From Gudongella oleilytica (GTDB taxonomy: Bacteria > Bacillota > Clostridia > Tissierellales > Tissierellaceae): a stretch of 64,000 nucleotides of DNA. Positions within the stretch are counted from its first letter, which is position 1. Each line of letters opens with the position of its first letter. Shown here piece by piece: positions 1 through 64,000 of this stretch. Below the pieces are notes generated by a model that did no database searches, was not told where the DNA came from, and saw only the letters and a program-made list of their open reading frames with translations. The translations under genes were made by a program, and so were the position numbers. The stretch spans positions 744,001-808,000 of the forward strand of contig NZ_CP035130.1 in the NCBI RefSeq assembly GCF_004101785.1, given 5' to 3'.

Positions 1-503
1 GACTTGGAAGGATCGGGAAAATGGTTGCGGCAAGACTTCAGGCATTTGGGATGAGAACTGTGGCATATGATCCCTTTATACCTGAGTTGGATATGGCAAG
101 GTTGAATGTGAAAAAGGTAGACACAATAGATGAGCTTATGAAAATATGTGATTTTATCACAGTGCATATGCCAAAGACTAAGGATACCATTGGACTTATA
201 GGTGAGGAAGAGCTCAAGCTTGCGAAAAAGGATCTTAGGATAATCAACTGCGCAAGAGGTGGTTTGGTAGATGAGAATGCTCTTTATACAGCTCTTGTGG
301 AAGGCAGGATAGCTGGGGCCGGCATTGATGTGTTTGTCGAGGAGCCTTGTACTGGCAATCCCTTGCTTACGCTTGACAATGTCGTAGCTACTCCACATCT
401 TGGGGCAAGCACCAGGGAGGCTCAAGTGAAGGCAGGCATAATGACAGCAGAAAAAATAGCGGCGATCCTCCTGGGAGAGGAAGAAATGACAGGAACAAGA
501 TAA
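1..503 (+). CDS. D-2-hydroxyacid dehydrogenase (SerA-like), 5' end cut by window
   Basis: C-terminal portion of an NAD-dependent D-2-hydroxyacid dehydrogenase of the phosphoglycerate dehydrogenase type. The reading frame is open from the window edge and already begins inside the nucleotide-binding motif (LGRIG just before the first ATG at 21), so the true start lies upstream. Visible hallmarks are NCARGGLVDE, the catalytic Glu in VFVEEP and the catalytic His in TPHLGAST. The protein stops soon after the NAD domain, so it is the short type without an ACT regulatory domain. The substrate cannot be read from this fragment: 3-phosphoglycerate, glycerate or another 2-hydroxy/2-oxo acid are possible. 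A long inverted repeat follows immediately and may end transcription. Confidence 0.85.
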   Translation, partial: LGRIGKMVAARLQAFGMRTVAYDPFIPELDMARLNVKKVDTIDELMKICDFITVHMPKTKDTIGLIGEEELKLAKKDLRIINCARGGLVDENALYTALVEGRIAGAGIDVFVEEPCTGNPLLTLDNVVATPHLGASTREAQVKAGIMTAEKIAAILLGEEEMTGTR

Positions 504-512
504 GGACACTGG

Positions 513-592
513 GCCACCGGGGACGGTTCTTTTTGGCTGGAGTTTTCTAAAATAATAAACAATTCCTGCCAAAAAGGACCGTCCCCGGTGGC
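513..592. repeat. 80-bp inverted repeat with CACCGGGGACGG arms, probable bidirectional terminator
   Basis: Arms of 25 bases at 513-537 and 568-592 are complementary except at one position; a 30-base AT-rich loop separates them. The arms carry the GGGGACGG core and a T-rich or A-rich stretch, so either strand can fold a strong hairpin followed by T-rich sequence. The element lies exactly between two convergent genes and abuts the stop codon of the downstream one. From memory, palindromes with a CACCGGGGACGGTTCT core recur between genes in several Clostridia, so this may be one copy of a dispersed repeat; no second copy is present in this window. Confidence 0.8.
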
Positions 593-2293
593 TTATTTTA
601 GTCTTCTGTAGAGGGTTCTTAGGCTGATACCCAGTTCTTCAGCGGTTTTGATCTTCCCATTCATATCCCAGCCATTTTTATCCAATGCAGATATGATTAT
701 CGATGACTCGCTTTTGGATAGCTTAGAACGAAGATCTGACTCTAATTCGCAGTTACTGAATATGCGTGCCGGCAGACTTGTCAGATTTATTCTGGAGGTC
801 TCCTCCATATTCATAGCATATTCTATTGAATTCTCAAGCTCCCTGACATTCCCTGGCCAGGAGTAGTCCATCATAGCCTCTAAAGCCAGATCATCGATTC
901 CCAACAATCTTTTTGAAAGCTTTGAGTTCATAGCCTTGATAAAATGGTCGATCAGAATGGGGATGTCTGATTTCCTTTCTCTAAGCGGCGGAAGATGGAT
1001 CGGGACCACATTTAATCTGTAGAACAGATCCTCCCTGAATTTGCCTTCGCTCATCAATAGCTCAAGATCCTGGTTCGTTGCTGCTATTATTCTCACATTC
1101 AACGGGATGTTTGTAATGCTGCCCAGTCTTTGTATAACTCCATCCTGCAGGAATCTCAAGAGCTTAGCCTGGGAATGATGAGGAAGCTCGCCTATCTCAT
1201 CAAGAAAGACTGTCCCATTATTTGCCAATTCAAGTATTCCTGGCTTACCTCTTTTCCTGGCTCCTGTAAATGCTCCCTCCTCGTAACCGAATAGCTCAGA
1301 TTCAAAAAGGCTCTCGGGAATATTTGCGCAATTGACCGGAATAAACGGCTTATTGCTGCGGTTGCTGGTAAAGTGGATCGCTTTTGCTGCTATTTCCTTG
1401 CCGGTACCTGATTCGCCTGTTATAAGGACCGATGAAGGCGACGAGGATATTTTATCTATTATCCTTTTAACCTCCATAAGCTTAGGATCCCGGGTGATTA
1501 TTCTATCAAGATAGCTTGCTGAAGGAGACCTTTTCAGGGCTTCGCCATCCCGTTTATCAAACCGCAGTACATAGCCCTCGATTCCATTTTCAGTTGATAG
1601 CGGAGTAGAGAATACCTCCCCGCTGAATCCTTCAAAGACCAAGCTTTTGCTGGAGGGGTATGACGATCCGAAGATCCAGCCTGAAAACTCCTGTGGAAAT
1701 ATCATTCCAAGACTTTGGGTGTAGAGGTCGCAATACGAGAGAAGCTCCTGTGTGCCGTCATCCCAGTGGAGCAGATATCCATTTCTGTCAATGACCATGT
1801 AATTCATTCCTGATTCCCTGATCAGATGCTCAATTGCCTTGCTTAGGATCCCTGGAGTACTTCTTGCAACTTCATTGTGTGCATACATGGAGATGAGGTT
1901 TGACATATAACCCAGTATCTCCATATATTTATGTAAATTTTCCTCGATCAGGGCATGCCCCTCTTGAGTGAAGGAAGTCATGCTGACAACCCCGATGGGC
2001 TGGCCATCCAGCTTCACGCAGGACAGTATTTCAATAGTTGATGGACAGTTGTTGGCAAAACGGCAACCGATGCAGGACTTCATAAGCCCAGGCTTATTGA
2101 CGACGACATTTCCCAAGCTTAGGACCTCCTCTATGGAGGCGGTATGTACACTTTGACCTTTTCTTTTTAGATAAACACCGGTGCTGCTGACAAGCTCTGC
2201 CTCTGTATCAAATATCGCGTATTCCATATTAGTCAGAGTGGTCATAGTCGAGATTATGTCATTAAGGTTGTTTTTGATTGAATTCAGGTTCAT
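593..2293 (-). CDS. Sigma-54-dependent transcriptional activator with Cys-rich N-terminal sensor region
   Basis: A 566-residue bacterial enhancer-binding protein. The AAA+ domain shows Walker A GESGTGKE (about residue 295), the sigma-54 contact loop GAFTGA, Walker B FLDEIGE and arginine-finger-region FREDLFYRLN. The C-terminus is a Fis-type helix-turn-helix (AEELGISLRTLYRRLK). The N-terminal 250 residues contain CIGCRFANNC plus a further Cys, a pattern that could bind metal or sense redox, followed by a PAS-like segment. Overall layout resembles PrdR-type regulators of amino acid reductases, but the signal is unknown. It is divergent from the operon at 2509, which has a sigma-54 promoter, so that operon is its likely target. 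Its own Shine-Dalgarno is AAGGAG just upstream. Confidence 0.9.
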   Translation of the reverse strand: MNLNSIKNNLNDIISTMTTLTNMEYAIFDTEAELVSSTGVYLKRKGQSVHTASIEEVLSLGNVVVNKPGLMKSCIGCRFANNCPSTIEILSCVKLDGQPIGVVSMTSFTQEGHALIEENLHKYMEILGYMSNLISMYAHNEVARSTPGILSKAIEHLIRESGMNYMVIDRNGYLLHWDDGTQELLSYCDLYTQSLGMIFPQEFSGWIFGSSYPSSKSLVFEGFSGEVFSTPLSTENGIEGYVLRFDKRDGEALKRSPSASYLDRIITRDPKLMEVKRIIDKISSSPSSVLITGESGTGKEIAAKAIHFTSNRSNKPFIPVNCANIPESLFESELFGYEEGAFTGARKRGKPGILELANNGTVFLDEIGELPHHSQAKLLRFLQDGVIQRLGSITNIPLNVRIIAATNQDLELLMSEGKFREDLFYRLNVVPIHLPPLRERKSDIPILIDHFIKAMNSKLSKRLLGIDDLALEAMMDYSWPGNVRELENSIEYAMNMEETSRINLTSLPARIFSNCELESDLRSKLSKSESSIIISALDKNGWDMNGKIKTAEELGISLRTLYRRLK

Positions 2294-2306
2294 AATATCC
2301 AGCTCC

Positions 2307-2346
2307 TTGACAAAATAGACAAATAAATTGACAAATGCGACAATTT
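2307..2346. promoter_or_regulatory. Repeated GACAA motifs, candidate activator binding site
   Basis: GACAA occurs four times, starting at 2309, 2318, 2330 and 2339. This is an approximately 18-base unit (TTGACAA-N4-GACAA) repeated with 21-bp spacing, about two helical turns. The unit sits just upstream of the activator start and about 110-140 bp upstream of the sigma-54 promoter at 2449, a normal place for an enhancer-binding-protein site. Role as upstream activating sequence or autoregulatory site is inferred from position and repetition only. Confidence 0.45.
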
Positions 2347-2448
2347 TAGTATATCACATAAAAGCAGTCTTACAACAATAAAAGGTTTTATTTTCTTTGA
2401 ATCGGGTGAAACTCAATATTTCAAAATTATTTTTAAGATAATAGGAAG

Positions 2449-2467
2449 TTGGCATGGGAAATGCAAT
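2449..2467 (+). promoter_or_regulatory. Sigma-54 (-24/-12) promoter of the SDR/GcvP-like operon
   Basis: TTGGCATGGGAAATGCAAT contains the invariant GG (2451-2452) and GC (2463-2464) separated by exactly ten bases, in a good match to the TTGGCAC-N5-TTGCA consensus. Transcription would start near 2476, about 33 bases before the chosen start codon at 2509 and upstream of its AAAGGAGG ribosome site. A sigma-54 activator gene is divergently placed next to it. Confidence 0.8.
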
Positions 2468-2508
2468 ACATCCTAATAAGTATAACAAGTACAAAGGAGG
2501 GCAAGTAT

Positions 2509-3285
2509 ATGTATAATCCATTGGATTTTACCGGAAAGGTTGTAGTTATCTCAGGTGGAGCTTCAGGTATAGGTCTTGGGACAGGGAAGCTGTTTGCAAA
2601 GCATGGTGCATCTGTGGTTCTTCTTGACATAAATGAGAGCCAGGGTGGGAAGGCTGTTGAGGAGATTGCAGCCGAAGGCAATAAGGCAATTTTTATGAAG
2701 TGTGATGTTACAAATGAGGAGAATGTAAGCTCAGTAATTAATAGCATCGATGAAAAATATGGCAAAATCGACGTTCTTTTCAACAACGCCGGCGTGACTG
2801 TAAGAAAAACTGTGGTGGATCTAAGCGAAAAGGAATGGGATTTCGTCCTTGGCGTCGGACTTAAGGGAACATTCCTTCTTTCAAAATACACCATCCCCGT
2901 AATGGCAAGAAATGGCGGAGGAAGCATAGTAAACACCGGCTCCGGCTGGGGTTTGAAGGGTGGAGACAAAGCGGCAGCATACTGTGCCGTCAAGGGTGGC
3001 ATTGTAAATCTAACCCGGGCGATGGCGATCGATCACGGTCCACAAAATATAAGAGTTAATTCAGTAAATCCCGGGGATACGGATACAGCCATGCTAAGAG
3101 ATGAGGGGAAGCAGCTTGGAGAAGTCGAGATAGACAAGTTCCTTGCCGATTCTGCAAAGGGCAGGCCGCTTGAAAGACTTGGGACACCTCTGGATATTGC
3201 AAAGGCGGTACTGTTTTTAAGCAGCGATATGGCTTCGTGGATAACGGGAGCCGCACTGGTTGTGGACGGCGGCGGAATAGCATAA
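2509..3285 (+). CDS. SDR-family NAD(P)-dependent oxidoreductase
   Basis: A 258-residue classical short-chain dehydrogenase. The cofactor motif SGGASGIG lies near residue 14, NNAG near 89, and the catalytic YxxxK is YCAVK, with an upstream Ser in NTGSGWG. The C-terminal WITGAALVVDGG is typical of the family. The ATG at 2509 was chosen because AAAGGAGG lies 8 bases upstream; the reading frame stays open 60 bases further, but those codons overlap the sigma-54 promoter and cannot be translated from it. It is the first gene of the operon, 17 bases before the GcvPA-like gene. Substrate is unknown; context suggests oxidation of a hydroxy acid or amino-acid-derived alcohol. Confidence 0.9.
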   Translation: MYNPLDFTGKVVVISGGASGIGLGTGKLFAKHGASVVLLDINESQGGKAVEEIAAEGNKAIFMKCDVTNEENVSSVINSIDEKYGKIDVLFNNAGVTVRKTVVDLSEKEWDFVLGVGLKGTFLLSKYTIPVMARNGGGSIVNTGSGWGLKGGDKAAAYCAVKGGIVNLTRAMAIDHGPQNIRVNSVNPGDTDTAMLRDEGKQLGEVEIDKFLADSAKGRPLERLGTPLDIAKAVLFLSSDMASWITGAALVVDGGGIA

Positions 3286-3302
3286 AAGGGAGGAAAAGGA
3301 TA

Positions 3303-4706
3303 ATGAAAGACTATGGATTTAAAAACCATCCGTACATACCAAATTCCGGAGCTGAGGTCCAGAAGAAAATGCTGGATTATCTTGGATTGAAATCTCTCGA
3401 GGACCTTCATGCTGAGATCCCAGAGGAGCTTAAGCTTAACAGACCTCTTGATCTTCCAAAGCCATATGGTTCAGAGTATGAGTTAAGGAGGGCGGTCGAG
3501 AAGCTGCTGTCCAAAAACATGACAGCCAAGGAATACTTAAACTTTTTAGGAGCCGGATGCTGGCAGCACTATGTACCAGCTATATGCGATGAAGTAAACA
3601 GCAGATCAGAGTTTTTAACTGCATATGCTGGTGAGCCGTACAACGATCACGGGAGATTTCAAACCTTATTTGAATATGAGTCGCTGGTTGCGGAACTGTT
3701 GGACATGGAGGTAGTGAACGTTCCCACATTCGACTGGGGACAGGCAGCGGCGACATCGATAAGAATGGCTTCCAGAATGACCGGAAGGGGAGGGGCTCTT
3801 GTAGTTGGTACCATCGATCCTGACAGATCGATGATAATAGAAAACTATTGCGACCCGGGAGTTAAGATAAGTAAACTGGCATACGATGAAAAAACCGGAA
3901 TGATGGACCTTGAGGATCTTAAGGTGAAGCTATCCTCCAATATTGCAGCTGTATACTTTGAAAACCCATCATTCCTTGGCTTCCTTGAGACCAAAGGAAG
4001 CGAGATATCAAGACTGGCACATGAAGCTGGAGCAGTATCTATCGTAGGGGTAGACCCAAGCAGCCTTGGAGTGATCGAACCTCCTTCAGCATATGGAGCT
4101 GATATAATCTGTGGTGATCTTCAACCACTGGGGATGCATATGAACTATGGCGGCGGGCAATCAGGATTTATTTCCACAAGAAACGAGGAACGCTTTGTCA
4201 TGGAGTTCCCATCAAGATTGTTCGGTGTGGCACCGACAATTGTAGAGGGAGAGTACGGATTTGGAGATGTTGCCTACGAAAGGACATCCTTTGGAAACCT
4301 CAGGGAAAAGGGCAAGGAGTACGTCGGCACCCAAACAGCGCTTTTAGGCATAACTGCAGGGGTATACCTTTCAACCATGGGTCCAAAGGGAATGGAGGAG
4401 CTTGGACAAAACATAATCCAGAAGTCCCAATATACGATCAAGGAACTTTCAGAGTTAAAGGGCGTTGTCGGCTCAAGGTTTGAAGGTTTCAGCTTCAAGG
4501 AGTTCGTAGTCGATTTCAATGGTACAGGAAAAACTGTGGAGGAGATAAACGAAGCCTTGCTTCAAAAGGGAATATTCGGAGGCAAAGACCTGTCAAAGGC
4601 CTTCCCTGAGATGGGGCAGTGCGCTCTATATTGTGTAACAGAGGTACACATGAAGGAAGATATCGACAGGCTGGTTTCTGCAATCAAAGAAATCGTTGAA
4701 GAATAA
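3303..4706 (+). CDS. Divergent glycine dehydrogenase subunit 1-like (GcvPA-like) protein
   Basis: A 467-residue relative of the alpha subunit of glycine decarboxylase (P protein). Family features include YIPN near residue 11, FLGAG-x3-HY near 81-90, and the ordering of the PLP fold-type I domain. Positions that are normally highly conserved differ: the segment usually read TPYQPEISQG is AGEPYNDHGR (about residues 109-118). This argues that the protein is not the housekeeping glycine decarboxylase. The start at 3303 follows GGGAGG by 9 bases. The partner GcvPB-like gene begins 21 bases downstream. No GcvT or GcvH gene lies nearby. The substrate is unknown; a PLP-dependent decarboxylase or lyase acting on another amino acid is possible. 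Confidence 0.8.
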   Translation: MKDYGFKNHPYIPNSGAEVQKKMLDYLGLKSLEDLHAEIPEELKLNRPLDLPKPYGSEYELRRAVEKLLSKNMTAKEYLNFLGAGCWQHYVPAICDEVNSRSEFLTAYAGEPYNDHGRFQTLFEYESLVAELLDMEVVNVPTFDWGQAAATSIRMASRMTGRGGALVVGTIDPDRSMIIENYCDPGVKISKLAYDEKTGMMDLEDLKVKLSSNIAAVYFENPSFLGFLETKGSEISRLAHEAGAVSIVGVDPSSLGVIEPPSAYGADIICGDLQPLGMHMNYGGGQSGFISTRNEERFVMEFPSRLFGVAPTIVEGEYGFGDVAYERTSFGNLREKGKEYVGTQTALLGITAGVYLSTMGPKGMEELGQNIIQKSQYTIKELSELKGVVGSRFEGFSFKEFVVDFNGTGKTVEEINEALLQKGIFGGKDLSKAFPEMGQCALYCVTEVHMKEDIDRLVSAIKEIVEE

Positions 4707-4727
4707 TCCATAGAAAGGACTGATATC

Positions 4728-6290
4728 ATGAAGCGGATAATAAGAAAAAATAGAGTTAGAAGCTTTCATCAGGCTAGGTGGAATGAACCTATAATTTTTG
4801 AGCTTGGTTCAGCCGGAGAGCGTGGAATACTCGTACCCAAGGCTGAGGAAGAAATAGTTGAGAAGGTTGGAAATGGCTTTGACAGCATTCCAGCAGGAAT
4901 GAGAAGGAGCGTCCCGCTTAAGCTTCCCGAGATAAACCAGAAAAGAGTACTTATGCACTACCTGAGACTCTCCCAGGAGACTCTTGGTGGAAATATAAAT
5001 ATTGAAATAGGTCAGGGAACGTGTACTGTCAAATACAACCCGGTCGTAAATGATAAGCTGGCCGCATCGGAGAAGATGTCAGAGCTTCATCCTTTACAGG
5101 ATACATCAACTACCCAGGGGATCCTTGAGATAATCCACAGGACCGATCTGATGATGCGAGAGATATCAGGCATGGATCACTTCAGCTTCCAGGCAGCAGG
5201 TGGATCTCAGGCTACTATGACTATGGCATCGATCGTAAGGATGTACCACAGGCTTAGAGGAGAGGAAGAACAGAGAGACGAAATAATAACTACGGTTTAT
5301 TCTCACCCATCAGATGCTGCAGCTCCTGCTCTTAAGGGCTATAAGATAATAACCATTATGGCTGATGAAAATGGCAGGCCGGACTACGAGGCTTTTAAGG
5401 CTGCTGTAAGTGAGAGGACTGCCGCTTTTGTAGTTGCCAATCCCGAGGATACCGGTATATTCAATCCCAGGATCAAGGAATTTACCGATTTGGTTACAAA
5501 AGCGGGCGGTTTGAACTGCTACGACCAGGCAAATGCCAATGGTTTGTATGGCGTTGCCAGAGCGAGAGAAGCAGGCTTCCATATGTGTTATTTCAATCTT
5601 CATAAATCCTTTGGGACACCACATGGATGTGGAGGGCCTGGTTCAGGAGCAGTCGGGGTTATCTCTGAGCTGAGAGATTTTCTGCCTAAGCCGCTTGTTG
5701 AATTCGACGGTGAAAAGTACTTTCTGGATTATGACATAAAAAACAGCATTGGAAAGGTTAGAGCCTTCATAGGGACTCCTCAGGTCGTCCTCAAGGCTTA
5801 CAGCTGGATAATGAGTCTTGGAGCCGAGGGCCTTTACGAGGTGGCGAAGGTTGCTTCCTTAAATAACGTATACCTCATAAAGAGGCTGCTTGAATACAAA
5901 GGGCTGGAGCTTCCATACAGAGAGGATGTCCAGAGGATCGAGCAGGCAAGGTATACCATGGAAAAGATTGCGAAGGATACTGGATTCAGCTCCGGAGATA
6001 TTGCAAGACGAGTAATGGATTTCGGTATGCACATATGGTCAAGCCACCATCCATTCTATATTCCTGACCCATTGACACTTGAGCCTACAGAAACTCCATC
6101 CATGGAGGACCTTGAGGAGTATGTCGAGACCCTGCACCATATATTAGGCGAAGCTTACAATAATCCTGAAATAATCAAGAGTGCACCAAACAATAGCACT
6201 ATCCATATGGTGGATGAATCCAGTATGGACGACCCTGATCAGTGGTGTCCTACCTGGAGGGTCTACCAGGAAAAAACCAAAGTAGAATAA
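4728..6290 (+). CDS. Divergent glycine dehydrogenase subunit 2-like (GcvPB-like) PLP protein
   Basis: A 520-residue homologue of the catalytic beta subunit of the glycine cleavage P protein. The PLP lysine is Lys293 in NLHKSFGTPHGCGGPG, matching the NLHKTF-STPHGGGGPG region of the family, and GTCTVKYNP (about 97-105) matches the SCTMKYNP motif. The normally conserved SAHGTNPASA is instead YSHPSDAAAP (191-200), and QPAAGA becomes QAAGGS. The PLP site is kept while the substrate and partner surface has changed. Adjacent to the GcvPA-like gene, so the two probably form one enzyme. Without a lipoyl H protein in the cluster, a reaction other than glycine oxidation is plausible. What that reaction is cannot be read from sequence. 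Confidence 0.8.
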   Translation: MKRIIRKNRVRSFHQARWNEPIIFELGSAGERGILVPKAEEEIVEKVGNGFDSIPAGMRRSVPLKLPEINQKRVLMHYLRLSQETLGGNINIEIGQGTCTVKYNPVVNDKLAASEKMSELHPLQDTSTTQGILEIIHRTDLMMREISGMDHFSFQAAGGSQATMTMASIVRMYHRLRGEEEQRDEIITTVYSHPSDAAAPALKGYKIITIMADENGRPDYEAFKAAVSERTAAFVVANPEDTGIFNPRIKEFTDLVTKAGGLNCYDQANANGLYGVARAREAGFHMCYFNLHKSFGTPHGCGGPGSGAVGVISELRDFLPKPLVEFDGEKYFLDYDIKNSIGKVRAFIGTPQVVLKAYSWIMSLGAEGLYEVAKVASLNNVYLIKRLLEYKGLELPYREDVQRIEQARYTMEKIAKDTGFSSGDIARRVMDFGMHIWSSHHPFYIPDPLTLEPTETPSMEDLEEYVETLHHILGEAYNNPEIIKSAPNNSTIHMVDESSMDDPDQWCPTWRVYQEKTKVE

Positions 6291-6304
6291 ACGGAAGTGA
6301 TCCT

Positions 6305-7417
6305 ATGATGAAGATAGGGCTTATAGTTAACCCGATCGCCGGTATGGGTGGCAGAGTAGGGCTTAAGGGAACAGACGGTGAAGACACACTTATTAGGGCT
6401 ATCCAGATGGGTGCAATATCCGAGGCTCCCGAAAAGACTATAAAGGCATTACAACAGCTGCTTCCATTAAAGGAGCAGCTGCTGGTGTTTACCTGCTCAG
6501 GCGATATGGGTGAAAATGAAACAGTGCAAGCTGGCCTGCATTATGAAGTTGTTTACATAAGTGATAGGAATACGACATCCGATGATACAGTTCTCGCTGC
6601 TTCAAGTATGAAGGAGCTGGGAATATCCTTGTTGATATTTGCGGGAGGAGATGGGACTGCCAGGGATATTTATAGGGCTATAGGTCAGGAAGTGCCAGTC
6701 ATAGGCATCCCTGCAGGAGTCAAGATCCATTCACCTGTCTATGGGAACACACCAAAAGCCGCTGGAAAGCTGGCTGCTGAGTTCTTAAGCGGCAGGCAGG
6801 TCCAGCTTGTCGATGAGGAGGTCATAGATATCGATGAGGAGGCCTATAGAAATGATGTCGTCATGACTCAGCTATATGGTTACTTGAAGGTACCGGTGAT
6901 CGACAAGTGGATACAGAATAAAAAGGCTCCCACACCTCTTTCGGACAAAGCATCTCAAATGTCTATAGCATTGGATATTGCAGATAATATAGTGAAGGAT
7001 ATATTTTATTTGATAGGCCCCGGAAGTACTACGAAAGCTCTGATGGATGTCTTGAAACTTAAAAAGACGCTTCTTGGAGTAGATATCATAAGGAACAGGG
7101 AGCTGGTAAAGGCAGACTGCAACGAAGATGAGATACTCCGGATAATTGGAGACTCTGAGACGGAGCTTATTATAACTCCCACCGGCGGGCAAGGATATCT
7201 TCTGGGAAGGGGGAATCAGCAGCTAAGCCCGAAGGTCCTGGGCAAAATTGGAAAGAGAAATATTACCATTATTGCGACAGAGGGAAAGCTTATACAGCTT
7301 AACGGCAATCCACTCAGAGTCTATACTGGAGATGAAGGTCTGGATAAAGAGCTGTCCGGTTATTACAAGGTTCGGATAGGCTATGGAATGTCCAGGATGT
7401 ATAAGGTGGAAGGATAG
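6305..7417 (+). CDS. ATP-NAD kinase-like / AcoX-like protein
   Basis: A 370-residue protein of the NAD-kinase-like superfamily. The N-terminus MKIGLIVNPIAGMGG and the nucleotide motif AGGDGTARD (about 118) are diagnostic, and TPTGGQGYLLGRGNQ lies in the C-terminal half. These proteins often accompany 2-oxoacid or acetoin dehydrogenase operons, where AcoX has no proven role. A second family member at 52930 lies in the aco operon of this same window, also under sigma-54 control. The ATG at 6305 follows GGAAGTGA closely; the longer reading frame overlaps the preceding gene and was not used. Four bases separate its stop from the ribosome-site region of the next gene. Confidence 0.8.
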   Translation: MMKIGLIVNPIAGMGGRVGLKGTDGEDTLIRAIQMGAISEAPEKTIKALQQLLPLKEQLLVFTCSGDMGENETVQAGLHYEVVYISDRNTTSDDTVLAASSMKELGISLLIFAGGDGTARDIYRAIGQEVPVIGIPAGVKIHSPVYGNTPKAAGKLAAEFLSGRQVQLVDEEVIDIDEEAYRNDVVMTQLYGYLKVPVIDKWIQNKKAPTPLSDKASQMSIALDIADNIVKDIFYLIGPGSTTKALMDVLKLKKTLLGVDIIRNRELVKADCNEDEILRIIGDSETELIITPTGGQGYLLGRGNQQLSPKVLGKIGKRNITIIATEGKLIQLNGNPLRVYTGDEGLDKELSGYYKVRIGYGMSRMYKVEG

Positions 7418-7429
7418 GAGGTGTTTGGA

Positions 7430-8704
7430 GTGTTGTTTTCAGAAATTGACAAGTTGATCACAGACCAGACTGGAGAGATGATCGGGTTTTTAAGAAAGCT
7501 TGTTGCTTGCAGGCTTCCTTCGACGGATGAATCTGAAGGGGATAACGCTCAGCAAATTGTCGAGAGCTTTCTTAAAGATCTTGGTTTTTCAGTTACCAGG
7601 GACGAGCCGATTGAAATCACCGAGGATGACGGATTGAACTATGGATCCAGGTATAGTGTAGTGGGTTTACTGAAGGGAAAGGGCGATGGGAAATCCATTG
7701 CCATCAACTCGCATGCTGACGTAGTTGGGGTTGGAGATATCGACAGATGGAAGCATGACCCAAGAGGCTGTGAAATAGTCGACGGCAAGATATATGGAAG
7801 GGGTGTCGTCGATGCCAGAGGGTGCCTTACAGCATATCTCTTTGCTTTAAAAGCACTGATAGATTCAGGAGTATCATTTAAAGGGGATATCATCTTTCAA
7901 TCAGTCGGCGACGAGGAGATCCTTGGTAAGGGATCAGAAAAGCTTGTAAAGGTAGGGTACACCGCAGATGCAGTTCTGGTCGGTGAACCTACAAACCTTG
8001 ATTTTTGCCCGGCAACGAGGGGTGCAGGTCAGTTTATTATCGATGTCTATGGAAGGACGACACACTCAGGTGTCGCATATGAGGGTGAGAACGCAATACT
8101 AAAGGCCATACCTATTATTGAAGCTCTCCAGAGCATGCAGTACAGGCTGGACAAGGAGCATATGCACGTTCTCTGGGAGAATTATCCTATCGCCCACGTA
8201 GCAAATATTGCACTTATTGAAGGCGGCGAATCACCAAGCAAAGTACCTTCAAGATGCAGGATATCAGGTTTAGCAGGATGTATAGCTGGAGAGACTCTGG
8301 AGGATGTTTATCGTTGGGTCGATGAAACCATAAAAGAGGCCTCAGAGAAGGACAACTGGCTTAAGGAGAATCCCCCGAAGCTGACATGGGCAGATATCAT
8401 GCAGTTTGAACCCTCTGTTAGCAGACTTGATCACGATTTTCTTGGATTAGGTGAAAAATGCCAGAAAGAAGTGCTTGGACACAGCACAAAACCCAGGGCA
8501 TTTACTGCCGTCAGTGATCTCAGGTATTTTATAGAGGATGGCAAGGGCTTGGGAGCAAACTTTGGACCGGGAAGCATCAATCAGGCTCATTCCTTTGATG
8601 AGCACCTTGATATCGATGAGCTCATCGCTGCAGTAAGGATAATCGCAAGATTCGTCTACCGCTGGACAAATACGGAAAGAAGTGCTAATAATAATATAAA
8701 ATGA
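7430..8704 (+). CDS. M20-family metallohydrolase (ArgE/DapE/ACY1 type)
   Basis: A 424-residue zinc amidohydrolase or peptidase. Metal and catalytic motifs visible are NSHADVV (first metal His and the Asp two residues on), YGRGVVDARG (bridging Asp) and QSVGDEEILG (catalytic Glu pair); the dimerisation-domain His is in TTHSGVAYEG. Likely substrates are N-acyl amino acids or small peptides. GTG at 7430 is preferred because AGGAGG ends 7 bases upstream; the earlier GTG at 7421 lies inside that ribosome site. It is 19 bases before an aminotransferase gene, which suggests that the freed amino acid is transaminated. Confidence 0.85.
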   Translation: MLFSEIDKLITDQTGEMIGFLRKLVACRLPSTDESEGDNAQQIVESFLKDLGFSVTRDEPIEITEDDGLNYGSRYSVVGLLKGKGDGKSIAINSHADVVGVGDIDRWKHDPRGCEIVDGKIYGRGVVDARGCLTAYLFALKALIDSGVSFKGDIIFQSVGDEEILGKGSEKLVKVGYTADAVLVGEPTNLDFCPATRGAGQFIIDVYGRTTHSGVAYEGENAILKAIPIIEALQSMQYRLDKEHMHVLWENYPIAHVANIALIEGGESPSKVPSRCRISGLAGCIAGETLEDVYRWVDETIKEASEKDNWLKENPPKLTWADIMQFEPSVSRLDHDFLGLGEKCQKEVLGHSTKPRAFTAVSDLRYFIEDGKGLGANFGPGSINQAHSFDEHLDIDELIAAVRIIARFVYRWTNTERSANNNIK

Positions 8705-8723
8705 ACTATAGGGAGGTAGAGCG

Positions 8724-9905
8724 ATGAAATTGCCTGTCAACAGAATGAAAAATATCAGCTTCAGCGGAGGAATAATCGAGATACTTAAAAAAGCATCTGA
8801 ACTGGAAAAGAGTGGGAAGGATATCATCCATCTGGAAATGGGAAGGCCTGACTTCTCATCTCCTGATGTTGCAATCGAAGCTGCCATACAGTCGCTTAGA
8901 AAGGGGCAGGTACATTACAGCGACATCGCCGGAGTTGAGGAGCTTAGAGTTGCGATCTCCGAGGATATGAAGGCGAATATGGGCTTGGATTACGATCCAT
9001 ATAAGGAGATAGTTGTAGGCGTAGGCTCAGTGGAGGGTCTGTACGTTGCAATGATCAGTCTATTGGACGTCGGTGACGAGATAATAATGCTTACGCCATG
9101 CTTTCCGGCCTATTTTGACCAGGCTTATCTTGCAGGTGTAGTCCCTGTTGCAGTCCCATTGAAATTCAGTAATGGATTCAAGATAGACCCGGATGATATA
9201 AAAAACAGCATAACTGACAAAACCAGGATGATAATGATAAACACTCCGAATAATCCAACCGGAATGGTATTCACTAAGGAAGATCTGGATATATTAGCAG
9301 ATATCGCGAAGGAATACGACCTTTATGTGGTTTCTGATGAAACCTACAGCTCGTTTATATATGACGGTGAACACATATCCATAGCTAAGCTGCCTGAAAT
9401 GAAGGAGCGGACTGTCGTTGTGAATACAACATCAAAGGCATACTCTATGACAGGTTGGAGAATCGGCTACATGGCTTCCTCACCTGAAATAGCAAAATAT
9501 CTGAATAAATCGCACCAGAACATAACTACCTGCCCTACAACCTTTGCACAGTATGGAGCTGTCGCAGCCTATAGGGAGGGGAAACCCTGGACTGATATGA
9601 TGGTGGCTGAATTCAGAAAAAGAAGAGATCTGGTACTTAAGTATTACGACGAGATCGAGGGAATAGATTACATAACCCCTGAGGGAGCTTTCTATGTCTT
9701 TGCCTGCATCGATGGCCTTGGGGCAAAGGCTGACGAGTTCTGCGACTATATCCTCAACGAAGCAGGAGTATCCATTGTACCGGGAGATGCCTTCAGACCA
9801 GAAGAGGGCGCCAATTTTGTAAGGATCGCTTATTCGAATTCCTTTGAGATCATTGAAGAAGCCATGAAGAGGATCAAGGCAGCAGTGGAAAAACTGAAGG
9901 CTTAG
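8724..9905 (+). CDS. Class I/II pyridoxal-phosphate aminotransferase
   Basis: A 393-residue fold-type I aminotransferase of the AspC/AspB type. PLP-binding Lys lies in TTSKAYSMTGWRIGY, with NTPNNPTG near residue 172, VVSDETY near 206 and the substrate-carboxylate Arg near the C-terminus (FVRIAYS). Start ATG follows GGGAGG by 7 bases. It lies between an M20 hydrolase and an amidohydrolase in what appears to be one transcript. It would convert an amino acid to its 2-oxo acid; specificity is not predictable. Confidence 0.9.
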   Translation: MKLPVNRMKNISFSGGIIEILKKASELEKSGKDIIHLEMGRPDFSSPDVAIEAAIQSLRKGQVHYSDIAGVEELRVAISEDMKANMGLDYDPYKEIVVGVGSVEGLYVAMISLLDVGDEIIMLTPCFPAYFDQAYLAGVVPVAVPLKFSNGFKIDPDDIKNSITDKTRMIMINTPNNPTGMVFTKEDLDILADIAKEYDLYVVSDETYSSFIYDGEHISIAKLPEMKERTVVVNTTSKAYSMTGWRIGYMASSPEIAKYLNKSHQNITTCPTTFAQYGAVAAYREGKPWTDMMVAEFRKRRDLVLKYYDEIEGIDYITPEGAFYVFACIDGLGAKADEFCDYILNEAGVSIVPGDAFRPEEGANFVRIAYSNSFEIIEEAMKRIKAAVEKLKA

Positions 9906-9924
9906 TCTTGAAAGGAAGACAAAA

Positions 9925-11562
9925 ATGGATATCATACTGATAAACGGCAAAATAAGGACAATGGACAACAAGCGAAGCATTGTAGAGGCAGTGGCGATTG
10001 CTGACGGAAAGATTTCAGCTGTCGGCTCTATTGATGAAATGCTTAAATTAAAAAAAGAGAATACAAAGGTATTAGATTTAAACCTCAAAACAGTACTTCC
10101 GGGCTTTAACGACAGTCATGTTCATTTACTGAACTATGGCTACAGCCTGACAAAGGTAGACTGCAGCGGGGCAATATCCATAGATGAGGTCGTGGAGAGA
10201 GGTAAGACGTTCATATCAGAAAAGAGTATCAAATCTGGTGAGTGGGTCCTTGGAAGAGGCTGGAACGACATAATGTTTAAGGAGAAAAGAGAGCTTAACA
10301 GATATGATCTGGACAGGATTTCTCCAGACCACCCGATCTCTTTTACGAGAATTTGTGAGCATATCACAGTTGCAAACAGCAAAGCCCTTGAGCTATGCAA
10401 AATATCGTCCGGTACTCCTCAGCCTGTTGGCGGCCAATTTGATGTAGATGAGAAGGGTGAACCTACTGGAATATTCAGGGAAGCTGCCAGATATATGATT
10501 TATAAAAATATTCCTGATGTAAATAAGGAAGACATAAAAACGATGCTGAGGAAGGTCATGGAAAAAGCTTCCTCACTTGGGATCACATCGGTCCAGACCG
10601 ATGATTTTGATACGTTTGCAAACAGAGATTACGACACGATAATCCAGGCTTATAGAGAGCTGGCAAAAGAAGGTGAGCTGCCGGTTAGAGTTTACCAGCA
10701 GTGTATTTTGCCTGAGCCCGAGAGACTGGTGACTTTTCTTGAAAAGGGCTATAAAACGGGGCAGGGCGATTCATTCTACCGTATCGGACCCCTTAAGCTT
10801 CTAACTGATGGATCACTTGGAGCTGGAACAGCTTACTTGAAGGAGCCTTATTCCGACGAGCCTGACACAAAAGGAATAAGCGTATTCACCCAGGAAGAGC
10901 TGGATCATTTGGTCACTACCGCTCATAAGGGCGGGATGCAGATCTTGACGCACGCTATAGGGGACGGGGCAATGGAGATGTGCTTTAGAAGCTTTGAAAG
11001 AGCTCTCGAATCCATGCCTAAGGATGATCCAAGGTTTGGCATAGTCCACTTGCAAATCACTGACGAGGAGCTGCTCAGGAATTTCAGGGAACAAAGTGTA
11101 ATAGCATTTGCTGAGCCAATATGCGTAAACAATGATCTTCACATGGCCGAGAGCAGGGTAGGTCATGAGAGGATAATAAACAGCTATAAATACAGGACAT
11201 TGCTTGATAAAGGGGTAAGGATGTGCATATCATCAGACTGCCCTGTCGATTCACTTGACCCTATGGACAGTCTGTATGTGGCCACTACAAGAAAGGATTA
11301 CAGCGGATACCCTGAGGATGGATGGTACCCTGAGGAAAAACTAACTATGGATCAGGCTGTGTATTGCTTTACTATGGGTTCAGCTTACGCAAGCTTCGAG
11401 GAGGATATAAAGGGATCCATAGAACCAGGCAAGTTAGCTGATATCGTAGTGCTTTCAGATGACCCATTTGAGTCTTATGAACAGGAGATCAGAAGGATCA
11501 AGCCTGTTATGACAATAATGAACGGTGACATTTATTACGGGATCCACATTTTGGCATCTTAA
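9925..11562 (+). CDS. Amidohydrolase, YtcJ-like (amidohydrolase_3 family)
   Basis: A 545-residue metal-dependent hydrolase of the amidohydrolase superfamily. The N-terminal metal pair is NDSHVHL (about residue 58), later metal ligands include LTHAIGDGAM and the Asp in ISSDCPVDS, and the closing PGKLADIVVLSDDP is characteristic. Homologues act on amides, carbamates or cyclic ureas; substrate here is unknown. Start ATG follows GAAAGGAAG. It ends the tightly spaced run that begins at the sigma-54 promoter; a 60-base gap follows. Confidence 0.85.
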   Translation: MDIILINGKIRTMDNKRSIVEAVAIADGKISAVGSIDEMLKLKKENTKVLDLNLKTVLPGFNDSHVHLLNYGYSLTKVDCSGAISIDEVVERGKTFISEKSIKSGEWVLGRGWNDIMFKEKRELNRYDLDRISPDHPISFTRICEHITVANSKALELCKISSGTPQPVGGQFDVDEKGEPTGIFREAARYMIYKNIPDVNKEDIKTMLRKVMEKASSLGITSVQTDDFDTFANRDYDTIIQAYRELAKEGELPVRVYQQCILPEPERLVTFLEKGYKTGQGDSFYRIGPLKLLTDGSLGAGTAYLKEPYSDEPDTKGISVFTQEELDHLVTTAHKGGMQILTHAIGDGAMEMCFRSFERALESMPKDDPRFGIVHLQITDEELLRNFREQSVIAFAEPICVNNDLHMAESRVGHERIINSYKYRTLLDKGVRMCISSDCPVDSLDPMDSLYVATTRKDYSGYPEDGWYPEEKLTMDQAVYCFTMGSAYASFEEDIKGSIEPGKLADIVVLSDDPFESYEQEIRRIKPVMTIMNGDIYYGIHILAS

Positions 11563-11622
11563 TGTGTTACAATAGTAACGAACGAAATCGTTTCTTATAG
11601 CTGCCTTGAAAGGAGATATGAT

Positions 11623-12258
11623 ATGGATGCAGATCTATTAAGCAGATACATCATCGCTCTCACTAATTTATATGGGATTGTCCCTGATAAAAAGGTAGTT
11701 GAAGTATACAATCTTTATAATATCCCAAGAGCCAATCTGGGAGATCTGGAGATGTCAGCGTCGAGAATGAACCTGGCTGCTCATCTTGTAACAAGGAAGG
11801 CAGGCTACTTCATCAAGGATTATTTGATCTTTGGGGACAGGTATCTGGAGCTTCTGGAGGAACAGGGAGATATAGACTTCTATATTCCAGGACCGGAGGA
11901 GATACTTCGATACGAGGATGAGTTTTACTTCCAGTCTTTGAAGGAGTTCAAAGACTTTGAAAGCTGTCTCCATGATTGCTTTGAACTAGAACCATCTACA
12001 CATAAGCAATTAGTTGAGTTACTTATGATGGACTGCCAGCTTGGGTTCGACATAAAGAGCATCCTTTCTGAGCTGGAAAGGAAAAGACTCAATTTTGAAT
12101 CCATAGTCGACAGGAATAATTTCATGCATGCTTTTAAGAAAATTAGCAGAAGTTCAAGAAAATGGCAATATCGGGGTCATACATATAATGAACTTTATTC
12201 AGGAAAGAGAGTTAATGGGGTAAGGGAGAAATTCAGAAAAATATTGAAGGGTTCCTGA
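11623..12258 (+). CDS. Hypothetical protein, charged, no recognised domain
   Basis: A 211-residue soluble protein with a strong ribosome site (AAAGGAGATATG) and codon use like its neighbours. It is helical and acidic in the middle (residues about 80-130) and basic at the C-terminus (RSSRKWQYRGHTYNELYSGKR), which could contact nucleic acid or membrane. No signal peptide, transmembrane segment or Cys cluster was seen. It lies between the amidohydrolase and an M20D hydrolase, 31 bases before the latter. I do not recognise the family and assign no function. Confidence 0.75.
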   Translation: MDADLLSRYIIALTNLYGIVPDKKVVEVYNLYNIPRANLGDLEMSASRMNLAAHLVTRKAGYFIKDYLIFGDRYLELLEEQGDIDFYIPGPEEILRYEDEFYFQSLKEFKDFESCLHDCFELEPSTHKQLVELLMMDCQLGFDIKSILSELERKRLNFESIVDRNNFMHAFKKISRSSRKWQYRGHTYNELYSGKRVNGVREKFRKILKGS

Positions 12259-12289
12259 GCATAAATACAATATCTTTTGGGAGGCTTAT

Positions 12290-13465
12290 ATGACCGATTA
12301 TCTAAAGCAGGCTAAAAACATAGAGAGTGAAATAATTGCCAATAGAAGGACTATACACACATTTGCTGAGATCGGATTCCAGCTGGATAAGACTGTCGAA
12401 TATGTCGAAGCAAAGCTTAAGGAATACGGGCTCGAGCCCAAAAGATCAGGCAAGGCAGGAGTAACAGCATTGGTCGGAAAACCTGGGAATACGATCCTTT
12501 TAAGAGCTGACATGGATGCATTGCCTATGAAGGAGGAAACCGGGCTGGAATTTGCATCTGAGACAGGAAATTGCCATTCCTGCGGTCATGACTGTCACAC
12601 AGCCATGTTATTGGGAGCAGCAAAGCTACTCAAGGATAACGAGGATGAGCTTGATGGTACAGTAAAACTAATGTTTCAGCCGGCTGAAGAGCTTCTTGCC
12701 GGAGCGGTCGATATGATCGGGGCAGGGATCCTGGAGGACCCAAAGGTTGACGCTGCATTGGCGATCCATATATACGTTGGAAATGAGCTTTCCAAAAGCG
12801 GCACTGTTGCATACGCTAAAGGGCCTGCGCTGTTCTCCGGAGATGCCATTAAGATAACCATCAAAGGGCAGAATGCCCATGGCAGCACACCGGAAAAGGG
12901 TATTGATGCAATCAATATAGCAGCACATACGGTAATAGCACTGCAGGAGATAATAGCAAGGGAAACCTCGTGCATGGATAACTCAGTTGTCCTTGTGGGA
13001 AAGATATACGGTGGAGATACTGTCAATACACTTGCAGGGAACGCTGTTCTTGAGGTTTCTGTGCGAGCTACGACCCAGGATAACAGGGAATTTCTGATCC
13101 AAAGGATAAGGGAGATAGCAGAAAGTGTTGCAGGAACCTTTAGGGGAGAAGCAATTGTTGAGCACCAGTATGGCATGGGACCATTGTACAATGATCCTGC
13201 ATTGAGCGAAGATATGGCAGGATATTGTGAGGAACTGCTTGGAGAAGGCACTACCCTTAGAATACCTTTAGCCGTGGGTACTGAGGACTTTACTTCCATA
13301 GCGTCAAGGGTTCCTTCAGTAATGCTCAACCTGGGTATGGGAAGCATAGACGAAGGCTATACCTACTCCATGCATAATCCATCAATGGTTGTAAACGAAG
13401 AGGTTCTTCATAAGGGAGCCGCGATTTATGCTTATGGAGCAATGAGATACCTGAAGAAAGTATAA
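12290..13465 (+). CDS. M20D-family amidohydrolase (N-acyl-amino-acid / hippurate hydrolase type)
   Basis: A 391-residue zinc amidohydrolase. Diagnostic motifs are LLRADMDALPM (about 69-79), HSCGHDCHTAMLLGAA (about 97-112), FQPAEE (about 130) and NAHGSTPEKGID (about 200). The family hydrolyses N-acyl amino acids, hippurate or indole-acyl conjugates. Start ATG follows GGGAGG. It is the second of three M20-type hydrolases between 7.4 and 17.6 kb; the T-box leader begins about 75 bases after its stop, so it is probably transcribed separately from the transporter. Confidence 0.9.
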   Translation: MTDYLKQAKNIESEIIANRRTIHTFAEIGFQLDKTVEYVEAKLKEYGLEPKRSGKAGVTALVGKPGNTILLRADMDALPMKEETGLEFASETGNCHSCGHDCHTAMLLGAAKLLKDNEDELDGTVKLMFQPAEELLAGAVDMIGAGILEDPKVDAALAIHIYVGNELSKSGTVAYAKGPALFSGDAIKITIKGQNAHGSTPEKGIDAINIAAHTVIALQEIIARETSCMDNSVVLVGKIYGGDTVNTLAGNAVLEVSVRATTQDNREFLIQRIREIAESVAGTFRGEAIVEHQYGMGPLYNDPALSEDMAGYCEELLGEGTTLRIPLAVGTEDFTSIASRVPSVMLNLGMGSIDEGYTYSMHNPSMVVNEEVLHKGAAIYAYGAMRYLKKV

Positions 13466-13540
13466 TAATTTTTCAATCTGGGGTTTACAAATCATCTAAA
13501 AGGTGGTATTCTTTATAATATTAATTTAGTATGATAACGC

Positions 13541-13814
13541 AATGACGAGAAAGAGTAATCATGTCCCGAGCAAAGAGAGAGCCGGCGGTTGGTGGAAGCA
13601 GGCAGCAAAGGTATGATGAACACATCTCTGAGCGAGCTGGTGAAATCAGAAATGATAGTAGCCGGGTTCGGGAGCTCCCGTTATTGGGCAAGGGTATAGA
13701 TTTTTTTGTACCCCATGAGGGCGGTGTTGTGAGACATCGCTGAATAGAGGTGGAACCACGGAGATTAGCTCCCGTCCTCTGGCAAATGCCGGAGAATGGG
13801 AGCTATTTATTTTT
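13541..13814 (+). promoter_or_regulatory. T-box riboswitch leader, probable histidine (CAC) specifier
   Basis: Canonical T-box features occur in order: AGTA of the Stem I loop-E motif (13554-13557), the distal Stem I signature AAAGAGAG...GGTTGGTGGAAG (13572-13598), GAA followed by the candidate specifier CAC (13621-13623) and then TCTCTGAG, and the T-box core AGGTGGAACCACGG (13748-13761). A terminator follows: AGCTCCC (13767-13773) pairs with GGGAGCT (13798-13804), then ATTTATTTTT. The CAC codon implies sensing of uncharged tRNA-His. The downstream genes encode an amino acid importer, not a tRNA synthetase, so the leader probably raises histidine uptake on starvation. The specifier assignment rests on position after GAA; ACA read one base later would be Thr. 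Confidence 0.9.
13767..13814 (+). terminator. Intrinsic terminator of the T-box leader
   Basis: A stem AGCTCCC/GGGAGCT at 13767-13773 and 13798-13804 is followed by a T-rich run. Its 5' region overlaps the T-box sequence used for the antiterminator, the expected mutually exclusive arrangement. Confidence 0.85.
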
Positions 13815-13836
13815 CAAGACCAGGAGGAGAGGTAAA

Positions 13837-14706
13837 ATGGGAAAAATCAATAAAAAGAACCTAATGATTTTATTAACGGCAGCAATGATCACCTTAACAG
13901 CAACAGCTTGCAATCAAGGCAGCAAAGAAAGCTCTGAGGCACCAGCTAACAGACTTGAGGCAATTATGGAGAGAGGATATATTGAGGTCGCCACAGAGCC
14001 TTATTTTGCACCATATGAATTCATCGATCCAAGCAAGAAGGGTGACGAGCAATATGTCGGCAGTGATATGGAGCTGGCGAAGTATATAGCAGAGGAATTA
14101 GGAGTTGAGCTTAGAATTGTGCCTTTAGAGTTTTCAGCAGTTCTTGGGAGTATTACTGAAGGCAAGTACGACCTTGCCATATCCGCTCTATCATATACAC
14201 CTGCAAGAGCAGAAGCAATGAATATGTCCAAGGGTTATTATTTCGCTGAGAATGCCCCAGGTCATGGCCTACTTATAAGAAAAGCGGATAAGGGCATCAT
14301 AAACGGTCCTGACGATCTCTCAGATAAAATAGTAGTTGCACAAAGTGGATCGCTGCAAGAATTGTTTGTCAACGAACAGGTTCCTAAGTTCAAGGAATTC
14401 AAGAGGGTATCGGCAACAACAGATGGCTTTCTAATGGTACAGGAAGGTAAGGCGGATGCCTGTGCCGCATCAATTCCCATGGCACAGCTTTATGTCGAGG
14501 CAAATCCGGATGCAAATTTGATGGTTGTCGAGGGGTTTGAATTCGTGATGGACGAGGAAACCGCCGGAACCAGGATCGGGATCCCAAAGGGCGAGGATGA
14601 GCTGACTGAAAAAATCAACTCAATAATAGATGAAGTACTTGAATCAGGAATCTTTGAGGATTGGCATATTGAGTATACAGAGTATGCAAAGAGCTTGGGT
14701 CTGTAG
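13837..14706 (+). CDS. Amino acid ABC transporter substrate-binding lipoprotein
   Basis: A 289-residue extracytoplasmic solute-binding protein of the polar amino acid family (SBP_bac_3). The N-terminus has KK, a hydrophobic stretch and a lipobox ending TATAC at about residue 24, so it should be lipid-anchored. Family motifs are YIEVATEPYFAPYEF, DMELAKYIAEELG and the ligand-binding GKYDLAISALSYTPAR. ATG at 13837 is chosen because AGGAGGAGAGG lies just upstream and because longer versions would start inside the T-box terminator. With permease and ATPase genes downstream it forms a three-gene importer; the His T-box makes histidine or a related compound the best guess. Confidence 0.9.
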   Translation: MGKINKKNLMILLTAAMITLTATACNQGSKESSEAPANRLEAIMERGYIEVATEPYFAPYEFIDPSKKGDEQYVGSDMELAKYIAEELGVELRIVPLEFSAVLGSITEGKYDLAISALSYTPARAEAMNMSKGYYFAENAPGHGLLIRKADKGIINGPDDLSDKIVVAQSGSLQELFVNEQVPKFKEFKRVSATTDGFLMVQEGKADACAASIPMAQLYVEANPDANLMVVEGFEFVMDEETAGTRIGIPKGEDELTEKINSIIDEVLESGIFEDWHIEYTEYAKSLGL

Positions 14707-14751
14707 TGATCCAATATTTATAAAATGCTATCAGTGAAGGAGAAGCTGTGA

Positions 14752-15414
14752 ATGATCGACACAATTATAAAGCTATGGAGCAAATATGATTATGTATATA
14801 TTGACGGCTTGTTGGGAACTCTCTGGCTGGCGGCGGTAACTGTTATGGCAGCCACCGCAGTCGGGACCATTATAGCACTGATGAGGCTTTCAGGGGTCAG
14901 ACTATTGGATAGGTTCGCCGGGCTTTATATTTGTGTTCTCAGAGGCACGCCTATCCTTCTTCAGCTTTATTTTTTCTGGCTGACACTGCCAAAAATATCA
15001 CCTATAACTTTGTCAGATACTGCGTGTATAGTCATAGCTTTGATCGTGAATGCCAGTGCATATGTTGCTGAGGTCATACGAGCTGGTATCCAGGCTGTGG
15101 ACAAAGGGCAGAAAGAGGCTGCCAAGAGCCTGGGTTTAAGTGACAGAAACACATTCAGATATATTGTGTTCCCCCAAGCCATTAAGAATATACTTCCGGC
15201 ACTCGGCAACGAATACATTACTATGGTCAAACAAACATCATTGGCTTCAGTATTTTTCGTTCAGGAGCTTATGACTTCGTACAGGACTGTACAATCAGCC
15301 ACCTTTCTTGCGATCCCTTCGCTGGTAATAGTTGGGGTGATTTACCTGGTGGTAACTACGATCCTGTCAAAAGGACTTGATCTATTTGAAAGGAGGCTCC
15401 AGAGAAATGAGTGA
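14752..15414 (+). CDS. Polar amino acid ABC transporter permease
   Basis: A 220-residue inner-membrane permease of the HisM/GlnP family with about five hydrophobic segments. The N-terminal GLLGTLWLA and the [10 protein letters not shown] segment are typical, and the coupling EAA loop is [30 protein letters not shown] shortened here to its key EAA-x3-G core near residue 122. The start follows GAAGGAGAAGC. Its last 8 bases overlap the ATPase gene, showing translational coupling. It presumably forms a homodimer with the ATPase at 15407. Confidence 0.92.
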
Positions 15415-16147
15415 AAGTAAGGAGCTGATCCATGTAGTCGATTTGTGCAAGCAGTTTGGTGAACTGAAGGTTCTTAAAAATATTACTGAGACCATACACG
15501 AGGGAGAGGTCGTATCAATAATTGGACCATCCGGGAGCGGAAAGAGCACATTTTTGAGATGTCTTAATTTGCTGGAAAAACCGACCAGCGGCAAGGTGAT
15601 TTTCAAGGGGGTAGACCTTGCAGATAAAAACATCGATGTGGACAAGCACAGACAAAAGATAGGCATGGTCTTCCAGCTTTTCAATGTTTTCCCACACATG
15701 ACAGTTCTTGAAAATATAACTCTTGCTCCAATGCTGGAAAGAAAGATTTCAAAGACTCAGGCCGAAGATCAGGCGGTTGAACTTCTTAAAAGAGTAGGTC
15801 TTCTGGATAAAAAGGATGAGTATCCAACCAGACTGTCCGGAGGACAAAAACAAAGGCTTGCCATCGTGAGAGCCATGGCAATGGAACCTGATGTAATGCT
15901 GTTCGACGAGCCAACCAGCGCTCTGGATCCGGAAATGGTCAAGGAGGTGCTCGATGTCATCAAGTCGCTTGTCGTAGCCGGTATGACTATCGTCATAGTG
16001 ACACATGAGATGGCATTTGCAAGAGAAGTTAGCGACAGGGTTCTGTTTATGGCAGATGGAGAGATAGTTGAGCAGGGAAGTCCCGATGTCTTGTTTTTTG
16101 ACCCAAAGAATGACAGGACGAAGGATTTTCTTAGCAAAGTTCTATGA
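15407..16147 (+). CDS. Polar amino acid ABC transporter ATP-binding protein
   Basis: A 246-residue ABC ATPase of the HisP/GlnQ family. Walker A is GPSGSGKS (about residue 41), the Q loop is [14 protein letters not shown], the signature is LSGGQKQR, Walker B is [14 protein letters not shown] and the switch His is in [11 protein letters not shown] at 15407 follows AGGAGGCTCC and gives the family's usual length. It overlaps the permease gene. It completes the T-box-controlled importer and is followed 16 bases later by an M20 hydrolase that is probably in the same transcript. Confidence 0.93.
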
Positions 16148-16163
16148 TCAAAGGAGAGACTAA

Positions 16164-17600
16164 ATGAAAGACATTGAGTATGTTTCAAATGCCATCGATA
16201 AGAGAGTCGATGAACTCTCTGAAATAGCTATAAAAATATGGGAGTTCGCTGAATTGCCTTATGAGGAATTTAATTCATCCAGGCTATTGATAGATAAGCT
16301 TAAGGCCGAGGGATTTGATGTTGAGGAAGGGGCAGCGGATATACCGACAGCTTTTACGGCCAGATGGGGAGAAGGTAAGCCTGTATTTGGATTTCTGGGA
16401 GAATTTGACGCACTTGATTCATTGAGCCAGAAAAGGGAGGTGGCTAGTAAGTCTCCGATCCGTGAAGGTGCTCCTGGACATGGCTGCGGGCACAACGTCC
16501 TGGGTGCTGGCTCACTGGGAGCCGCACTTGCTGTCAAGGATCATATGATTGAAACAGGGGGAAAAGGCACACTAATGTATTTTGGATGTCCAGCTGAGGA
16601 AGGGGCAGGCTCCAAGCAGTTTATGGCCAGGGCAGGAGTTTTCGATGACGTAGACTTTGTTTACACATGGCATCCTTCCGATATAACACAGGTCCAGTCT
16701 GACAGAACGGTTGCCATTATGGGGGCAAATTTCAGATTTGCAGGAACAACAGCTCATGCCGGAAGTACACCTCATCTTGGGAGGAGTGCGCTTGATGCTG
16801 CTGAGCTGATGAGTGTGGGAGTAAACTATTTAAGAGAGCACATGATAGATCAGGCGAGGATCCATTATGCATACTCTGATACAGGTGGCACTGCTCCCAA
16901 TGTGGTGCAGGACCGGGCAACAGTTAAATATGAGGTCAGGTCACCTAAAGTGGGTCAGGTGAATGAGCTATTAGAAAGAGTAGTAAATGTTGCAAAAGGA
17001 GCAGCGCTTATGACAGATACGAGGATGGAGTATGAGGTAACCATGGCCTTCTCGGATTATATAACTAACGATGCGCTTGCAGAGATAGCGGATCGGGCTT
17101 TAAGAGATGTTGGAGCGCCAGATTGGGATGAAGATGATTTTAAGCTAGCTAAAGAGTATTTGGAAAGCTTTAATGAAACCACAAGGGATATGGTAAAGGA
17201 GAAGATCATGAATAGGTTTGGCATGGATCGACTCGACGAAGTATATCAAAGACCTTTGGATGCATCGATCACTCCATATCTCAGAGGAAATCAAAACTAT
17301 GTTTCAGGGTCTACCGATGTAGGGGATGTTTGCTATACAGTCCCCACCCTGAATTTTAACGTTGCTACGGCATTTATCGGCAATGTGGGGCATACGTGGC
17401 AGATGACAGGGCAATCCGGAAGCAGGATCGCCTTGAAGGGAATGCTTACAGCTGCAAAGGCTATGGCACTATCGGCCTTAAGGACCGCTGAGAGACCTGA
17501 CATGATCGAAGAAGCAAAGAACATAGTCCGTAATCAAAATGGCGGAGCATATCAATGCCCATTACCTGAATATGTAAAACCTCCAATTGGGAGATATTAA
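16164..17600 (+). CDS. M20-family amidohydrolase, AbgB-like
   Basis: A 478-residue M20D-type metallohydrolase resembling aminobenzoyl-glutamate hydrolase subunit B. Motifs include GEFDALDSLSQ (about 75), APGHGCGHNVLGAGSLGAA (about 106-124), GCPAEEGAGSK (about 143) and the dimer-domain His in TTAHAGSTPHLGRSALDA (about 192-209). This length, with an insertion near residues 300-380, fits the AbgB subgroup more than simple hippurate hydrolases. Start follows AAGGAGAGA. Its position directly after the T-box-controlled importer suggests that it cleaves an imported amide or dipeptide to free the sensed amino acid. A strong terminator follows its stop. Confidence 0.88.
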   Translation: MKDIEYVSNAIDKRVDELSEIAIKIWEFAELPYEEFNSSRLLIDKLKAEGFDVEEGAADIPTAFTARWGEGKPVFGFLGEFDALDSLSQKREVASKSPIREGAPGHGCGHNVLGAGSLGAALAVKDHMIETGGKGTLMYFGCPAEEGAGSKQFMARAGVFDDVDFVYTWHPSDITQVQSDRTVAIMGANFRFAGTTAHAGSTPHLGRSALDAAELMSVGVNYLREHMIDQARIHYAYSDTGGTAPNVVQDRATVKYEVRSPKVGQVNELLERVVNVAKGAALMTDTRMEYEVTMAFSDYITNDALAEIADRALRDVGAPDWDEDDFKLAKEYLESFNETTRDMVKEKIMNRFGMDRLDEVYQRPLDASITPYLRGNQNYVSGSTDVGDVCYTVPTLNFNVATAFIGNVGHTWQMTGQSGSRIALKGMLTAAKAMALSALRTAERPDMIEEAKNIVRNQNGGAYQCPLPEYVKPPIGRY

Positions 17601-17640
17601 AGCAAATGGTGTACCCATTCAAGGTACACCATTTGCTTTT
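17601..17640 (+). terminator. Rho-independent terminator, probably bidirectional
   Basis: A perfect 15-bp stem, AGCAAATGGTGTACC at 17601-17615 with its complement at 17623-17637 and a 7-base loop, ends in TTTT. It lies between convergent genes and has A-rich sequence on the opposite flank. Confidence 0.9.
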
Positions 17641-17659
17641 CCCGGAGTATTTATATTCA

Positions 17660-18337
17660 TCAGTACTCCATCGTTTCTCCAATTTTCAGGATCCTCGTCT
17701 CACTCCATTTATTTTTGGCCTTGAATTCCTCAGGATCGGCCTTGATGAGCGGGAAGGTGTTGTAGTGCATTGGCACCGTGAGCCTTGGTTTAATGAACTC
17801 CACAGCCCTCAAGGCATCCTGGATGTCCATTGTATAGTTGCCGCCGATAGGAAGGAGTGCAACGTCGATGTTCTCGATCTCGAGAAGCTTCATGTCCATT
17901 GTAAGTCCCGTATCACCTGCGTGGTAGAGCTTTTTACCCTCGACCTCAACTACAAAGCCACATGGATTTCCACCGTCTCTCGGTCCTTTGCTCGTTGGAA
18001 TAGATGAGCCATGGAGGGCAGGAGTCATTTTTACCTTCCCAAAATCAAAAGTATATCTGCCGCCTATATGCATCCCATGTGTTCTAAGCCCGTGCTCGGA
18101 GAGGTAGCTCGAAATTTCCGCGTTGCTTATAACAAGGGCTTTATTTTCCCTTGCAAGATCTATGGTGTCTCCAATATGATCACCGTGTCCATGAGTAACA
18201 AAGATGTGAGTCAGGTCCTTGATTTGATTTGGCTTTATTGCAGCGGACGGATTCCCTGAAAGAAATGGGTCAAATACAGCTTTAAATCCAGAACCTTCCA
18301 GCATAAATGATGAGTGTCCCAAATACTGAAGCTTCAT
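17660..18337 (-). CDS. Metal-dependent hydrolase, metallo-beta-lactamase fold (UPF0173 type)
   Basis: A 225-residue MBL-fold protein. The metal motif HGHGDHIGD lies near residue 50, a second ligand region is KLYHAGDTGLTMDMK near 133, and the C-terminal His is in VPMHYNTFPLI near 197. N-terminal MKLQYLGHSSFMLEG is typical of the UPF0173/YtkL subgroup. Physiological substrate is unknown for this group. Start ATG follows CGAGGAGG. It is convergent with the AbgB-like gene and divergent from the aldolase operon. Confidence 0.9.
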   Translation of the reverse strand: MKLQYLGHSSFMLEGSGFKAVFDPFLSGNPSAAIKPNQIKDLTHIFVTHGHGDHIGDTIDLARENKALVISNAEISSYLSEHGLRTHGMHIGGRYTFDFGKVKMTPALHGSSIPTSKGPRDGGNPCGFVVEVEGKKLYHAGDTGLTMDMKLLEIENIDVALLPIGGNYTMDIQDALRAVEFIKPRLTVPMHYNTFPLIKADPEEFKAKNKWSETRILKIGETMEY

Positions 18338-18410
18338 TAGTATACCTCCTCGTATAACAATTGTTTATATATTTCTGTATACCCATTTATCCCTTTGCAT
18401 CTATATATTA

Positions 18411-18439
18411 TTGATGTTATCATAAAGTAAAGTGATAAA
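18411..18439 (+). promoter_or_regulatory. Candidate sigma-A promoter of the aldolase operon
   Basis: TTGATG (18411-18416) and GATAAA (18434-18439) are separated by 17 bases, placing transcription start close to the ribosome site of the gene at 18462. The match is moderate and rests on spacing. Confidence 0.4.
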
Positions 18440-18461
18440 AATATAACCGGGAGATGATCAG

Positions 18462-19127
18462 ATGAGGTTGCTGGAAAAAAGAAATGAGATAATAGAATAT
18501 GGTAAGAAGCTGGTTGAAAACGGACTTACCAAGGGCACAGGCGGAAATCTCAGCGTATGTGACCGTGAATCGGGACTTATGGCGATAACGCCAAGCGGCA
18601 TAGATTACTTTCTAATTAAGCCTGAGGAGATCGTACTGTTGGATGTTGAAACCGGGAGCATAGTCGAAGGCGATGCCATGCCATCCAGTGAAAGAGACAT
18701 GCACAGGATCTTCTATAAGTACAGAACTGACATCGATGCGATCATACACACGCACACTACATTTGCTGCCACGATAGCATGCTTAAACATAGATCTTCCT
18801 GCCGTGCATTATCTGGTGGCGCTGGCAGGGCCTGATGTAAGGTGTGCGGAATATGCTACCTATGGTACTGTTGCACTCGCCAAAAACGCATATGAGGCCA
18901 TGAAGGACAGGAAGGCATGTCTTTTGGCAAATCATGGTATGTTGGCTGGAGGTGGCAGCCTGGCTGAAGCATATAATATCACAGAAGAGATCGAGTTCTG
19001 CTGCGAGCTTTACTATAGGGCCAAGTCAATTGGAAATCCAGTAATACTTCCTGAGGATGAAATGGCCAGGATGATGGAAAGGTTCAAGAACTATGGCAAG
19101 CGTGGGGAGGAACATGACGAGATATGA
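18462..19127 (+). CDS. Class II aldolase / adducin family protein (FucA-like)
   Basis: A 221-residue zinc-dependent aldolase-type protein. Motifs are GTGGNLSV (phosphate loop, about 26), PSSERDMHRIFY (catalytic Glu, about 73), HTHTTFAAT (two metal His, about 93) and LANHGML (third metal His region, about 151). FucA-like enzymes cleave ketose 1-phosphates into DHAP and an aldehyde. The FGGY kinase three genes downstream could provide a phosphorylated ketose. Its stop overlaps the next start by ATGA. Exact sugar unknown; methylthioribulose-1-phosphate and fuculose-1-phosphate type substrates are both compatible with the family. Confidence 0.88.
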   Translation: MRLLEKRNEIIEYGKKLVENGLTKGTGGNLSVCDRESGLMAITPSGIDYFLIKPEEIVLLDVETGSIVEGDAMPSSERDMHRIFYKYRTDIDAIIHTHTTFAATIACLNIDLPAVHYLVALAGPDVRCAEYATYGTVALAKNAYEAMKDRKACLLANHGMLAGGGSLAEAYNITEEIEFCCELYYRAKSIGNPVILPEDEMARMMERFKNYGKRGEEHDEI

Positions 19128-20173
19128 CAGCAAATAACAAACCAAGTATCCTTTGCACCGCTGAAACCGGGGACTTGATCAGGACATTGGACGATTTCGC
19201 TAAAATTGAGTTCAAAGGCTGGGCTGAAGAGCAAAGAATACTCACAGAAGAGGAGCTTTGCAGTCTTATGGAAGCTTACCAGCCGGATATACTTATAACA
19301 AGCTATGATCCGGTTACGAGAAAAGCAATCGACAGCTCCAAGAACTTAAAGCTTGTCATTTGCACAAGAGCGAATCCTGTGAATGTGGATACTGGATATT
19401 TAAAGGAAAAAGGAATACCTCTAAGCTATTCACCGGAGAGAAACTCTGATTGTACTGCGGAATACACAGTAGCCATGATGCTTTCAATAATGAGAAGGAT
19501 CCCGATGGCTTATCACGACCTTAAGAAGGGGTTGCATACTGTAGAGGAAGCAAGAGAAAACGAAATAAGGGAAGGATTGAAGCGAGATGTAACCTGGGCT
19601 CTGGGAAAGGGCACCCCTTATATTCAGTACAAGGGCTATCAAATGAAGGGAAGGACCCTGGGAGTGGTTGGTTATGGAAGCATAGGCAGGAGGGTTGCTT
19701 CGATCTGCAGAAGCTTTGGGATGAAAATAATTGTATTCGATCCATATTTGGATAAGAATGCGTTTGAGGATGTCTACTTTACAGACACCCTATTAGAGCT
19801 TGCAAATAAAGCTGATGTCGTTTCCGTTCACAGCAAGGATTCACCCAGCACATATCATATCATAGACAAGGAATTTCTGGACAATATGAAGACAGGATCC
19901 TTCTTTATAAATACATCGAGAGGTGCTCTGGTCGATGAAGCCGCACTTGTGGAAGCTTTGAGAGAGGGAAGGATAATGGGTGCAGCGCTTGATGTATTTG
20001 AGACCGAACCAATAAGAAGAGACCATCCATTTCTCAGCGAGCTGGAAAACTGTGTGGTTACACCTCATCTTGCCGGGGCTACTTATGACGCCATAGATAA
20101 CCATACTGATCAGCTGGTAAGGGATGTGCTGCATTTCATTAATGGTGAAGAACTTGAATTTGAGTATAAGTAA
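19124..20173 (+). CDS. D-2-hydroxyacid dehydrogenase family protein
   Basis: A 349-residue NAD-dependent dehydrogenase. The cofactor motif is GVVGYGSIGRR (about 181), followed by INTSRGALVDE (catalytic Arg region), FETEP (Glu) and TPHLAGAT (His). Relative to the family average the N-terminal substrate domain and a segment around residues 125-175 are slightly longer. The start overlaps the aldolase stop, so translation is coupled. In this operon it may reduce a 2-oxo acid or oxidise a hydroxy acid formed from the aldolase product. The nominal substrate cannot be assigned. Confidence 0.88.
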   Translation: MTANNKPSILCTAETGDLIRTLDDFAKIEFKGWAEEQRILTEEELCSLMEAYQPDILITSYDPVTRKAIDSSKNLKLVICTRANPVNVDTGYLKEKGIPLSYSPERNSDCTAEYTVAMMLSIMRRIPMAYHDLKKGLHTVEEARENEIREGLKRDVTWALGKGTPYIQYKGYQMKGRTLGVVGYGSIGRRVASICRSFGMKIIVFDPYLDKNAFEDVYFTDTLLELANKADVVSVHSKDSPSTYHIIDKEFLDNMKTGSFFINTSRGALVDEAALVEALREGRIMGAALDVFETEPIRRDHPFLSELENCVVTPHLAGATYDAIDNHTDQLVRDVLHFINGEELEFEYK

Positions 20174-20184
20174 GGAGGGGTACT

Positions 20185-21390
20185 TTGGGAAAGGATAAGG
20201 ATTTTCAAGGATTAGGGTTCGAAACTCTTGCAGTCCACGCAGGGCAGCACCCGGATCACGAGACAGGTGCATTGGTATCTCCAATATATAAAACCAGTAC
20301 TTTTGTTTTTACAGAGGACAGAATGGAAAGATGGCTTGCCGGAGCGCCACTTGATGATGAGATAATTTACACCTATGGCAGGTCCAGAAATCCTACTCAG
20401 GTTTCTCTGCAGCAAAAAATTGCCGCTCTTGAGCATGCTGAAGCATCCTTAGTGACATCATCTGGAATGGCCGCAATTACCATGGCAGTACTCGGTTACT
20501 GTAAATCCGGTGATCATTTTATATCAGCTCAAACTGTATATGGGGGAACTTTTAATCTGTTTGATCACGTTTTAAAGGATCTGGGCATAGAAGTGACCTT
20601 TCTGGAAGAATTGAATAAAGAAAACTTGGATAAAGCTAAGAGAGATAATACCAAGCTGGTATATTTTGAGACAATATCAAATCCAACCCTTGATATACCA
20701 GAGATAGAAGAGATCGTTGAATGGTCAAAGGAAAATGGGATCAATACCGTGGTCGACAGCACCTTTACATCACCTTACCTTTTCAGACCGCTGGACTGGG
20801 GTATAGATACTGCGATCCACAGCTGCACAAAGTACATAAATGGTCATGGAGATGTAGTTGCTGGGGCAGTTGTAGGCACAAAAGAATTTTGCGAAGGGCT
20901 TAGAAGCAAGCAATACATGGATATGGGTCCCGTCCTTGCTCCTGACAGCTGCTATTTGATGATGAGGGGACTTAAGACTCTTCACCTAAGGATGGAAAGG
21001 CATTGCGAAAATGCGATGGAGTTTGCAAGAGCCATGAAGGATCATCCCAAGATAAAGGCTGTCATTTACCCTGGTCTTGAGGATGATAAAAACCATGAGA
21101 GGGCAAAAAAGTATTTTGATGATTTCGGTGGAATGGTTGGCATAGTTATAGATGGAGACCAGAAGAAGGCTCAGGAGCTTATTTTCAAGCTTAAGCTCTG
21201 CTATTTTGCGGTTAGTCTGGGTGATCTTGATACTCTTGTACAAATTCCTGCAACCATGACACATAGGAAGGTACCTAAAGAGGATAGAGAGAAGATGGGT
21301 ATTGAGGATGGATTGATCAGAGTTTCTCTCGGAGTGGAAAATGTTAAGGATATAATAAAGGATTTCGAAAGCGCATTGGAGTTGATCTAA
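20185..21390 (+). CDS. Cys/Met-metabolism PLP-dependent enzyme (gamma-lyase / sulfhydrylase family)
   Basis: A 401-residue trans-sulfuration-family enzyme. Hallmarks are YGRSRNPTQ (PLP phosphate Tyr/Arg, about 65), SGMAAITMA (about 94), TVYGGTFNL (about 118), and PLP Lys in HSCTKYINGHGDVVAG (about 212-227). The position that is the reactive Cys in classical methionine gamma-lyases (YGCT) is Gly here (YGGT), so cystathionine lyase or O-acylhomoserine sulfhydrylase chemistry is equally likely. TTG start follows GGAGGGG. Its TAA stop shares one base with the next ATG. It adds sulfur or homoserine chemistry to an aldolase and sugar kinase operon, which is unusual. Confidence 0.88.
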   Translation: MGKDKDFQGLGFETLAVHAGQHPDHETGALVSPIYKTSTFVFTEDRMERWLAGAPLDDEIIYTYGRSRNPTQVSLQQKIAALEHAEASLVTSSGMAAITMAVLGYCKSGDHFISAQTVYGGTFNLFDHVLKDLGIEVTFLEELNKENLDKAKRDNTKLVYFETISNPTLDIPEIEEIVEWSKENGINTVVDSTFTSPYLFRPLDWGIDTAIHSCTKYINGHGDVVAGAVVGTKEFCEGLRSKQYMDMGPVLAPDSCYLMMRGLKTLHLRMERHCENAMEFARAMKDHPKIKAVIYPGLEDDKNHERAKKYFDDFGGMVGIVIDGDQKKAQELIFKLKLCYFAVSLGDLDTLVQIPATMTHRKVPKEDREKMGIEDGLIRVSLGVENVKDIIKDFESALELI

Positions 21391-22841
21391 TGAAGCATTA
21401 CCTTGCCGTCGATGCGGGAACAACAAGAATAAAGGCTGGGCTCTTCAACGAAGAGGGAAGTATGATCGGCATGACTTCAAGGTTTGTAAAGATTTCCATG
21501 CCAGGCAGAGGCTGGTGTGAGATGGATATGGATGAGCTGTGGCAGCTTGTTTCTGGCGCGATCAGCGAGCTTAGCATGTTATTTTCTGAGCAATGGAAGA
21601 CTCTTGAGGCTGTCGGAATTACCGCACAGGGTGAAGGAGCGTGGCTTCTTGACAATGAGGGTAAACCCGTGAGGAATGCGATCCTATGGAATGACAGCAG
21701 AAACGACCAAATTCCAATGCGTGTCTGGGAGGAAAGCAACCTGTGCAGCTCTCGTAACCATATGGTGCCCCTATGCGTCGGGTCTCCTCTTGCTATCCTG
21801 AATTGGCTGAAGGATCACGAACCTCACAGCTACAGCAGGATCGAGCATGTCGTTTATTGCAAGGATTGGCTGAATTTCAGACTTACAGGTAAAATATCAA
21901 CTGACTGGACAGATGCATCGACAACTGCAATAAATGTTACAAAAAAGACCAGGGTAAATGAGGTATTTAAAATACTTGGAATTGAGGAAATGATTAAAAA
22001 ATTTCCAAGGATACTACAATCGGGTGAGGTCATGGGGAAAGTTTCTGCAAAGGGATCATCTGATACCGGGATACCCGTGGGAACTCCTGTAATCGCGGGG
22101 TGCATAGATATCTCTGCCACTTCAGCAGGCCTTGGTGCCGTAGCACCGGGAGATTCGGGAAGCATAATAGGAACAACCTTAGGCAATATTGTGATAATGG
22201 GAAAGGATGAGGTCGAAGAGATGAATGTCGAAGAGGGGAGCATCCTTTGTCATGTGAAGGATGGATCGTACTTACGGCAGATGTCGGCATTGAGTGGTGC
22301 TGTGGTTCTTGATTGGTGCAGGAAAGAGCTGGGAGTAGCTGCAAACGATATGTCTTATTTGGAATCAGAAATCAAATCGGTTCCACCAGGCTCTGATGGT
22401 GTGATCTTCCTTCCGTATTTATTTGGGGAGAGAGCGCCGTTCAAGGCACCAGATGCATCAGCTGTGTTTTACGGGTTGAGGTTCAATCATACCCGGGCAC
22501 ATATGATCAGAGCGGTTTATGAAGGGCTTGTGTACTCCATGTATGACTGTCTCACCTATATGCCAAAGGGAAATACAGGCAGATTTATTGCTGGAGGAGG
22601 TTCAAGAAGCGACCTTCTTTGTCAGATCATAAGTGACGTGACCGGGGAAGTGGTTATCAGATCCAACAGGGAAGAGTTGGGCCTTTATGGGATATATAAG
22701 GTCATCACTGGGAATTGGGAGGAAATTAGCTTTCATTCGGATAGATTTTTTCCTGATCCTGATAAAAACCAAATATATATGAAAATGTTTGGTGAGTTTT
22801 TAAGGATCAGGGACAGGCTGATACCAAGGCAATATAAGTAA
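21390..22841 (+). CDS. FGGY-family carbohydrate kinase
   Basis: A 483-residue sugar kinase of the FGGY family. The ATP phosphate-1 motif is VDAGTTRIKAGLF (about 6-18), the catalytic region is GTPVIAGCIDISA (about 230), GTTLGNIV follows, and the adenosine motif is FIAGGGSRSDLLCQI (about 403). The family phosphorylates xylulose, fuculose, gluconate, erythritol and related polyols; this member is near the L-xylulose/erythritol kinase type by eye only. The start codon overlaps the upstream stop by one base. A terminator follows directly. It likely feeds the aldolase at 18462. Confidence 0.88.
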   Translation: MKHYLAVDAGTTRIKAGLFNEEGSMIGMTSRFVKISMPGRGWCEMDMDELWQLVSGAISELSMLFSEQWKTLEAVGITAQGEGAWLLDNEGKPVRNAILWNDSRNDQIPMRVWEESNLCSSRNHMVPLCVGSPLAILNWLKDHEPHSYSRIEHVVYCKDWLNFRLTGKISTDWTDASTTAINVTKKTRVNEVFKILGIEEMIKKFPRILQSGEVMGKVSAKGSSDTGIPVGTPVIAGCIDISATSAGLGAVAPGDSGSIIGTTLGNIVIMGKDEVEEMNVEEGSILCHVKDGSYLRQMSALSGAVVLDWCRKELGVAANDMSYLESEIKSVPPGSDGVIFLPYLFGERAPFKAPDASAVFYGLRFNHTRAHMIRAVYEGLVYSMYDCLTYMPKGNTGRFIAGGGSRSDLLCQIISDVTGEVVIRSNREELGLYGIYKVITGNWEEISFHSDRFFPDPDKNQIYMKMFGEFLRIRDRLIPRQYK

Positions 22842-22845
22842 ACAA

Positions 22846-22895
22846 CAGGCAGAGACGGTTGTATAAGCTACCAACGATCTCTGCCTGATTTTTTT
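22846..22895 (+). terminator. Rho-independent terminator between convergent genes
   Basis: CAGGCAGAGA (22846-22855) pairs perfectly with TCTCTGCCTG (22878-22887), followed by a run of seven T residues that runs into the stop of the minus-strand gene. Confidence 0.88.
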
Positions 22896-23565
22896 AGAAT
22901 CCTTTCACTTGACCTCTGAATGGAGGCTCCTTATTTTCTCTGAACTCATCAACCCCCGGACCTCCGAGCCTCTTAAGCCTCCAGATGCCGTATATATAGC
23001 TTAATACAAGGACTGAAAGGGTTGCAGGGGTACCAAGAAGTGTGTTCATCCAGGCTTGCTTGATCAGATCTCCTCCCTGGTATAGTCGAAGCTGAAGGAT
23101 CATTCTCGTAAGGAATAGAACAGCCCAAATTACTGTTACCTCTGTATATGCTGGTTTGATATCCCCTCTTAGAAACCAGGATATTTCCCAGCCTCTTGAA
23201 TGGTGACTTGCTATTGCAGCCATAGGTCTTCCTATCAGAAGGCTCACTATTGCAGCGATAAATAGAAAGCCGCTTGAGATTATTTTTGGAAGAAAGTAAT
23301 TTGCGGCATTGCCTGCGAAAGATGCAAATGCAGATGCAAGCAATACTCCCAACAGCCCGCCAGCCGCATATTTAACTGTCTCTCCCTTGAGATATCTCAC
23401 AGCACCTAAAAGTAAAGCGGTCAATACTGCAGAAATAATCCCCCATGATAACCCGAATAGATTGTTTGCTATAACAAAGACAAGCGGGGGAAGTATGGCT
23501 CCGAGAGTCTTGCCTCCTATAAAGCTTTTGACCTCGTCCCTGATATCATTAAGAAGAGGTGACAT
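22894..23565 (-). CDS. Membrane protein, DUF3159-like
   Basis: A 223-residue integral membrane protein with about six hydrophobic segments. The pattern GGxxxGAILPPLVFVIANNLFG at the N-terminus, RYLKGE, the central SLLIGRPMAA and LTRMILQLRLY match the DUF3159 family as I remember it. Start at 23565 is chosen over a longer version because the upstream gene ends three bases before it and AAGGGG precedes it. Last gene of the exporter operon, order adaptor-B12 protein-permease-ATPase-small membrane protein-this one. Function unknown; a membrane-housed accessory to the exporter is possible. Confidence 0.75.
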   Translation of the reverse strand: MSPLLNDIRDEVKSFIGGKTLGAILPPLVFVIANNLFGLSWGIISAVLTALLLGAVRYLKGETVKYAAGGLLGVLLASAFASFAGNAANYFLPKIISSGFLFIAAIVSLLIGRPMAAIASHHSRGWEISWFLRGDIKPAYTEVTVIWAVLFLTRMILQLRLYQGGDLIKQAWMNTLLGTPATLSVLVLSYIYGIWRLKRLGGPGVDEFRENKEPPFRGQVKGF

Positions 23566-23567
23566 TT

Positions 23568-23921
23568 TTAGCGTTCCCCTTTCGGCATGATCTCCTTGGC
23601 CCTCCACGCAAGGAAGAACCTTGCCCACTCACCCTTATTGATTTCCAGATGGATAGCTGTATAGAGAGCTCCCGCAAAGGATCCTAATATCATTATGGCT
23701 GCTATCCATAGTATCGAGATAACTTTACTTTTCTCTCTGAAGAAAACCCACATGGAGAAAATCGTAAATCCTACGTACAGGTCCACCATGGAGACTATTC
23801 CCCATGGATTGTTTAATATAATGCTGCCGTCTGCAAAAAAGTCGCCTTTGGTGAATCCAAAGAACAATGCTGCAGACATTGCTGCAACCCCTAACCATGC
23901 AATTGCCCTTGCAATTTTCAT
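23568..23921 (-). CDS. Small membrane protein, DUF1475-like
   Basis: A 117-residue protein with three hydrophobic segments and the central NPWGIVSMVDLYVGF followed by WVFFRE, a pattern I associate with DUF1475. It ends KGER with its stop two bases from the next gene, so the pair is co-translated. It lies 28 bases after the ABC ATPase gene on the minus strand. Function unknown. The assignment to DUF1475 rests on recall of the family pattern. Confidence 0.7.
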   Translation of the reverse strand: MKIARAIAWLGVAAMSAALFFGFTKGDFFADGSIILNNPWGIVSMVDLYVGFTIFSMWVFFREKSKVISILWIAAIMILGSFAGALYTAIHLEINKGEWARFFLAWRAKEIMPKGER

Positions 23922-23949
23922 AAGAAATCCTCACCGTAAAGTGTCGTAG

Positions 23950-24636
23950 CTATTTCCTGATATCCAAATTGATCCTGCCATCCTTGATTTCCACGATCCT
24001 GTCAGCCTGCTCAGCTATCCTCTGATCATGGGTGATTATTACGAAGGTGGTCTTGAATTTTTCATTTATATCTCTAAGTGTAGAGTAGATTGTCTTGGTT
24101 GAATCCGAATCCAGATTACCGGTGGGTTCATCGGCGAGTATCAGCTTGGGTCTGTTTATAAGGGCCCTTGCGATAGCTGTTCTCTGCTGCTGTCCGCCTG
24201 ACATATCGGTGGCCAGGTTGTTCTTTACTTTAGTGAGTCCAACAAGGTCAAGCAGTTCGTCAGCCCACTCCTCTATTTCCCTTGGAACCTTGTAGTTTCC
24301 TATCCTATAGGGTATAAGGACGTTCTCCCGTGCGGTGAACTCCGGAAGAAGATAGTGAAACTGGAATATGAAGCCTATGGTTTTATTCCTCAATACGGCA
24401 AGCTCCTCCTTGTTCAGGGTGTCCGTACGATTCCCATCTATAAAGACCCTGCCTGAGGTCGGTTTGTCAAGGGTACCGATTATGTTTAGAAGGGTACTCT
24501 TTCCACTTCCCGATGCACCTATTATTGAGTTGAAGCTGTTCTCCTCAAACGAGAGGTTTAGATCAAACAAGACCTGGGTCTTTATCTTTTCTCCATATAT
24601 CTTATTTATTTCCTCAAGCTGTATTATATTAGCCAT
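23950..24636 (-). CDS. ABC transporter ATP-binding protein, MacB/LolD type
   Basis: A 228-residue ABC ATPase. Walker A is GASGSGKST (about residue 40), the Q loop FIFQFHYLLPEFTA, signature MSGGQQQR, Walker B LILADEPTGNLDS and the switch His in ITHDQRIA. The LDKPTSG and NLDS details place it in the MacB/LolD group that partners FtsX-type permeases. Its start overlaps the permease stop by 8 bases. It is part of a tripartite-like system with the HlyD-type adaptor at 26447-27727. Confidence 0.92.
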   Translation of the reverse strand: MANIIQLEEINKIYGEKIKTQVLFDLNLSFEENSFNSIIGASGSGKSTLLNIIGTLDKPTSGRVFIDGNRTDTLNKEELAVLRNKTIGFIFQFHYLLPEFTARENVLIPYRIGNYKVPREIEEWADELLDLVGLTKVKNNLATDMSGGQQQRTAIARALINRPKLILADEPTGNLDSDSTKTIYSTLRDINEKFKTTFVIITHDQRIAEQADRIVEIKDGRINLDIRK

Positions 24637-25789
24637 TCTTGATCACCTCGATAGGATTAAGCCTTGATGATAGTCTCGCTGGAATAAGTGAAGCGATCAT
24701 TGCGGAAATCACTGCAAACGATCCTGATAAGGCTATGAAGCCATAATTTATATATATTGGAAGAACCGGCGTTCCATCAGGATTTAAAGCAAACTTTGTA
24801 AAGGACCACAAAAGACCGAAGCCAAGTGCTATACCCAGCACTGCGCCTAATAGACCAAGCATCAGACCCTGGAACACGAATATGAGGCTTGCGTCGCTGT
24901 CTAATATGCCCATTGCCTTCAGTATTCCCAGCTGTTTTGATCTCTGCACTACTGATATAGCCAGCACGCTTGATATGCCTAAAAGCACTGCCACAAGGAC
25001 GAATACCTGGATCATATAGCTTGAAACGCTTTGGCCGTTCAGACCGCTTAAAAGCGATGCATTCTGGTCCTTCCAGTTGTCAATTCTAAGGTCCTTGCCC
25101 GAAATGGAATATTCAAGTTTCTCTGCAAGAATATCTGCGTCGAACACCTCAGAGACCTGCATCTCCACAGATGTGACGCTGTTACCTGCTCCAAGTATTC
25201 CTTGGGCTGTATCAAGTGTAGTTACAACCCAGTTTTCGTTTAGAGAAGATACCCCAAGGTCAAAAAGACCTGTTACTGTTAGCCTTGTGAATCCACCGTC
25301 CGGGGTCAGGAGCGTTATCCTGTCGCCGGGTTTTGTACCTGTTTTTACAGCAAGCTCCCTTCCAATGATTGCTTCATCCCTTTGCGTCGGCAGAGAGCCC
25401 TCATACAATCCATCAGTGAAACCATAGATAGGATCTGAATCGGATAGATTGAAGCCTCTTATAACAACTGGATCGATGTCGGTTTCATAATCAATGCTTG
25501 CAGGTCCATCCACTGCCGGTGAAACATTTATTATCTCTGGCTCAAAAAGCTTAGCCTCGTAGACGGTCCTTTCCCAGTCCTTAATAAGTTTTTCCTCATT
25601 GGTCGAGGTTATGGTAATTTGAGATGAGCTGCCGATAGTCGTATCTACAAGGTCTATCTGAAGACCCTGGATGAGTAAACCGATAAAAATCTGAACAGAA
25701 ACACCAACAGCTATGCCGATTGCAATAAGTGCGGTTTGACCTCTGCCAGAACGTAAAAATCTTAGGGCGATTGAAAAAGATAGTTTCAT
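24629..25789 (-). CDS. ABC transporter permease, FtsX/MacB/LolE family
   Basis: A 386-residue permease with one N-terminal transmembrane helix (residues about 15-35), a large extracellular domain and three C-terminal helices (about 265-375). Motifs such as SVVQRSKQLGILKAMGI before the second helix and IPARLSSRLNPIEVIK at the end are typical of the FtsX-like family. Such permeases drive efflux of peptides, antibiotics or lipoproteins by mechanotransmission. The start overlaps the B12-binding gene by four bases (ATGA), and its end overlaps the ATPase gene, so all three are translationally coupled. Confidence 0.9.
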   Translation of the reverse strand: MKLSFSIALRFLRSGRGQTALIAIGIAVGVSVQIFIGLLIQGLQIDLVDTTIGSSSQITITSTNEEKLIKDWERTVYEAKLFEPEIINVSPAVDGPASIDYETDIDPVVIRGFNLSDSDPIYGFTDGLYEGSLPTQRDEAIIGRELAVKTGTKPGDRITLLTPDGGFTRLTVTGLFDLGVSSLNENWVVTTLDTAQGILGAGNSVTSVEMQVSEVFDADILAEKLEYSISGKDLRIDNWKDQNASLLSGLNGQSVSSYMIQVFVLVAVLLGISSVLAISVVQRSKQLGILKAMGILDSDASLIFVFQGLMLGLLGAVLGIALGFGLLWSFTKFALNPDGTPVLPIYINYGFIALSGSFAVISAMIASLIPARLSSRLNPIEVIKNG

Positions 25790-26436
25790 GAGGCGTCACC
25801 CTCCCTGAGCCTTTTTATGTCTGAGTAGCTGTCCATAAACAGATCTCCACCTAATGCGCTGAATAGCTCCATATTATTTTTTATGGCTCTGCCTCCAAGT
25901 ATCACTTTAATTCCATCTCCATGATCGTTCCGGATCTCCTCAATAAGCTTTTTGGCTTCTGAGATGTGATAATGGTCAGTGACGCTTATGGCGACGTATT
26001 TTGGTTTTTCAATATTGATTGCGATGGATACCTGATCCCGTGGAGTATTGGCGCCTACGAAGACTATCTCATATCCCTCGATTGCAAACATATCCGCTAT
26101 CATTCTGAGCCCAACGTCGTGAAGCTCCCGCTCCGGGCAGGCAAGAAGCACCTTTATCCCAAGTGGTTTTTTGTTATTTTTCATCTCTATTACAAGAGGA
26201 TATACTGATTCTATAATTGTCTTTACTATACCAGTCTTTACATGCTCATCCCAGATGCAGCCTTTATCCTCATCCTGACACTCATCTATTGTAAACAGGG
26301 CAGGGGTTAGTATTTCCTCATATAGCTCTGGAAGTGTAAACAAACCGCCAGAAAGGCCCTTGACAGCAAATTGCACGCAGGCGTCCTTATCCTTTTTTTC
26401 AAAATGCTCCATAAAGCTAAAATAATGTCGATTCAT
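25786..26436 (-). CDS. Stand-alone cobalamin (B12)-binding domain protein
   Basis: A 216-residue protein. The C-terminal half is a B12-binding Rossmann-like domain with ELHDVGLRM, fitting the D/E-x-H-x-x-G cobalamin-His motif (about residues 110-118), then VFVGANTP (about 129) and VILGGRAI (about 184). The N-terminal hundred residues form a helical cap as in MtaC-like corrinoid proteins and CarH-type regulators, but no DNA-binding domain is present. ATG at 26436 follows GAGGTGA; an upstream GTG lies in that site. It lies between adaptor and permease genes and is translationally coupled to the permease. A cobalamin-sensing or corrinoid-linked role for the exporter is inference. Confidence 0.85.
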   Translation of the reverse strand: MNRHYFSFMEHFEKKDKDACVQFAVKGLSGGLFTLPELYEEILTPALFTIDECQDEDKGCIWDEHVKTGIVKTIIESVYPLVIEMKNNKKPLGIKVLLACPERELHDVGLRMIADMFAIEGYEIVFVGANTPRDQVSIAINIEKPKYVAISVTDHYHISEAKKLIEEIRNDHGDGIKVILGGRAIKNNMELFSALGGDLFMDSYSDIKRLREGDAS

Positions 26437-26446
26437 TCCTGTCACC

Positions 26447-27727
26447 TCATTCTAAAATACTTACTTCAGTACCGTCAGATATTTCCATTTGAGGATTAAG
26501 AATGACCTGATCGTTCTCGTTTAGCCCTGACTTAATTTCTACTGCATATCCGTCGGATATTCCTAGCTCAACAGGAGTTTTTACAGCCTTACCAGCTTTA
26601 ACGACATAAACGTAGGCTGAGCCTGACTCATCATACCTGACAGCCTCGGTTTTTACTGAAAGCACTCCTGCTTTTGAATCCGTCGAAACCACGGCATCTG
26701 CATCAAAGCCAGGAATAATTTTATCATCTGTGCCGCCAAGAAGTATCCTCACCTCGACCCTCGGCGTCCTGCTCCCGCTCGATGGCTCCACCTTGGCAAG
26801 TTTTCCAACAAAGGATACTCTACCCTCATAGGATCTTCCAGAACCTGGAACCTGAACAATTGCTTTTTGATCTTCAGCTATCAACAAGGATTCCTCCTGA
26901 CTGACAAATGCAACGAATTCAAGGCCTTCACTGCCATGTATGATGACCTCAGCCCCTGCTGGAACATCTTTGCCCTCGTCAAGAGGAAGATCAACCACAG
27001 TGCCTGAAATATTGGATTTTATGATCGTGTCGTTAATAGAATTCTGAAGCAGCTCCATGTCCAGAAGTATGGATTGTCTTTGCCTGTCAAGGCCCTGGAC
27101 TCCATCGGATGAACTGTTAACGAATTGAGAGTACCGGAGAGTAGCGTCCTCATAGTTCAACAAGGCGGTATTTCTATAAGCTTCAAGGGACATTTGGGCT
27201 GATGCCCTGTTGTCGTACTCTGCTTTACTTATCGCTCCTTCTTCTAAGAGTACCCAGTATGCTGCAAGATCCTGAGCACCCTTTGATGCGTCTGCTACAG
27301 CTTTATTGTAATCCTCCTTTGCTCTGTCCATGGCATTTTTAAGTATAGCCTGATCACTGGATATGGAGGTGTTTTTAAGTGTTCCAAACTCATCCTCGAC
27401 TTGCTCAAGCGATAAGGATGTCTTCTCCAATGAAAGCCTTAGATCTGTGGAATCAAGCTCTGCTATTATCTGACCAGGTTCGACCTCTTCATTTTCCTTT
27501 ACATGTACCTTAAGCACCTTTAAGCCCTGCTGAACGGCTATGACTTCACTTGATACAGGCTCTACGGTTCCAGACATGGATACAGTTTTGGTAATGTCAG
27601 TTTTTGATGCAGTCATTGCTTTGACCTCGACTCCGCCTCCTCCACTTCCAAAAAGATAGAAGGCTGCTATAGCAGCGACAGCAAGCAATCCAAAGATCCT
27701 GAAGGATTTTTTCTTAATAATATTCAT
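26447..27727 (-). CDS. HlyD/MacA-type periplasmic adaptor (membrane fusion) protein
   Basis: A 426-residue protein with an N-terminal membrane anchor (FGLLAVAAIAAFYLFG, about 12-27), a biotinyl-lipoyl-like domain (VEPVSSEVIAV and VKVHVKENEEVEPGQIIA type repeat), a coiled-coil hairpin (about 95-225) and a beta-barrel domain with the second lipoyl half (ISGTVVDLPLDEGKDV). In a single-membrane organism such adaptors serve MacB-like exporters of peptides or cell-surface molecules. First gene of the minus-strand operon. Its start is 217 bases from the divergent GrdE-like gene. Shine-Dalgarno GAAAGGGGT is present. Confidence 0.9.
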   Translation of the reverse strand: MNIIKKKSFRIFGLLAVAAIAAFYLFGSGGGGVEVKAMTASKTDITKTVSMSGTVEPVSSEVIAVQQGLKVLKVHVKENEEVEPGQIIAELDSTDLRLSLEKTSLSLEQVEDEFGTLKNTSISSDQAILKNAMDRAKEDYNKAVADASKGAQDLAAYWVLLEEGAISKAEYDNRASAQMSLEAYRNTALLNYEDATLRYSQFVNSSSDGVQGLDRQRQSILLDMELLQNSINDTIIKSNISGTVVDLPLDEGKDVPAGAEVIIHGSEGLEFVAFVSQEESLLIAEDQKAIVQVPGSGRSYEGRVSFVGKLAKVEPSSGSRTPRVEVRILLGGTDDKIIPGFDADAVVSTDSKAGVLSVKTEAVRYDESGSAYVYVVKAGKAVKTPVELGISDGYAVEIKSGLNENDQVILNPQMEISDGTEVSILE

Positions 27728-27849
27728 GGTATGGACCCCTTTCAGACGTTGTTATATGGCTGATTTGATTGATTCCGTCCATATTTACCCAAATTTTGGA
27801 ATTATATCAGTTATGGAATGGGAAAATGATTTTGTTGTCACAAATATTT

Positions 27850-27876
27850 TTGAAAAATTACGAAGTATGCTAATAT
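27850..27876 (+). promoter_or_regulatory. Possible promoter of the protein B reductase operon
   Basis: TTGAAA (27850-27855) is followed, after a short 15-base spacer, by an extended -10 TGCTAATAT (27868-27876). The extended -10 partly compensates for the spacing. This is the best candidate in the 217-base gap between the divergent operons, but it is weak. Confidence 0.3.
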
Positions 27877-27944
27877 ATTGTTGTAGAGTATTAGTGCGTA
27901 AATCAGTAAGTCAATCATTAAAAGAGAGGGGTATTGTTGACACG

Positions 27945-29225
27945 ATGGAGCTTGAATTGCGTTATAACTATGTAAAGGATATTGTTCTGTCAGATACGAC
28001 GAAAATCGAAAACGGTATACTGTCCGTGGACACTGAGGAGCTCGGGATGCTTCTAATGGAGGATGACAGGATAGAGGATGTTGGCTTTGATGTTGCAAAG
28101 CCTGGAGATAGCGTGAGGATATTGCCTGTAAAGGATGTAGTAGAACCCAGATGCAAGATCGATGGAGATGGCTTCCCGGGGTTAGTTGGTGAGATTTATG
28201 AAGCTGGAAGGGGTACGACCTGCGTTTTGAAGAATGCTGCAGTTGTAACTACCGGGCCTATAGTAGGATTCCAGGAGGGGATCATCGATATGTCGGGTCC
28301 TCTGTCTTACTATACACCGTTTTCCAAGCTGTTCAATCTTGTTATAAACGTTATTAAGAAAACGGGTGTTACCCCTCATGAGCACGAGGAAGTGGTAAGA
28401 CTGGCCGGAGTGAAGGCTGCAAATTACCTTGCCAAAGCATGTATCCCCTTTGGTTATGAGGATTCAGAGACCATTAAGTGGGGATCACTTGATGATAAAA
28501 ATCATGAATACAAGGACCTTCCAAAGGTAGCTTATGTATATCAGTGCGTTGGCCAAGGGCTTCTTCATGATACCTACTTCTACGGCAAGGATTCCAAGCT
28601 TATGCTTCCTACACCTATAAATCCGCTGGAGGCGTTCGATGGCGCACTTGTCAGCGGGCACTGCGTATCTGCAGGATCAAAGACTACTACATACCATCAC
28701 CAGAATAATGCTGTCATTAAGGAGTGCTTCAAAAGACATGGCAAGGAGATAAATTTTATCGGAGCAGTTGTCAGCCCGATGACAACGGTTCTTCAGGACA
28801 AGTACAGAAATTCAATGTTAACAGCAAAAATCGTAGAACTGATGGGTGCGGATGGAGCTATACAGTCTCAGGAGGGCTTTGGAAATCCAACTACCGATTT
28901 GATGATGATATGCAAGAGGCTTGAGAATAAGGGCATAAAGACCGTCATGATAAGCAACGAGGACGCAGGAGTGGATGGTAAGTCTGAATCACTTCCGGAC
29001 GGCGTAGACGAAGCAGATGCAATAGTATCAACCGGAAACAGCAATGCAAGGATAAGGATCCCAAGGATGGATAGGATCATCGGGGATCTGGATGCCCTTG
29101 AACATATAACCGGTGGGTTCGTCGGCTCGAGGCAGGAGGATGGAAGCCTGATAGTAGAGATCCACGGGATCATCGGAAGCCATAATCTTCAGGGATACAG
29201 TTATCTTAGCGCTACTACTGTTTAG
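27945..29225 (+). CDS. Glycine/sarcosine/betaine reductase component B, GrdE-type proprotein
   Basis: A 426-residue proprotein for the alpha and beta subunits of a substrate-specific protein B. The length equals GrdE. Cys240 in SGHCVSAG followed by TTTYHHQNN corresponds to the Cys that self-cleaves to a pyruvoyl group in GrdE (Cys242 in the clostridial enzyme, from memory). The usual second Cys of CVSAC is Gly here. The pyruvoyl group forms a Schiff base with the amine substrate. ATG at 27945 gives the family length; a frame extension to 27726 crosses the divergent promoter region. GAGGGG lies a rather long 14 bases upstream. Thirteen bases before the selenoprotein subunit. GrdE, GrdG, GrdI or another substrate type cannot be decided. 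Confidence 0.9.
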   Translation: MELELRYNYVKDIVLSDTTKIENGILSVDTEELGMLLMEDDRIEDVGFDVAKPGDSVRILPVKDVVEPRCKIDGDGFPGLVGEIYEAGRGTTCVLKNAAVVTTGPIVGFQEGIIDMSGPLSYYTPFSKLFNLVINVIKKTGVTPHEHEEVVRLAGVKAANYLAKACIPFGYEDSETIKWGSLDDKNHEYKDLPKVAYVYQCVGQGLLHDTYFYGKDSKLMLPTPINPLEAFDGALVSGHCVSAGSKTTTYHHQNNAVIKECFKRHGKEINFIGAVVSPMTTVLQDKYRNSMLTAKIVELMGADGAIQSQEGFGNPTTDLMMICKRLENKGIKTVMISNEDAGVDGKSESLPDGVDEADAIVSTGNSNARIRIPRMDRIIGDLDALEHITGGFVGSRQEDGSLIVEIHGIIGSHNLQGYSYLSATTV

Positions 29226-29237
29226 GAGGGGGAAGAC

Positions 29238-30515
29238 ATGAAGAAAGTGTTGTTTTATACTAATCAATTCTTTGGACAGATTGGCGGCGAAGATAAGGCT
29301 TCAATGAAGCCCTTACTCCTGGAGGGTGCTGCCGGCTCGGCAAATCTTTTTATTGAGGGACTGGGCGCTGAGATCGTTGCAACAGTAGTATGTGGTGACA
29401 ATTACTATGCTGAAAATATGGAAGCTGCAAGAGAAGAGATTTTTGAAATGGTCAAGGGACTTGATACAGATCTCTTAATAGCTGGGCCTGCCTTCAACGC
29501 CGGCCGCTTTGGGATGGCCTGTGGAGACCTTTGCGTTTATCTTGATAAAATGCTTGGGGTAAAGACAGTAACAGGAATGTATGTGGAAAATCCAGCAGTT
29601 GCAATTTACAAAGATAAAACTATAATAGCAGAGACTGCCAACTCGGCAGCAGGTATGAAAAAAGCGGTAGCCTCAATGAAGAAAATAGCAAACAAGCTCC
29701 TTTCCGGAGAAGAGCTTGGCCTGCCTTCCGAGGAGGGTTATATCCCAAGAGGGATAAGAGTCAATATATTCAAGGATAGAACTGGAGCTGAAAGAGCCCT
29801 TGACATGCTTGTAAAAAAGCTAAAGGGGGAGGAGTTCCAAACGGAGATACCTATACCATCATATAATAAAGTAAAGCCGGCTAAAGGACTTAGGGACCTG
29901 AAGAAAGCCAAGATCGCAATATTGACATCGGGAGGCATCGTTCCAATAGGGAATCCCGATCACCTGCCTGCTGCTACGGCTAAGTTCTACAAAAAATACA
30001 GTATCAAAGACATAGAGAAGCTTGAGGAAGGAAGCTATGAGTCGGTCCATGCAGGCTATGATCCTGTATATGCAAATAAAAATCCAAATGTAGTGCTTCC
30101 CATAGATCTTATGAAGGCAAAGGAAAAGGATGGAACATTTGGTGAGCTTTATGAGTATTATTATGTAACCACAGGGAATTCCACATCTGTTGCAGATGCC
30201 ACGGCAATGGGAAAGGAAATCGCACAGGAGCTGTTACAAGCTGGAGTCGACGGAGCGATTATGACATCGACCTGAGGCACATGCACTCGTTGCGGAGCGA
30301 CGATAGTCAAGGAGCTGGAGGCAGTTGGAATACCTTCATCACACATTTGTACGGTTACGCCTATATCGAAAACTGTTGGAGCTGTGAGGATAGTACCTGC
30401 ATTTGCAATCCCCTTCCCGGTGGGCAATCCAATGGATACCAGCGAGAAGGAAAGTGAAATAAGAAACAGGATAGTAGATGAAGCATTGGAAATGCTGACT
30501 GTTGATGTAGAATAG
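29238..30515 (+). CDS. Glycine/sarcosine/betaine reductase component B selenoprotein (GrdB/F/H type), UGA=Sec346
   Basis: A 425-residue selenoprotein if TGA at 30273-30275 is read as selenocysteine. The preceding sequence ends AIMTST, and the continuation reads U-GTCTRCGATIVKEL, the UxxCxxC redox site of the protein B gamma subunit, then AFAIPFPVGNP, and stops at TAG 30513-30515. The frame and codon use continue unchanged past the TGA. Sec forms the selenoether with the substrate carbon that is then handed to selenoprotein A. ATG at 29238 follows GGAGGGGG. A hairpin typical of bacterial SECIS follows the TGA. Protein A (grdA), GrdC, GrdD and sel genes are not in the window and must be elsewhere. 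A conventional reading would wrongly end this gene at 30275. Confidence 0.92.
30276..30310 (+). promoter_or_regulatory. Candidate bacterial SECIS hairpin
   Basis: TCGTTGC (30287-30293) pairs with GCGACGA (30297-30303), with one G-U pair, around a GGA loop. The loop begins 18 bases after the TGA, in the window used by SelB for bacterial SECIS elements. It lies inside the coding sequence, as expected. Confidence 0.6.
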
Positions 30516-30543
30516 AAGTTAAAATGTCGAAGGAGGTTTTACA

Positions 30544-31665
30544 GTGATAATTGGAATCCCAAAGGAGATCAAAAAAAATGAATACAGGGTGGCATGCAAT
30601 CCTGACGGAGTTAAGGAGATCACAAGCAAAGGCCACACTGTTCTTGTCGAAAGAGGTGCAGGAATCGGAAGCGGCTATTCGGATGAGGACTATATCAATA
30701 GTGGTGCGATCCTTAAGGATACTCCCAGGGAGGTATATGAGGAAGCCGAGCTAATTTACAAGGTGAAGGAGATATTCCCTCAGGAATTTCAATATCTTAG
30801 GGAGGACCACATAGTATTTACCTATATCCACTCTAACGCCTACGCCGAGCAAACTGATGCCTTACTTGAGAAAAAGGTTACAGGGATAGCCTATGAGGAT
30901 GTAGACGACAAGGACGGCGAGTTTCCGTTACTTAAGCCAATGAGCATCATTGCAGGCAAAGGGGGCTTTCTGGCGGCACTTCACTTTATGCAAAGAGTCC
31001 ATGGGGGAAATGGGATACTTTTATCCAGGATAGATGGAGTAAGAACCCCGGAGATAACCATCATTGGTGCAGGCAACTCAGGAGTAGCTGCAGCTGAACT
31101 TGCTGCAGCATTAGGGAACAAGGTGACAATTCTCGATATAAATATTGATAAGCTTGAGAAGGCAAGAAAGGAGCTGCCTTCAAATGTCGAGCTGCTTATA
31201 TCCAACAGAGCCAATCTGGAGACGTGCCTGAAGAGGACTGATGTCCTTATAAATTGCATCCTTTGGCCTAAGTGGAGAAAGGACCATCTGGTGGACAGAG
31301 ATATGCTGAAGATGATGAAGCCAGGAGCGATGATAGTGGATGTGGCATGCGATGACGAGGGCGCGATACAAACGACACATTCAACCTCTCATGACGATCC
31401 TGTTTACGAGGTTGATGGAGTGACCCACTATTGTGTGGACAACATACCCTCGGCTTTTTCACAGACGGCAACTACAACTCTTTGCAACGTTACAGTGCCT
31501 TATGTTCTTAAAATAGCAGAAAAGGGCGTAAAACAGGCTCTAATCGATGACAAGTATCTGAGGAGAGGGCTTACGACATATAAAGGCTTGCTGACACTTG
31601 AGGAAACAGGAAGAAAGCAGAACAGACCATGGGTAACACCTGAAAAGGCTCTTGGTATGGAGTAA
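30544..31665 (+). CDS. ald: Alanine dehydrogenase
   Basis: A 373-residue NAD-dependent alanine dehydrogenase family protein. The N-terminal MIIGIPKEIKKNEYRVA, the KVKEIFPQEFQYL segment (Lys75 region), the catalytic-site SNAYAEQ, nucleotide motif IIGAGNSGVAA (about 172) and IDVACDDEGAI-like tail motif are consistent with Ald/AlaDH-PNT. GTG start follows AAGGAGG. It is 28 bases after the selenoprotein gene and probably co-transcribed: it could supply NADH from alanine for amino acid reduction (Stickland-type coupling). Some residues differ from typical Ald (for example the shorter NAD-domain loop), so another amino acid or opine-like substrate is possible. Confidence 0.85.
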   Translation: MIIGIPKEIKKNEYRVACNPDGVKEITSKGHTVLVERGAGIGSGYSDEDYINSGAILKDTPREVYEEAELIYKVKEIFPQEFQYLREDHIVFTYIHSNAYAEQTDALLEKKVTGIAYEDVDDKDGEFPLLKPMSIIAGKGGFLAALHFMQRVHGGNGILLSRIDGVRTPEITIIGAGNSGVAAAELAAALGNKVTILDINIDKLEKARKELPSNVELLISNRANLETCLKRTDVLINCILWPKWRKDHLVDRDMLKMMKPGAMIVDVACDDEGAIQTTHSTSHDDPVYEVDGVTHYCVDNIPSAFSQTATTTLCNVTVPYVLKIAEKGVKQALIDDKYLRRGLTTYKGLLTLEETGRKQNRPWVTPEKALGME

Positions 31666-31728
31666 TGAGTATATCGGTTGGTCTCTGGGTATAGACATCC
31701 TAACACACGATTGAATGGAGGTTATAGG

Positions 31729-32490
31729 ATGGATATGATAAACGAAACGATCGCTTTGCAACAGGAGCACCGCACCATTCGGGAATTTACTGATGAGCCT
31801 GTGGCTAAGGAGATCATGGATACTATATTACGGGTAGCTCAGAGGACCGCGACTTCAAACGGGATGCAAAGCTATTCAATAATAAGGGTGACTGATCCTG
31901 AGCTTAAAGAAGCTATTGCCAGGGTCGGAAATCAGGCATATATCGCCAGAGAGCCAGAACTGCTCATATTTATAGTTGACAGCTATCGAAATGGCAGGAT
32001 AGCCCTGGAGAAAGGATATAATGGGGAAGCGCACAAGGACATGGACAGATTCTTCCAGGGATGGACTGATGCCTGCCTTGCTGCTCAAAATGTCGTCCTG
32101 GCTGCTGAATCATTAGGACTTGGAGCAAATTATCTCGGTTGCATACTGAATGACTCTGCAAAGATGATCGAGCTTTTGAAGCTTCCGGAATTGACATTTC
32201 CAGTGGTAGGAGTAGGTCTTGGGTACCCGAACCAGACTCCACAGCTCAAACCAAGGATGGATATGAGCCTGAGGGTTTTCGAGAACAGCTACTCGACATT
32301 GGACGATTATCTCGCTGCAATCGCTGAATACGACCAGGAAATGCAGACTTATTATGATTTGAGAAATGCAAACAAGAGAGTCGACAGCTTCAGCGACCAG
32401 GTGGTATCAAAGCTGGTAAATGTTATCCCTGGAAGGCAGGATATTTTGAATGTAATCAAATCGCAGGGCTTTAACTTAATGATAAAATAG
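31729..32490 (+). CDS. Nitroreductase family protein (NfsA/FRP type)
   Basis: A 253-residue FMN-dependent nitroreductase-like oxidoreductase. The N-terminal HRTIREFTDEPV (FMN-binding Arg), QRTATSNGMQSYSIIRV (about 39-55), and GLGANYLGCILND (about 126) are typical, with an extended C-terminus of the NADPH-flavin oxidoreductase class. ATG at 31729 follows ATGGAGG by 7 bases; the frame extends 51 bases further without a ribosome site. Physiological substrate unknown. It follows ald after 63 bases and precedes the MsrAB gene. Confidence 0.88.
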   Translation: MDMINETIALQQEHRTIREFTDEPVAKEIMDTILRVAQRTATSNGMQSYSIIRVTDPELKEAIARVGNQAYIAREPELLIFIVDSYRNGRIALEKGYNGEAHKDMDRFFQGWTDACLAAQNVVLAAESLGLGANYLGCILNDSAKMIELLKLPELTFPVVGVGLGYPNQTPQLKPRMDMSLRVFENSYSTLDDYLAAIAEYDQEMQTYYDLRNANKRVDSFSDQVVSKLVNVIPGRQDILNVIKSQGFNLMIK

Positions 32491-32520
32491 GAAGTAAAAA
32501 TAACCGCATGAATGACGGAA

Positions 32521-32554
32521 CCCTCCTGGGGTATAAATATTAACCACAGGAGGG
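32521..32554 (+). promoter_or_regulatory. Hairpin that can sequester the msrAB ribosome-binding site
   Basis: CCCTCCTG (32521-32528) is perfectly complementary to CAGGAGGG (32547-32554), which contains the Shine-Dalgarno AGGAGGG of the gene starting at 32561. GGT/ACC can extend the stem inside the loop across one mismatch. If the RNA starts upstream, translation could be controlled by opening of this hairpin. A TATAAA in the loop could instead be a -10 box, in which case the hairpin would not be transcribed. Confidence 0.5.
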
Positions 32555-32560
32555 ATTGCT

Positions 32561-33652
32561 ATGAAACCGAGTACCAAGAAGATTATTATATATGCCATTC
32601 TGGGTTTGATGATCCTGATCGCTTTTTCATACTTCACCAGAGATACGGAAAAGTACAGTACTGAGGATGCAGTGAGGGCTGAGCCTATGCCTGACTACTC
32701 CAACAGCAGATATAAGGAGATATACCTGGCAGGAGGCTGCTTCTGGGGAGTTCAGGCCTATTTTGACAGAATGCTTGGTGTGGTTTACACAAACGTTGGC
32801 TATGCCAACGGGGAAAGTGAGGATACTGATTACTATTCAATAGGTGAGACTGGTCATGCTGAAGCTATTTATGTGGTGTTTGATCCTGATATATTAAGTC
32901 TTGAGGAGCTTTTAGGATATTTCTATGGAATAATTGAGCCGACTGTATTGAACAGGCAGGGCAATGACATTGGGACCCAGTACAGGACCGGAATATACTA
33001 TGTTGACCCTGAGGACTTTGAAACCATAAAAAGAGTCACTGAACAGGAGCAAGAAAAGCATGACGAACCAATAGTAACAGAAATAGAGCTTTTACAGAAC
33101 TATATACTCGCTGAAGAGTATCATCAGGACTATCTTGTAAAAAATCCTGGTGGATACTGTCATGTTGATCTTTCAAATATACCCAGAGAAAGACCAGCAG
33201 TATATACGAACGCCTATCCAAAGCCGGGCGACAGCGAAATAAGGTCTGAACTTACAAGTCTTCAGTACAGCATAACTCAGGAGAATGCCACAGAGACCCC
33301 ATTCCAGAACCCATATTGGAATAATGAGGAGCATGGTCTTTATGTAGACATAGTAACCGGAGAGCCACTTTTTCTCTCGTTAGACAAATTTGATTCAGGC
33401 TCCGGCTGGCCAAGCTTTACCAGACCGGTGCAAAGAGAGGTCCTTACCTACCACATAGATGAGAGTCTTGGGATGGCAAGGACTGAGGTTAGAAGCAGAA
33501 GCGGCGACTCCCACCTTGGACACGTTTTTGATGATGGTCCTGTTGAGGAGGGAGGCCTTAGATACTGTATAAACAGCGGTGCATTGAGATTTATTCATGA
33601 GGATGACCTTGAGAAGGAAGGCTATGGAGACTTCCTTATCTATTTCCGATAG
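32561..33652 (+). CDS. msrAB: Bifunctional methionine sulfoxide reductase MsrA-MsrB, membrane-anchored
   Basis: A 363-residue fusion. Residues about 9-24 are a hydrophobic anchor, placing the enzyme outside the membrane. The MsrA domain has [12 protein letters not shown] (catalytic Cys about 60) and [10 protein letters not shown]; the MsrB domain starts near 220 with the catalytic Cys in [11 protein letters not shown] (about 340). The MsrB segment reads SGSGWPSF instead of SGCGWPSF, so the usual recycling Cys is Ser, and zinc-binding CxxC pairs are absent. It repairs both epimers of methionine sulfoxide in envelope proteins. The 3' end overlaps the convergent LysE gene by 13 bases. Confidence 0.92.
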
Positions 33653-34248
33653 ACGGTTCGAAGGCCAAAACCTATTAGAATCAGTCCTACAAGGCCATTT
33701 AAAACTGACATAGCAGCTTCGGGAATAAAGATCCCAGCGACACTTCCAAGTGCTGAAACAAATGTCATGAATAAGAGAGTTGAAAGTACAGCTCCTACAC
33801 CAAACAGGTACATCTCCTTTCTTCCCAGGCCGTCCTCGACGATCTTCGATGAAAACACTCCTGCCCAAAACATTATGGTCAGAGGATTAGACAGAGTAAG
33901 GAGCAATACCTTTGGGAAAGCAGATCCTGAGCTGACACTCCTAAACAGATTTATAGCGGGGAGTATAGATAAACCGAAAACTCCAAGAAGGGTTTGCAGT
34001 CCGAATAATATCAGAATGGAAGCGCCAAAGTACTTGAAAAAAGTCTTGGCGCCTTCTTTTTTCTCCAGTATAGCTGCCATTCCAAGTATTGCACCAATTA
34101 TGAAGAGGCTGTCAACCAAAGTAACGGCAGCAACACCCTGCATCGCTTGCCAGAAGCCGTTTTCAACCGATGTTCCAAATATAAACAAACATACTGGTCC
34201 TACTGCAATTTGAAGAAGCATTCCAAATTTAAAGCCCTTGATCAACAT
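33640..34248 (-). CDS. LysE/RhtB-family amino acid exporter
   Basis: A 202-residue membrane protein with about six transmembrane segments. The N-terminal [14 protein letters not shown] motif (GP in the first helix), the Asp in [12 protein letters not shown] and the central [18 protein letters not shown] are family signatures. It exports amino acids such as lysine, threonine or branched-chain ones. It starts 8 bases after the Lrp-type regulator, which probably controls it. Ribosome site AGGTG. The gene end overlaps msrAB on the other strand. Confidence 0.9.
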
Positions 34249-34256
34249 TTTAACAC

Positions 34257-34697
34257 CTACCTGTTTATGGTTTCCTTGAGAGTTGACAGCACCACTTGAG
34301 TATTCGACTTTTCCACACCCTTGATAGATTTGAGCTTACGGCTTATAAATTCTTCGAGCTCTGAAGTATCCCTTAGAAGGACCTTAAGCATATAATCGTA
34401 TTCTCCCGCCATGTGATGACATTCTATTACCTCAGGATACTTCGTAATTACACTCCTAAAGCCCTGAATATTACCTGTCTGACCGATATTTACAAAAATA
34501 ATAGATAAAAGCCTGTAGCCCAGTTCTTCCCGATTGATCCTTACGGTATATTCCTGGATAATGCCTGACTCCTCAAGTTTTCTCATCCGCTCAGATACTG
34601 CAGGCACTGACAGCTTGACCCTCCTGCTTATATCAGAAGCAGTGGCCCTGCCGTTCTCTTTAAGTATTTCAAGTATACTTAAGTCCAAATTGTCCAT
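34257..34697 (-). CDS. Lrp/AsnC-family transcriptional regulator
   Basis: A 146-residue feast/famine regulator. The N-terminal winged HTH (LDLSILEILKENGRATASDISRRVKLSVPAVSERMRKLEESGII split here by motif: SILEILKENGR and SVPAVSERMRKLEE) is followed by a RAM ligand domain (GYRLLSIIFVNIG, HHMAGEYDYMLKVLL). It forms an operon with the LysE-type exporter. A perfect 19-bp palindrome at 34740-34758 upstream of its start is a likely self-operator. The effector is probably an amino acid. Confidence 0.92.
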   Translation of the reverse strand: MDNLDLSILEILKENGRATASDISRRVKLSVPAVSERMRKLEESGIIQEYTVRINREELGYRLLSIIFVNIGQTGNIQGFRSVITKYPEVIECHHMAGEYDYMLKVLLRDTSELEEFISRKLKSIKGVEKSNTQVVLSTLKETINR

Positions 34698-34739
34698 ATA
34701 AACAACACCTCTGTATATTATTTAAGGATATTATAGAAT

Positions 34740-34758
34740 TTTACATAATAAATGTAAA
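34740..34758. promoter_or_regulatory. Palindrome upstream of lrp-lysE, candidate operator
   Basis: TTTACAT-AATAA-ATGTAAA is a perfect inverted repeat of 7-base arms with a 5-base spacer, 43 bases before the regulator start on the minus strand. AT-rich 15-19-bp palindromes are typical Lrp-family sites. Confidence 0.5.
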
Positions 34759-34836
34759 CAATATGTTATAAAATCAAAAATATTTTAATTAAATTCACTA
34801 CTTACTTAAAATAATACTGCATATGAGTTTAATTGA

Positions 34837-34866
34837 TTGCATTGACTTAAAAAAGTGATGTACAAT
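34837..34866 (+). promoter_or_regulatory. Candidate sigma-A promoter of the FAH/MTR kinase operon
   Basis: TTGCAT (34837-34842) and TACAAT (34861-34866) are spaced by 18 bases, with TG before the -10 box; the start codon at 34900 and its GAGGGGG site follow at a normal distance. Confidence 0.5.
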
Positions 34867-34899
34867 GGGAGTGAACACTTATAAAGAGGGGGCAGTCAT

Positions 34900-35787
34900 A
34901 TGAAATTTTTAACCTACAAAAGAGTTGAAGCTGTGAAGGTCGGCATTATGGATGATAACAATATGATATACAGTTTATCTGAGGTGCTGGGGCATGAAGA
35001 GTACGGAACTATGCTTGAGTGCATCGCTGGAATTTCAGATGCCGAGCTGGCGCGAGTTGATGCTTTTCTAAAAGATCCTGATTTCGAAGGGGTCAGTTCA
35101 GATAAGGTCAAAATCCTTGCTCCTATAACAAAACCTATCCATGACATTATATGCGTTGGTGTTAATTATCTGGATCATCTTAACGAATCAAAAAATGCAA
35201 TGAATGATGATAAATTTAATACAGTAACCAAACCAGTATATTTTGGCAAGCGGACTCAGATGATAGTTGGATCTGATGCTCCAATAAAAGGATGGCTTGA
35301 GGTTGATGAAAATTTGGATTATGAAGTTGAGCTTGCGGTGATAATAGGCAAGAAAGGAACCTGCATTCCAAAGGATAAGGTTGAGGAATATATCTTTGGA
35401 TACTCAGCTTTCAATGATTTTTCATCCAGGAAGCTCCAAACGCTGCATATGCAATGGTATAGGGGAAAGAGTCTGGATACTTATACTGCAATGGGACCAG
35501 TTATACTGCACAAATCAATGATGCCATTCCCTGTTGAGGCTGATGTCATATCCAGGGTGAATGGGGAGGTAAGACAAAGCTCTAACACAAGGATGCTTAT
35601 AAATGATATAGCTGAGCTGATATCAGACTTCTCCAACGGGATAACACTCGAGCCGGGGGATATAATCGCTACAGGTACTCCGGCAGGTGTTGGAATGGGA
35701 TTTTCTCCTCAAAGATTCCTTAAAAGGGGAGACGTGGTTGAATGCGAGATCCCGGGGATCGGGATACTGAAGAATACAATCGAATAG
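34900..35787 (+). CDS. Fumarylacetoacetate hydrolase-family protein
   Basis: A 295-residue protein with the FAH fold. ICVGVNYLDHLNES (about 85-98), the metal-ligand Glu pair in LDYEVELAVIIGKKG (about 139-153), FNDFSSRKLQ and the closing GDIIATGTPAGVGMG are family signatures. Members hydrolyse acylpyruvates, hydrate 2-hydroxypentadienoates or decarboxylate. Start ATG follows AGAGGGGG. It is 14 bases before an MTR kinase-like gene, so it belongs to that operon. The exact reaction cannot be assigned. Confidence 0.88.
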   Translation: MKFLTYKRVEAVKVGIMDDNNMIYSLSEVLGHEEYGTMLECIAGISDAELARVDAFLKDPDFEGVSSDKVKILAPITKPIHDIICVGVNYLDHLNESKNAMNDDKFNTVTKPVYFGKRTQMIVGSDAPIKGWLEVDENLDYEVELAVIIGKKGTCIPKDKVEEYIFGYSAFNDFSSRKLQTLHMQWYRGKSLDTYTAMGPVILHKSMMPFPVEADVISRVNGEVRQSSNTRMLINDIAELISDFSNGITLEPGDIIATGTPAGVGMGFSPQRFLKRGDVVECEIPGIGILKNTIE

Positions 35788-35801
35788 ACCAGGGGGCTTA
35801 A

Positions 35802-37019
35802 ATGACAAGATTTGAAGAGCATTTCAGAATGAGGGAGAACGATATTGTTGAATATGTGAAGGAGAAGCTGGATTTTTTTGGACCTAATGAGCTGCTTCGT
35901 TGTGAGGAAATAGGTGATGGGAATATCAACTATGTTTTCAGAGTAACCAGCATGGACTCAACAAGATCCCTGATAGTAAAGCATGCAGATATTGCTGACA
36001 GATCCTGCGGTGACCCGCTTGCCGTGGATAGAAACAGGATAGAAGCCAATGCTTTGATCCATCAAGGCGTCCTTTCTCCAGGGATGGTCCCTAAGGTATA
36101 TCATTTTGACCCAGTCATGTGCTGCCTTGTTATGGAGGATCTATCTGACCATAAAATCCTTAGGGATGAGCTTATTGATTATAGAACCTTCGACAATTTA
36201 GGCAGAGATTTAGCTGAATTCCTGGTGGATACTCTCTTGCCATCTACTGATATGATTATGGACCAACTGGAAAAGAAGCGTCTTGTTAAGGAGTATATCA
36301 ACCCTGAGTTGTGTGAAATCACAGAAAGGCTGGTTTTTACTGAGCCATTTTTAAATGGGAGAGGAAAAAACAGCCTAACAGCTCTGGATGAAGGGTTCGC
36401 CGACAGAGAGCTTTATTCTGATAAATCCCTTCATCTCGAGGCTGCAAAATTAAAGATGGATTTCCTTACAAAGGCACAATCACTTATTCATGGGGATCTT
36501 CATACCGGTTCAATATTCATAAAGGAAGGGTCTGTAAAGGTAATAGACCCTGAGTTTGCTTTCTTTGGACCTATGGGCTACGATGTCGGGAATATAATAG
36601 CTAATCTGTTCTTTCCGCTGATAAGGGCAACAGTAGACCGCTCAGGCGATGAAAACAAAGAGATTTTCATATATTGGGTTCAGGACACTATCAGGGAGTT
36701 TATTGAAAGCTTCAGGCTGGGATTCTTGCTTAAGCTAAAGGTGAATGCCAGGGAGCCTTTTGCTGAGGACGAAAATGTCAGAGAGTGGTATCTTGAGGAA
36801 GTGCTTAAGGATTCTACAGGTATCGCAGGGCTGGAGCTGATACGAAGGACTATCGGAGCTGCCAAGGTTAAGGATATAACCACAATCAAGGACGAAGGAG
36901 AGCGTGCCATGGCAGAAAGGCTATGTATTTCTTTAGGCAAGGAGCTGATACTAAGCAGAGACAGGATAATGGACAGCGACTCGTATTTTGAAGCCTTTAA
37001 GAGAGCTCAGAGCCACTGA
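35802..37019 (+). CDS. mtnK: 5-methylthioribose kinase-like protein (MtnK)
   Basis: A 405-residue aminoglycoside-phosphotransferase-fold kinase. The catalytic loop IHGDLHTGSIFI (about 228-239) with the HGDLHTGS form is characteristic of 5-methylthioribose kinase, as are IGDGNINYVFRV (nucleotide loop, about 41) and VIDPEFAFFGPMGYDVGN (DPE in place of DFG, about 249). MTR kinase phosphorylates methylthioribose from polyamine and SAM metabolism. The isomerase gene mtnA normally found beside it is absent here; its neighbours are a FAH protein, a 2-hydroxyacid dehydrogenase and a PQ-loop transporter. Assignment as MtnK is likely but a related sugar is possible. Confidence 0.82.
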   Translation: MTRFEEHFRMRENDIVEYVKEKLDFFGPNELLRCEEIGDGNINYVFRVTSMDSTRSLIVKHADIADRSCGDPLAVDRNRIEANALIHQGVLSPGMVPKVYHFDPVMCCLVMEDLSDHKILRDELIDYRTFDNLGRDLAEFLVDTLLPSTDMIMDQLEKKRLVKEYINPELCEITERLVFTEPFLNGRGKNSLTALDEGFADRELYSDKSLHLEAAKLKMDFLTKAQSLIHGDLHTGSIFIKEGSVKVIDPEFAFFGPMGYDVGNIIANLFFPLIRATVDRSGDENKEIFIYWVQDTIREFIESFRLGFLLKLKVNAREPFAEDENVREWYLEEVLKDSTGIAGLELIRRTIGAAKVKDITTIKDEGERAMAERLCISLGKELILSRDRIMDSDSYFEAFKRAQSH

Positions 37020-37058
37020 AGGTAATAGTTCATATCGATATGCACTGGAGGGATTTAT

Positions 37059-38033
37059 ATGAAAATAGTGGTTCTTGACGGATATACGTTGAATCCCGGG
37101 GACCTTTCCTGGGAAGGATTTGAAAAACTTGGTGATCTCAAGGTTTATGACAGGACTGCCTATGATCTTTCAAATAGTGAGCTCGTAATCGACAGAGGCA
37201 GGGATGCAGATGCTATACTTCTAAACAAGACCCTGCTCAACAGGGATATGATGGATCATATGCCTTATTTGAAGTATGTTGGAGTTCTGGCTACAGGCTT
37301 TAATATAGTGGATGTTGAAGCTGCAAGAGAAAAGGGGATCACTGTAACAAATATTCCCACTTATGGAACAAATGCGGTAGCACAGATGGCAATCGCGCTT
37401 TTATTGGAGCTTTGTCATCATGTAGGGTCTCATAGTGATGCAGTTGCCAATGGAGAATGGGAGTCGAACCCTGATTGGTCATTCTGGAAATATCCGTTGG
37501 TCGAATTGGCGGGTAAGACAATGGGGATCATAGGCTACGGAAGGATTGGAAGGACAGTGGGAGGAATAACTAAGGCCCTTGGAATGAAGGTTATTGCTAT
37601 GGCAAACTCACCGGATCCTTCACTTGAGGATGATATGATGCGATATGGAAACCTCGAGGAACTGCTTAGAGAGTCTGATGTGATAAGCCTTCACTGCCCT
37701 CTTACAGAATCCACCCAAGGAATAATAAATAAGGACACAATAGCCAAAATGAAGGATGGAGTCATGATTATTAATAATTCAAGGGGACAGCTGATCGTTG
37801 AGGAGGACTTGAGGGATGCTCTAAATAGCGGTAAGGTTGCCGGAGCAGCCCTTGATGTTGTTTCATCCGAGCCGATAAAGTCCGATAATCCATTGCTTCA
37901 AGCCAGGAATTGTATAATCACTCCGCATATTTCATGGGCTCCAAAGGAGGCCAGGACCAGACTTATGGATCTGGCTCTTGAAAACCTGAAAAGATATCTT
38001 GAAGGTTCTCCAATAAACGTAGTAAACAAATAA
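37059..38033 (+). CDS. D-2-hydroxyacid dehydrogenase (glycerate/hydroxypyruvate type)
   Basis: A 324-residue NAD(P)-dependent dehydrogenase. GIIGYGRIGRTVG (about 152), INNSRGQLIVEEDL (about 231), SSEPIKSDNPL (catalytic Glu) and ITPHISWAPKEAR (catalytic His with Trp) are visible; the HISWAP form is common in glycerate dehydrogenases. Start follows GGAGGG. Lies 39 bases after mtnK and 18 bases before a small membrane protein; probably one operon. Substrate may be an oxo acid formed from the methylthioribose route or hydroxypyruvate. Confidence 0.88.
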   Translation: MKIVVLDGYTLNPGDLSWEGFEKLGDLKVYDRTAYDLSNSELVIDRGRDADAILLNKTLLNRDMMDHMPYLKYVGVLATGFNIVDVEAAREKGITVTNIPTYGTNAVAQMAIALLLELCHHVGSHSDAVANGEWESNPDWSFWKYPLVELAGKTMGIIGYGRIGRTVGGITKALGMKVIAMANSPDPSLEDDMMRYGNLEELLRESDVISLHCPLTESTQGIINKDTIAKMKDGVMIINNSRGQLIVEEDLRDALNSGKVAGAALDVVSSEPIKSDNPLLQARNCIITPHISWAPKEARTRLMDLALENLKRYLEGSPINVVNK

Positions 38034-38051
38034 CAGGAAGGAAATGATAGA

Positions 38052-38315
38052 ATGAGCATATTTGAGGCTATTATGCTGCTCTGCTTTGGGGCTGCATGGC
38101 CATTTTCGATAATAAAATCCTATAAATCAAGATCAGTCGCAGGGAAAAGCCCTTATTTTCTGATAGTAGTAATTATCGGGTATATTTCAGGCATAATCAA
38201 TAAGTTGCTTTATAGCAACGACATCATTATGTACCTGTATATTCTGAACCTTCTTATGGTAGCAACGGATCTTGCTATTTATTATAGAAATGTTAAGCTG
38301 GCAAAGAATTCCTAA
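38052..38315 (+). CDS. PQ-loop / SemiSWEET-like small transporter
   Basis: An 87-residue protein with three transmembrane helices (about 4-20, 31-48, 58-76). The first loop PFSIIKSYKSRSVAGKSP corresponds to the PQ-loop turn and the KSRS-xxGKS pattern seen in SemiSWEET-like proteins. Such proteins dimerise to move sugars across the membrane. Co-transcription with a methylthioribose-kinase-like gene suggests that it carries that sugar or a related compound, which is inference. Ribosome site AGGAAGG. A terminator follows directly. Confidence 0.75.
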   Translation: MSIFEAIMLLCFGAAWPFSIIKSYKSRSVAGKSPYFLIVVIIGYISGIINKLLYSNDIIMYLYILNLLMVATDLAIYYRNVKLAKNS

Positions 38316-38327
38316 ATAAGAGGATAA

Positions 38328-38359
38328 AAAAAGCTCAGGAAGAAATCCCTGAGCTTTTT
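38328..38359. terminator. Bidirectional rho-independent terminator
   Basis: AAAAAGCTCAGG (38328-38339) is complementary to CCTGAGCTTTTT (38348-38359) around an 8-base loop. The A/T tails make it functional on both strands, between convergent genes. Confidence 0.9.
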
Positions 38360-38363
38360 AAGG

Positions 38364-38642
38364 TCAAATTGCTTCGAAAATCATAATTTCCTTGCTTTCA
38401 AGAAGATCTGCAATTGCAGGTCCGAAGAATGCGAAATGAGGCGTCGACTTGTGATATTCAAAGGCCTCCATGCTTGTGTACTTCTCATACAGGAATACCC
38501 TGTTCCCATTTACGGCTGCCTCATAATTCAAGCACCCAGGCTCTGCCAGGCTGTTTTCCGAATTCTTTCTTAACAGCTGAATAAATTCCTCGAGTTTGTC
38601 CTCTTTTACAACGTAATTGACCTGTATAACCACCTTTTTCAT
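38364..38642 (-). CDS. Putative quinol monooxygenase / antibiotic biosynthesis monooxygenase (ABM) domain protein
   Basis: A 92-residue ferredoxin-like-fold protein of the YgiN/ABM group. VIQVNYVVKEDKLEEF at the start, the central EPGCLNYEAAV and VFLYEKYTSMEAFEYH then STPHFAFFGPAIADLL are typical. Start at 38642 follows GGGGAGG; a longer frame includes that ribosome site. Members act as quinol monooxygenases, heme-degrading or stress proteins; in an anaerobe the substrate is uncertain. Confidence 0.85.
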   Translation of the reverse strand: MKKVVIQVNYVVKEDKLEEFIQLLRKNSENSLAEPGCLNYEAAVNGNRVFLYEKYTSMEAFEYHKSTPHFAFFGPAIADLLESKEIMIFEAI

Positions 38643-38696
38643 TTGACCAGCCTCCCCCAATAAATATTGACCAGATATTCATAATGCGTGTAAAGA

Positions 38697-40655
38697 TCAT
38701 TGCTCCATTATTTTTCTATAGTAATCGAGCTCCAGGATCTTAGCTGAGTAGTAGAATTTCTCCTCAATAATAGCTGAGATCTCTCTTCGGTATTCCTCCT
38801 TAGTTTCGGGGCTTTCATCTGCAAACTCACCTAAGGCTTCAAACTTGGAATATTTGGAGTTAAATATTCCCTTGTCTGTAATAAAGCTCCTGTCATAGAG
38901 TATCACAAGGGGTTTGGAATCAGATAAAAGATCCCTGCCCATCAAGAGTCGTGAATCATAGTCAAGCCCCATAAGATTTGAAATAGTCGGAAGAATATCA
39001 AGGCTTGAACCAGGTTTTTCTATCCTTATAGGCTTCATCCCAGGAGCATAGAGAAGAAAAGCATTTTTATAGAGCTCAAAGGTCTCTTCTATTTCATGAC
39101 CTGCAAGAGCATCAAGCTGTCTTTTTTCAAGCGCATAAGGGTAGTGATCTGCACTAAGCGCAAAAAGAGTCTTTTCTGCCAGTCCAGCCCTTTCCAGCTC
39201 TGTCAAAAGATACTCAAGTGCCCTGTCCAGCTCCACCTGTGTTGCAAGGTAAGCTTTTGCTCCATCTGGATATGAAAGATTTTTAACTACTTTCTTGTTC
39301 TTATTAGCAATAAAATTGCCTTTGAAGGTATACCTCATATGTCCGCTGACAGTCATATAATAGGCATGGAATGGCTGATTCCCGATGTATTCTGGAAGAG
39401 TAAGCTCCATCATTTCAAGATCGGATTCAGGCCAGGTCTTTGTTACGTTTAACCCGTTACCCAAGCCCTTATACTCATAACCTGCATTTGGGTGTGAAAG
39501 ATGTCGGTCATAATAGTCATAGGAGTGGTTATGGTATGCCTTTGTAATATATCCAAGTCTTTTCAGCTGATTACCCATGGTAAAGGGCAACAGGTTGTCC
39601 TTGGATCGCATGTAGCTCCAAACGCCGCTCTTTGGAATGAGACCGGTAGTTGCAACGTATTCTCCATCTGAGGTACTCACTCCCCAAAGTGCTGTGTAGA
39701 AGTTTTCAAATCTGAAGCCCCCATTGTACATCTTATAAAGTGTAGGAGTTACCACAGGATCGATGCCCAGGTAAGAAAACCCTTCAGCGGTTATGAATAT
39801 TAGATTATAACCCTCGAACATTCCTGTGAATTGATTTTTTGTAGTCGGTTCAATTGTGCTGAAGTAGGAATGAAGCTTTTTAAGCTGCGGATCCCTCTCA
39901 TTCTGTGCCAGATGGACAAAGTCGATTTCCATAGTATTTGGTTTCGCCTTTACTGATTTCTCCTCAGTTGATCCAGAAGTGTCACCAGGATTATTTTTAG
40001 ATATAACAACTATTGCTTTCCCGCTCCCAAGCTCCTTTGGTTCCCAACCCAGCAATGACCTCTTAAGGTCCAGCCTCATATAGGTCAAAAGACCTAGATT
40101 ATTGACTGACATCTCAGGGTGATGAATATTGTAGTATAGGTTATATGCTGAGTTCACGTTCCTGCTGCCCTGATTTACTGCGACTATGCCAAGAATGTGT
40201 AATACAGCAGCAAATGCAAGCAGAATAACTATTTGACCAGAATCAAAGGCTTTTATCTCCAATGATTTTCCAATAGTAATATACAAAGCAAATGGAAGGA
40301 ACATTAGAAGTATGAGACGGATATTCTCCAGTATCATATAAATCGCTTCCCTGGCAAATTCCATTACCTTGCCGGCATGACCTGCAGAATAGACAATATA
40401 AAAGGTTCTGAATATCTTATAGTAGACCAGCTGGGATGCATAGAGGAATCCCAAAATGAACAATAGCGCTGCGGCAACAAACTCACTCCCCGACAGTGAT
40501 GTCAATATTCCGAGGAATATTGCAAAAACTGAGCCAAATAATGAAGTGTACAAAAAGCCGTTTGAATGACTTAAAGTTGATGTAAATAGTCTTAAAACAG
40601 TTTCAAGATATATGATGGAAAGAAAAAACAATACTGACAGGACCAAAGTGTTCAT
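38697..40655 (-). CDS. LTA synthase-like membrane sulfatase/phosphoethanolamine transferase family protein
   Basis: A 652-residue protein with about five N-terminal transmembrane helices (to residue about 160), a linker, and an extracellular alkaline-phosphatase-fold domain. Metal and catalytic residues are Glu291 in LIFITAEGFS, Thr328 in WGVSTSDGEYVATTG, and the C-terminal Asp-His in LSADHYPYAL. This matches lipoteichoic acid synthases, which transfer glycerol phosphate from phosphatidylglycerol to a glycolipid, though other phosphoglycerol transferases share it. Start follows GAAAGGGCG. It stands alone, with 190 bases of non-coding sequence upstream. Confidence 0.88.
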   Translation of the reverse strand: MNTLVLSVLFFLSIIYLETVLRLFTSTLSHSNGFLYTSLFGSVFAIFLGILTSLSGSEFVAAALLFILGFLYASQLVYYKIFRTFYIVYSAGHAGKVMEFAREAIYMILENIRLILLMFLPFALYITIGKSLEIKAFDSGQIVILLAFAAVLHILGIVAVNQGSRNVNSAYNLYYNIHHPEMSVNNLGLLTYMRLDLKRSLLGWEPKELGSGKAIVVISKNNPGDTSGSTEEKSVKAKPNTMEIDFVHLAQNERDPQLKKLHSYFSTIEPTTKNQFTGMFEGYNLIFITAEGFSYLGIDPVVTPTLYKMYNGGFRFENFYTALWGVSTSDGEYVATTGLIPKSGVWSYMRSKDNLLPFTMGNQLKRLGYITKAYHNHSYDYYDRHLSHPNAGYEYKGLGNGLNVTKTWPESDLEMMELTLPEYIGNQPFHAYYMTVSGHMRYTFKGNFIANKNKKVVKNLSYPDGAKAYLATQVELDRALEYLLTELERAGLAEKTLFALSADHYPYALEKRQLDALAGHEIEETFELYKNAFLLYAPGMKPIRIEKPGSSLDILPTISNLMGLDYDSRLLMGRDLLSDSKPLVILYDRSFITDKGIFNSKYSKFEALGEFADESPETKEEYRREISAIIEEKFYYSAKILELDYYRKIMEQ

Positions 40656-40845
40656 TTTTTAAAGTCGCCCTTTCAAGATTTTTATCGTGTCATTTGAATA
40701 ACCTTCGAGATGCCTCTTTATTACTATAGTATACCACCATGATCATAGACTGGATAACATTTTTCTTATGGAGTGGTTCAAAAGTGGCAATTCGTAATGG
40801 ATAGGGTATATTACATCAGTGTAAATATAATCAACGGAGGTTACT

Positions 40846-41385
40846 ATGAGGCTTTTTATAGGTATCGATTTTAGTGATGAAACTATTAAGCTTATTGAAT
40901 CCACAATAAGAAAGCTTGAAGTTATAGCCGATAAGGGAAGGTTTGTAAGACCAGATCTCATACACTTAACTGTAGAATTCCTGGGAGAGGTTGAACCGGG
41001 GAGATTAACTGAGCTTCAGGAGCTTATGAAAAGCATTAAGTTTGAGCCTTTCTACATAAGACCATTCGGATTAGGCACATTTAAAAGACGAGAGGGGGAT
41101 ATATTGTGGATCGGAATCGAGGAAAGCCAGGAGCTCCAATTGCTTTGGGATAAGCTTCATAAAACTCTTATGGCTGCAGGCTTTAAGGTCGAAGAACGAC
41201 CCTATATCCCTCATATAACACTGGGGAGAAAGGTAAGGCTATCTTCAGATATTAAGGAAATCGAGAGCAATATGTCACAGGCTATGCCAAAGTCTTTGGT
41301 AGATAGGATCCATATTTTTCATTCAACAAGTAAAAATGGACGTTTGGAATATATCAAGATACATAGTGGCGAAATTCAGAAATAA
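40846..41385 (+). CDS. thpR: RNA 2',3'-cyclic phosphodiesterase (2'-5' RNA ligase family)
   Basis: A 179-residue 2H phosphoesterase. The two catalytic HxT motifs are HLTVEFLGE (about 42) and HITLGRK (about 124), and the N-terminal MRLFIGIDFSDE is typical of LigT/ThpR. It opens 2',3'-cyclic phosphates at RNA ends and can show 2'-5' ligase activity in vitro. Start ATG follows CGGAGG. Single gene. Confidence 0.92.
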   Translation: MRLFIGIDFSDETIKLIESTIRKLEVIADKGRFVRPDLIHLTVEFLGEVEPGRLTELQELMKSIKFEPFYIRPFGLGTFKRREGDILWIGIEESQELQLLWDKLHKTLMAAGFKVEERPYIPHITLGRKVRLSSDIKEIESNMSQAMPKSLVDRIHIFHSTSKNGRLEYIKIHSGEIQK

Positions 41386-41669
41386 AGTATCAATCAGAAA
41401 AGGTAGAAAAAGATTAAAGACAGCTAAGAGTTTAGAGCCAAGAGCTAAGATCCTTCGCTAATGCTCAGGATGACAATTATAGGCAGCAGGGTCGTCTGCC
41501 CCTGCTGCCGCCTATCGAATAACGCTTATCGCCTGACTCCTTTCCCCTTGTAGCTTTCCTCTAACGCTTCTCGCTTAATTTGAGGTTGTTAATTGCCAGA
41601 CTATTCTACAAAGTGTATACTTTAATCGAGAGGAATAACCGCAGCATCACATTAAAGGGAGGTATAAAA
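41386..41669. repeat. Intergenic region with degenerate short repeats and a GC-rich hairpin
   Basis: No gene is seen. It holds AGCTAAGAG (41422-41430) and AGAGCTAAGA (41441-41450); ATCCT...AGGAT (41450-41471) with a CTTCGCTAATGCTC interior typical of clostridial intergenic filler; and GGCAGCAGGG (41482-41491) paired perfectly to CCCTGCTGCC (41500-41509). Repeated AACGCTTATCGCC / AACGCTTCTCGC units follow. The last 50 bases supply the lysA leader with GGGAGG. Confidence 0.6.
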
Positions 41670-42965
41670 ATGATCGAGCAGGTAAAAGAAGGGGTTCTGT
41701 ACTACGACGGCTGCAATACGATTGAACTGGCAGAGAAATTCGGGACACCCTTATACGTTTATTCAGAAACTGACATCCTAAACAAGATCAATGAGATGAA
41801 GGAATGCTTTACAGACAAATATGAAAGGACAAGAATTGCATACGCTGCAAAAGCCTTTGGTGTGATGGGCATATTCAGACTAATGGAAAGAGAAGGTCTA
41901 TGCATCGATGTGGTATCAGGCGGAGAGCTGTATACAGCTATAAAAGCTGGATTTCCACCTGAGAGGATTGAATTCAATGGCAATAACAAACAGATCCATG
42001 AGCTTGAGATGGCTATTGAATATGGAATAGGAAGGATCATAGTAGACGGGATTGAGGAGCTTTCACTGATAGAAGATATATGCAAGGAAAAAAGCAAGGA
42101 AATCAGTATACTATACAGAATCACCCCTGGGGTCAGGAGTGATTCACATGATTACATAGTAACTGGCAAGAAGGATTCACAGTTCGGTATGCCTTTGGAT
42201 GATCATATTCTTATGCCAGCTGTTGATGCAGCAATTAAATCAGAGGTTGTGGACTTCAAGGGATATCATTTTCATCTTGGTTCCCAGCTGTTCGATAATT
42301 CTTCACATTTACAGGCAGTTGAAATACTTTTGGAGCTAATAGAAAAAACAAAGGACAAATTCGGTTTTGAAGTTGAAGAGGTCAACCTTGGCGGAGGCTT
42401 TGGGATAAGGTATACAACCGAGGTCAGAAAGCCTTTCAGCTATTTCCTCGAGCCAATGATGGAGAGAATAGAAGAGTATTTCAAGGATAAAGGGCGAATA
42501 CGACCAGAAGTTGTCATTGAACCAGGCAGAAGCCTTGTGGGAGAAGCAGGGATGACGCTTTATACCGTGGGCAATATAAAGGAAATCGAAGGGATCAGGA
42601 AATATGTCGCAGTAAATGGAGGTATGCCTGACAATATTAGACCTGCTCTATATCAGGCCAAGTACAGAGGGATAATCGCCAACAAGGCATCTGTTGAGGC
42701 TAATGATATCGTCACTGTTTGCGGGAAATGCTGTGAGTCAGGGGATGTCCTTATGAGAGATGTAGCCCTGCAAAAAGCGGAACGAGGAGATGTACTGGCT
42801 GTTTTTACTACAGGAGCCTACGGTTATTCTATGGCCAGCAACTACAACAAGAACCCTATACCTGCAGTTGTACTTGTAAAGGATGGAAGAACTGAGCTTA
42901 TGGTCAAACGTCAAAGCTATGATGACATGATAAAAAATGAGTTGATACCTGAGTCAATGAGGTAA
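41670..42965 (+). CDS. lysA: Diaminopimelate decarboxylase
   Basis: A 431-residue fold-type III PLP decarboxylase making lysine from meso-diaminopimelate. PLP Lys is in RIAYAAKAFGVMG (about residue 55), the HLGSQLFD segment (about 199) binds PLP, GGGFGIRYT (about 240) is the phosphate loop, and CGKCCESGDVL (about 351) supplies the active-site Cys and Glu. ATG at 41670 follows GGGAGG and gives standard length; the frame extends 90 bases upstream without a ribosome site. It heads a lysA-dapF-patB operon. Confidence 0.95.
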   Translation: MIEQVKEGVLYYDGCNTIELAEKFGTPLYVYSETDILNKINEMKECFTDKYERTRIAYAAKAFGVMGIFRLMEREGLCIDVVSGGELYTAIKAGFPPERIEFNGNNKQIHELEMAIEYGIGRIIVDGIEELSLIEDICKEKSKEISILYRITPGVRSDSHDYIVTGKKDSQFGMPLDDHILMPAVDAAIKSEVVDFKGYHFHLGSQLFDNSSHLQAVEILLELIEKTKDKFGFEVEEVNLGGGFGIRYTTEVRKPFSYFLEPMMERIEEYFKDKGRIRPEVVIEPGRSLVGEAGMTLYTVGNIKEIEGIRKYVAVNGGMPDNIRPALYQAKYRGIIANKASVEANDIVTVCGKCCESGDVLMRDVALQKAERGDVLAVFTTGAYGYSMASNYNKNPIPAVVLVKDGRTELMVKRQSYDDMIKNELIPESMR

Positions 42966-42975
42966 GGAGGATCAT

Positions 42976-43830
42976 ATGCTATTTACTAAGATGCACGGTG
43001 CAGGTAATGATTTCATCATCATAAACAATTTAGTGGAAAAAATACCTGAAGAACTGTTTCCAAGTGTTGCAAAAGCCCTTTGTCAAAGAAGGATGTCCAT
43101 AGGTGCCGACGGGATGATGATAATCGACAAAGCTCAAGGTGACGGAGATTTCAGGATGCACTTTTTTAATTCTGACGGCACGATAGGCGAAATGTGTGGA
43201 AACGGCGCAAGATGCATTGCCAGATATGGATTTGAGAAGGGTTTATCGGGGGCTGTACAAAAAATAGAAACAACAGCCGGAATGGTTACAGGCTGGAGAG
43301 TAGATAAAAGGAAGTACAAGGTCAAGCTTAACGACCCAACCTATATCCAGCTCGATCATGATATCGAGATCGGAGGGAGCAGTTATAAATGCTCCTATAT
43401 TGAGTTGGGGAATCCAGGGCTTCCTCACGCAGTTGTATACCTTGAGGGTATGTCAGACATGGATCAAGACGAGCTGCGACAGCTTGGAAGGGTTCTGAGA
43501 AACCACAGCTCATTTCCGAAGGGCGCAAACATAAATTTCTGCCAGTTGGATGGTCAAGATGGATTAAAAGCAATAACCTTCGAGCGAGGAGTAGAGGATT
43601 TTACACTTGCCTGCGGAACAGGTGCAGGATCCATTGCTCTGGCAGTGAGATTAAAGGGAATAATCAAAGAAGACAGGGTGAGAATCGAGAAGCCCGGGGG
43701 GACTCTATTTATTGAGCTTGAAAAGAGAGATGACAGTTATTCGATCTATTTGACCGGGCCTACCTGCATGGTGGCAGAAGGTCAGGTATTGGATGAGGAC
43801 ATGAGGGAATTATGGGAGGGATTAGAGTGA
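42976..43830 (+). CDS. dapF: Diaminopimelate epimerase
   Basis: A 284-residue PLP-independent epimerase converting LL- to meso-diaminopimelate. The two catalytic Cys lie in EMCGNGARC (about 72) and TLACGTGAGS (about 217). N-terminal MLFTKMHGAGNDFI is canonical. Start is 10 bases after lysA with AAGGAGG. The TGA stop overlaps the GTG start of the next gene, so translation is coupled. The reversed order (decarboxylase before epimerase) is metabolically consistent for lysine and cell-wall supply. Confidence 0.95.
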   Translation: MLFTKMHGAGNDFIIINNLVEKIPEELFPSVAKALCQRRMSIGADGMMIIDKAQGDGDFRMHFFNSDGTIGEMCGNGARCIARYGFEKGLSGAVQKIETTAGMVTGWRVDKRKYKVKLNDPTYIQLDHDIEIGGSSYKCSYIELGNPGLPHAVVYLEGMSDMDQDELRQLGRVLRNHSSFPKGANINFCQLDGQDGLKAITFERGVEDFTLACGTGAGSIALAVRLKGIIKEDRVRIEKPGGTLFIELEKRDDSYSIYLTGPTCMVAEGQVLDEDMRELWEGLE

Positions 43831-45017
43831 AGTATAATTTTGACGAAGTGATAGACAGAAGAGATTTTAATTCAGTAAAATACGACGAGAGAATGAAGAA
43901 ATTTGGTACAGATGATGTTATTCCGTTGTGGATAGCAGACATGGACTTCAGAACCGCTCAGCCAATCATAGACGCTATGATCAAGCGAGCAGAGCATGGT
44001 ATATTTGGATATGTTTCAAAACCACTGAGCTATAAGGAGGCGGCTTCAGAGTTCCAACTAAGAAGACACGGATGGAAGTTGGATCCTGATACGATGAGCT
44101 TTGCAGTAGGTATTGTTCCTGCAATGGCTGAGCTGGTAAGGGAATTTGTTCAGCCAGGGGAAAAGGTCTTAATACAGACCCCTGTTTACCCTGAGTTTTA
44201 CAACGTGGTCGAGGTATGGGAAGGAAGAGAAGTAGTTGAAAACAAGCTTCTGGAAAAGGATGGCTGGCATGTTATCGACTTTGTGGATTTCGAGGAGAAG
44301 CTGAAATCCGGAGTAAAGCTGTTTATTCTATGCAATCCCCATAATCCAATAGGAAGAATATGGACCAAGGAAGAACTTGTAAAAATGGGAGAGCTTTGCC
44401 TGAAGTATAATGTTCCTGTAATATCTGATGAGATACACGGAGACCTTGAACTTTATGGGAATAAGTACACAGCCTTTGGAACATTGTCTGAGGAGCTGAA
44501 GAAAAATACTATCATCTGCTTTGCAGCTACAAAAACCTTTAACCTCGCAGGTCTGCAGGCATGTTCTATCGTATTCCACAGGGCGGATTGGAAGAAGAGA
44601 TTCGACGGATTCTGGAGTGGTCTTGATATCCATAGAAACAACTGCTTCAGTCTTGTCGCCATGGAGGCAGCCTGGAGACATGGAGATGAGTGGCTGGACC
44701 AAATGCTGGAGTATGTCGGTGAAAACATGAGGTTTGTCAAGGAATATCTCGACAGGGAGATCCCGCAGATAAAGATGACACTTCCTCAGGCTACATATCT
44801 GATGTGGCTGGATTGCAGAGAACTGGGGATGGATTCAAAGGAGCTGAATGAGTTTTTTGTCAAAAAGGCTAAGGTTGGTTTGAATAATGGAAAGGATTTC
44901 TGCAGAAGTCTCGACGGGTATATGAGAATGAATGCTGCTCACCCAAGATATCAGCTGAAGCAGGCGTTGGAGCAGATAAAAGAAGCGGTTGAGGCGACCT
45001 TTGGTCGCAGTGAATAA
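43827..45017 (+). CDS. patB: PatB/MalY-family PLP aminotransferase / C-S lyase
   Basis: A 396-residue fold-type I PLP enzyme of the MalY/PatB group. N-terminal DRRDFNSVKYD and PLWIADMDF are signature segments; PLP Lys is in CFAATKTFNLAGLQ (about 231), and ISDEIHGDL (about 204) binds the cofactor. Family members have cystathionine beta-lyase activity. In the lysA-dapF operon it might also serve as an aminotransferase of the diaminopimelate route; that is inference. GTG at 43827 follows GGGAGGG by 6 bases and overlaps the dapF stop (GTGA). Confidence 0.88.
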   Translation: MKYNFDEVIDRRDFNSVKYDERMKKFGTDDVIPLWIADMDFRTAQPIIDAMIKRAEHGIFGYVSKPLSYKEAASEFQLRRHGWKLDPDTMSFAVGIVPAMAELVREFVQPGEKVLIQTPVYPEFYNVVEVWEGREVVENKLLEKDGWHVIDFVDFEEKLKSGVKLFILCNPHNPIGRIWTKEELVKMGELCLKYNVPVISDEIHGDLELYGNKYTAFGTLSEELKKNTIICFAATKTFNLAGLQACSIVFHRADWKKRFDGFWSGLDIHRNNCFSLVAMEAAWRHGDEWLDQMLEYVGENMRFVKEYLDREIPQIKMTLPQATYLMWLDCRELGMDSKELNEFFVKKAKVGLNNGKDFCRSLDGYMRMNAAHPRYQLKQALEQIKEAVEATFGRSE

Positions 45018-45452
45018 CGAATAGTGAATAGTGATTAGCAAAAAATATCCTCCATAAACGCTCATTTTAAGACATTTTATATCTGAATGAACGAAAATGG
45101 AGGGTATTTTCTTTTGCTAACAACTAACTGCTACCTACTATTTTTTATTGTTCAATGTTCTTTTTTCATTTTCTTAGCTCTTAGCTTTTTATGACCCCTG
45201 ATTGAGTTTCCAGGGTGATGTGTCACATTATGGCATACTGAACAAGGCCAGATCCAAAGAGCGATACCATCTGGCCTATTAAAAAGAATGCTGTGTTCTT
45301 TTTACAAGCTGTACTCATATATATCTCCGAAGGTTTTATTTGCCATAGATACCCATTTTACCACAACTGGAATATTTCATGACAGGATAGGGTTAGAAAG
45401 GATCAGAGCGGGTACAATGACAATGATTAAACATAATTGGGAGGAGATTAAA
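45018..45452. repeat. 435-base intergenic region with a long imperfect palindrome and short repeats
   Basis: No gene is seen. After patB come tandem GAATAGTGAATAGTGATTAG-like units. TTAGCAAAAAATATCCTCCAT (45035-45055) is the inverted copy, with one mismatch and a 3-base gap, of 45097-45120, forming an 86-base MITE-like or terminator hairpin. CTTAGCTCTTAGCT lies at 45173-45186. AGGCCAGAT/ATCTGGCCT (45245-45253, 45269-45277) is a further perfect 9-bp hairpin without a T run. The remainder leads to the peptidase start. Confidence 0.65.
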
Positions 45453-46202
45453 ATGAGACCGGTAATAGGTATAACATTAAACTACACAACAACAGACACG
45501 CTTGGGGTAAATGAAGGCATAGGCGCGAAAACTCAGGACTGGCAGCTGATAGCATCAGATTATATAAGAGCTGTTGAGAGAGCCGGAGGAGCACCAGTGA
45601 TACTACCTATTACAGACAGCGTGGATACCATCTGGGAACTGGTAAAGGGTCTGGACGGAATAGTATTTACTGGCGGAGCAGATATAGATCCAGCCCTTTA
45701 TGGTGAGGAACCAATATTCGGGCTTGGCACTATCGATACACTGAGAGACGGATTTGAGTTTGAGCTTTTGAATCGGGTCATCAGAGAAACTTCTATACCG
45801 GTTCTTGGCATTTGCAGGGGATTCCAGCTGATCAATATAGCCTTTGGCGGTACTTTATATCAGGACATGAAAACTCAAAGACCTGAGGGGATGAATCATA
45901 GTCTTGGAATTTTCCCTAAATACTATCCTGCGCATATCCTGAAGGTAAAGGAAGGCTCCTGGATGCACGGAATATTTGATGGCGAGATCGGTACCAATAG
46001 TCTTCACCACCAGGCTGCTAAGGACCTGGGAAAAGGTTTGATCCCGACATTGCATGCAAAGGATGGGCTGGTAGAGGGATTTGAACTGGAAGGCGAAAGG
46101 TTTCTTGCAGCAGTCCAGTGGCATCCTGAGATGATGATCCAGACTGATGCAAAATACTTAAGGTTTTTTGAAGGCTTTATAGAGATTTGCAAGAAGAGTT
46201 AG
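45453..46202 (+). CDS. Class I glutamine amidotransferase-like hydrolase (peptidase C26, PuuD type)
   Basis: A 249-residue gamma-glutamyl hydrolase-type enzyme. The nucleophile Cys is in PVLGICRGFQLINIAFGGT (about 110-128), and the catalytic His/Glu pair is in VQWHPEMM (about 226). N-terminal RPVIGITLNY and GGADIDPALYGEE are typical of gamma-glutamyl-GABA hydrolases. It probably hydrolyses gamma-glutamyl amides. ATG at 45453 follows GGGAGGAG; a 55-codon longer frame lacks a ribosome site and runs through non-coding repeat sequence. Confidence 0.9.
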   Translation: MRPVIGITLNYTTTDTLGVNEGIGAKTQDWQLIASDYIRAVERAGGAPVILPITDSVDTIWELVKGLDGIVFTGGADIDPALYGEEPIFGLGTIDTLRDGFEFELLNRVIRETSIPVLGICRGFQLINIAFGGTLYQDMKTQRPEGMNHSLGIFPKYYPAHILKVKEGSWMHGIFDGEIGTNSLHHQAAKDLGKGLIPTLHAKDGLVEGFELEGERFLAAVQWHPEMMIQTDAKYLRFFEGFIEICKKS

Positions 46203-46213
46203 TGGAGGCATAG

Positions 46214-46414
46214 ATGTTTACTAAAACAGATAAGATATTGGATATCGTTGCAGATCATCCTGAAAAGGAAGTAATTTTCAAGCCATATGACGATTTGATC
46301 GGTAAATGTGTTATGTGTAGTCATCTGTTCGATACAATTGAGGAATTTTGCAAAATGTATGGTTTGGATGAGGCTGAGCTGCTAAGAAAACTCAATAGCC
46401 GGGATACAATATAA
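46214..46414 (+). CDS. Small DUF1858-like protein with CxxC
   Basis: A 66-residue protein resembling DUF1858 (the N-terminal domain of ScdA/YtfE-type proteins): N-terminal TKTDKILDIVADHPE, then GKCVMCSHLFDT with CxxC (about residues 32-35) and a C-terminal YGLDEAELLRKLN. Found singly in many anaerobes, role unknown; redox or metal binding by the CxxC is inferred. Starts 12 bases after the hydrolase with GTGGAGG, so co-transcribed. A terminator follows. Confidence 0.75.
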   Translation: MFTKTDKILDIVADHPEKEVIFKPYDDLIGKCVMCSHLFDTIEEFCKMYGLDEAELLRKLNSRDTI

Positions 46415-46417
46415 AAA

Positions 46418-46448
46418 AAAGGATACCGGTAAACAGCCAGTATCCTTT
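46418..46448. terminator. Rho-independent terminator, bidirectional
   Basis: AAAGGATAC (46418-46426) pairs with GTATCCTTT (46440-46448), with an A run before it and T residues after it, between convergent genes. Confidence 0.8.
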
Positions 46449-46449
46449 C

Positions 46450-46914
46450 TCAGTATAATGTTCTTTTTTCATCCATTTCGTAAAGCTTAAAGACCTCAAG
46501 GCAGGAATCCCTTTCCAATTGAGTAAGCTTTACAGATGCTAAATCATCCTGACGAGGCAGTATATCATAGAGTATCTTATCATCGAATCCAATGTGTGCG
46601 GCATCATATCTATCACAGCCGTAATAGACGTCAGTTATTCGAGCCCAATGGATGGCCGCATAGCACATTGGGCATGGTTCGCATGTGGTATACAGACTGC
46701 AGTCGGACAGATCAAATTTCCCGAGATTTTTGCAGGCTTCACGTATTGCATTGATTTCTGCATGAGCAGTAGGATCATTCGTTCCAATGACCTTATTGTG
46801 GCCTCTTCCAACAATGGCACCGTTACATACTATCACCGCACCAAATGGACCACCATCTCTATTCTCAACTCCAAGCCTTGCCTCTGATATGGCCTCGCCC
46901 ATAAATGGGTCCAT
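46450..46914 (-). CDS. Guanine deaminase-like / cytidine deaminase-family deaminase
   Basis: A 154-residue zinc deaminase. HAEINAIREA (zinc His, catalytic Glu) and TTCEPCPMCYAAIHWARI (two zinc Cys) are the hallmarks; the CPMC-AIHWAR form fits guanine deaminase of the GuaD type more than tRNA adenosine deaminase. The enzyme would convert guanine to xanthine and ammonia. ATG at 46914 follows AGGTG; an earlier GTG lies within that ribosome site. Single gene on the minus strand. Confidence 0.88.
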   Translation of the reverse strand: MDPFMGEAISEARLGVENRDGGPFGAVIVCNGAIVGRGHNKVIGTNDPTAHAEINAIREACKNLGKFDLSDCSLYTTCEPCPMCYAAIHWARITDVYYGCDRYDAAHIGFDDKILYDILPRQDDLASVKLTQLERDSCLEVFKLYEMDEKRTLY

Positions 46915-47114
46915 AAATAACACCTGCCTTCCGCAAAATATATACCCATCTTAACTATGAACAGAACTTTGAGCTGATTGATGATTATTTTCACAAACAG
47001 GGTAAAGTTGTTCCAAAATTGGTATAATCAGAGTAGAAGAGAGTTTGTTAACAAAATCGCCCAGGAGGTTTGGCAGCTTATTTTATAGTTGAAAGTACTT
47101 TTATATAGGAGTTG

Positions 47115-47933
47115 ATGATCAAATTGAAAACACTTAAAACAGCACTGATCCAGTTAAAAGTAGTGGATGACAAAGAAGAAAATCTTAAAGTGGCAGAGAA
47201 AATGATACGCGAGGCAGCATCAAATGGAGTCAGGCTGGTATTGCTTCCAGAGATGTTCAATACACCTTATGACAATTCCAGGTTCCCCGTTTATGCAGAG
47301 GAGTATCCCGGAAGGAGCAATCGATGGATGGAGGAGCTCTCAAAAGAGCTTAAGATATACATAGCCGGAGGCTCGGTGCCTGAGAGAGAAGGAGATAAGC
47401 TTTATAATACTGCGTATGTTTACTCGGATGAAGGAAAGCTTATAGCCAAGCATAGGAAAGCCCATCTATTCGATGTAGATGTGGAGGGCGGTATAACATT
47501 TAAGGAGTCCGACACACTTACACCAGGCGAGTGGTCAACTATTTTTGCTATAGAGGACATGAGGATTGGGCTTATGATCTGCTATGATATAAGGTTCCCG
47601 GAGTTTTCAAGAAAACTTGCACTGGAGGGTGCGGAGGCTATTTTGGTGCCTGCTGCATTCAATATGACCACAGGACCGGCACATTGGCATATTTCAGCAA
47701 GGGTAAGGGCTCTTGATAATCAGCTTTATATGCTGCTTTGCTCACCAGCCAGAGATTTCTCAGGTCCCTATACAGCCTATGGACATTCTATCGTCACAAG
47801 TCCGTGGGGAGATATAGTTGATCAACTCGGCTCTGAGGAAGGCATCCTCTATTGTGAGCTTGACAGGGACCATATAAGAAAAGTTCGGAATCAACTGCCG
47901 CTCCTTAAGCATAGGAGACCAGAATTGTATTAG
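47115..47933 (+). CDS. Carbon-nitrogen hydrolase (nitrilase superfamily, omega-amidase-like)
   Basis: A 272-residue nitrilase-superfamily amidase. The catalytic triad is Glu in LPEMFNTPYD (about 43), Lys in HRKAHLFDVD (about 113) and Cys in GLMICYDIRFPEFSR (about 155). The details match omega-amidases that deamidate 2-oxoglutaramate or 2-oxosuccinamate. The start is uncertain: TAGGAG precedes TTG 47112 and ATG 47115 closely, and TTG 47124 is also possible. Followed after 29 bases by a Nudix gene. Confidence 0.88.
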   Translation: MIKLKTLKTALIQLKVVDDKEENLKVAEKMIREAASNGVRLVLLPEMFNTPYDNSRFPVYAEEYPGRSNRWMEELSKELKIYIAGGSVPEREGDKLYNTAYVYSDEGKLIAKHRKAHLFDVDVEGGITFKESDTLTPGEWSTIFAIEDMRIGLMICYDIRFPEFSRKLALEGAEAILVPAAFNMTTGPAHWHISARVRALDNQLYMLLCSPARDFSGPYTAYGHSIVTSPWGDIVDQLGSEEGILYCELDRDHIRKVRNQLPLLKHRRPELY

Positions 47934-47962
47934 AGGAATAATTACTATCTGAGGTGATCATT

Positions 47963-48436
47963 GTGCATAGGTTCAGGAACATTGTTACTGCTTTTTTGCT
48001 TAATGAAGACAAGGTGCTTATGCTAAAGAGAGGGGATCACAAAGCGATAGGACCTGGGAAGTGGTTTGGTGTTGGAGGTCACATCGAGCCTGAGGAGATA
48101 AATGATCCTTATACCGCTATCTATAGAGAAATAAGAGAAGAAACCGGGCTGGACAGATACACCATCGAGACCCTCGACCTTAAGTACATCATTTATAATC
48201 ATGTGGGTAAGGAAATAGTCATAAACCATATATTTTTTGGCAGAACATCATTGACAGAAGTAACCGATAGTGATGAGGGGACCTTACATTGGATAGAAAG
48301 GTCTCAGGCAGTTGAAAGGATAGAGATCCCGGCTGTCAGAAAAGCTCTTGAGCATTACTTCAGCGAAGTCAGAGATGAAATACTTCTGGGAGTGGTTGAC
48401 GGTGCTGAGCCTTATATATGGTGGTATCCGTTATGA
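47963..48436 (+). CDS. Nudix hydrolase (MutT/8-oxo-dGTP diphosphatase-like)
   Basis: A 157-residue Nudix protein. The box is GHIEPEEINDPYTAIYREIREETGL; it is the G-x5-E start and REIREETG end with two extra residues in between, so the spacing is slightly longer than the consensus. LMLKRGDHKAIGPGKW precedes it. It hydrolyses a nucleoside diphosphate derivative. GTG at 47963 follows GAGGTGA by 5 bases; the earlier GTG at 47954 is part of that site. Two bases past its stop begins the ribosome site of the AcoR-like regulator. Confidence 0.85.
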   Translation: MHRFRNIVTAFLLNEDKVLMLKRGDHKAIGPGKWFGVGGHIEPEEINDPYTAIYREIREETGLDRYTIETLDLKYIIYNHVGKEIVINHIFFGRTSLTEVTDSDEGTLHWIERSQAVERIEIPAVRKALEHYFSEVRDEILLGVVDGAEPYIWWYPL

Positions 48437-48452
48437 AAAGGGGCGTGTTCTC

Positions 48453-50378
48453 TTGAACGAAATATTAATGGAGAAATTTGAAAATGCATGGCTAAACTTT
48501 GTCCAAAACAATGTTGAGCCCAGTGATATTAACCCTATTATATTAAGATCATGGCGAAGATGCCGTGACCATGGAGTGGATCCTTACGGTGGAGATGGAA
48601 CTAAGGTATCCGATGAAGTTCTAAATGCAGCATTGAGAAAAAACAGAGAGCTTCTGGAGATAGCAAAACCAATAATGGACAATTTAAACAGCATAGTACT
48701 TGGTACTGAATTCGTTCTGGTATTAACTGACAGCAGTGGCTTGATACTGCATATCATTGGCGAAGAAGGAATCAAGCTTGAAGCAGAAAAGCTGAGGTTC
48801 AGCACAGGATCTTTATGGTCTGAAGAGTATGTAGGCACTAATGCAATCGGTACTTGTATTGCTGAAGATAAACCAATTCAAACTATTGGAGCTGAGCACT
48901 ATTGTAAAAGCCATCACACATGGACTTGCTCAGCTGCGCCAATACACGACTCTGAAGGTAAACTTATCGGAGTTCTTGACATGTCAGGGTACTCCAATGG
49001 AGCTCATAAGCATACATTAGGTATCGTCGTTTCTGCTGCATACTCCATTCAGAATCAACTGTCGCTTTGGAGGTCATATGCGCTAATTGATACGACTATC
49101 GAGTCGATTTGGGATGGGGTCATGATAATAGACGGTGATTACAATATAACGAGGGTAAATAAAACAGGCGAAAAAATACTGGGAATTTCCAGAGGTGATC
49201 TGGATTCCAAGGATATCAGAACAATTTTGGGGGATAAGATTTTCCTAAGTCCCGATCATTACCGGAGAAGATTGGATTGGAACTTTTATATTAAAGGCAA
49301 GAGCATTCCTTGCAACATAAGGATAGCACCCATGAATATACATGATAGCTTTACAGGAATGATAGTAATGTTCAGGGAAATGAAGGAGCTTCACAAAACA
49401 GCAAATGTTGTTGCAGGGAACAAGGCTACGTATACTTTTGACAGTATCCTTACCAAGAATCCTATAATGAAGTCGTCAATAAAAGAAGCGTACAAGTTTG
49501 CCAAGACCAGGGGATGTGTTCTCATAGAGGGAGAGAGCGGAACAGGGAAAGAGCTTTTTGCTCATGCAATACATAATTCAAGCAATAGGAATGACGGCCC
49601 TTTCGTTGCTATAAATTGTGCTTCACTGCCGAGAGACCTGGTTGAAAGCGAGCTGTTTGGATATGAGAGGGGAGCTTTTACTGGCGCTGTAAAAGAAGGT
49701 AAGATCGGAAAATTTGAGCTGGCTAACGGTGGAACATTATTTATGGATGAAATTGGAGAGCTTCCTCTTGACGTTCAAGCCAAGCTTTTAAGAGTTCTTG
49801 ATGATTACACTATAACCAGAATTGGTGGAAAGATTCCGATGAAGCTCGATGTTAGAGTCATTGTCGCCACCAACAGGAATCTTTTTGAGGAGGTAAGAAA
49901 CCGTAATTTCAGAGAGGATCTGTACTACAGGCTCAATGTGTTTAAAGTCAATATCCCACCGTTGAGAGATAGAATAGAGGATATTGAACTATTAGCAGAA
50001 TACTTCTTAAAGCGATTAAACATGGTTAGTGGAACAAGGAAGTATTTTTCACTTGAGTTCATAAATGGGTTGATGGAGCATAACTGGAAAGGAAACGTCA
50101 GAGAACTCCAAAATATAGTGGAAAGGGCATTTCACCTTACCGAGGGTGATTTGATCAATGAAACTGCTGAGAAGAAGCAGGCTGATATATATTATTCCGA
50201 TTTTATCATTTCCAACGATATGACTATAAGGAACCATGAGAAAACAGCTATTGAGAAGGTTCTTGAGCATACTGGAGGTCAGGTGATTGAGGCCAGCAGC
50301 ATACTTGGTGTAAGTAAATCTGCGCTATACAGAAAAATAAAAGAGTATAGTATTGAACCAAGAAAATATCGTTCATAG
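48453..50378 (+). CDS. acoR: Sigma-54-dependent acetoin operon activator (AcoR-like)
   Basis: A 641-residue enhancer-binding protein. The N-terminal half has a GAF domain (VEPSDINPIILRSWRRC then GSLWSEEYVGTNAIGTC) and a PAS domain (about 210-320) as in AcoR. The AAA+ domain has GESGTGKE, GAFTGA, FMDEIGE and FREDLYYRLN; the C-terminal HTH is IEASSILGVSKSALYRKI. TTG at 48453 follows AAAGGGG by 9 bases; ATG 48468 is the alternative. It lies directly upstream of the acetoin dehydrogenase operon, whose sigma-54 promoter is at 50484. Acetoin is the expected effector by analogy. Confidence 0.92.
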   Translation: MNEILMEKFENAWLNFVQNNVEPSDINPIILRSWRRCRDHGVDPYGGDGTKVSDEVLNAALRKNRELLEIAKPIMDNLNSIVLGTEFVLVLTDSSGLILHIIGEEGIKLEAEKLRFSTGSLWSEEYVGTNAIGTCIAEDKPIQTIGAEHYCKSHHTWTCSAAPIHDSEGKLIGVLDMSGYSNGAHKHTLGIVVSAAYSIQNQLSLWRSYALIDTTIESIWDGVMIIDGDYNITRVNKTGEKILGISRGDLDSKDIRTILGDKIFLSPDHYRRRLDWNFYIKGKSIPCNIRIAPMNIHDSFTGMIVMFREMKELHKTANVVAGNKATYTFDSILTKNPIMKSSIKEAYKFAKTRGCVLIEGESGTGKELFAHAIHNSSNRNDGPFVAINCASLPRDLVESELFGYERGAFTGAVKEGKIGKFELANGGTLFMDEIGELPLDVQAKLLRVLDDYTITRIGGKIPMKLDVRVIVATNRNLFEEVRNRNFREDLYYRLNVFKVNIPPLRDRIEDIELLAEYFLKRLNMVSGTRKYFSLEFINGLMEHNWKGNVRELQNIVERAFHLTEGDLINETAEKKQADIYYSDFIISNDMTIRNHEKTAIEKVLEHTGGQVIEASSILGVSKSALYRKIKEYSIEPRKYRS

Positions 50379-50383
50379 GAAAA

Positions 50384-50422
50384 TTCCCGTAATTGGGAAA
50401 ATAAAATTCCCATAATCGGGAA
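50384..50422. promoter_or_regulatory. Tandem TTCCC-N6-GGGAA palindromes, candidate AcoR sites
   Basis: Two palindromes, TTCCCGTAATTGGGAA (50384-50399) and TTCCCATAATCGGGAA (50407-50422), lie 23 bp apart centre to centre, about two helical turns. They are 60-100 bp upstream of the sigma-54 promoter, the normal location for enhancer-binding-protein sites. Confidence 0.7.
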
Positions 50423-50432
50423 TTTTATTTTT
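50401..50432 (+). terminator. Terminator of acoR overlapping the second palindrome
   Basis: ATAAAATTCCC (50401-50411) and GGGAATTTTAT (50418-50428) form a perfect 11-bp stem with a 6-base loop, followed by a T run. It ends acoR transcription 20-50 bases after its stop while sharing DNA with the candidate activator site. Confidence 0.75.
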
Positions 50433-50483
50433 TTTAAAATCTTAGCAGCGTTGATAAATGCTGATAATACACAAATAGATCGG

Positions 50484-50502
50484 TTGGCATGATAATTGCT
50501 TA
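50484..50502 (+). promoter_or_regulatory. Sigma-54 promoter of the aco operon
   Basis: TTGGCATGATAATTGCTTA holds GG at 50486-50487 and GC at 50498-50499 with ten bases between, a near-consensus -24/-12 element, about 50 bases before the first gene at 50552. The preceding gene is a sigma-54 activator. Confidence 0.9.
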
Positions 50503-50551
50503 GTATATCAGTAGTTACCGTAAAGAAAAGAGAGGGGGAATACATAGAGAT

Positions 50552-50923
50552 ATGGAAGGAGAGTCCAGAAAAAGATTTATTATCGAGTTTGGTATGGGCA
50601 TGGACTTACACGGACAAGACATCTCAAAGGCTGCAGCCAAAGCAGTAAAGGATGCAGTATCGAGATCATGCTTGTGTGGGCTGGAGGAAGTTTTGGGAAT
50701 CAAGGATTTGAATACGTCGGTTGAGATCGAGGTTACAGTCGCCGTTTCAAGACCGGAGGAGGTGGATGATAGGAAGATAAAGGAGCAGCTGCCAATAGGC
50801 AGTGTCAAGGTCGAGGCAGTAAAAGGCGGTTTGACTATACCAGGGTTGTATATACCAGCTTTAGGAGATAATGATAATACAATAGAAGCAGCCCTGGCTT
50901 GTGTCGAAGTATTTATACTTTAA
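50552..50923 (+). CDS. Lin0512-family protein of the aco operon
   Basis: A 123-residue protein beginning RKRFIIEFGMGMDLHGQD and containing RSCLCGLEEVLGI, which I recognise as the Lin0512 family, commonly seen beside acoABCL-type genes. No catalytic site is known. The first gene after the sigma-54 promoter, 13 bases before acoA. Start at ATG 50552 is somewhat far (14 bases) from GAGGGGG. Function is unknown; a role with AcoX in cofactor or regulatory maintenance is speculation. Confidence 0.8.
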   Translation: MEGESRKRFIIEFGMGMDLHGQDISKAAAKAVKDAVSRSCLCGLEEVLGIKDLNTSVEIEVTVAVSRPEEVDDRKIKEQLPIGSVKVEAVKGGLTIPGLYIPALGDNDNTIEAALACVEVFIL

Positions 50924-50935
50924 GGAGGGATTTTC

Positions 50936-51916
50936 TTGGATCTGACAAATGAAAAGATAGTTGAGATGTACAAGGTTATGAAGAGAATCAGAGAATTCGA
51001 AACAAATGCAAGCAGGTTATTTGCAGAAGGCATAATACCTGGGTTCGTTCACCTGTATCTCGGAGAGGAGGCTGTTGCGACGGGAGTTTGCTCAAGCTTG
51101 AATGAAGATGATTACATCACCAGCACTCATAGAGGACATGGGCATATAATTGCTAAGGGTGGAGAAACCAAGTACATGATGGCTGAGCTCTTTGGGAAAG
51201 AAACAGGATACTGTAAAGGCAAGGGCGGTTCAATGCACATCGCTGATGCAACAAAAGGGATTCTGGGTGCAAACGGGATTGTAGGAGCTGGACAAAATAT
51301 TTCAGTAGGTGCAGGGTTAAGCGCTAAATATAGAAAGTCCGGTCAGGTTTGTGCATGTTTCTTTGGTGATGGCTCAACAAACCAGGGTACATTCCACGAA
51401 TCGATAAACCTTGCAAGCATATGGAAGCTTCCAGTGGTATTCGTTTGCGAGAACAACCTTTACGGGATTTCAATGTCCCAAGCCAGACATCAGGCTATTC
51501 AGGATGTGGCTGATAGAGCGGTAGCCTACAATATCCCTGGAGTAGTGGTAGATGGTAATGATATATTTGCCGTATACGAAGCAGCTACTGAAGCAGTAGC
51601 CAGGGCAAGAAGCGGTCAAGGTCCTACTCTGATCGAATGTAAAACCTACAGGCATAAAGGCCACTTTGAGGGCGATCCGACAACCTACAGACCATCAGAT
51701 GAGGTCCAGGAGTGGATGGCGAAGGATCCTCTACCAAAAGCTGTAGCTTATTTATTGGATAATGAAATAGTCACAGAGGAAGAGCTTAAGAAAATAGATG
51801 AAGAAATCCTCAAGGAAATTGCAGCAGCAGTTAAATTTGCAGAAGATAGCCCTGTGCCTTCTTTAGAGTCCATCGTTCAGGATATTTATACTGATATCGT
51901 AGAGGAGGTAAGATAG
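50936..51916 (+). CDS. acoA: Acetoin dehydrogenase E1 alpha subunit
   Basis: A 326-residue thiamine-diphosphate-dependent E1 component. HLYLGEEAVATG (about 37), CKGKGGSMHIAD (about 92) and the ThDP motif GDGSTNQGTFHE ending in CENN (about 143-172) are present. It cleaves acetoin oxidatively with the beta subunit, passing an acetyl group to lipoyl-E2. TTG start follows AAGGAGGG. The beta-subunit gene starts directly at the next codon after its stop. Confidence 0.92.
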   Translation: MDLTNEKIVEMYKVMKRIREFETNASRLFAEGIIPGFVHLYLGEEAVATGVCSSLNEDDYITSTHRGHGHIIAKGGETKYMMAELFGKETGYCKGKGGSMHIADATKGILGANGIVGAGQNISVGAGLSAKYRKSGQVCACFFGDGSTNQGTFHESINLASIWKLPVVFVCENNLYGISMSQARHQAIQDVADRAVAYNIPGVVVDGNDIFAVYEAATEAVARARSGQGPTLIECKTYRHKGHFEGDPTTYRPSDEVQEWMAKDPLPKAVAYLLDNEIVTEEELKKIDEEILKEIAAAVKFAEDSPVPSLESIVQDIYTDIVEEVR

Positions 51917-52888
51917 ATGAAAACCATGAGTATGATGGAAGCCATCAGAGAGGCTATGAATAAGCGAATGAGAGAGGATAAGAACGTAATTCTTTTTGGC
52001 GAAGACGTTGGAGCATTTGGGGGCTGCTTTGGGGTTTCAGCTGGTATGTTCGACGAATTTGGAGAAGAGAGAGTAATGGATACTCCAATCTCAGAGGGCG
52101 TAATAATTGGAACTGCAGTAGGAGCAGCAGCTACTGGGTTAAGACCTATTGCTGAGCTTATGTTCATAGATTTTGCAACTGTAGGAGCGGATCAACTGGT
52201 CAATCAGGCAGCAAAGATGAGATATATGTTTGGTGGTAAGATCAACCTGCCAATGGTAGTGAGATTGCCATTAGGTGCTGGAATAAGTGCAGCAGCTCAG
52301 CACTCCCAGTCTCTGGAAGCTTGGTTGGCACATATTCCGGGACTAAAGGTCGTATATCCTTCAACACCTTCAGATGCCTATGGTTTGTTGCTTCAATCAA
52401 TAGATGACGATAATCCGGTAATATTCCTTGAGCATAAGGTGCTTTATGGTGCTAAAGGTGAAGTGGACGAGAATATGGCTCCAATAAAGTTTGGGATAGG
52501 GGACGTCAAGAGAGAGGGAAGTGACGTAACCATAGTCGCAACCGGAAAGATGGTTCATGAGGCTCTTGCAGCGGCCGAAAAGCTTTCAGCTGAGGGTATT
52601 GAGGCTGAGGTATTTGATCCAAGAACACTCTTCCCACTTGACAAGAAAGGCATTCTGAAATCACTGGAGAAGACGAATAAGATTGTGATTGTGACAGAGG
52701 AAAACAAAAGAGGAAGTTTTGCTGGAGAGATATCGGCAATAATTGCAGAGGAAGGCTTTGATTATCTCGATGCACCCGTACTCAGAGTATGTGCTATGGA
52801 TACTCCTGTTCCTTTCTCGCCTGTACTTGAGAAGTACTATGTTCCAGATGCAGATGACATTGTAAAGGCTGTTAAAAAGCTATTCTAA
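51917..52888 (+). CDS. acoB: Acetoin dehydrogenase E1 beta subunit
   Basis: A 323-residue transketolase-like beta subunit. ILFGEDVGAFGG (about 26), RVMDTPISEGVIIG (about 53), AQHSQSLEAWLAHIPGLKVV (about 128-147) and EHKVLYG (about 169) match E1 beta. Start codon is adjacent to the acoA stop, with GGAGG within the acoA 3' end. A perfect 22-base palindrome lies between it and acoX. Confidence 0.92.
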   Translation: MKTMSMMEAIREAMNKRMREDKNVILFGEDVGAFGGCFGVSAGMFDEFGEERVMDTPISEGVIIGTAVGAAATGLRPIAELMFIDFATVGADQLVNQAAKMRYMFGGKINLPMVVRLPLGAGISAAAQHSQSLEAWLAHIPGLKVVYPSTPSDAYGLLLQSIDDDNPVIFLEHKVLYGAKGEVDENMAPIKFGIGDVKREGSDVTIVATGKMVHEALAAAEKLSAEGIEAEVFDPRTLFPLDKKGILKSLEKTNKIVIVTEENKRGSFAGEISAIIAEEGFDYLDAPVLRVCAMDTPVPFSPVLEKYYVPDADDIVKAVKKLF

Positions 52889-52890
52889 AT

Positions 52891-52912
52891 GGAGGCAACA
52901 ATTGTTGCCTCC
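52891..52912. repeat. Perfect 22-bp palindrome between acoB and acoX
   Basis: GGAGGCAACAATTGTTGCCTCC is its own reverse complement. It starts just after the acoB stop codon and precedes the acoX ribosome site. There is no T run, so it would act as an mRNA stability or processing hairpin, or as a protein site, not as a terminator. Confidence 0.6.
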
Positions 52913-52929
52913 TCCCAAGGGGTGAAAAG

Positions 52930-53925
52930 ATGAGTACAATCGGTATTATAGCTAATCCTGCATCGGGAAAAGACATCAGGCGGCTTGTCTCCCATGCTAC
53001 TGTAGTTGACAATAATGAGAAGATCAATATCGTTAAAAGAATAATTCTGGCTGCTCAGGGGGCAGGAGTTAAGAGTGTCGTGATCATGCCGGATACATTC
53101 CTGATAGGGTACAAAGCATCCGAAGCCCTTAAGAGTTCAAAGGAGCTTAAAATATCAGTCGAAATACTTGATATGATAGTCAAAGGAAGTGTTGAGGATA
53201 CAATTTTAGCTGCCAGGCTTATGGAGGAAAATAAGGTGCAATGTATTATTGCACTTGGAGGTGATGGCACCAGCAGAGCAGTAGCCAAATCAATCACCAC
53301 TACTCCACTGATAAGCATCTCTACGGGGACGAACAATGTTTACCCTGAAATGCTTGAGGGAACAGTTGTAGGTATTGCTGCTGCGGCAGTGTCAACAAGA
53401 ACGAGTAATCTGGGACAGTCCTGTCGGAGGGACAAGAGAATAGAGATATACAAGGATGGAAGGATGCTGGATATTGCCTTGGTAGACTGTGTTATATCGA
53501 AGCAGACCTACATAGGATCAAGAGCAATTTGGGATCCCGAAGATATCCAAAGGGTCATAGTATCCAGAGCTAACCCTGCATCAATCGGTTTCTCGACCAT
53601 TGTGGGAGTAAAGAAAATCATCGGTGAGGATGATGATTTTGGAGCATCTATCAATGTAAATGCTGGAGAATTTCAGTTGGTGGCTCCAATTGCAGCCGGC
53701 ACAATGAAGAAAATACGCGTTGATGAGCCATTGATCCACCCACTTGGTGAGATTTTCTCTATGCCTATGGACTACAAGGGAATAATGGCTCTTGATGGCG
53801 AGAGGGAGCTTCCATTCAAAAAGGGAGATGTTTTTGAATTTAAGATAACCAGAGATGGACCATACAGGGTCAATATAAAGAAAACAATAGAATCTGCCCA
53901 ATTAAATGGATTCTTTAATCGGTAA
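52930..53925 (+). CDS. acoX: AcoX, ATP-NAD kinase-like protein
   Basis: A 331-residue NAD-kinase-like protein with the N-terminal GIIANPASGKDIRRL (about 4-18) and ALGGDGTSRAV (about 107). It is the usual third partner in acetoin dehydrogenase operons; its role is not established. A related 370-residue protein is encoded at 6305. ATG follows GGGGTGAAAAG. Its stop lies 19 bases before the E2 start. Confidence 0.9.
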   Translation: MSTIGIIANPASGKDIRRLVSHATVVDNNEKINIVKRIILAAQGAGVKSVVIMPDTFLIGYKASEALKSSKELKISVEILDMIVKGSVEDTILAARLMEENKVQCIIALGGDGTSRAVAKSITTTPLISISTGTNNVYPEMLEGTVVGIAAAAVSTRTSNLGQSCRRDKRIEIYKDGRMLDIALVDCVISKQTYIGSRAIWDPEDIQRVIVSRANPASIGFSTIVGVKKIIGEDDDFGASINVNAGEFQLVAPIAAGTMKKIRVDEPLIHPLGEIFSMPMDYKGIMALDGERELPFKKGDVFEFKITRDGPYRVNIKKTIESAQLNGFFNR

Positions 53926-53944
53926 CACCAGAGGAGGAGGTAAA

Positions 53945-55249
53945 ATGGCAAAAAAAATAGTCATGCCCAAGTTAGGGCTTACCATGAAGGAAGGAAAGCT
54001 TGTCAAGTGGTATAAGGAAGAAGGGGACTCAATAAAGTCAGGGGATAAATTGTTCAGTATTGAGACTGACAAGATAACCAATGATGCTGAAGCAACAGAG
54101 GATGGGATACTTAGAAAGATATTAGTGAAAGCAGGCGCTATTGTTCCAATCATGACACCAGTTGGTATAATGGGTAGTTCAGATGAGGATATTTCATCTT
54201 TATTGGCTGATGTAACTGAGGGTTACGGTATCAAATCAGAGGATAAAACACTGGAGCCAGGAAAAATGATTGAGCAGGACAAAAGAATCGAGAAAGCTGA
54301 GAAAGTGAAAATTTCTCCAGTGGCTAAAAAGCTTGCCGAGGACGAAGGGATAGATATAGCATCGATCGATGGAACAGGTCCTCAAGGCAGGATAGTTCTT
54401 GACGACGTAAAAAATGCAATTGAAAACAAAAGAAAAGTAAAGGCGAGCCCTGCTGCTTACATTGCAGCTGAAAAGCTGGGAGTGGATATATCGGGCATCT
54501 CAAGTGGTTCGAGGATCATGAAGGACGATGTTATAAGAGCAGAAAAACAAGCTAAATATTATTCGATGGCTCATCCAGAGGATAGCAGGATGCCTATGAC
54601 CACTATGAGAAAAATCATAGCTAAGAGGATGAGTGAGAGCTCGTTGATAGCACCAACTGTAAACTTTACCATTTCCATTGATATGACAAACCTCAAAGCA
54701 TTACGGGAGGAGCTAAAGGGTGAAAGGAATGTAACCTATACTGACCTCATTGCTAAAATAACTTCGCTGCTGCTGCTTGAGCACCCATATCTCAACTGCT
54801 CCCTGGATGGGGAAGATATAGTTATGCGAAATTATGTGAATATGGGGATTGCTGTTGCTTTAGAGGATGGTCTTTTAGTTCCTGTCATAAAAAATGCTCA
54901 CGTTAAGTCGCTTGAAGAGATATCCGGAGAAATCAAAGACTTGTCCTTCAGGGCAAAGACAAATCAACTGACGACAGATGAGATAGAAGGAGGCACCTTC
55001 ACAATAACAAACATTGGAATGTTTGGTATAGAAAGCTTCACACCAATAATAAATCAGCCTGAATCAGCAATTCTTGGAGTTAATGCGATCATTGATACCC
55101 CAATTGTTGTTGATGGCTGTGTTTGCATTAGACCGATAATGAAATTGTCACTGACTGCTGACCACAGGACAGTTGACGGTGCAGTTGCAGCCATATTCCT
55201 TGCAAAGCTAAAGGAATCTCTGGAGCATCCACTGAGAATTCTGCTTTAG
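53945..55249 (+). CDS. acoC: Acetoin dehydrogenase E2 (dihydrolipoamide acetyltransferase)
   Basis: A 434-residue E2. One lipoyl domain lies at 1-75, with the lipoyl Lys in ETDKITNDAEA (about 43). Two peripheral-subunit-binding-like segments follow, starting KISPVAKKLAEDEGI (about 123) and KASPAAYIAAEKLGV (about 168). The catalytic domain starts near 215 and ends with ADHRTVDGAVAAIF, carrying the HxxxDG active site. It transfers the acetyl group to CoA. Start at 53945 follows GGAGGAGG; the longer frame begins inside acoX. Fifteen bases before E3. Confidence 0.92.
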   Translation: MAKKIVMPKLGLTMKEGKLVKWYKEEGDSIKSGDKLFSIETDKITNDAEATEDGILRKILVKAGAIVPIMTPVGIMGSSDEDISSLLADVTEGYGIKSEDKTLEPGKMIEQDKRIEKAEKVKISPVAKKLAEDEGIDIASIDGTGPQGRIVLDDVKNAIENKRKVKASPAAYIAAEKLGVDISGISSGSRIMKDDVIRAEKQAKYYSMAHPEDSRMPMTTMRKIIAKRMSESSLIAPTVNFTISIDMTNLKALREELKGERNVTYTDLIAKITSLLLLEHPYLNCSLDGEDIVMRNYVNMGIAVALEDGLLVPVIKNAHVKSLEEISGEIKDLSFRAKTNQLTTDEIEGGTFTITNIGMFGIESFTPIINQPESAILGVNAIIDTPIVVDGCVCIRPIMKLSLTADHRTVDGAVAAIFLAKLKESLEHPLRILL

Positions 55250-55264
55250 ACGAGGAGGGATAGA

Positions 55265-56650
55265 ATGAAGATTGCAATAATCGGAGGCGGCCCAGGTGGT
55301 TATGTCGCAGCAATAAAAGCTGCTCAGATGGGTGCTGAGGTAGTTTTGATCGAAAAGGAATACATCGGAGGAACCTGTTTAAATACCGGCTGCATACCAA
55401 CGAAAGTACTTCTTCACTCCACAGAGATTTACCATCAATTAAGGAATGAGGCTGAAGACCTGGGACTTGAGATCAATGATCTTAAGGTAAACTGGAGAAA
55501 TCTATTGACAAGAAAAGAACTTGTTGCTACACAGCTTGTTGAAGGAGTGAAAAATATTCTCAGAACCATGAATGTAGAGGTTGTGAGAGGTTATGCAAAA
55601 TTTACATCTACTAAAACTATCGAGGTTTCACTAACTGCAGGCGGGAAAAGAAGTATATCTTTTGATAAGGCAATAGTTGCAACTGGATCGAAATCCATAA
55701 TCATTCCTGTACCCGGTCATGATTTGGAGGGAGTGATAACAAGTAGAGAAGCAATGAGCCTGGAGGAAATTCCTGAAAGCATTTGTATTATTGGCGGTGG
55801 GGTAATAGGGGTAGAGTTTGCAAATATTTACTCAAATTTAGGAACTCAAATAACTATTATTGAGATGCTTCCTGAACTTGTTGCGAATATGGATCAGGAG
55901 ATAGTAAACAGCCTTGAGGAAGCATTGCTCACCAAAGGAGTTAAGGTATATAAGTCAGCTAAGGTTCTTAGAATTGATCGATCGGGCAAAGAACTCCAGG
56001 TAACTGCGCAGTTGGGAGATGATCCATTTCAGGTTATAGCTGAAAAGGTTATTATGGCTACAGGAAGGAAGCCTTCGGGAGACGGCTTAGGACTCGAGGA
56101 AATCGGAGTCAAGGTTGATAGAGGAGCTATCCAAGTGGATAGACTATTTAAAACGGACGTTGATAATATTTATGCAATTGGAGATTGTACTGGCGGGGTT
56201 CAGCTTGCACATGTCGCTTCAGCATCCGGACTGATGGCCGCAGAATTAATTATGGGAGAAAGAATGGCGATGGATTTCAGAACGATTCCCTACTGCGTAT
56301 ATACAAACCCTGAGCTTGCTTCTGTGGGGCTGACTGAACGAGATGCAGTAATGAAAGGCTACAAGATAAAAGTAGGCAAATTCCCGATGTATGGTAATGG
56401 GAAATCAGTGATCACTGGGAATGTCAGAGGGATGGTAAAAATCATAGCAGATGAGAATACAGGTGAAGTGTTGGGGATCCACATTGCTGGCAACAGTGCA
56501 ACTGAGCTGATCGCCTCAGGAGCTGTAGCAATGAGGCTTGAGGCTACAGTTCAGGAGCTGATAACTACTATTTATGCTCACCCAACAGTTGGTGAAGCAA
56601 TACATGAAGCAGCGGAAAGTGTATTTGGGAGAGCGATACATATTCCCTAA
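55265..56650 (+). CDS. acoL: Acetoin dehydrogenase E3 (dihydrolipoyl dehydrogenase)
   Basis: A 461-residue flavoprotein disulfide reductase. N-terminal FAD motif IIGGGPGGYVAA, redox CxxxxC in GGTCLNTGCIPTK (about 38-50), NAD motif IIGGGVIGVEFA (about 177) and the C-terminal His-Glu in AHPTVGEAIHEA (about 440). No N-terminal lipoyl domain is present. Reoxidises E2 dihydrolipoamide with NAD. Last gene of the operon; a terminator follows. Confidence 0.94.
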   Translation: MKIAIIGGGPGGYVAAIKAAQMGAEVVLIEKEYIGGTCLNTGCIPTKVLLHSTEIYHQLRNEAEDLGLEINDLKVNWRNLLTRKELVATQLVEGVKNILRTMNVEVVRGYAKFTSTKTIEVSLTAGGKRSISFDKAIVATGSKSIIIPVPGHDLEGVITSREAMSLEEIPESICIIGGGVIGVEFANIYSNLGTQITIIEMLPELVANMDQEIVNSLEEALLTKGVKVYKSAKVLRIDRSGKELQVTAQLGDDPFQVIAEKVIMATGRKPSGDGLGLEEIGVKVDRGAIQVDRLFKTDVDNIYAIGDCTGGVQLAHVASASGLMAAELIMGERMAMDFRTIPYCVYTNPELASVGLTERDAVMKGYKIKVGKFPMYGNGKSVITGNVRGMVKIIADENTGEVLGIHIAGNSATELIASGAVAMRLEATVQELITTIYAHPTVGEAIHEAAESVFGRAIHIP

Positions 56651-56657
56651 AAGCTTT

Positions 56658-56695
56658 GACGCCTGGGTGATAAAACCATCGGGCGTCTTTTTTTT
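56658..56695 (+). terminator. Rho-independent terminator of the aco operon
   Basis: GACGCC (56658-56663) pairs with GGCGTC (56682-56687), with further pairing GGT/ACC inside, followed by eight T residues. Confidence 0.88.
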
Positions 56696-56759
56696 ACACT
56701 TATTTATAATCGTTATGCTATAATAATCAATAGTATAATAATAGTCGTGGAGGTAGAAG

Positions 56760-56864
56760 ATGAGCAAATTCAACAAGTACGATGTTGATCCAAGGTGGAG
56801 GCTTATGCTTATTTTTGCAGCACTTGGGATCGTATTCATTATAGCTTCAATACTTGTTAGATAA
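56760..56864 (+). CDS. 34-residue single-pass membrane peptide
   Basis: ATG 56760 to TAA 56864 encodes 34 residues: a polar N-terminus (MSKFNKYDVDPRWR) and one hydrophobic helix from about residue 15 (LMLIFAALGIVFIIASIL), ending VR. GGAGGT lies 6-11 bases upstream, and TATGCTATAAT (56714-56724) is a plausible extended -10. The layout (signal-anchor without cleavage site) fits a small membrane protein. No family is recognised. It is convergent with ybaK with two bases between stops. Confidence 0.65.
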   Translation: MSKFNKYDVDPRWRLMLIFAALGIVFIIASILVR

Positions 56865-56866
56865 TG

Positions 56867-57343
56867 TCAACCAGTAACAAGGTCAGCAAGCTTATAGTCA
56901 AGTACCTTGGCCAATTCCGTAACAGGAACGTGGAGCTGATAGCCGACCCTGCCAGCGTTAAAAACCACCGAATCTAAAAGTATAAGGGTTTCATCGAAAA
57001 ATGTAGGGAAGTGTTTCTTCATTCCAAGCGGGGAGCACCCGCCCTTCACATATCCTGTTACGTTGGAAAGGTCTTTTAAGGGAAGCATCTCTATATACTT
57101 TTCACCTGATGCCTTAGCGGCTTTTTTAAGATCTAATTCACCTGAGACAGGTATTACGAATACATAAGCAGAAGAGGATGTACCTGTAGCAACAAGTGTT
57201 TTAAAGATTTCATCCTCTGACAAACCGAGCTTTTTTGCGACCGATTTTCCGTCAATAGCTCCGTCATCTGTGTTATAGGATGAAAGCTTATAATCTATGC
57301 CTGCGATATCAAGCAATCTTGCTGCATTTGTCTTTTCACTCAT
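56867..57343 (-). CDS. ybaK: Cys-tRNA(Pro) deacylase (YbaK/EbsC family)
   Basis: A 158-residue YbaK-type trans-editing protein. N-terminal ARLLDIAGIDYKLSSY, the LGLSEDEIFKTLVATG segment (Lys that positions the substrate, about 45), VSGELDLKKAAKASGEKY and GYVKGGCSPLGMKKHFPTFFD-type core (about 97-117; key GGCSPLG) are diagnostic. It removes cysteine mis-attached to proline tRNA. Start follows GAGGTGATC. Confidence 0.92.
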   Translation of the reverse strand: MSEKTNAARLLDIAGIDYKLSSYNTDDGAIDGKSVAKKLGLSEDEIFKTLVATGTSSSAYVFVIPVSGELDLKKAAKASGEKYIEMLPLKDLSNVTGYVKGGCSPLGMKKHFPTFFDETLILLDSVVFNAGRVGYQLHVPVTELAKVLDYKLADLVTG

Positions 57344-57440
57344 ACGATCACCTCACAATAAGATTGTAACAAGATTCTTTGATTAGAACAAATAAATATT
57401 GGCGATAAATTTAATAACCTGATAAATAAAGGAGGCTAAA

Positions 57441-58217
57441 ATGAGCTGGGAAACAATAATCTATAGTAAAAAGGGAAAGGTGGGCATTATAACGCTAAAC
57501 AGACCAGAGGCAAACAATACCTTTGATCCTGCAATGGCCAGGGAATTGAACGATGCTCTTCGGTCGATGGATGACGATAACGAAGTAAATGTTATTGTAA
57601 TAAATGCCAGTGGAAGGAATTTTTGCACTGGGATAGATGTGAATTTCGTGGATGGAAAATCGATGGACGAGTACCTCCAATGGGTCAGGCTTATGGAGGA
57701 GATGAATACAACAATAGCAAGGATGAAAAAGCCAGTTATTGCATCCGTACATAAAATTGCAGTCGCAAACGGGATTGGTCTGGTGGCGGCATGTGACCTG
57801 GCGATAGCATCAGATAATTCAAAGTTTGGAGCGACTGCTATCAATGTGGGACTTTTCTGTATGGGCCCGGCTGTTCCTCTCTATAAAAGCCTTGGAAGAA
57901 AGAAAACTCTTGAGCTTATTATGACCGGTGATCTCATAGATGCTGAGGAAGCTCTAAGGATTGGTTTGATAAACAAGGTAGTACCGGCTGATAAACTGGA
58001 AGAAGAGACGATGAAATTCGCTGAGAAGCTTGCCGCTAAAAGTCCCAGGGCGATGCAGTTTGGCAAGAGGTCCTTTTACCAGATGGAGGATATGAAATTT
58101 GAGGATGCATTGGAATTAACAAATTATCATTTTGCTTCCCTATGCACAACAGATGAAGCTATTGAAGGGGTCAAAGCGTTTCTGGAAAAGAGAGAGCCCA
58201 ACTGGAGTAAAATATAA
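57441..58217 (+). CDS. Enoyl-CoA hydratase/isomerase family protein
   Basis: A 258-residue crotonase-fold protein. GIITLNRPEANNTFD at the start, the oxyanion segment ASGRNFCTGIDVNF (about 55-68) and MKKPVIASVHKIAVANGIGLVAACDLAIAS region (about 95-124; key GIGLVAACD) are typical. The usual catalytic Glu positions are replaced (ATAINVGLFCMGP), so hydration activity is not assured. Start follows AAAGGAGG. Isolated between ybaK and a small-export protein, with its own terminator. Confidence 0.88.
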   Translation: MSWETIIYSKKGKVGIITLNRPEANNTFDPAMARELNDALRSMDDDNEVNVIVINASGRNFCTGIDVNFVDGKSMDEYLQWVRLMEEMNTTIARMKKPVIASVHKIAVANGIGLVAACDLAIASDNSKFGATAINVGLFCMGPAVPLYKSLGRKKTLELIMTGDLIDAEEALRIGLINKVVPADKLEEETMKFAEKLAAKSPRAMQFGKRSFYQMEDMKFEDALELTNYHFASLCTTDEAIEGVKAFLEKREPNWSKI

Positions 58218-58224
58218 ATTTATT

Positions 58225-58252
58225 AAGACTGCGAAGTGATTCGCAGTCTTTG
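58225..58252 (+). terminator. Rho-independent terminator
   Basis: AAGACTGCGAA (58225-58235) pairs perfectly with TTCGCAGTCTT (58240-58250) around a 4-base loop. The T run is short. Confidence 0.8.
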
Positions 58253-58410
58253 TCATTTGGAATGTCAATATAAAAATGTCTGATAGACACATTTAGGAGA
58301 TTAATATAATATGAAATTGGTAATATGAGCCAGCTATTTGACATCGAACATTATGTTGAATATACTGATACGAGACTTTGTATTGTATCAAATCGATTGG
58401 AGAAAGACTA

Positions 58411-58899
58411 ATGCTGGGGATGGCAAAGAGCCTAATTGATATTTTAAATGTTGAAATGACTGTATTTTTGACTGCAGCTATGCCTATTGTGGAGGTTAGA
58501 GGAGCTATACCCCTTGGAGTATCCCTTGGGATGTCGCCGCTTCATGCTGCTATTGTCAGTCTGGCTGGGAGCATGCTTCCCGTACCGTTTATACTGCTTA
58601 CCATAAGACCGATATTCAATTACCTTAGAAAAACAAAGGCCTTTAAGAAATTGGTTTCTCATCTTACTGATAAATCGATAAATAATAACGGCCACAGGAT
58701 ACAAAAATATGGTGCCTGGGGACTTTTGATATTCGTTGCAATACCATTGCCCGGGACCGGAGTCTGGAGTGGAAGCCTGGCTGCAGCTCTTCTTGATATG
58801 AGGCTGAAGTGGGCATTTCCTTCCATATTGGTGGGAAATATCATAGCTACAGTTATAATAACTAGCTTAAGCTATGGAATAATAAATGTTTTGATATAG
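58411..58899 (+). CDS. Small multidrug export family protein (COG2426-like)
   Basis: A 162-residue integral membrane protein with about four hydrophobic helices. The motif AAMPIVEVRGAIPLGVSLG (about 19-37) and VAIPLPGTGVWSGSLAAALLDM (about 109-130; key PLPGTGVWSG) define the Sm_multidrug_ex family. The name is historical and transport has not been shown for most members. ATG at 58411 follows TGGAGAAAG. The frame extends 11 codons upstream without a ribosome site. Confidence 0.88.
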   Translation: MLGMAKSLIDILNVEMTVFLTAAMPIVEVRGAIPLGVSLGMSPLHAAIVSLAGSMLPVPFILLTIRPIFNYLRKTKAFKKLVSHLTDKSINNNGHRIQKYGAWGLLIFVAIPLPGTGVWSGSLAAALLDMRLKWAFPSILVGNIIATVIITSLSYGIINVLI

Positions 58900-58925
58900 A
58901 ACTGCCTAACCAGGCAGTTTTTTTT
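58900..58925 (+). terminator. Rho-independent terminator
   Basis: AACTGCCT (58900-58907) and AGGCAGTT (58912-58919) form an 8-bp stem with an AACC loop, followed by eight T residues. Confidence 0.92.
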
Positions 58926-59047
58926 GCAACAATTTTATGGAATGGTTAAAAATTGCCATAGTAAGGTGTTGATACCGCAAAAGCAGGGTAATATAACAGC
59001 AATAGATTTAATGCAGCATGGAATATAGTACATGCTATATTTTTAAT

Positions 59048-59077
59048 GTGACATACAATATATTTCTGTGCTATAAT
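59048..59077 (+). promoter_or_regulatory. Candidate sigma-A promoter of ppdK
   Basis: GTGACA (59048-59053) and TATAAT (59072-59077) with an 18-base spacer and TGTG just before the -10 box. It lies 60 bases before the start codon. Confidence 0.55.
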
Positions 59078-59136
59078 TTTTCATATCGGAGACCGCAGAC
59101 AAATCGATGGTTGAAAAACATTTAGGGGGTAATGAC

Positions 59137-61782
59137 ATGGGGAAAAAGTATGTTTACAGCTTCAAAGAAGGCTCCAAGGAGATGAAGTCCCTCCTGGGAG
59201 GTAAAGGTTCCAACCTTGCAGAGATGACTAATATAGGACTTCCGGTGCCTCCAGGATTCACAATAACAACAGAGGCTTGCAACAGATTTTATGATGAAGG
59301 GCAAAAGCTGTGGCCCGAATTATTGGAGGAGATATACTTAAATCTTGCGGAGGTTGAAAAAACTCTCGGCAAGAGATTTTCTGACCAATCCAATCCACTT
59401 CTCGTATCGGTAAGGTCCGGCGCAGTTTTCTCAATGCCTGGTATGATGGACACCATACTTAACCTGGGACTTAATGACGATGCAGTAAAGGGTCTTATTT
59501 CCTCTACAGGAAACGAAAGATTTGCATATGACAGCTACAGAAGATTCATCCAGATGTTCTCTGATATAGCCATGGGGATCCCTAAGAGAAAATTTGATGA
59601 AGTTATGGAGAAAATGAAGGAAGACAAAGGAGTTCATCTTGATACTGAGCTGGAGGCTGAAGATCTCAAGGAACTGGTAAGGCGTTTTAAGGATGTATAC
59701 TATGAGGACATGGGCACTGAATTTCCACAGGATCCAATGAAGCAGCTCCAGTTGGCTATTGAGGCAGTTTTCTCCTCCTGGAACAATCCGAGGGCCGTAA
59801 TATACAGAAAGCTTCATGACATACCTGGGAATCTCGGTACAGCCGTAAACGTCCAATCGATGGTGTACGGAAATATGGGTGACACCTCAGGTACGGGAGT
59901 TGCTTTTACGAGGAATCCGGCAAACGGCGAAAATAAAATATATGGCGAATTCCTTATGAATGCTCAGGGAGAGGATGTTGTAGCAGGAATCAGAACACCT
60001 AAATCTATCTCAGAGCTTGAAGAGGTAATGCCTGAGGTATTTGAAGAATTCAGAAAGGTTACCAATATCCTTGAGTCACATTACAGAGATATGCAGGATA
60101 TTGAGTTTACTATAGAAAAGGGCAAGCTGTTCATGCTTCAGACAAGAACTGGAAAAAGAACAACTCAAGCAGCTATAAATATAGCAGTTGATCTTGTCAA
60201 TGAAGGTAAAATATCAAAGGATGAAGCTATACTAAGGATAGAGCCGAATCAGCTTAATCAGCTTCTTCACCCAGCTTTTGACACTAAAAAGCTTGCTGAG
60301 TCCGAGGTCCTTGCAAAGGGTCTGCCTGCATCTCCAGGAGCTGCTTCAGGAAAGATTTACTTCCACGCAAAGGACGTTGTGGAAGCAAAGGGTAGGGGAG
60401 AAAAAGCAATTCTTGTAAGGCAGGAGACTTCACCGGAGGACATAGAAGGCATGATAATGGCCGAGGGAATCCTGACAGCGAGAGGCGGCATGACATCTCA
60501 CGCTGCTGTAGTAGCTAGGGGAATGGGCAAGTGCTGTGTAGCTGGCTGCAGTGAGGTAAGAGTTGATGAGCTTCAGAAAACAATGAAATCCGGATCCATA
60601 ACTCTCAAGGAGGGAGACTATATATCTCTTGACGGAAGCATCGGTACAGTCTATCTGGGCGATATACCCAAGGTTGAGCCGGAGCTTTCAGGTCATTTTG
60701 GAGAATTCATGTCCTGGGTGGATGAGGTGAGAAGACTAAAGGTAAGGACAAATGCCGACACTCCTAAGGATTCAGCACAAGCTGTTAAGTTTGGTGCTGA
60801 GGGTATAGGCCTTTGCCGTACAGAGCATATGTTCTTTGACGAGGCAAGGATACCCGCTGTCAGAAGAATGATCGTATCGAATTCAGAAACTCAAAGGAAA
60901 AAGGCCCTGGAAGAGCTGCTGCCGCTTCAAAGAAAGGATTTCTATGAAATCTATAAGATAATGGAGGAAAGACCTGTAACAATTAGACTGCTGGATCCTC
61001 CGTTGCATGAATTTCTGCCAAGTAATGCCAAGGATATCGAGGAGCTTGCAAAATCAATGGGTATAGCTGCCGAAGACCTCAAGGATACTGTTGAGTCCCT
61101 TGAGGAGGTAAATCCAATGCTTGGCCACAGAGGGTGCAGGTTGGCCGTAACCTATCCTGAGATCTACAGGATGCAGACAAGGGCGATAATCGAGGCAGCA
61201 CTGGACTACAAGGTCAATGATGGAGTGGAGATAGTACCGGAAATAATGATCCCGCTGATTGGTGATGCAGATGAGCTGACATATGTCAAGAAAGAGGTCA
61301 TCGCAGAGATAGAGGATGTCTTCAGGGAAAGAAGTGACTCCATTGAGTATATGATCGGAACAATGATAGAGGTCCCAAGAGCAGCCATAACAGCGGATGA
61401 TATAGCTAAGGAAGCCGAATTCTTCAGCTTTGGAACCAATGACCTTACCCAGATGGGCTTTGGCTTCTCAAGAGATGACTCAGGCAAGTTCCTGAATGCC
61501 TATGTTGACAAGGGAATATTTGCCAAGAGCCCATTTGAGGTCCTTGATCAAAGAGGTATCGGTAAAATGATGGAGATAGCAGTTGATTTAGGAAGGAAGA
61601 CCAGACCGGACATCAAATTGGGGATTTGTGGTGAGCATGGGGGAGAACCAAGCTCAGTTGAATTCTGTCACAGGATAGGACTGGATTATGTATCCTGCTC
61701 GCCATACAGAGTTCCAATAGCCAGGTTGGCAGCTGCACAGGCAGTAGTCAAGGAAAGGATGAATCTCCAGCTCGATAAATAA
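59137..61782 (+). CDS. ppdK: Pyruvate, phosphate dikinase
   Basis: An 881-residue PPDK of full length. The ATP-grasp domain begins GGKGSNLAEMTNIGLPVPPGF (about 23-43; key GGKGSNLAEM); the phosphohistidine is in GGMTSHAAVVARGMGK (about 450); the PEP-binding TIM barrel has GIGLCRTEHMFF, GHRGCRL and FGTNDLTQMGFGFSRDD with the active Cys in GICGEHGGEP (about 832). It interconverts pyruvate, ATP, Pi and PEP, AMP, PPi; anaerobes use it glycolytically or for gluconeogenesis from amino acids. ATG at 59137 follows TAGGGGGT; the longer frame lacks homology. Confidence 0.96.
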   Translation: MGKKYVYSFKEGSKEMKSLLGGKGSNLAEMTNIGLPVPPGFTITTEACNRFYDEGQKLWPELLEEIYLNLAEVEKTLGKRFSDQSNPLLVSVRSGAVFSMPGMMDTILNLGLNDDAVKGLISSTGNERFAYDSYRRFIQMFSDIAMGIPKRKFDEVMEKMKEDKGVHLDTELEAEDLKELVRRFKDVYYEDMGTEFPQDPMKQLQLAIEAVFSSWNNPRAVIYRKLHDIPGNLGTAVNVQSMVYGNMGDTSGTGVAFTRNPANGENKIYGEFLMNAQGEDVVAGIRTPKSISELEEVMPEVFEEFRKVTNILESHYRDMQDIEFTIEKGKLFMLQTRTGKRTTQAAINIAVDLVNEGKISKDEAILRIEPNQLNQLLHPAFDTKKLAESEVLAKGLPASPGAASGKIYFHAKDVVEAKGRGEKAILVRQETSPEDIEGMIMAEGILTARGGMTSHAAVVARGMGKCCVAGCSEVRVDELQKTMKSGSITLKEGDYISLDGSIGTVYLGDIPKVEPELSGHFGEFMSWVDEVRRLKVRTNADTPKDSAQAVKFGAEGIGLCRTEHMFFDEARIPAVRRMIVSNSETQRKKALEELLPLQRKDFYEIYKIMEERPVTIRLLDPPLHEFLPSNAKDIEELAKSMGIAAEDLKDTVESLEEVNPMLGHRGCRLAVTYPEIYRMQTRAIIEAALDYKVNDGVEIVPEIMIPLIGDADELTYVKKEVIAEIEDVFRERSDSIEYMIGTMIEVPRAAITADDIAKEAEFFSFGTNDLTQMGFGFSRDDSGKFLNAYVDKGIFAKSPFEVLDQRGIGKMMEIAVDLGRKTRPDIKLGICGEHGGEPSSVEFCHRIGLDYVSCSPYRVPIARLAAAQAVVKERMNLQLDK

Positions 61783-61796
61783 GTATAGATACTTAA

Positions 61797-61832
61797 GCAG
61801 CGCTGTTTGATATTCAGATGGCGCTGTTTTTT
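61797..61832 (+). terminator. Probable rho-independent terminator after ppdK
   Basis: CAGCGC (61798-61803) pairs with GCGCTG (61821-61826) across a 17-base loop and is followed by six T residues. Confidence 0.65.
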
Positions 61833-61928
61833 AATGCTTTAAAGATAATAAAGATAAATATTTATTGATAAACAATAAATATAGTGCTATTATCAAATTT
61901 GATAGGAAAAATGCAAGAGGTGTTGGAT

Positions 61929-62990
61929 ATGTATGACATTGCGATAGTTGGAGCAGGTCCGGCGGGATCGTCGCTTGCTTCGCTTATTGGGAACAAATAT
62001 AAGGTTGCACTCATAGACAGAAGAGAGGCTGAAGAAAACAGCATTCAATTCAGGGAAGGGAAATGCTGCGGAGGCTTGCTGGCACCTGATGCCCAAAGGA
62101 TTATAGCAAGCTCGGGGCTCGTGGTACCACAAAGTATATTCGTAGGACCACAATTGTTTGCAGTCAGGGCTATAGATTTCGACAATGGTCTCGAGAACAT
62201 GTATCAAAGATTTTATTTGAATATTGACAGGAAAGAGTTTGACAAATGGCTATTAAGGAGAGCGTCCGTAGTATGTGATATAAAGCTTGGCACACTGGTC
62301 AGAGATATCCATAGAGTTGATAATGGATATGAGTTGATATGTTCTTCAGTGACAGGGGAGGAAAAGATAAGGGCAAGGATTATAGTGGGTGCCGATGGAG
62401 CTGCGTCTATAATACGATCAAGAATATTTGGTGCTTTGGCAAAAATAAAAAAATACGCAGCCATACAGGATTGGTACGAGGCTGACTTCGAAATGCCTTA
62501 TTACACAGCAATTTTTGACAAAGAAGTAACCGATTTCTATTCCTGGATAATACCTAAGGAAGGAAAACTTCTCATAGGATCCGCTCTGGCAATTAAAGAC
62601 AAGCCAAAGGAAAGGTTTTTGATACTCAAGGACAAGATGAGATCAAAGGGATTTGACCTGGGAAAGAAAATAAAGTCAGAGGGAACACTGATCAACAGGC
62701 CTTCAAATCCGGGAGAGACTATATTTGGAAGGGATGGGGTATTGCTAATAGGTGAAGCTGCAGGCGCCATAAGCCCGAGCTCGGCAGAGGGTATAAGCTA
62801 TGCCCTAAGAACTGCAGAACTGGCGTATGAGAGTATCGCTGAGGGATTTACCGGGTGTGCTGAAAGGTATTCCAGGAGAGCCTGGAAAATAAAACTCAAC
62901 ATCTTACTCAAAAATATTAAGTCCCCAGGGATGTATGATCCACTTATAAGGAAAGCTGTAATAAAATCAGGGGTAATCAGCATAAAATAG
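61929..62990 (+). CDS. FAD-dependent oxidoreductase, geranylgeranyl reductase family
   Basis: A 353-residue flavoprotein. N-terminal FAD motif DIAIVGAGPAGSSLA (about 3-17), CCGGLLAPDAQ (about 52) with the family's CGG, the central VGADGAASIIRS (about 151) and the second FAD segment GVLLIGEAAGAISPSSAEGISYA (about 272-294; key GEAAG) are seen. GGR-type enzymes reduce prenyl double bonds or hydroxylate; substrate here is unknown. ATG at 61929 follows AGAGGTG and starts exactly at the FAD motif, so the longer frame is rejected. Confidence 0.85.
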   Translation: MYDIAIVGAGPAGSSLASLIGNKYKVALIDRREAEENSIQFREGKCCGGLLAPDAQRIIASSGLVVPQSIFVGPQLFAVRAIDFDNGLENMYQRFYLNIDRKEFDKWLLRRASVVCDIKLGTLVRDIHRVDNGYELICSSVTGEEKIRARIIVGADGAASIIRSRIFGALAKIKKYAAIQDWYEADFEMPYYTAIFDKEVTDFYSWIIPKEGKLLIGSALAIKDKPKERFLILKDKMRSKGFDLGKKIKSEGTLINRPSNPGETIFGRDGVLLIGEAAGAISPSSAEGISYALRTAELAYESIAEGFTGCAERYSRRAWKIKLNILLKNIKSPGMYDPLIRKAVIKSGVISIK

Positions 62991-63116
62991 TATTTCGAAA
63001 TTTGGTTGCTTTAATACTTAAAATTATTAATGAATTTGGTGGTATTTAAGTTTCATTTATATCAAATATCTGATAAAATCGATGTATTAGATATCATTGC
63101 AGGAGATTCAGTAAGA

Positions 63117-64000
63117 ATGTTTAAAAATATGTTTCAAACCTTCAGGCTTATGGACCAGGTAAGAAAGAAATACCTGGGCATTGCCTTGGCCATTTTTATT
63201 TTATTTTCACTCGCCTTTGCATCGATATTCATAAACCAAATTGAAGATATCGATAAGATCCATGCAGAAAACACTAGAGACCAGATCATAGAGATCAAAA
63301 AAGATTTTATGAAAGATACAGTAAATAACACCATAGGCTATATCGAAGAGCTGAAAATATTTAATGAGGATAGGTTTATTAAAAGAATAGATCGACTAAA
63401 ATTATTTATTTATGACCACTCAGAAGAATACAGGATTGAACATATCAAAGACTATCTTCAAAACGTCGGTATCAATGAAGATTTGCTTATAGTTATTAAG
63501 GACCCATCTGGCTTTACGATCTATGAAAGCTCAACTTCCATAGATCACAGGCAAGGAATTCTGAAGGGAGAATATTTCATATCAGAAGAAGTGGAATTCA
63601 TGGGATATAAGATATTTTTAGGTGCTTTAGACAGCAGTGTTAGGAAGCTTGTTGAAGAGACTCTAAGAAACAGATTATATACCGATGTATATTTTGAGGA
63701 TTCGTACATATGGGTGAATGAGGTCATCAACTACGAGGGTGGAGACGGGTATGGCAGAAGACTTATACATCCTAATCTCAGGGACACAGAAGGCACTCTG
63801 CTTTCAACAGATATGGAGGATATAGCAGGCGGCAAGCCTTATTTGGAGGAGCTTGAAGGAATAAAAAAGAATGGAGAGTTATTCTCCACATATTATTTCA
63901 AAAAACTTACAACTGATACAATTGAAAAAAAACTGACCTTTGCCAAGCTGTATGAGGAATACGACTGGATAGTAGCCATGGGAATATATTATGACAACAT
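63117..64000 (+). CDS. Membrane sensor with extracytoplasmic Cache-like domain, 3' end cut by window
   Basis: The first 294 residues of a protein that runs off the window. A transmembrane helix at about 20-36 (YLGIALAIFILFSLAFASIF) is followed by a coiled segment and a domain with LLIVIKDPSGFTIYE and later YFKKL...AKLYEEYDWIVAMGIYYD, the last being the typical end of a dCache ligand domain. The output domain (methyl-accepting, GGDEF or kinase) is not visible. Start follows AGGAG at 63101. Ligands of such domains are often amino acids or carboxylates. Confidence 0.75.
   Translation, partial: MFKNMFQTFRLMDQVRKKYLGIALAIFILFSLAFASIFINQIEDIDKIHAENTRDQIIEIKKDFMKDTVNNTIGYIEELKIFNEDRFIKRIDRLKLFIYDHSEEYRIEHIKDYLQNVGINEDLLIVIKDPSGFTIYESSTSIDHRQGILKGEYFISEEVEFMGYKIFLGALDSSVRKLVEETLRNRLYTDVYFEDSYIWVNEVINYEGGDGYGRRLIHPNLRDTEGTLLSTDMEDIAGGKPYLEELEGIKKNGELFSTYYFKKLTTDTIEKKLTFAKLYEEYDWIVAMGIYYDN

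What the first reader, a model, noticed from the sequence alone, without database searches (positions are those of the whole stretch)
3303..6290. Divergent GcvPA/GcvPB pair in a catabolic operon without GcvT or GcvH
Both P-protein halves keep the fold motifs and the PLP lysine (NLHKSFGTPHG), but nearly invariant motifs are replaced: TPYQPEISQG by AGEPYNDHGR and SAHGTNPASA by YSHPSDAAAP. The setting is a sigma-54 operon with SDR, AcoX-like, hydrolase and aminotransferase genes. Inference: a P-protein-derived enzyme acting on another amino acid, possibly without lipoyl carrier. This is the best candidate for an undescribed system in the window.
Basis: partly seen in the sequence, partly recalled or inferred. 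Interest (0 to 1): 0.78.

Follow-up and report, generated by a model that had tools for sequence, protein, structure and literature searches.

The report
Glycine-cleavage enzyme repurposed, perhaps for hydroxylysine
Many bacteria and some archaea carry a divergent copy of the glycine-cleavage enzyme that seems to work without the rest of that machinery and, judging by its neighbours, may break down an unusual lysine-like amino acid such as the hydroxylysine found in collagen.

Summary
The window pair (PA 3303-4706, PB 4728-6290) is a paralogue: the same genome has canonical gcvT, gcvH, gcvPA and gcvPB together near 1.80 Mb. It belongs to a deep separate clade (SH-aLRT 100 for each subunit) seen in Bacillota, Desulfobacterota, Pseudomonadota, Actinomycetota, haloarchaea and Asgard archaea. 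The clade keeps the PLP lysine but has lost the glycine-site motifs (0 of 93 and 0 of 94 rows) and the H-protein docking motif (0 of 93). Of 50 carrier genomes, 10 have no convincing gcvH; those 10 also lack gcvT and canonical gcvP. So it looks like a lipoyl-independent relative, not glycine cleavage. The conserved cassette is SDR-PA-PB, often with an AcoX-like protein, commonly behind a sigma-54 promoter. In Bacilli it is joined either to amino-acid transporters (some LysP-like) or to a GH63-type glucosidase plus GH2 beta-galactosidase. The one natural compound I know that fits both is hydroxylysine with its collagen glycoside Glc-alpha1,2-Gal-Hyl. Proposed route: SDR makes 5-oxolysine; PA/PB cleaves C5-C6 to glutamate plus methylamine. 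The clade is solid, the substrate moderately supported, the chemistry speculative.

The parts
593..2293 (-). sigma-54-dependent activator, divergent to the cassette
   Evidence: Pfam Sigma54_activat 1.8e-67 and HTH_8; best NCBIfam match TF_PrdR, 372 bits, below its cut-off of 795
2450..2465 (+). putative sigma-54 (-24/-12) promoter element
   Evidence: TGGCATGGGAAATGCA, 1 mismatch to TGGCAYN5TTGCW (such matches are not above chance over the whole window), but an element with at most 1 mismatch lies in the same intergenic region in 35 of 38 loci and on the opposite strand of those regions in 0 of 38
2509..3285 (+). classical SDR dehydrogenase, proposed to oxidise a secondary alcohol (NAD preference inferred from sequence, rule recalled)
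   Evidence: Pfam adh_short_C2 1.6e-66; SDR within 400 bp of PA/PB in 72 of 94 loci
3303..4706 (+). divergent GcvPA-like subunit
   Evidence: Pfam GDC-P 1.6e-55; separate clade; PYQPE, QHIRR and TSNIC motifs absent from the divergent rows
4728..6290 (+). divergent GcvPB-like subunit with the PLP lysine (Lys293 of the protein)
   Evidence: NCBIfam PRK04366 9.7e-155; separate clade; Asp at residue 241 where canonical rows have Thr
6305..7417 (+). AcoX-like protein of the NAD-kinase fold; role unknown ('AcoX-like' is a recalled label)
   Evidence: Pfam NAD_kinase 3.1e-20 and NAD_kinase_C 9e-17; GGDGT kept in 52 of 52 relatives in the loci
7421..8704 (+). M20 ArgE/DapE-family deacylase
   Evidence: TIGR01910 254.7 bits, cut-off 217.6
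8724..9905 (+). class I/II aminotransferase
   Evidence: Pfam Aminotran_1_2 2.4e-64
9925..11562 (+). amidohydrolase (Amidohydro_3)
   Evidence: Pfam 2e-99
11623..12258 (+). unknown protein, 211 aa
   Evidence: no Pfam or NCBIfam match at E <= 0.001
12290..13465 (+). M20 amidohydrolase
   Evidence: TIGR01891 287.5 bits, cut-off 153.75
13840..16147 (+). probable ABC transporter (binding protein, permease, ATPase) of the polar amino-acid type
   Evidence: binding protein best match TIGR01096 lysine/arginine/ornithine type, 103 bits, below its cut-off of 256; permease 14752-15414 and ATPase 15407-16147 named from their sequence and from clustering with like genes of other loci

Best explanation
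A P-protein-derived heterodimeric PLP enzyme that works without H-protein and, with the SDR in front of it, degrades a hydroxylated lysine-type amino acid, most likely 5-hydroxylysine. Shown: separate clade; loss of the glycine-site and H-docking motifs; existence in genomes where GcvT and a convincing GcvH were not found; frequent cassette with SDR and a sigma-54 promoter; in Bacilli, association with LysP-like or polar amino-acid transporters and with a GH63-type glucosidase plus GH2 beta-galactosidase. Inferred: the substrate, entering free or as the collagen glycoside Glc-alpha1,2-Gal-hydroxylysine. Proposed without direct evidence: the SDR oxidises the 5-hydroxyl to 5-oxolysine, an aminoketone H2N-CH2-CO-R that resembles glycine with an acyl group in place of the carboxylate; PA/PB binds the amino group on PLP and cleaves the C5-C6 bond by hydrolysis, giving glutamate and methylamine.
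For: Trees: divergent rows form one side of a branch, SH-aLRT 100 (PB 57 vs 31 rows, branch length 1.84; PA 57 vs 28). Motif counts. In human GLDC, I372, R373 and K376 belong to the modelled H-interface and Y161/Y164 to the active site (passages of PMC7259800); QHIRR is in 27 of 28 canonical and 0 of 93 divergent PA rows. GcvT absent in 10 of 10 genomes lacking convincing GcvH. SDR or AcoX beside canonical pairs: 0 of 26. One genome has the operon SDR-PA-PB-LysP-like (L156; 57% to E. coli LysP); three of the 94 loci have a permease 57-59% identical to E. coli LysP. Of the 35 loci with either context, 29 are sugar and 6 amino-acid; the labels need 4 changes on the PB tree, at least 3 forced by well-supported branches, which suggests one substrate with two entry routes. 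In one sample of 250 Bacilli genomes, divergent PB is in 9, the GH63-type glucosidase in 7, both in 6; leaving out the genome that gave both queries, 8, 6 and 5 of 249 (p 4e-8, kinship not corrected). In Brevibacillus (L152) and in L153 the glucosidase/galactosidase/sugar-ABC cluster lies beside a polar amino-acid ABC transporter. The glucosidase model (pLDDT 86.5) matches GH63 enzymes among the best, one of them E. coli YgjK solved with 2-O-alpha-glucopyranosyl-galactopyranose.
Against: No biochemical data. M9 collagenase is not enriched: 3 of 36 cassette genomes versus 15 of 250 Bacilli over the cut-off (the 250 include some carriers). The glycosidase and LysP links were found only in Bacilli; clostridial and desulfobacterial loci show NhaC-type, TRAP or other transporters, and the alphaproteobacterial and actinobacterial loci have oxidases, acyl-CoA ligases or an amine oxidase. 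No glycosidase was seen among the window genes scanned. The glucosidase fold is shared with trehalases (Z about 35) and others, so it fixes no specificity. The sugar and amino-acid labels are also somewhat clustered on the tree (13-16 of 500 shuffles as low). AcoX is unexplained. The Lys matching GLDC K376 appears kept in the window. The PA-PB model was too weak around the active site to test residues. 40 of 50 carrier genomes do have a strong GcvH.
Confidence: 0.5

Rival explanations
1. Plain decarboxylase: PA/PB removes the alpha-carboxylate of an amino acid on PLP and protonates the carbanion, releasing an amine, and the SDR acts before or after.
For: Smallest change from P-protein chemistry. 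Gemmobacter has a primary-amine oxidase as the fourth gene after PB. PLP lysine and fold kept.
Against: Conserved motifs of the active-site region changed in both subunits. Loci with little beyond regulator, SDR, PA and PB (for example L093, L098, L156) leave no obvious route from such an amine to central metabolism.
Confidence: 0.22
2. Same kind of lipoyl-independent enzyme, but the substrate is another hydroxy amino acid or amino alcohol, or substrates differ between subclades.
For: Wide taxonomic range, and three divergent-level PA copies in each of two genomes (G397 and G428). Alphaproteobacterial and actinobacterial loci have different partners.
Against: LysP-like transport and glucosidase/galactosidase genes in Bacilli point to a basic, glycosylatable amino acid.
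Confidence: 0.23
3. A divergent glycine-cleavage P-protein that uses H- and T-proteins encoded elsewhere in the genome.
For: NCBIfam equivalog scores above cut-off; GcvH and GcvT present in the window's genome; 40 of 50 carriers have a strong GcvH.
Against: Canonical P-protein pair in the same genome; 10 of 50 carriers lack convincing GcvH and all 10 lack GcvT; docking and glycine motifs lost.
Confidence: 0.05

Closest known systems
Glycine cleavage system P-protein, two-subunit type (GcvPA/GcvPB; e.g. Thermus 1wyt/1wyu)
   Same: Two-subunit PLP fold type I enzyme, 32-33% identical to 1wyt chains in the structural alignment; PLP lysine, D-x-A-N-x-N and fold kept
   Different: Separate clade; PYQPE, SAHGTNP, QHIRR and TSNIC motifs lost; no gcvT/gcvH beside it in the window; frequent SDR and AcoX-like partners; present in genomes where GcvT and a convincing GcvH were not found
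2-amino-3-ketobutyrate CoA ligase and other alpha-oxoamine synthases (recalled)
   Same: The proposed chemistry (PLP cleavage of an aminoketone after an alcohol dehydrogenase step) resembles threonine dehydrogenase plus KBL
   Different: No KBL-type model among the family matches of PA and PB; CoA use not implied; not tested further
Mammalian hydroxylysine kinase / phosphohydroxylysine phospholyase route (recalled)
   Same: Same proposed substrate
   Different: Different enzymes and chemistry as I recall them; not searched for here
AcoX of acetoin operons (recalled; NAD-kinase fold)
   Same: NAD_kinase and NAD_kinase_C domains, GGDGT motif
   Different: Here beside SDR-PA-PB; not compared with AcoX sequences; function of AcoX itself unknown to me

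Membership tests
GCS P-protein (GcvPA/GcvPB) | Sequence family and fold | tested here: met
   Pfam GDC-P for PA, NCBIfam above cut-off for both; fold search best hits are P-proteins
GCS P-protein (GcvPA/GcvPB) | PLP-binding lysine motif | tested here: met
   LHK[ST]F in 90 of 94 divergent PB rows, and in the window
GCS P-protein (GcvPA/GcvPB) | Conserved active-site motifs PYQPE (PA) and SAHGTNP (PB) | tested here: not met
   0 of 93 and 0 of 94 divergent rows; 27 of 28 and 28 of 30 canonical rows
GCS P-protein (GcvPA/GcvPB) | H-protein docking motif (QHIRR...TSNIC) | tested here: not met
   0 of 93 divergent; 27 of 28 and 25 of 28 canonical; the interface itself is a docking model in PMC7259800, and its Lys376 appears kept in the window
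GCS P-protein (GcvPA/GcvPB) | H- and T-proteins present in every carrier genome | tested here: not met
   10 of 50 carrier genomes without convincing GcvH; GcvT in 0 of those 10; two are isolates by title, eight are MAGs; GcvT was not searched in the other 40
GCS P-protein (GcvPA/GcvPB) | Placement within the canonical clade | tested here: not met
   One side of a fully supported branch in both trees; unrooted, few outlying canonical rows, some with long branches
GCS P-protein (GcvPA/GcvPB) | Glycine decarboxylation activity | not testable with these tools
   needs assay
Hydroxylysine catabolic pathway | Transport genes for a lysine-type amino acid | tested here: inconclusive
   LysP-like 57-59% in L077, L091, L103 (3 of 94 loci) and L156; not in the other loci
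Hydroxylysine catabolic pathway | Glycosidases for Glc-alpha1,2-Gal-beta-O-hydroxylysine | tested here: inconclusive
   GH63-like and GH2 genes in Bacilli loci; genome co-occurrence; specificity not measured
Hydroxylysine catabolic pathway | M9 collagenase enriched in carriers | tested here: not met
   3 of 36 versus 15 of 250 genomes over cut-off
Hydroxylysine catabolic pathway | Growth on or conversion of hydroxylysine | not testable with these tools
   needs assay

The most novel reading that the evidence does not exclude
PA/PB is an alpha-aminoketone lyase: after the SDR makes 5-oxolysine from 5-hydroxylysine, the PLP enzyme treats H2N-CH2-CO-R as a glycine analogue and cleaves C5-C6 to glutamate and methylamine, a two-enzyme bacterial hydroxylysine pathway and a non-lipoyl reaction type for the P-protein fold.
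Probability: 0.22. Interest if true: 0.88.

Novelty: new variant of a known kind. Interest (0 to 1): 0.74.

Why it matters
The pair is widespread (one capped scan with patterns taken from this clade confirmed 539 relatives of the query, of which I examined the best 80), and curated models label it glycine dehydrogenase, so glycine metabolism may be over-predicted where only this clade exists. It would show that the P-protein fold can work apart from its lipoyl partner. If the hydroxylysine reading holds, it supplies a bacterial route for a collagen amino acid for which five of my literature searches listed no operon.

Tried and rejected
Canonical glycine cleavage with remote partners: rejected because of the in-genome canonical set and carriers without GcvT.

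Active-site reading from a structure: the PA-PB model (mean pLDDT 71.6, pTM 0.75) had its active-site loops under 50, and no coordinate file was found in the Python box, so no residue-level claim rests on it. A first alignment with separate PA and PB rows had mis-registered the PA rows (16-22% identity) and was dropped (A4).

Collagenase enrichment as support for a collagen source: not found. Of the 9 genomes with divergent PB in the 250-genome sample, 3 (G427, G465, G677) have strong M9 hits, but G427 and G465 are Brevibacillus by title and G677 probably too, so I do not count this as support.

Fructosyl-lysine and galactosyl-hydroxyproline as alternative substrates were considered from memory and set aside, without a search for their genes.

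A hydroxyproline cluster beside the alphaproteobacterial cassettes was suspected; the DapA-family and FAD proteins tested gave no hydroxyproline-named model among the matches listed at E <= 1e-20.

Literature: searches (listings and abstract starts only) showed no paper that by title or abstract start describes this pair, AcoX beside gcvPAB, or a bacterial hydroxylysine operon; one search looked for P-protein structure papers. The library is open-access only. Only passages of PMC7259800 were read.

Selection: the 80 named loci are the best of 539, so counts lean to near relatives of the window; five loci (L012-L016) have short flanks. Some SDR and PB genes were hidden by antisense ORFs in the ORF-based map, so the tblastn counts are preferred. 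The canonical control (0 of 30) had only about 0.15 kb upstream of PA in most loci, so I repeated it with longer stretches (0 of 26; L174 has 4 bp upstream and L179 0.4 kb downstream). The PB tree held 57 of 94 divergent rows and the PA tree 57 of 93 (thinned); duplicate rows and, for the motif counts and the PA tree, the long GcvP of L134 were left out. The 250-genome sample contains G420, the source of both queries; counts without it are given.
Full report
What is there. The window carries, all on the + strand and tightly spaced, SDR (2509-3285), GcvPA-like (3303-4706), GcvPB-like (4728-6290), AcoX-like (6305-7417), an M20 deacylase, an aminotransferase, an amidohydrolase, an unknown protein, a second M20 protein and, after a 374-bp gap, a probable amino-acid-type ABC transporter. 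A sigma-54 activator is divergent. A -24/-12 element lies at 2450-2465 with one mismatch. On its own that is no better than chance over 64 kb, but in 35 of 38 loci where a sigma-54 activator faces the cassette an element with at most one mismatch (13 exact) lies in the same intergenic region, and on the opposite strand of those regions in 0 of 38.

A paralogue, not the cell's only P-protein. The single-contig genome (2,356,157 bases) has gcvT, gcvH, gcvPA and gcvPB together near 1.803-1.807 Mb. The window PB is 37-39% identical to that PB and the window PA about 32% to that PA.

A separate clade. Relatives closer to the window than to canonical proteins occur in 6 of 391 class members (G000, G141, G020, G269, G364 and a partial one in G381; a 49% fragment in G240 may be a seventh), on 8 plasmids of alphaproteobacteria, rhodococci and a haloarchaeon, and in 80 named genome contigs kept from 539 confirmed relatives. 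In quick maximum-likelihood trees the divergent rows are one side of a branch with SH-aLRT 100: PB 57 divergent vs 31 canonical, branch length 1.84; PA 57 vs 28. Long canonical branches exist and no outgroup was used, so the direction of descent is not shown.

Active-site and docking changes. The divergent PB keeps LHK[ST]F (90 of 94) and D.AN.N (94 of 94) but never SAHG[TS]NP (canonical 28 of 30); NP[DEN]D replaces canonical NP[NS]T in 94 of 94 against 0 of 30. The divergent PA never has PYQ[PA]E (canonical 27 of 28), QHIRR (27 of 28) or [AS]TSNIC (25 of 28). In human GLDC, Y161 and Y164 are listed as active-site residues, and I372, R373 and K376 with a modelled H-protein interface (passages of PMC7259800). 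That these residues lie in the YTPYQ and QHIRRDKATSNIC stretches of GLDC is from memory. The Lys that would match K376 appears kept in the window.

No lipoyl partner needed, at least in some genomes. Of 50 carrier genomes searched, 6 have no GCV_H match and 4 more have only weak matches (E 1e-4 to 8e-4; two of these pass the bit cut-off). These 10 have 0 GcvT, and their best GDC-P match is at the divergent level (187-213 bits). In 38 of the other 40 genomes the best GDC-P match is 315-542 bits; G416 has GcvH but only a divergent-level match (216 bits), and G424 has a divergent-level best match plus a truncated piece at a contig end beside its gcvH. Two of the ten are isolates by title (Proteocatella sphenisci DSM 23131, Paenibacillus sp. 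LHD-117); the other eight are MAGs, where absence is weaker evidence. The other 40 do have a strong GcvH, so its use there is not excluded by presence alone.

Conserved cassette. By tblastn, an SDR lies within 400 bp on the same strand in 72 of 94 divergent loci and AcoX-like in 49 of 94. A first control with canonical pairs had almost no sequence upstream of PA, so it was repeated with longer stretches: 0 of 26 canonical loci hold an SDR or AcoX match anywhere in the stretch. All 52 AcoX-like proteins keep GGDGT. PA and PB are adjacent within 60 bp in 80 of the 87 loci where both were mapped.

Clues to the substrate. In 35 Bacilli loci the cassette, without AcoX, has one of two partners: a sugar context (29: GH2 beta-galactosidase in 28, MGH1/GH63-like glucosidase in 20, both in 19, most with sugar ABC genes) or an amino-acid context (6: polar amino-acid ABC transporter and a 567-aa M20-like hydrolase, which I would call RocB-like from memory). 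The labels need 4 changes on the PB tree, at least 3 forced by well-supported branches, though they are also more clustered than most shuffles (13-16 of 500 as low); this fits one substrate that arrives by two routes. Permeases in L077, L091 and L103 are 57-59% identical to E. coli LysP; in L156 a LysP-like gene (57%) directly follows SDR-PA-PB. The binding protein of L101 best matches the lysine/arginine/ornithine model, below cut-off (161.6 vs 256 bits). In one evenly drawn sample of 250 Bacilli genomes, divergent PB is in 9, the glucosidase in 7, both in 6. The genome that gave both queries is in that sample; without it the counts are 8, 6 and 5 of 249, hypergeometric p 4.3e-8, kinship not corrected. 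In Brevibacillus (L152) and in L153, the glucosidase, GH2 and sugar-ABC genes lie beside a polar amino-acid ABC transporter (binding protein 31-32% to that of L101) although the cassette itself lies tens of kb away. The exception G618 has a more distant glucosidase (38%) with GH2 and sugar ABC but no divergent PB at the threshold used.

The glucosidase. Its model (pLDDT 86.5, pTM 0.89) matches GH63 enzymes among the best: E. coli YgjK, including a complex with 2-O-alpha-D-glucopyranosyl-alpha-D-galactopyranose (3w7w_B: Z 36.2, 546 residues, rmsd 4.5), Thermus mannosylglycerate hydrolase (Z 36.7) and, lower, ER glucosidase I (Z 30.4); GH37 trehalase scores Z 35.6, so the fold alone does not give the specificity. 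Pfam calls it MGH1-like. This fits, but does not prove, action on Glc-alpha1,2-Gal.

Inference. A basic, lysine-like amino acid that also occurs as a glucosyl-galactosyl glycoside is, to my knowledge, 5-hydroxylysine of collagen. A secondary-alcohol dehydrogenase then makes sense: 5-hydroxylysine to 5-oxolysine. The latter presents H2N-CH2-CO-R to a PLP site that evolved for H2N-CH2-COO-. Cleavage of the C-C bond would give glutamate and methylamine, so two enzymes would reach central metabolism, consistent with the small cassettes in L093, L098 and L156. This chemistry is a proposal; a plain decarboxylase is the main rival.

Against this reading. M9 collagenase is not enriched in carriers (3 of 36 vs 15 of 250 over cut-off). 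The glycosidase and LysP evidence comes from Bacilli only. Clostridial and desulfobacterial loci have NhaC-type or TRAP transporters, the three Asgard loci show none of these partners, and the alphaproteobacterial loci lie near FAD oxidases, DapA-family and IclR genes, so substrates may differ between subclades. AcoX has no role in the proposal. The PA-PB model could not be used for the active site.

Verdict. Novel against annotation: NCBIfam equivalogs name it GcvPA/GcvPB. My literature searches (listed under Tried and rejected) showed no description, in an open-access library only.

Noticed in passing
L129 (Deinococcus sp. QL22 plasmid) 4040-6933: A GcvPA/GcvPB pair with no gcvT or gcvH annotated within the 9 kb fetched, beside MOSC and class-III aminotransferase genes; PA lacks the QHIRR and TSNIC motifs but keeps PYQAE, and PB keeps SAHGTNP. 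Possibly another departure from glycine cleavage.
   Followed up: partly
L132 (Vescimonas fastidiosa) 886-3531: The annotated gcvT is 2646 bp (881 aa), much longer than usual; possibly a fusion.
   Followed up: no
G397 ([Clostridium] ultunense) and G428 (Desulfobacteraceae MAG): Three divergent-level GcvPA matches in each genome, suggesting paralogues with different substrates.
   Followed up: no
L155 (G653) 8007-12237: Variant order PA-PB-AcoX, then a 474-aa protein that looks like an APC permease, with no SDR match in the locus; PB only 52% to the Neobacillus query.
   Followed up: no
L154 (G618) 2741-10707: Sugar ABC, GH2 and GH63-like genes together without the divergent pair; a comparison case for the glycosidases.
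   Followed up: partly
window 7421-13465: Two M20 hydrolases, an amidohydrolase, an aminotransferase and an unknown 211-aa protein follow AcoX; relatives of the amidohydrolase lie in L053, L079, L083 and L108, loci that also hold an NhaC-type transporter.
   Followed up: partly
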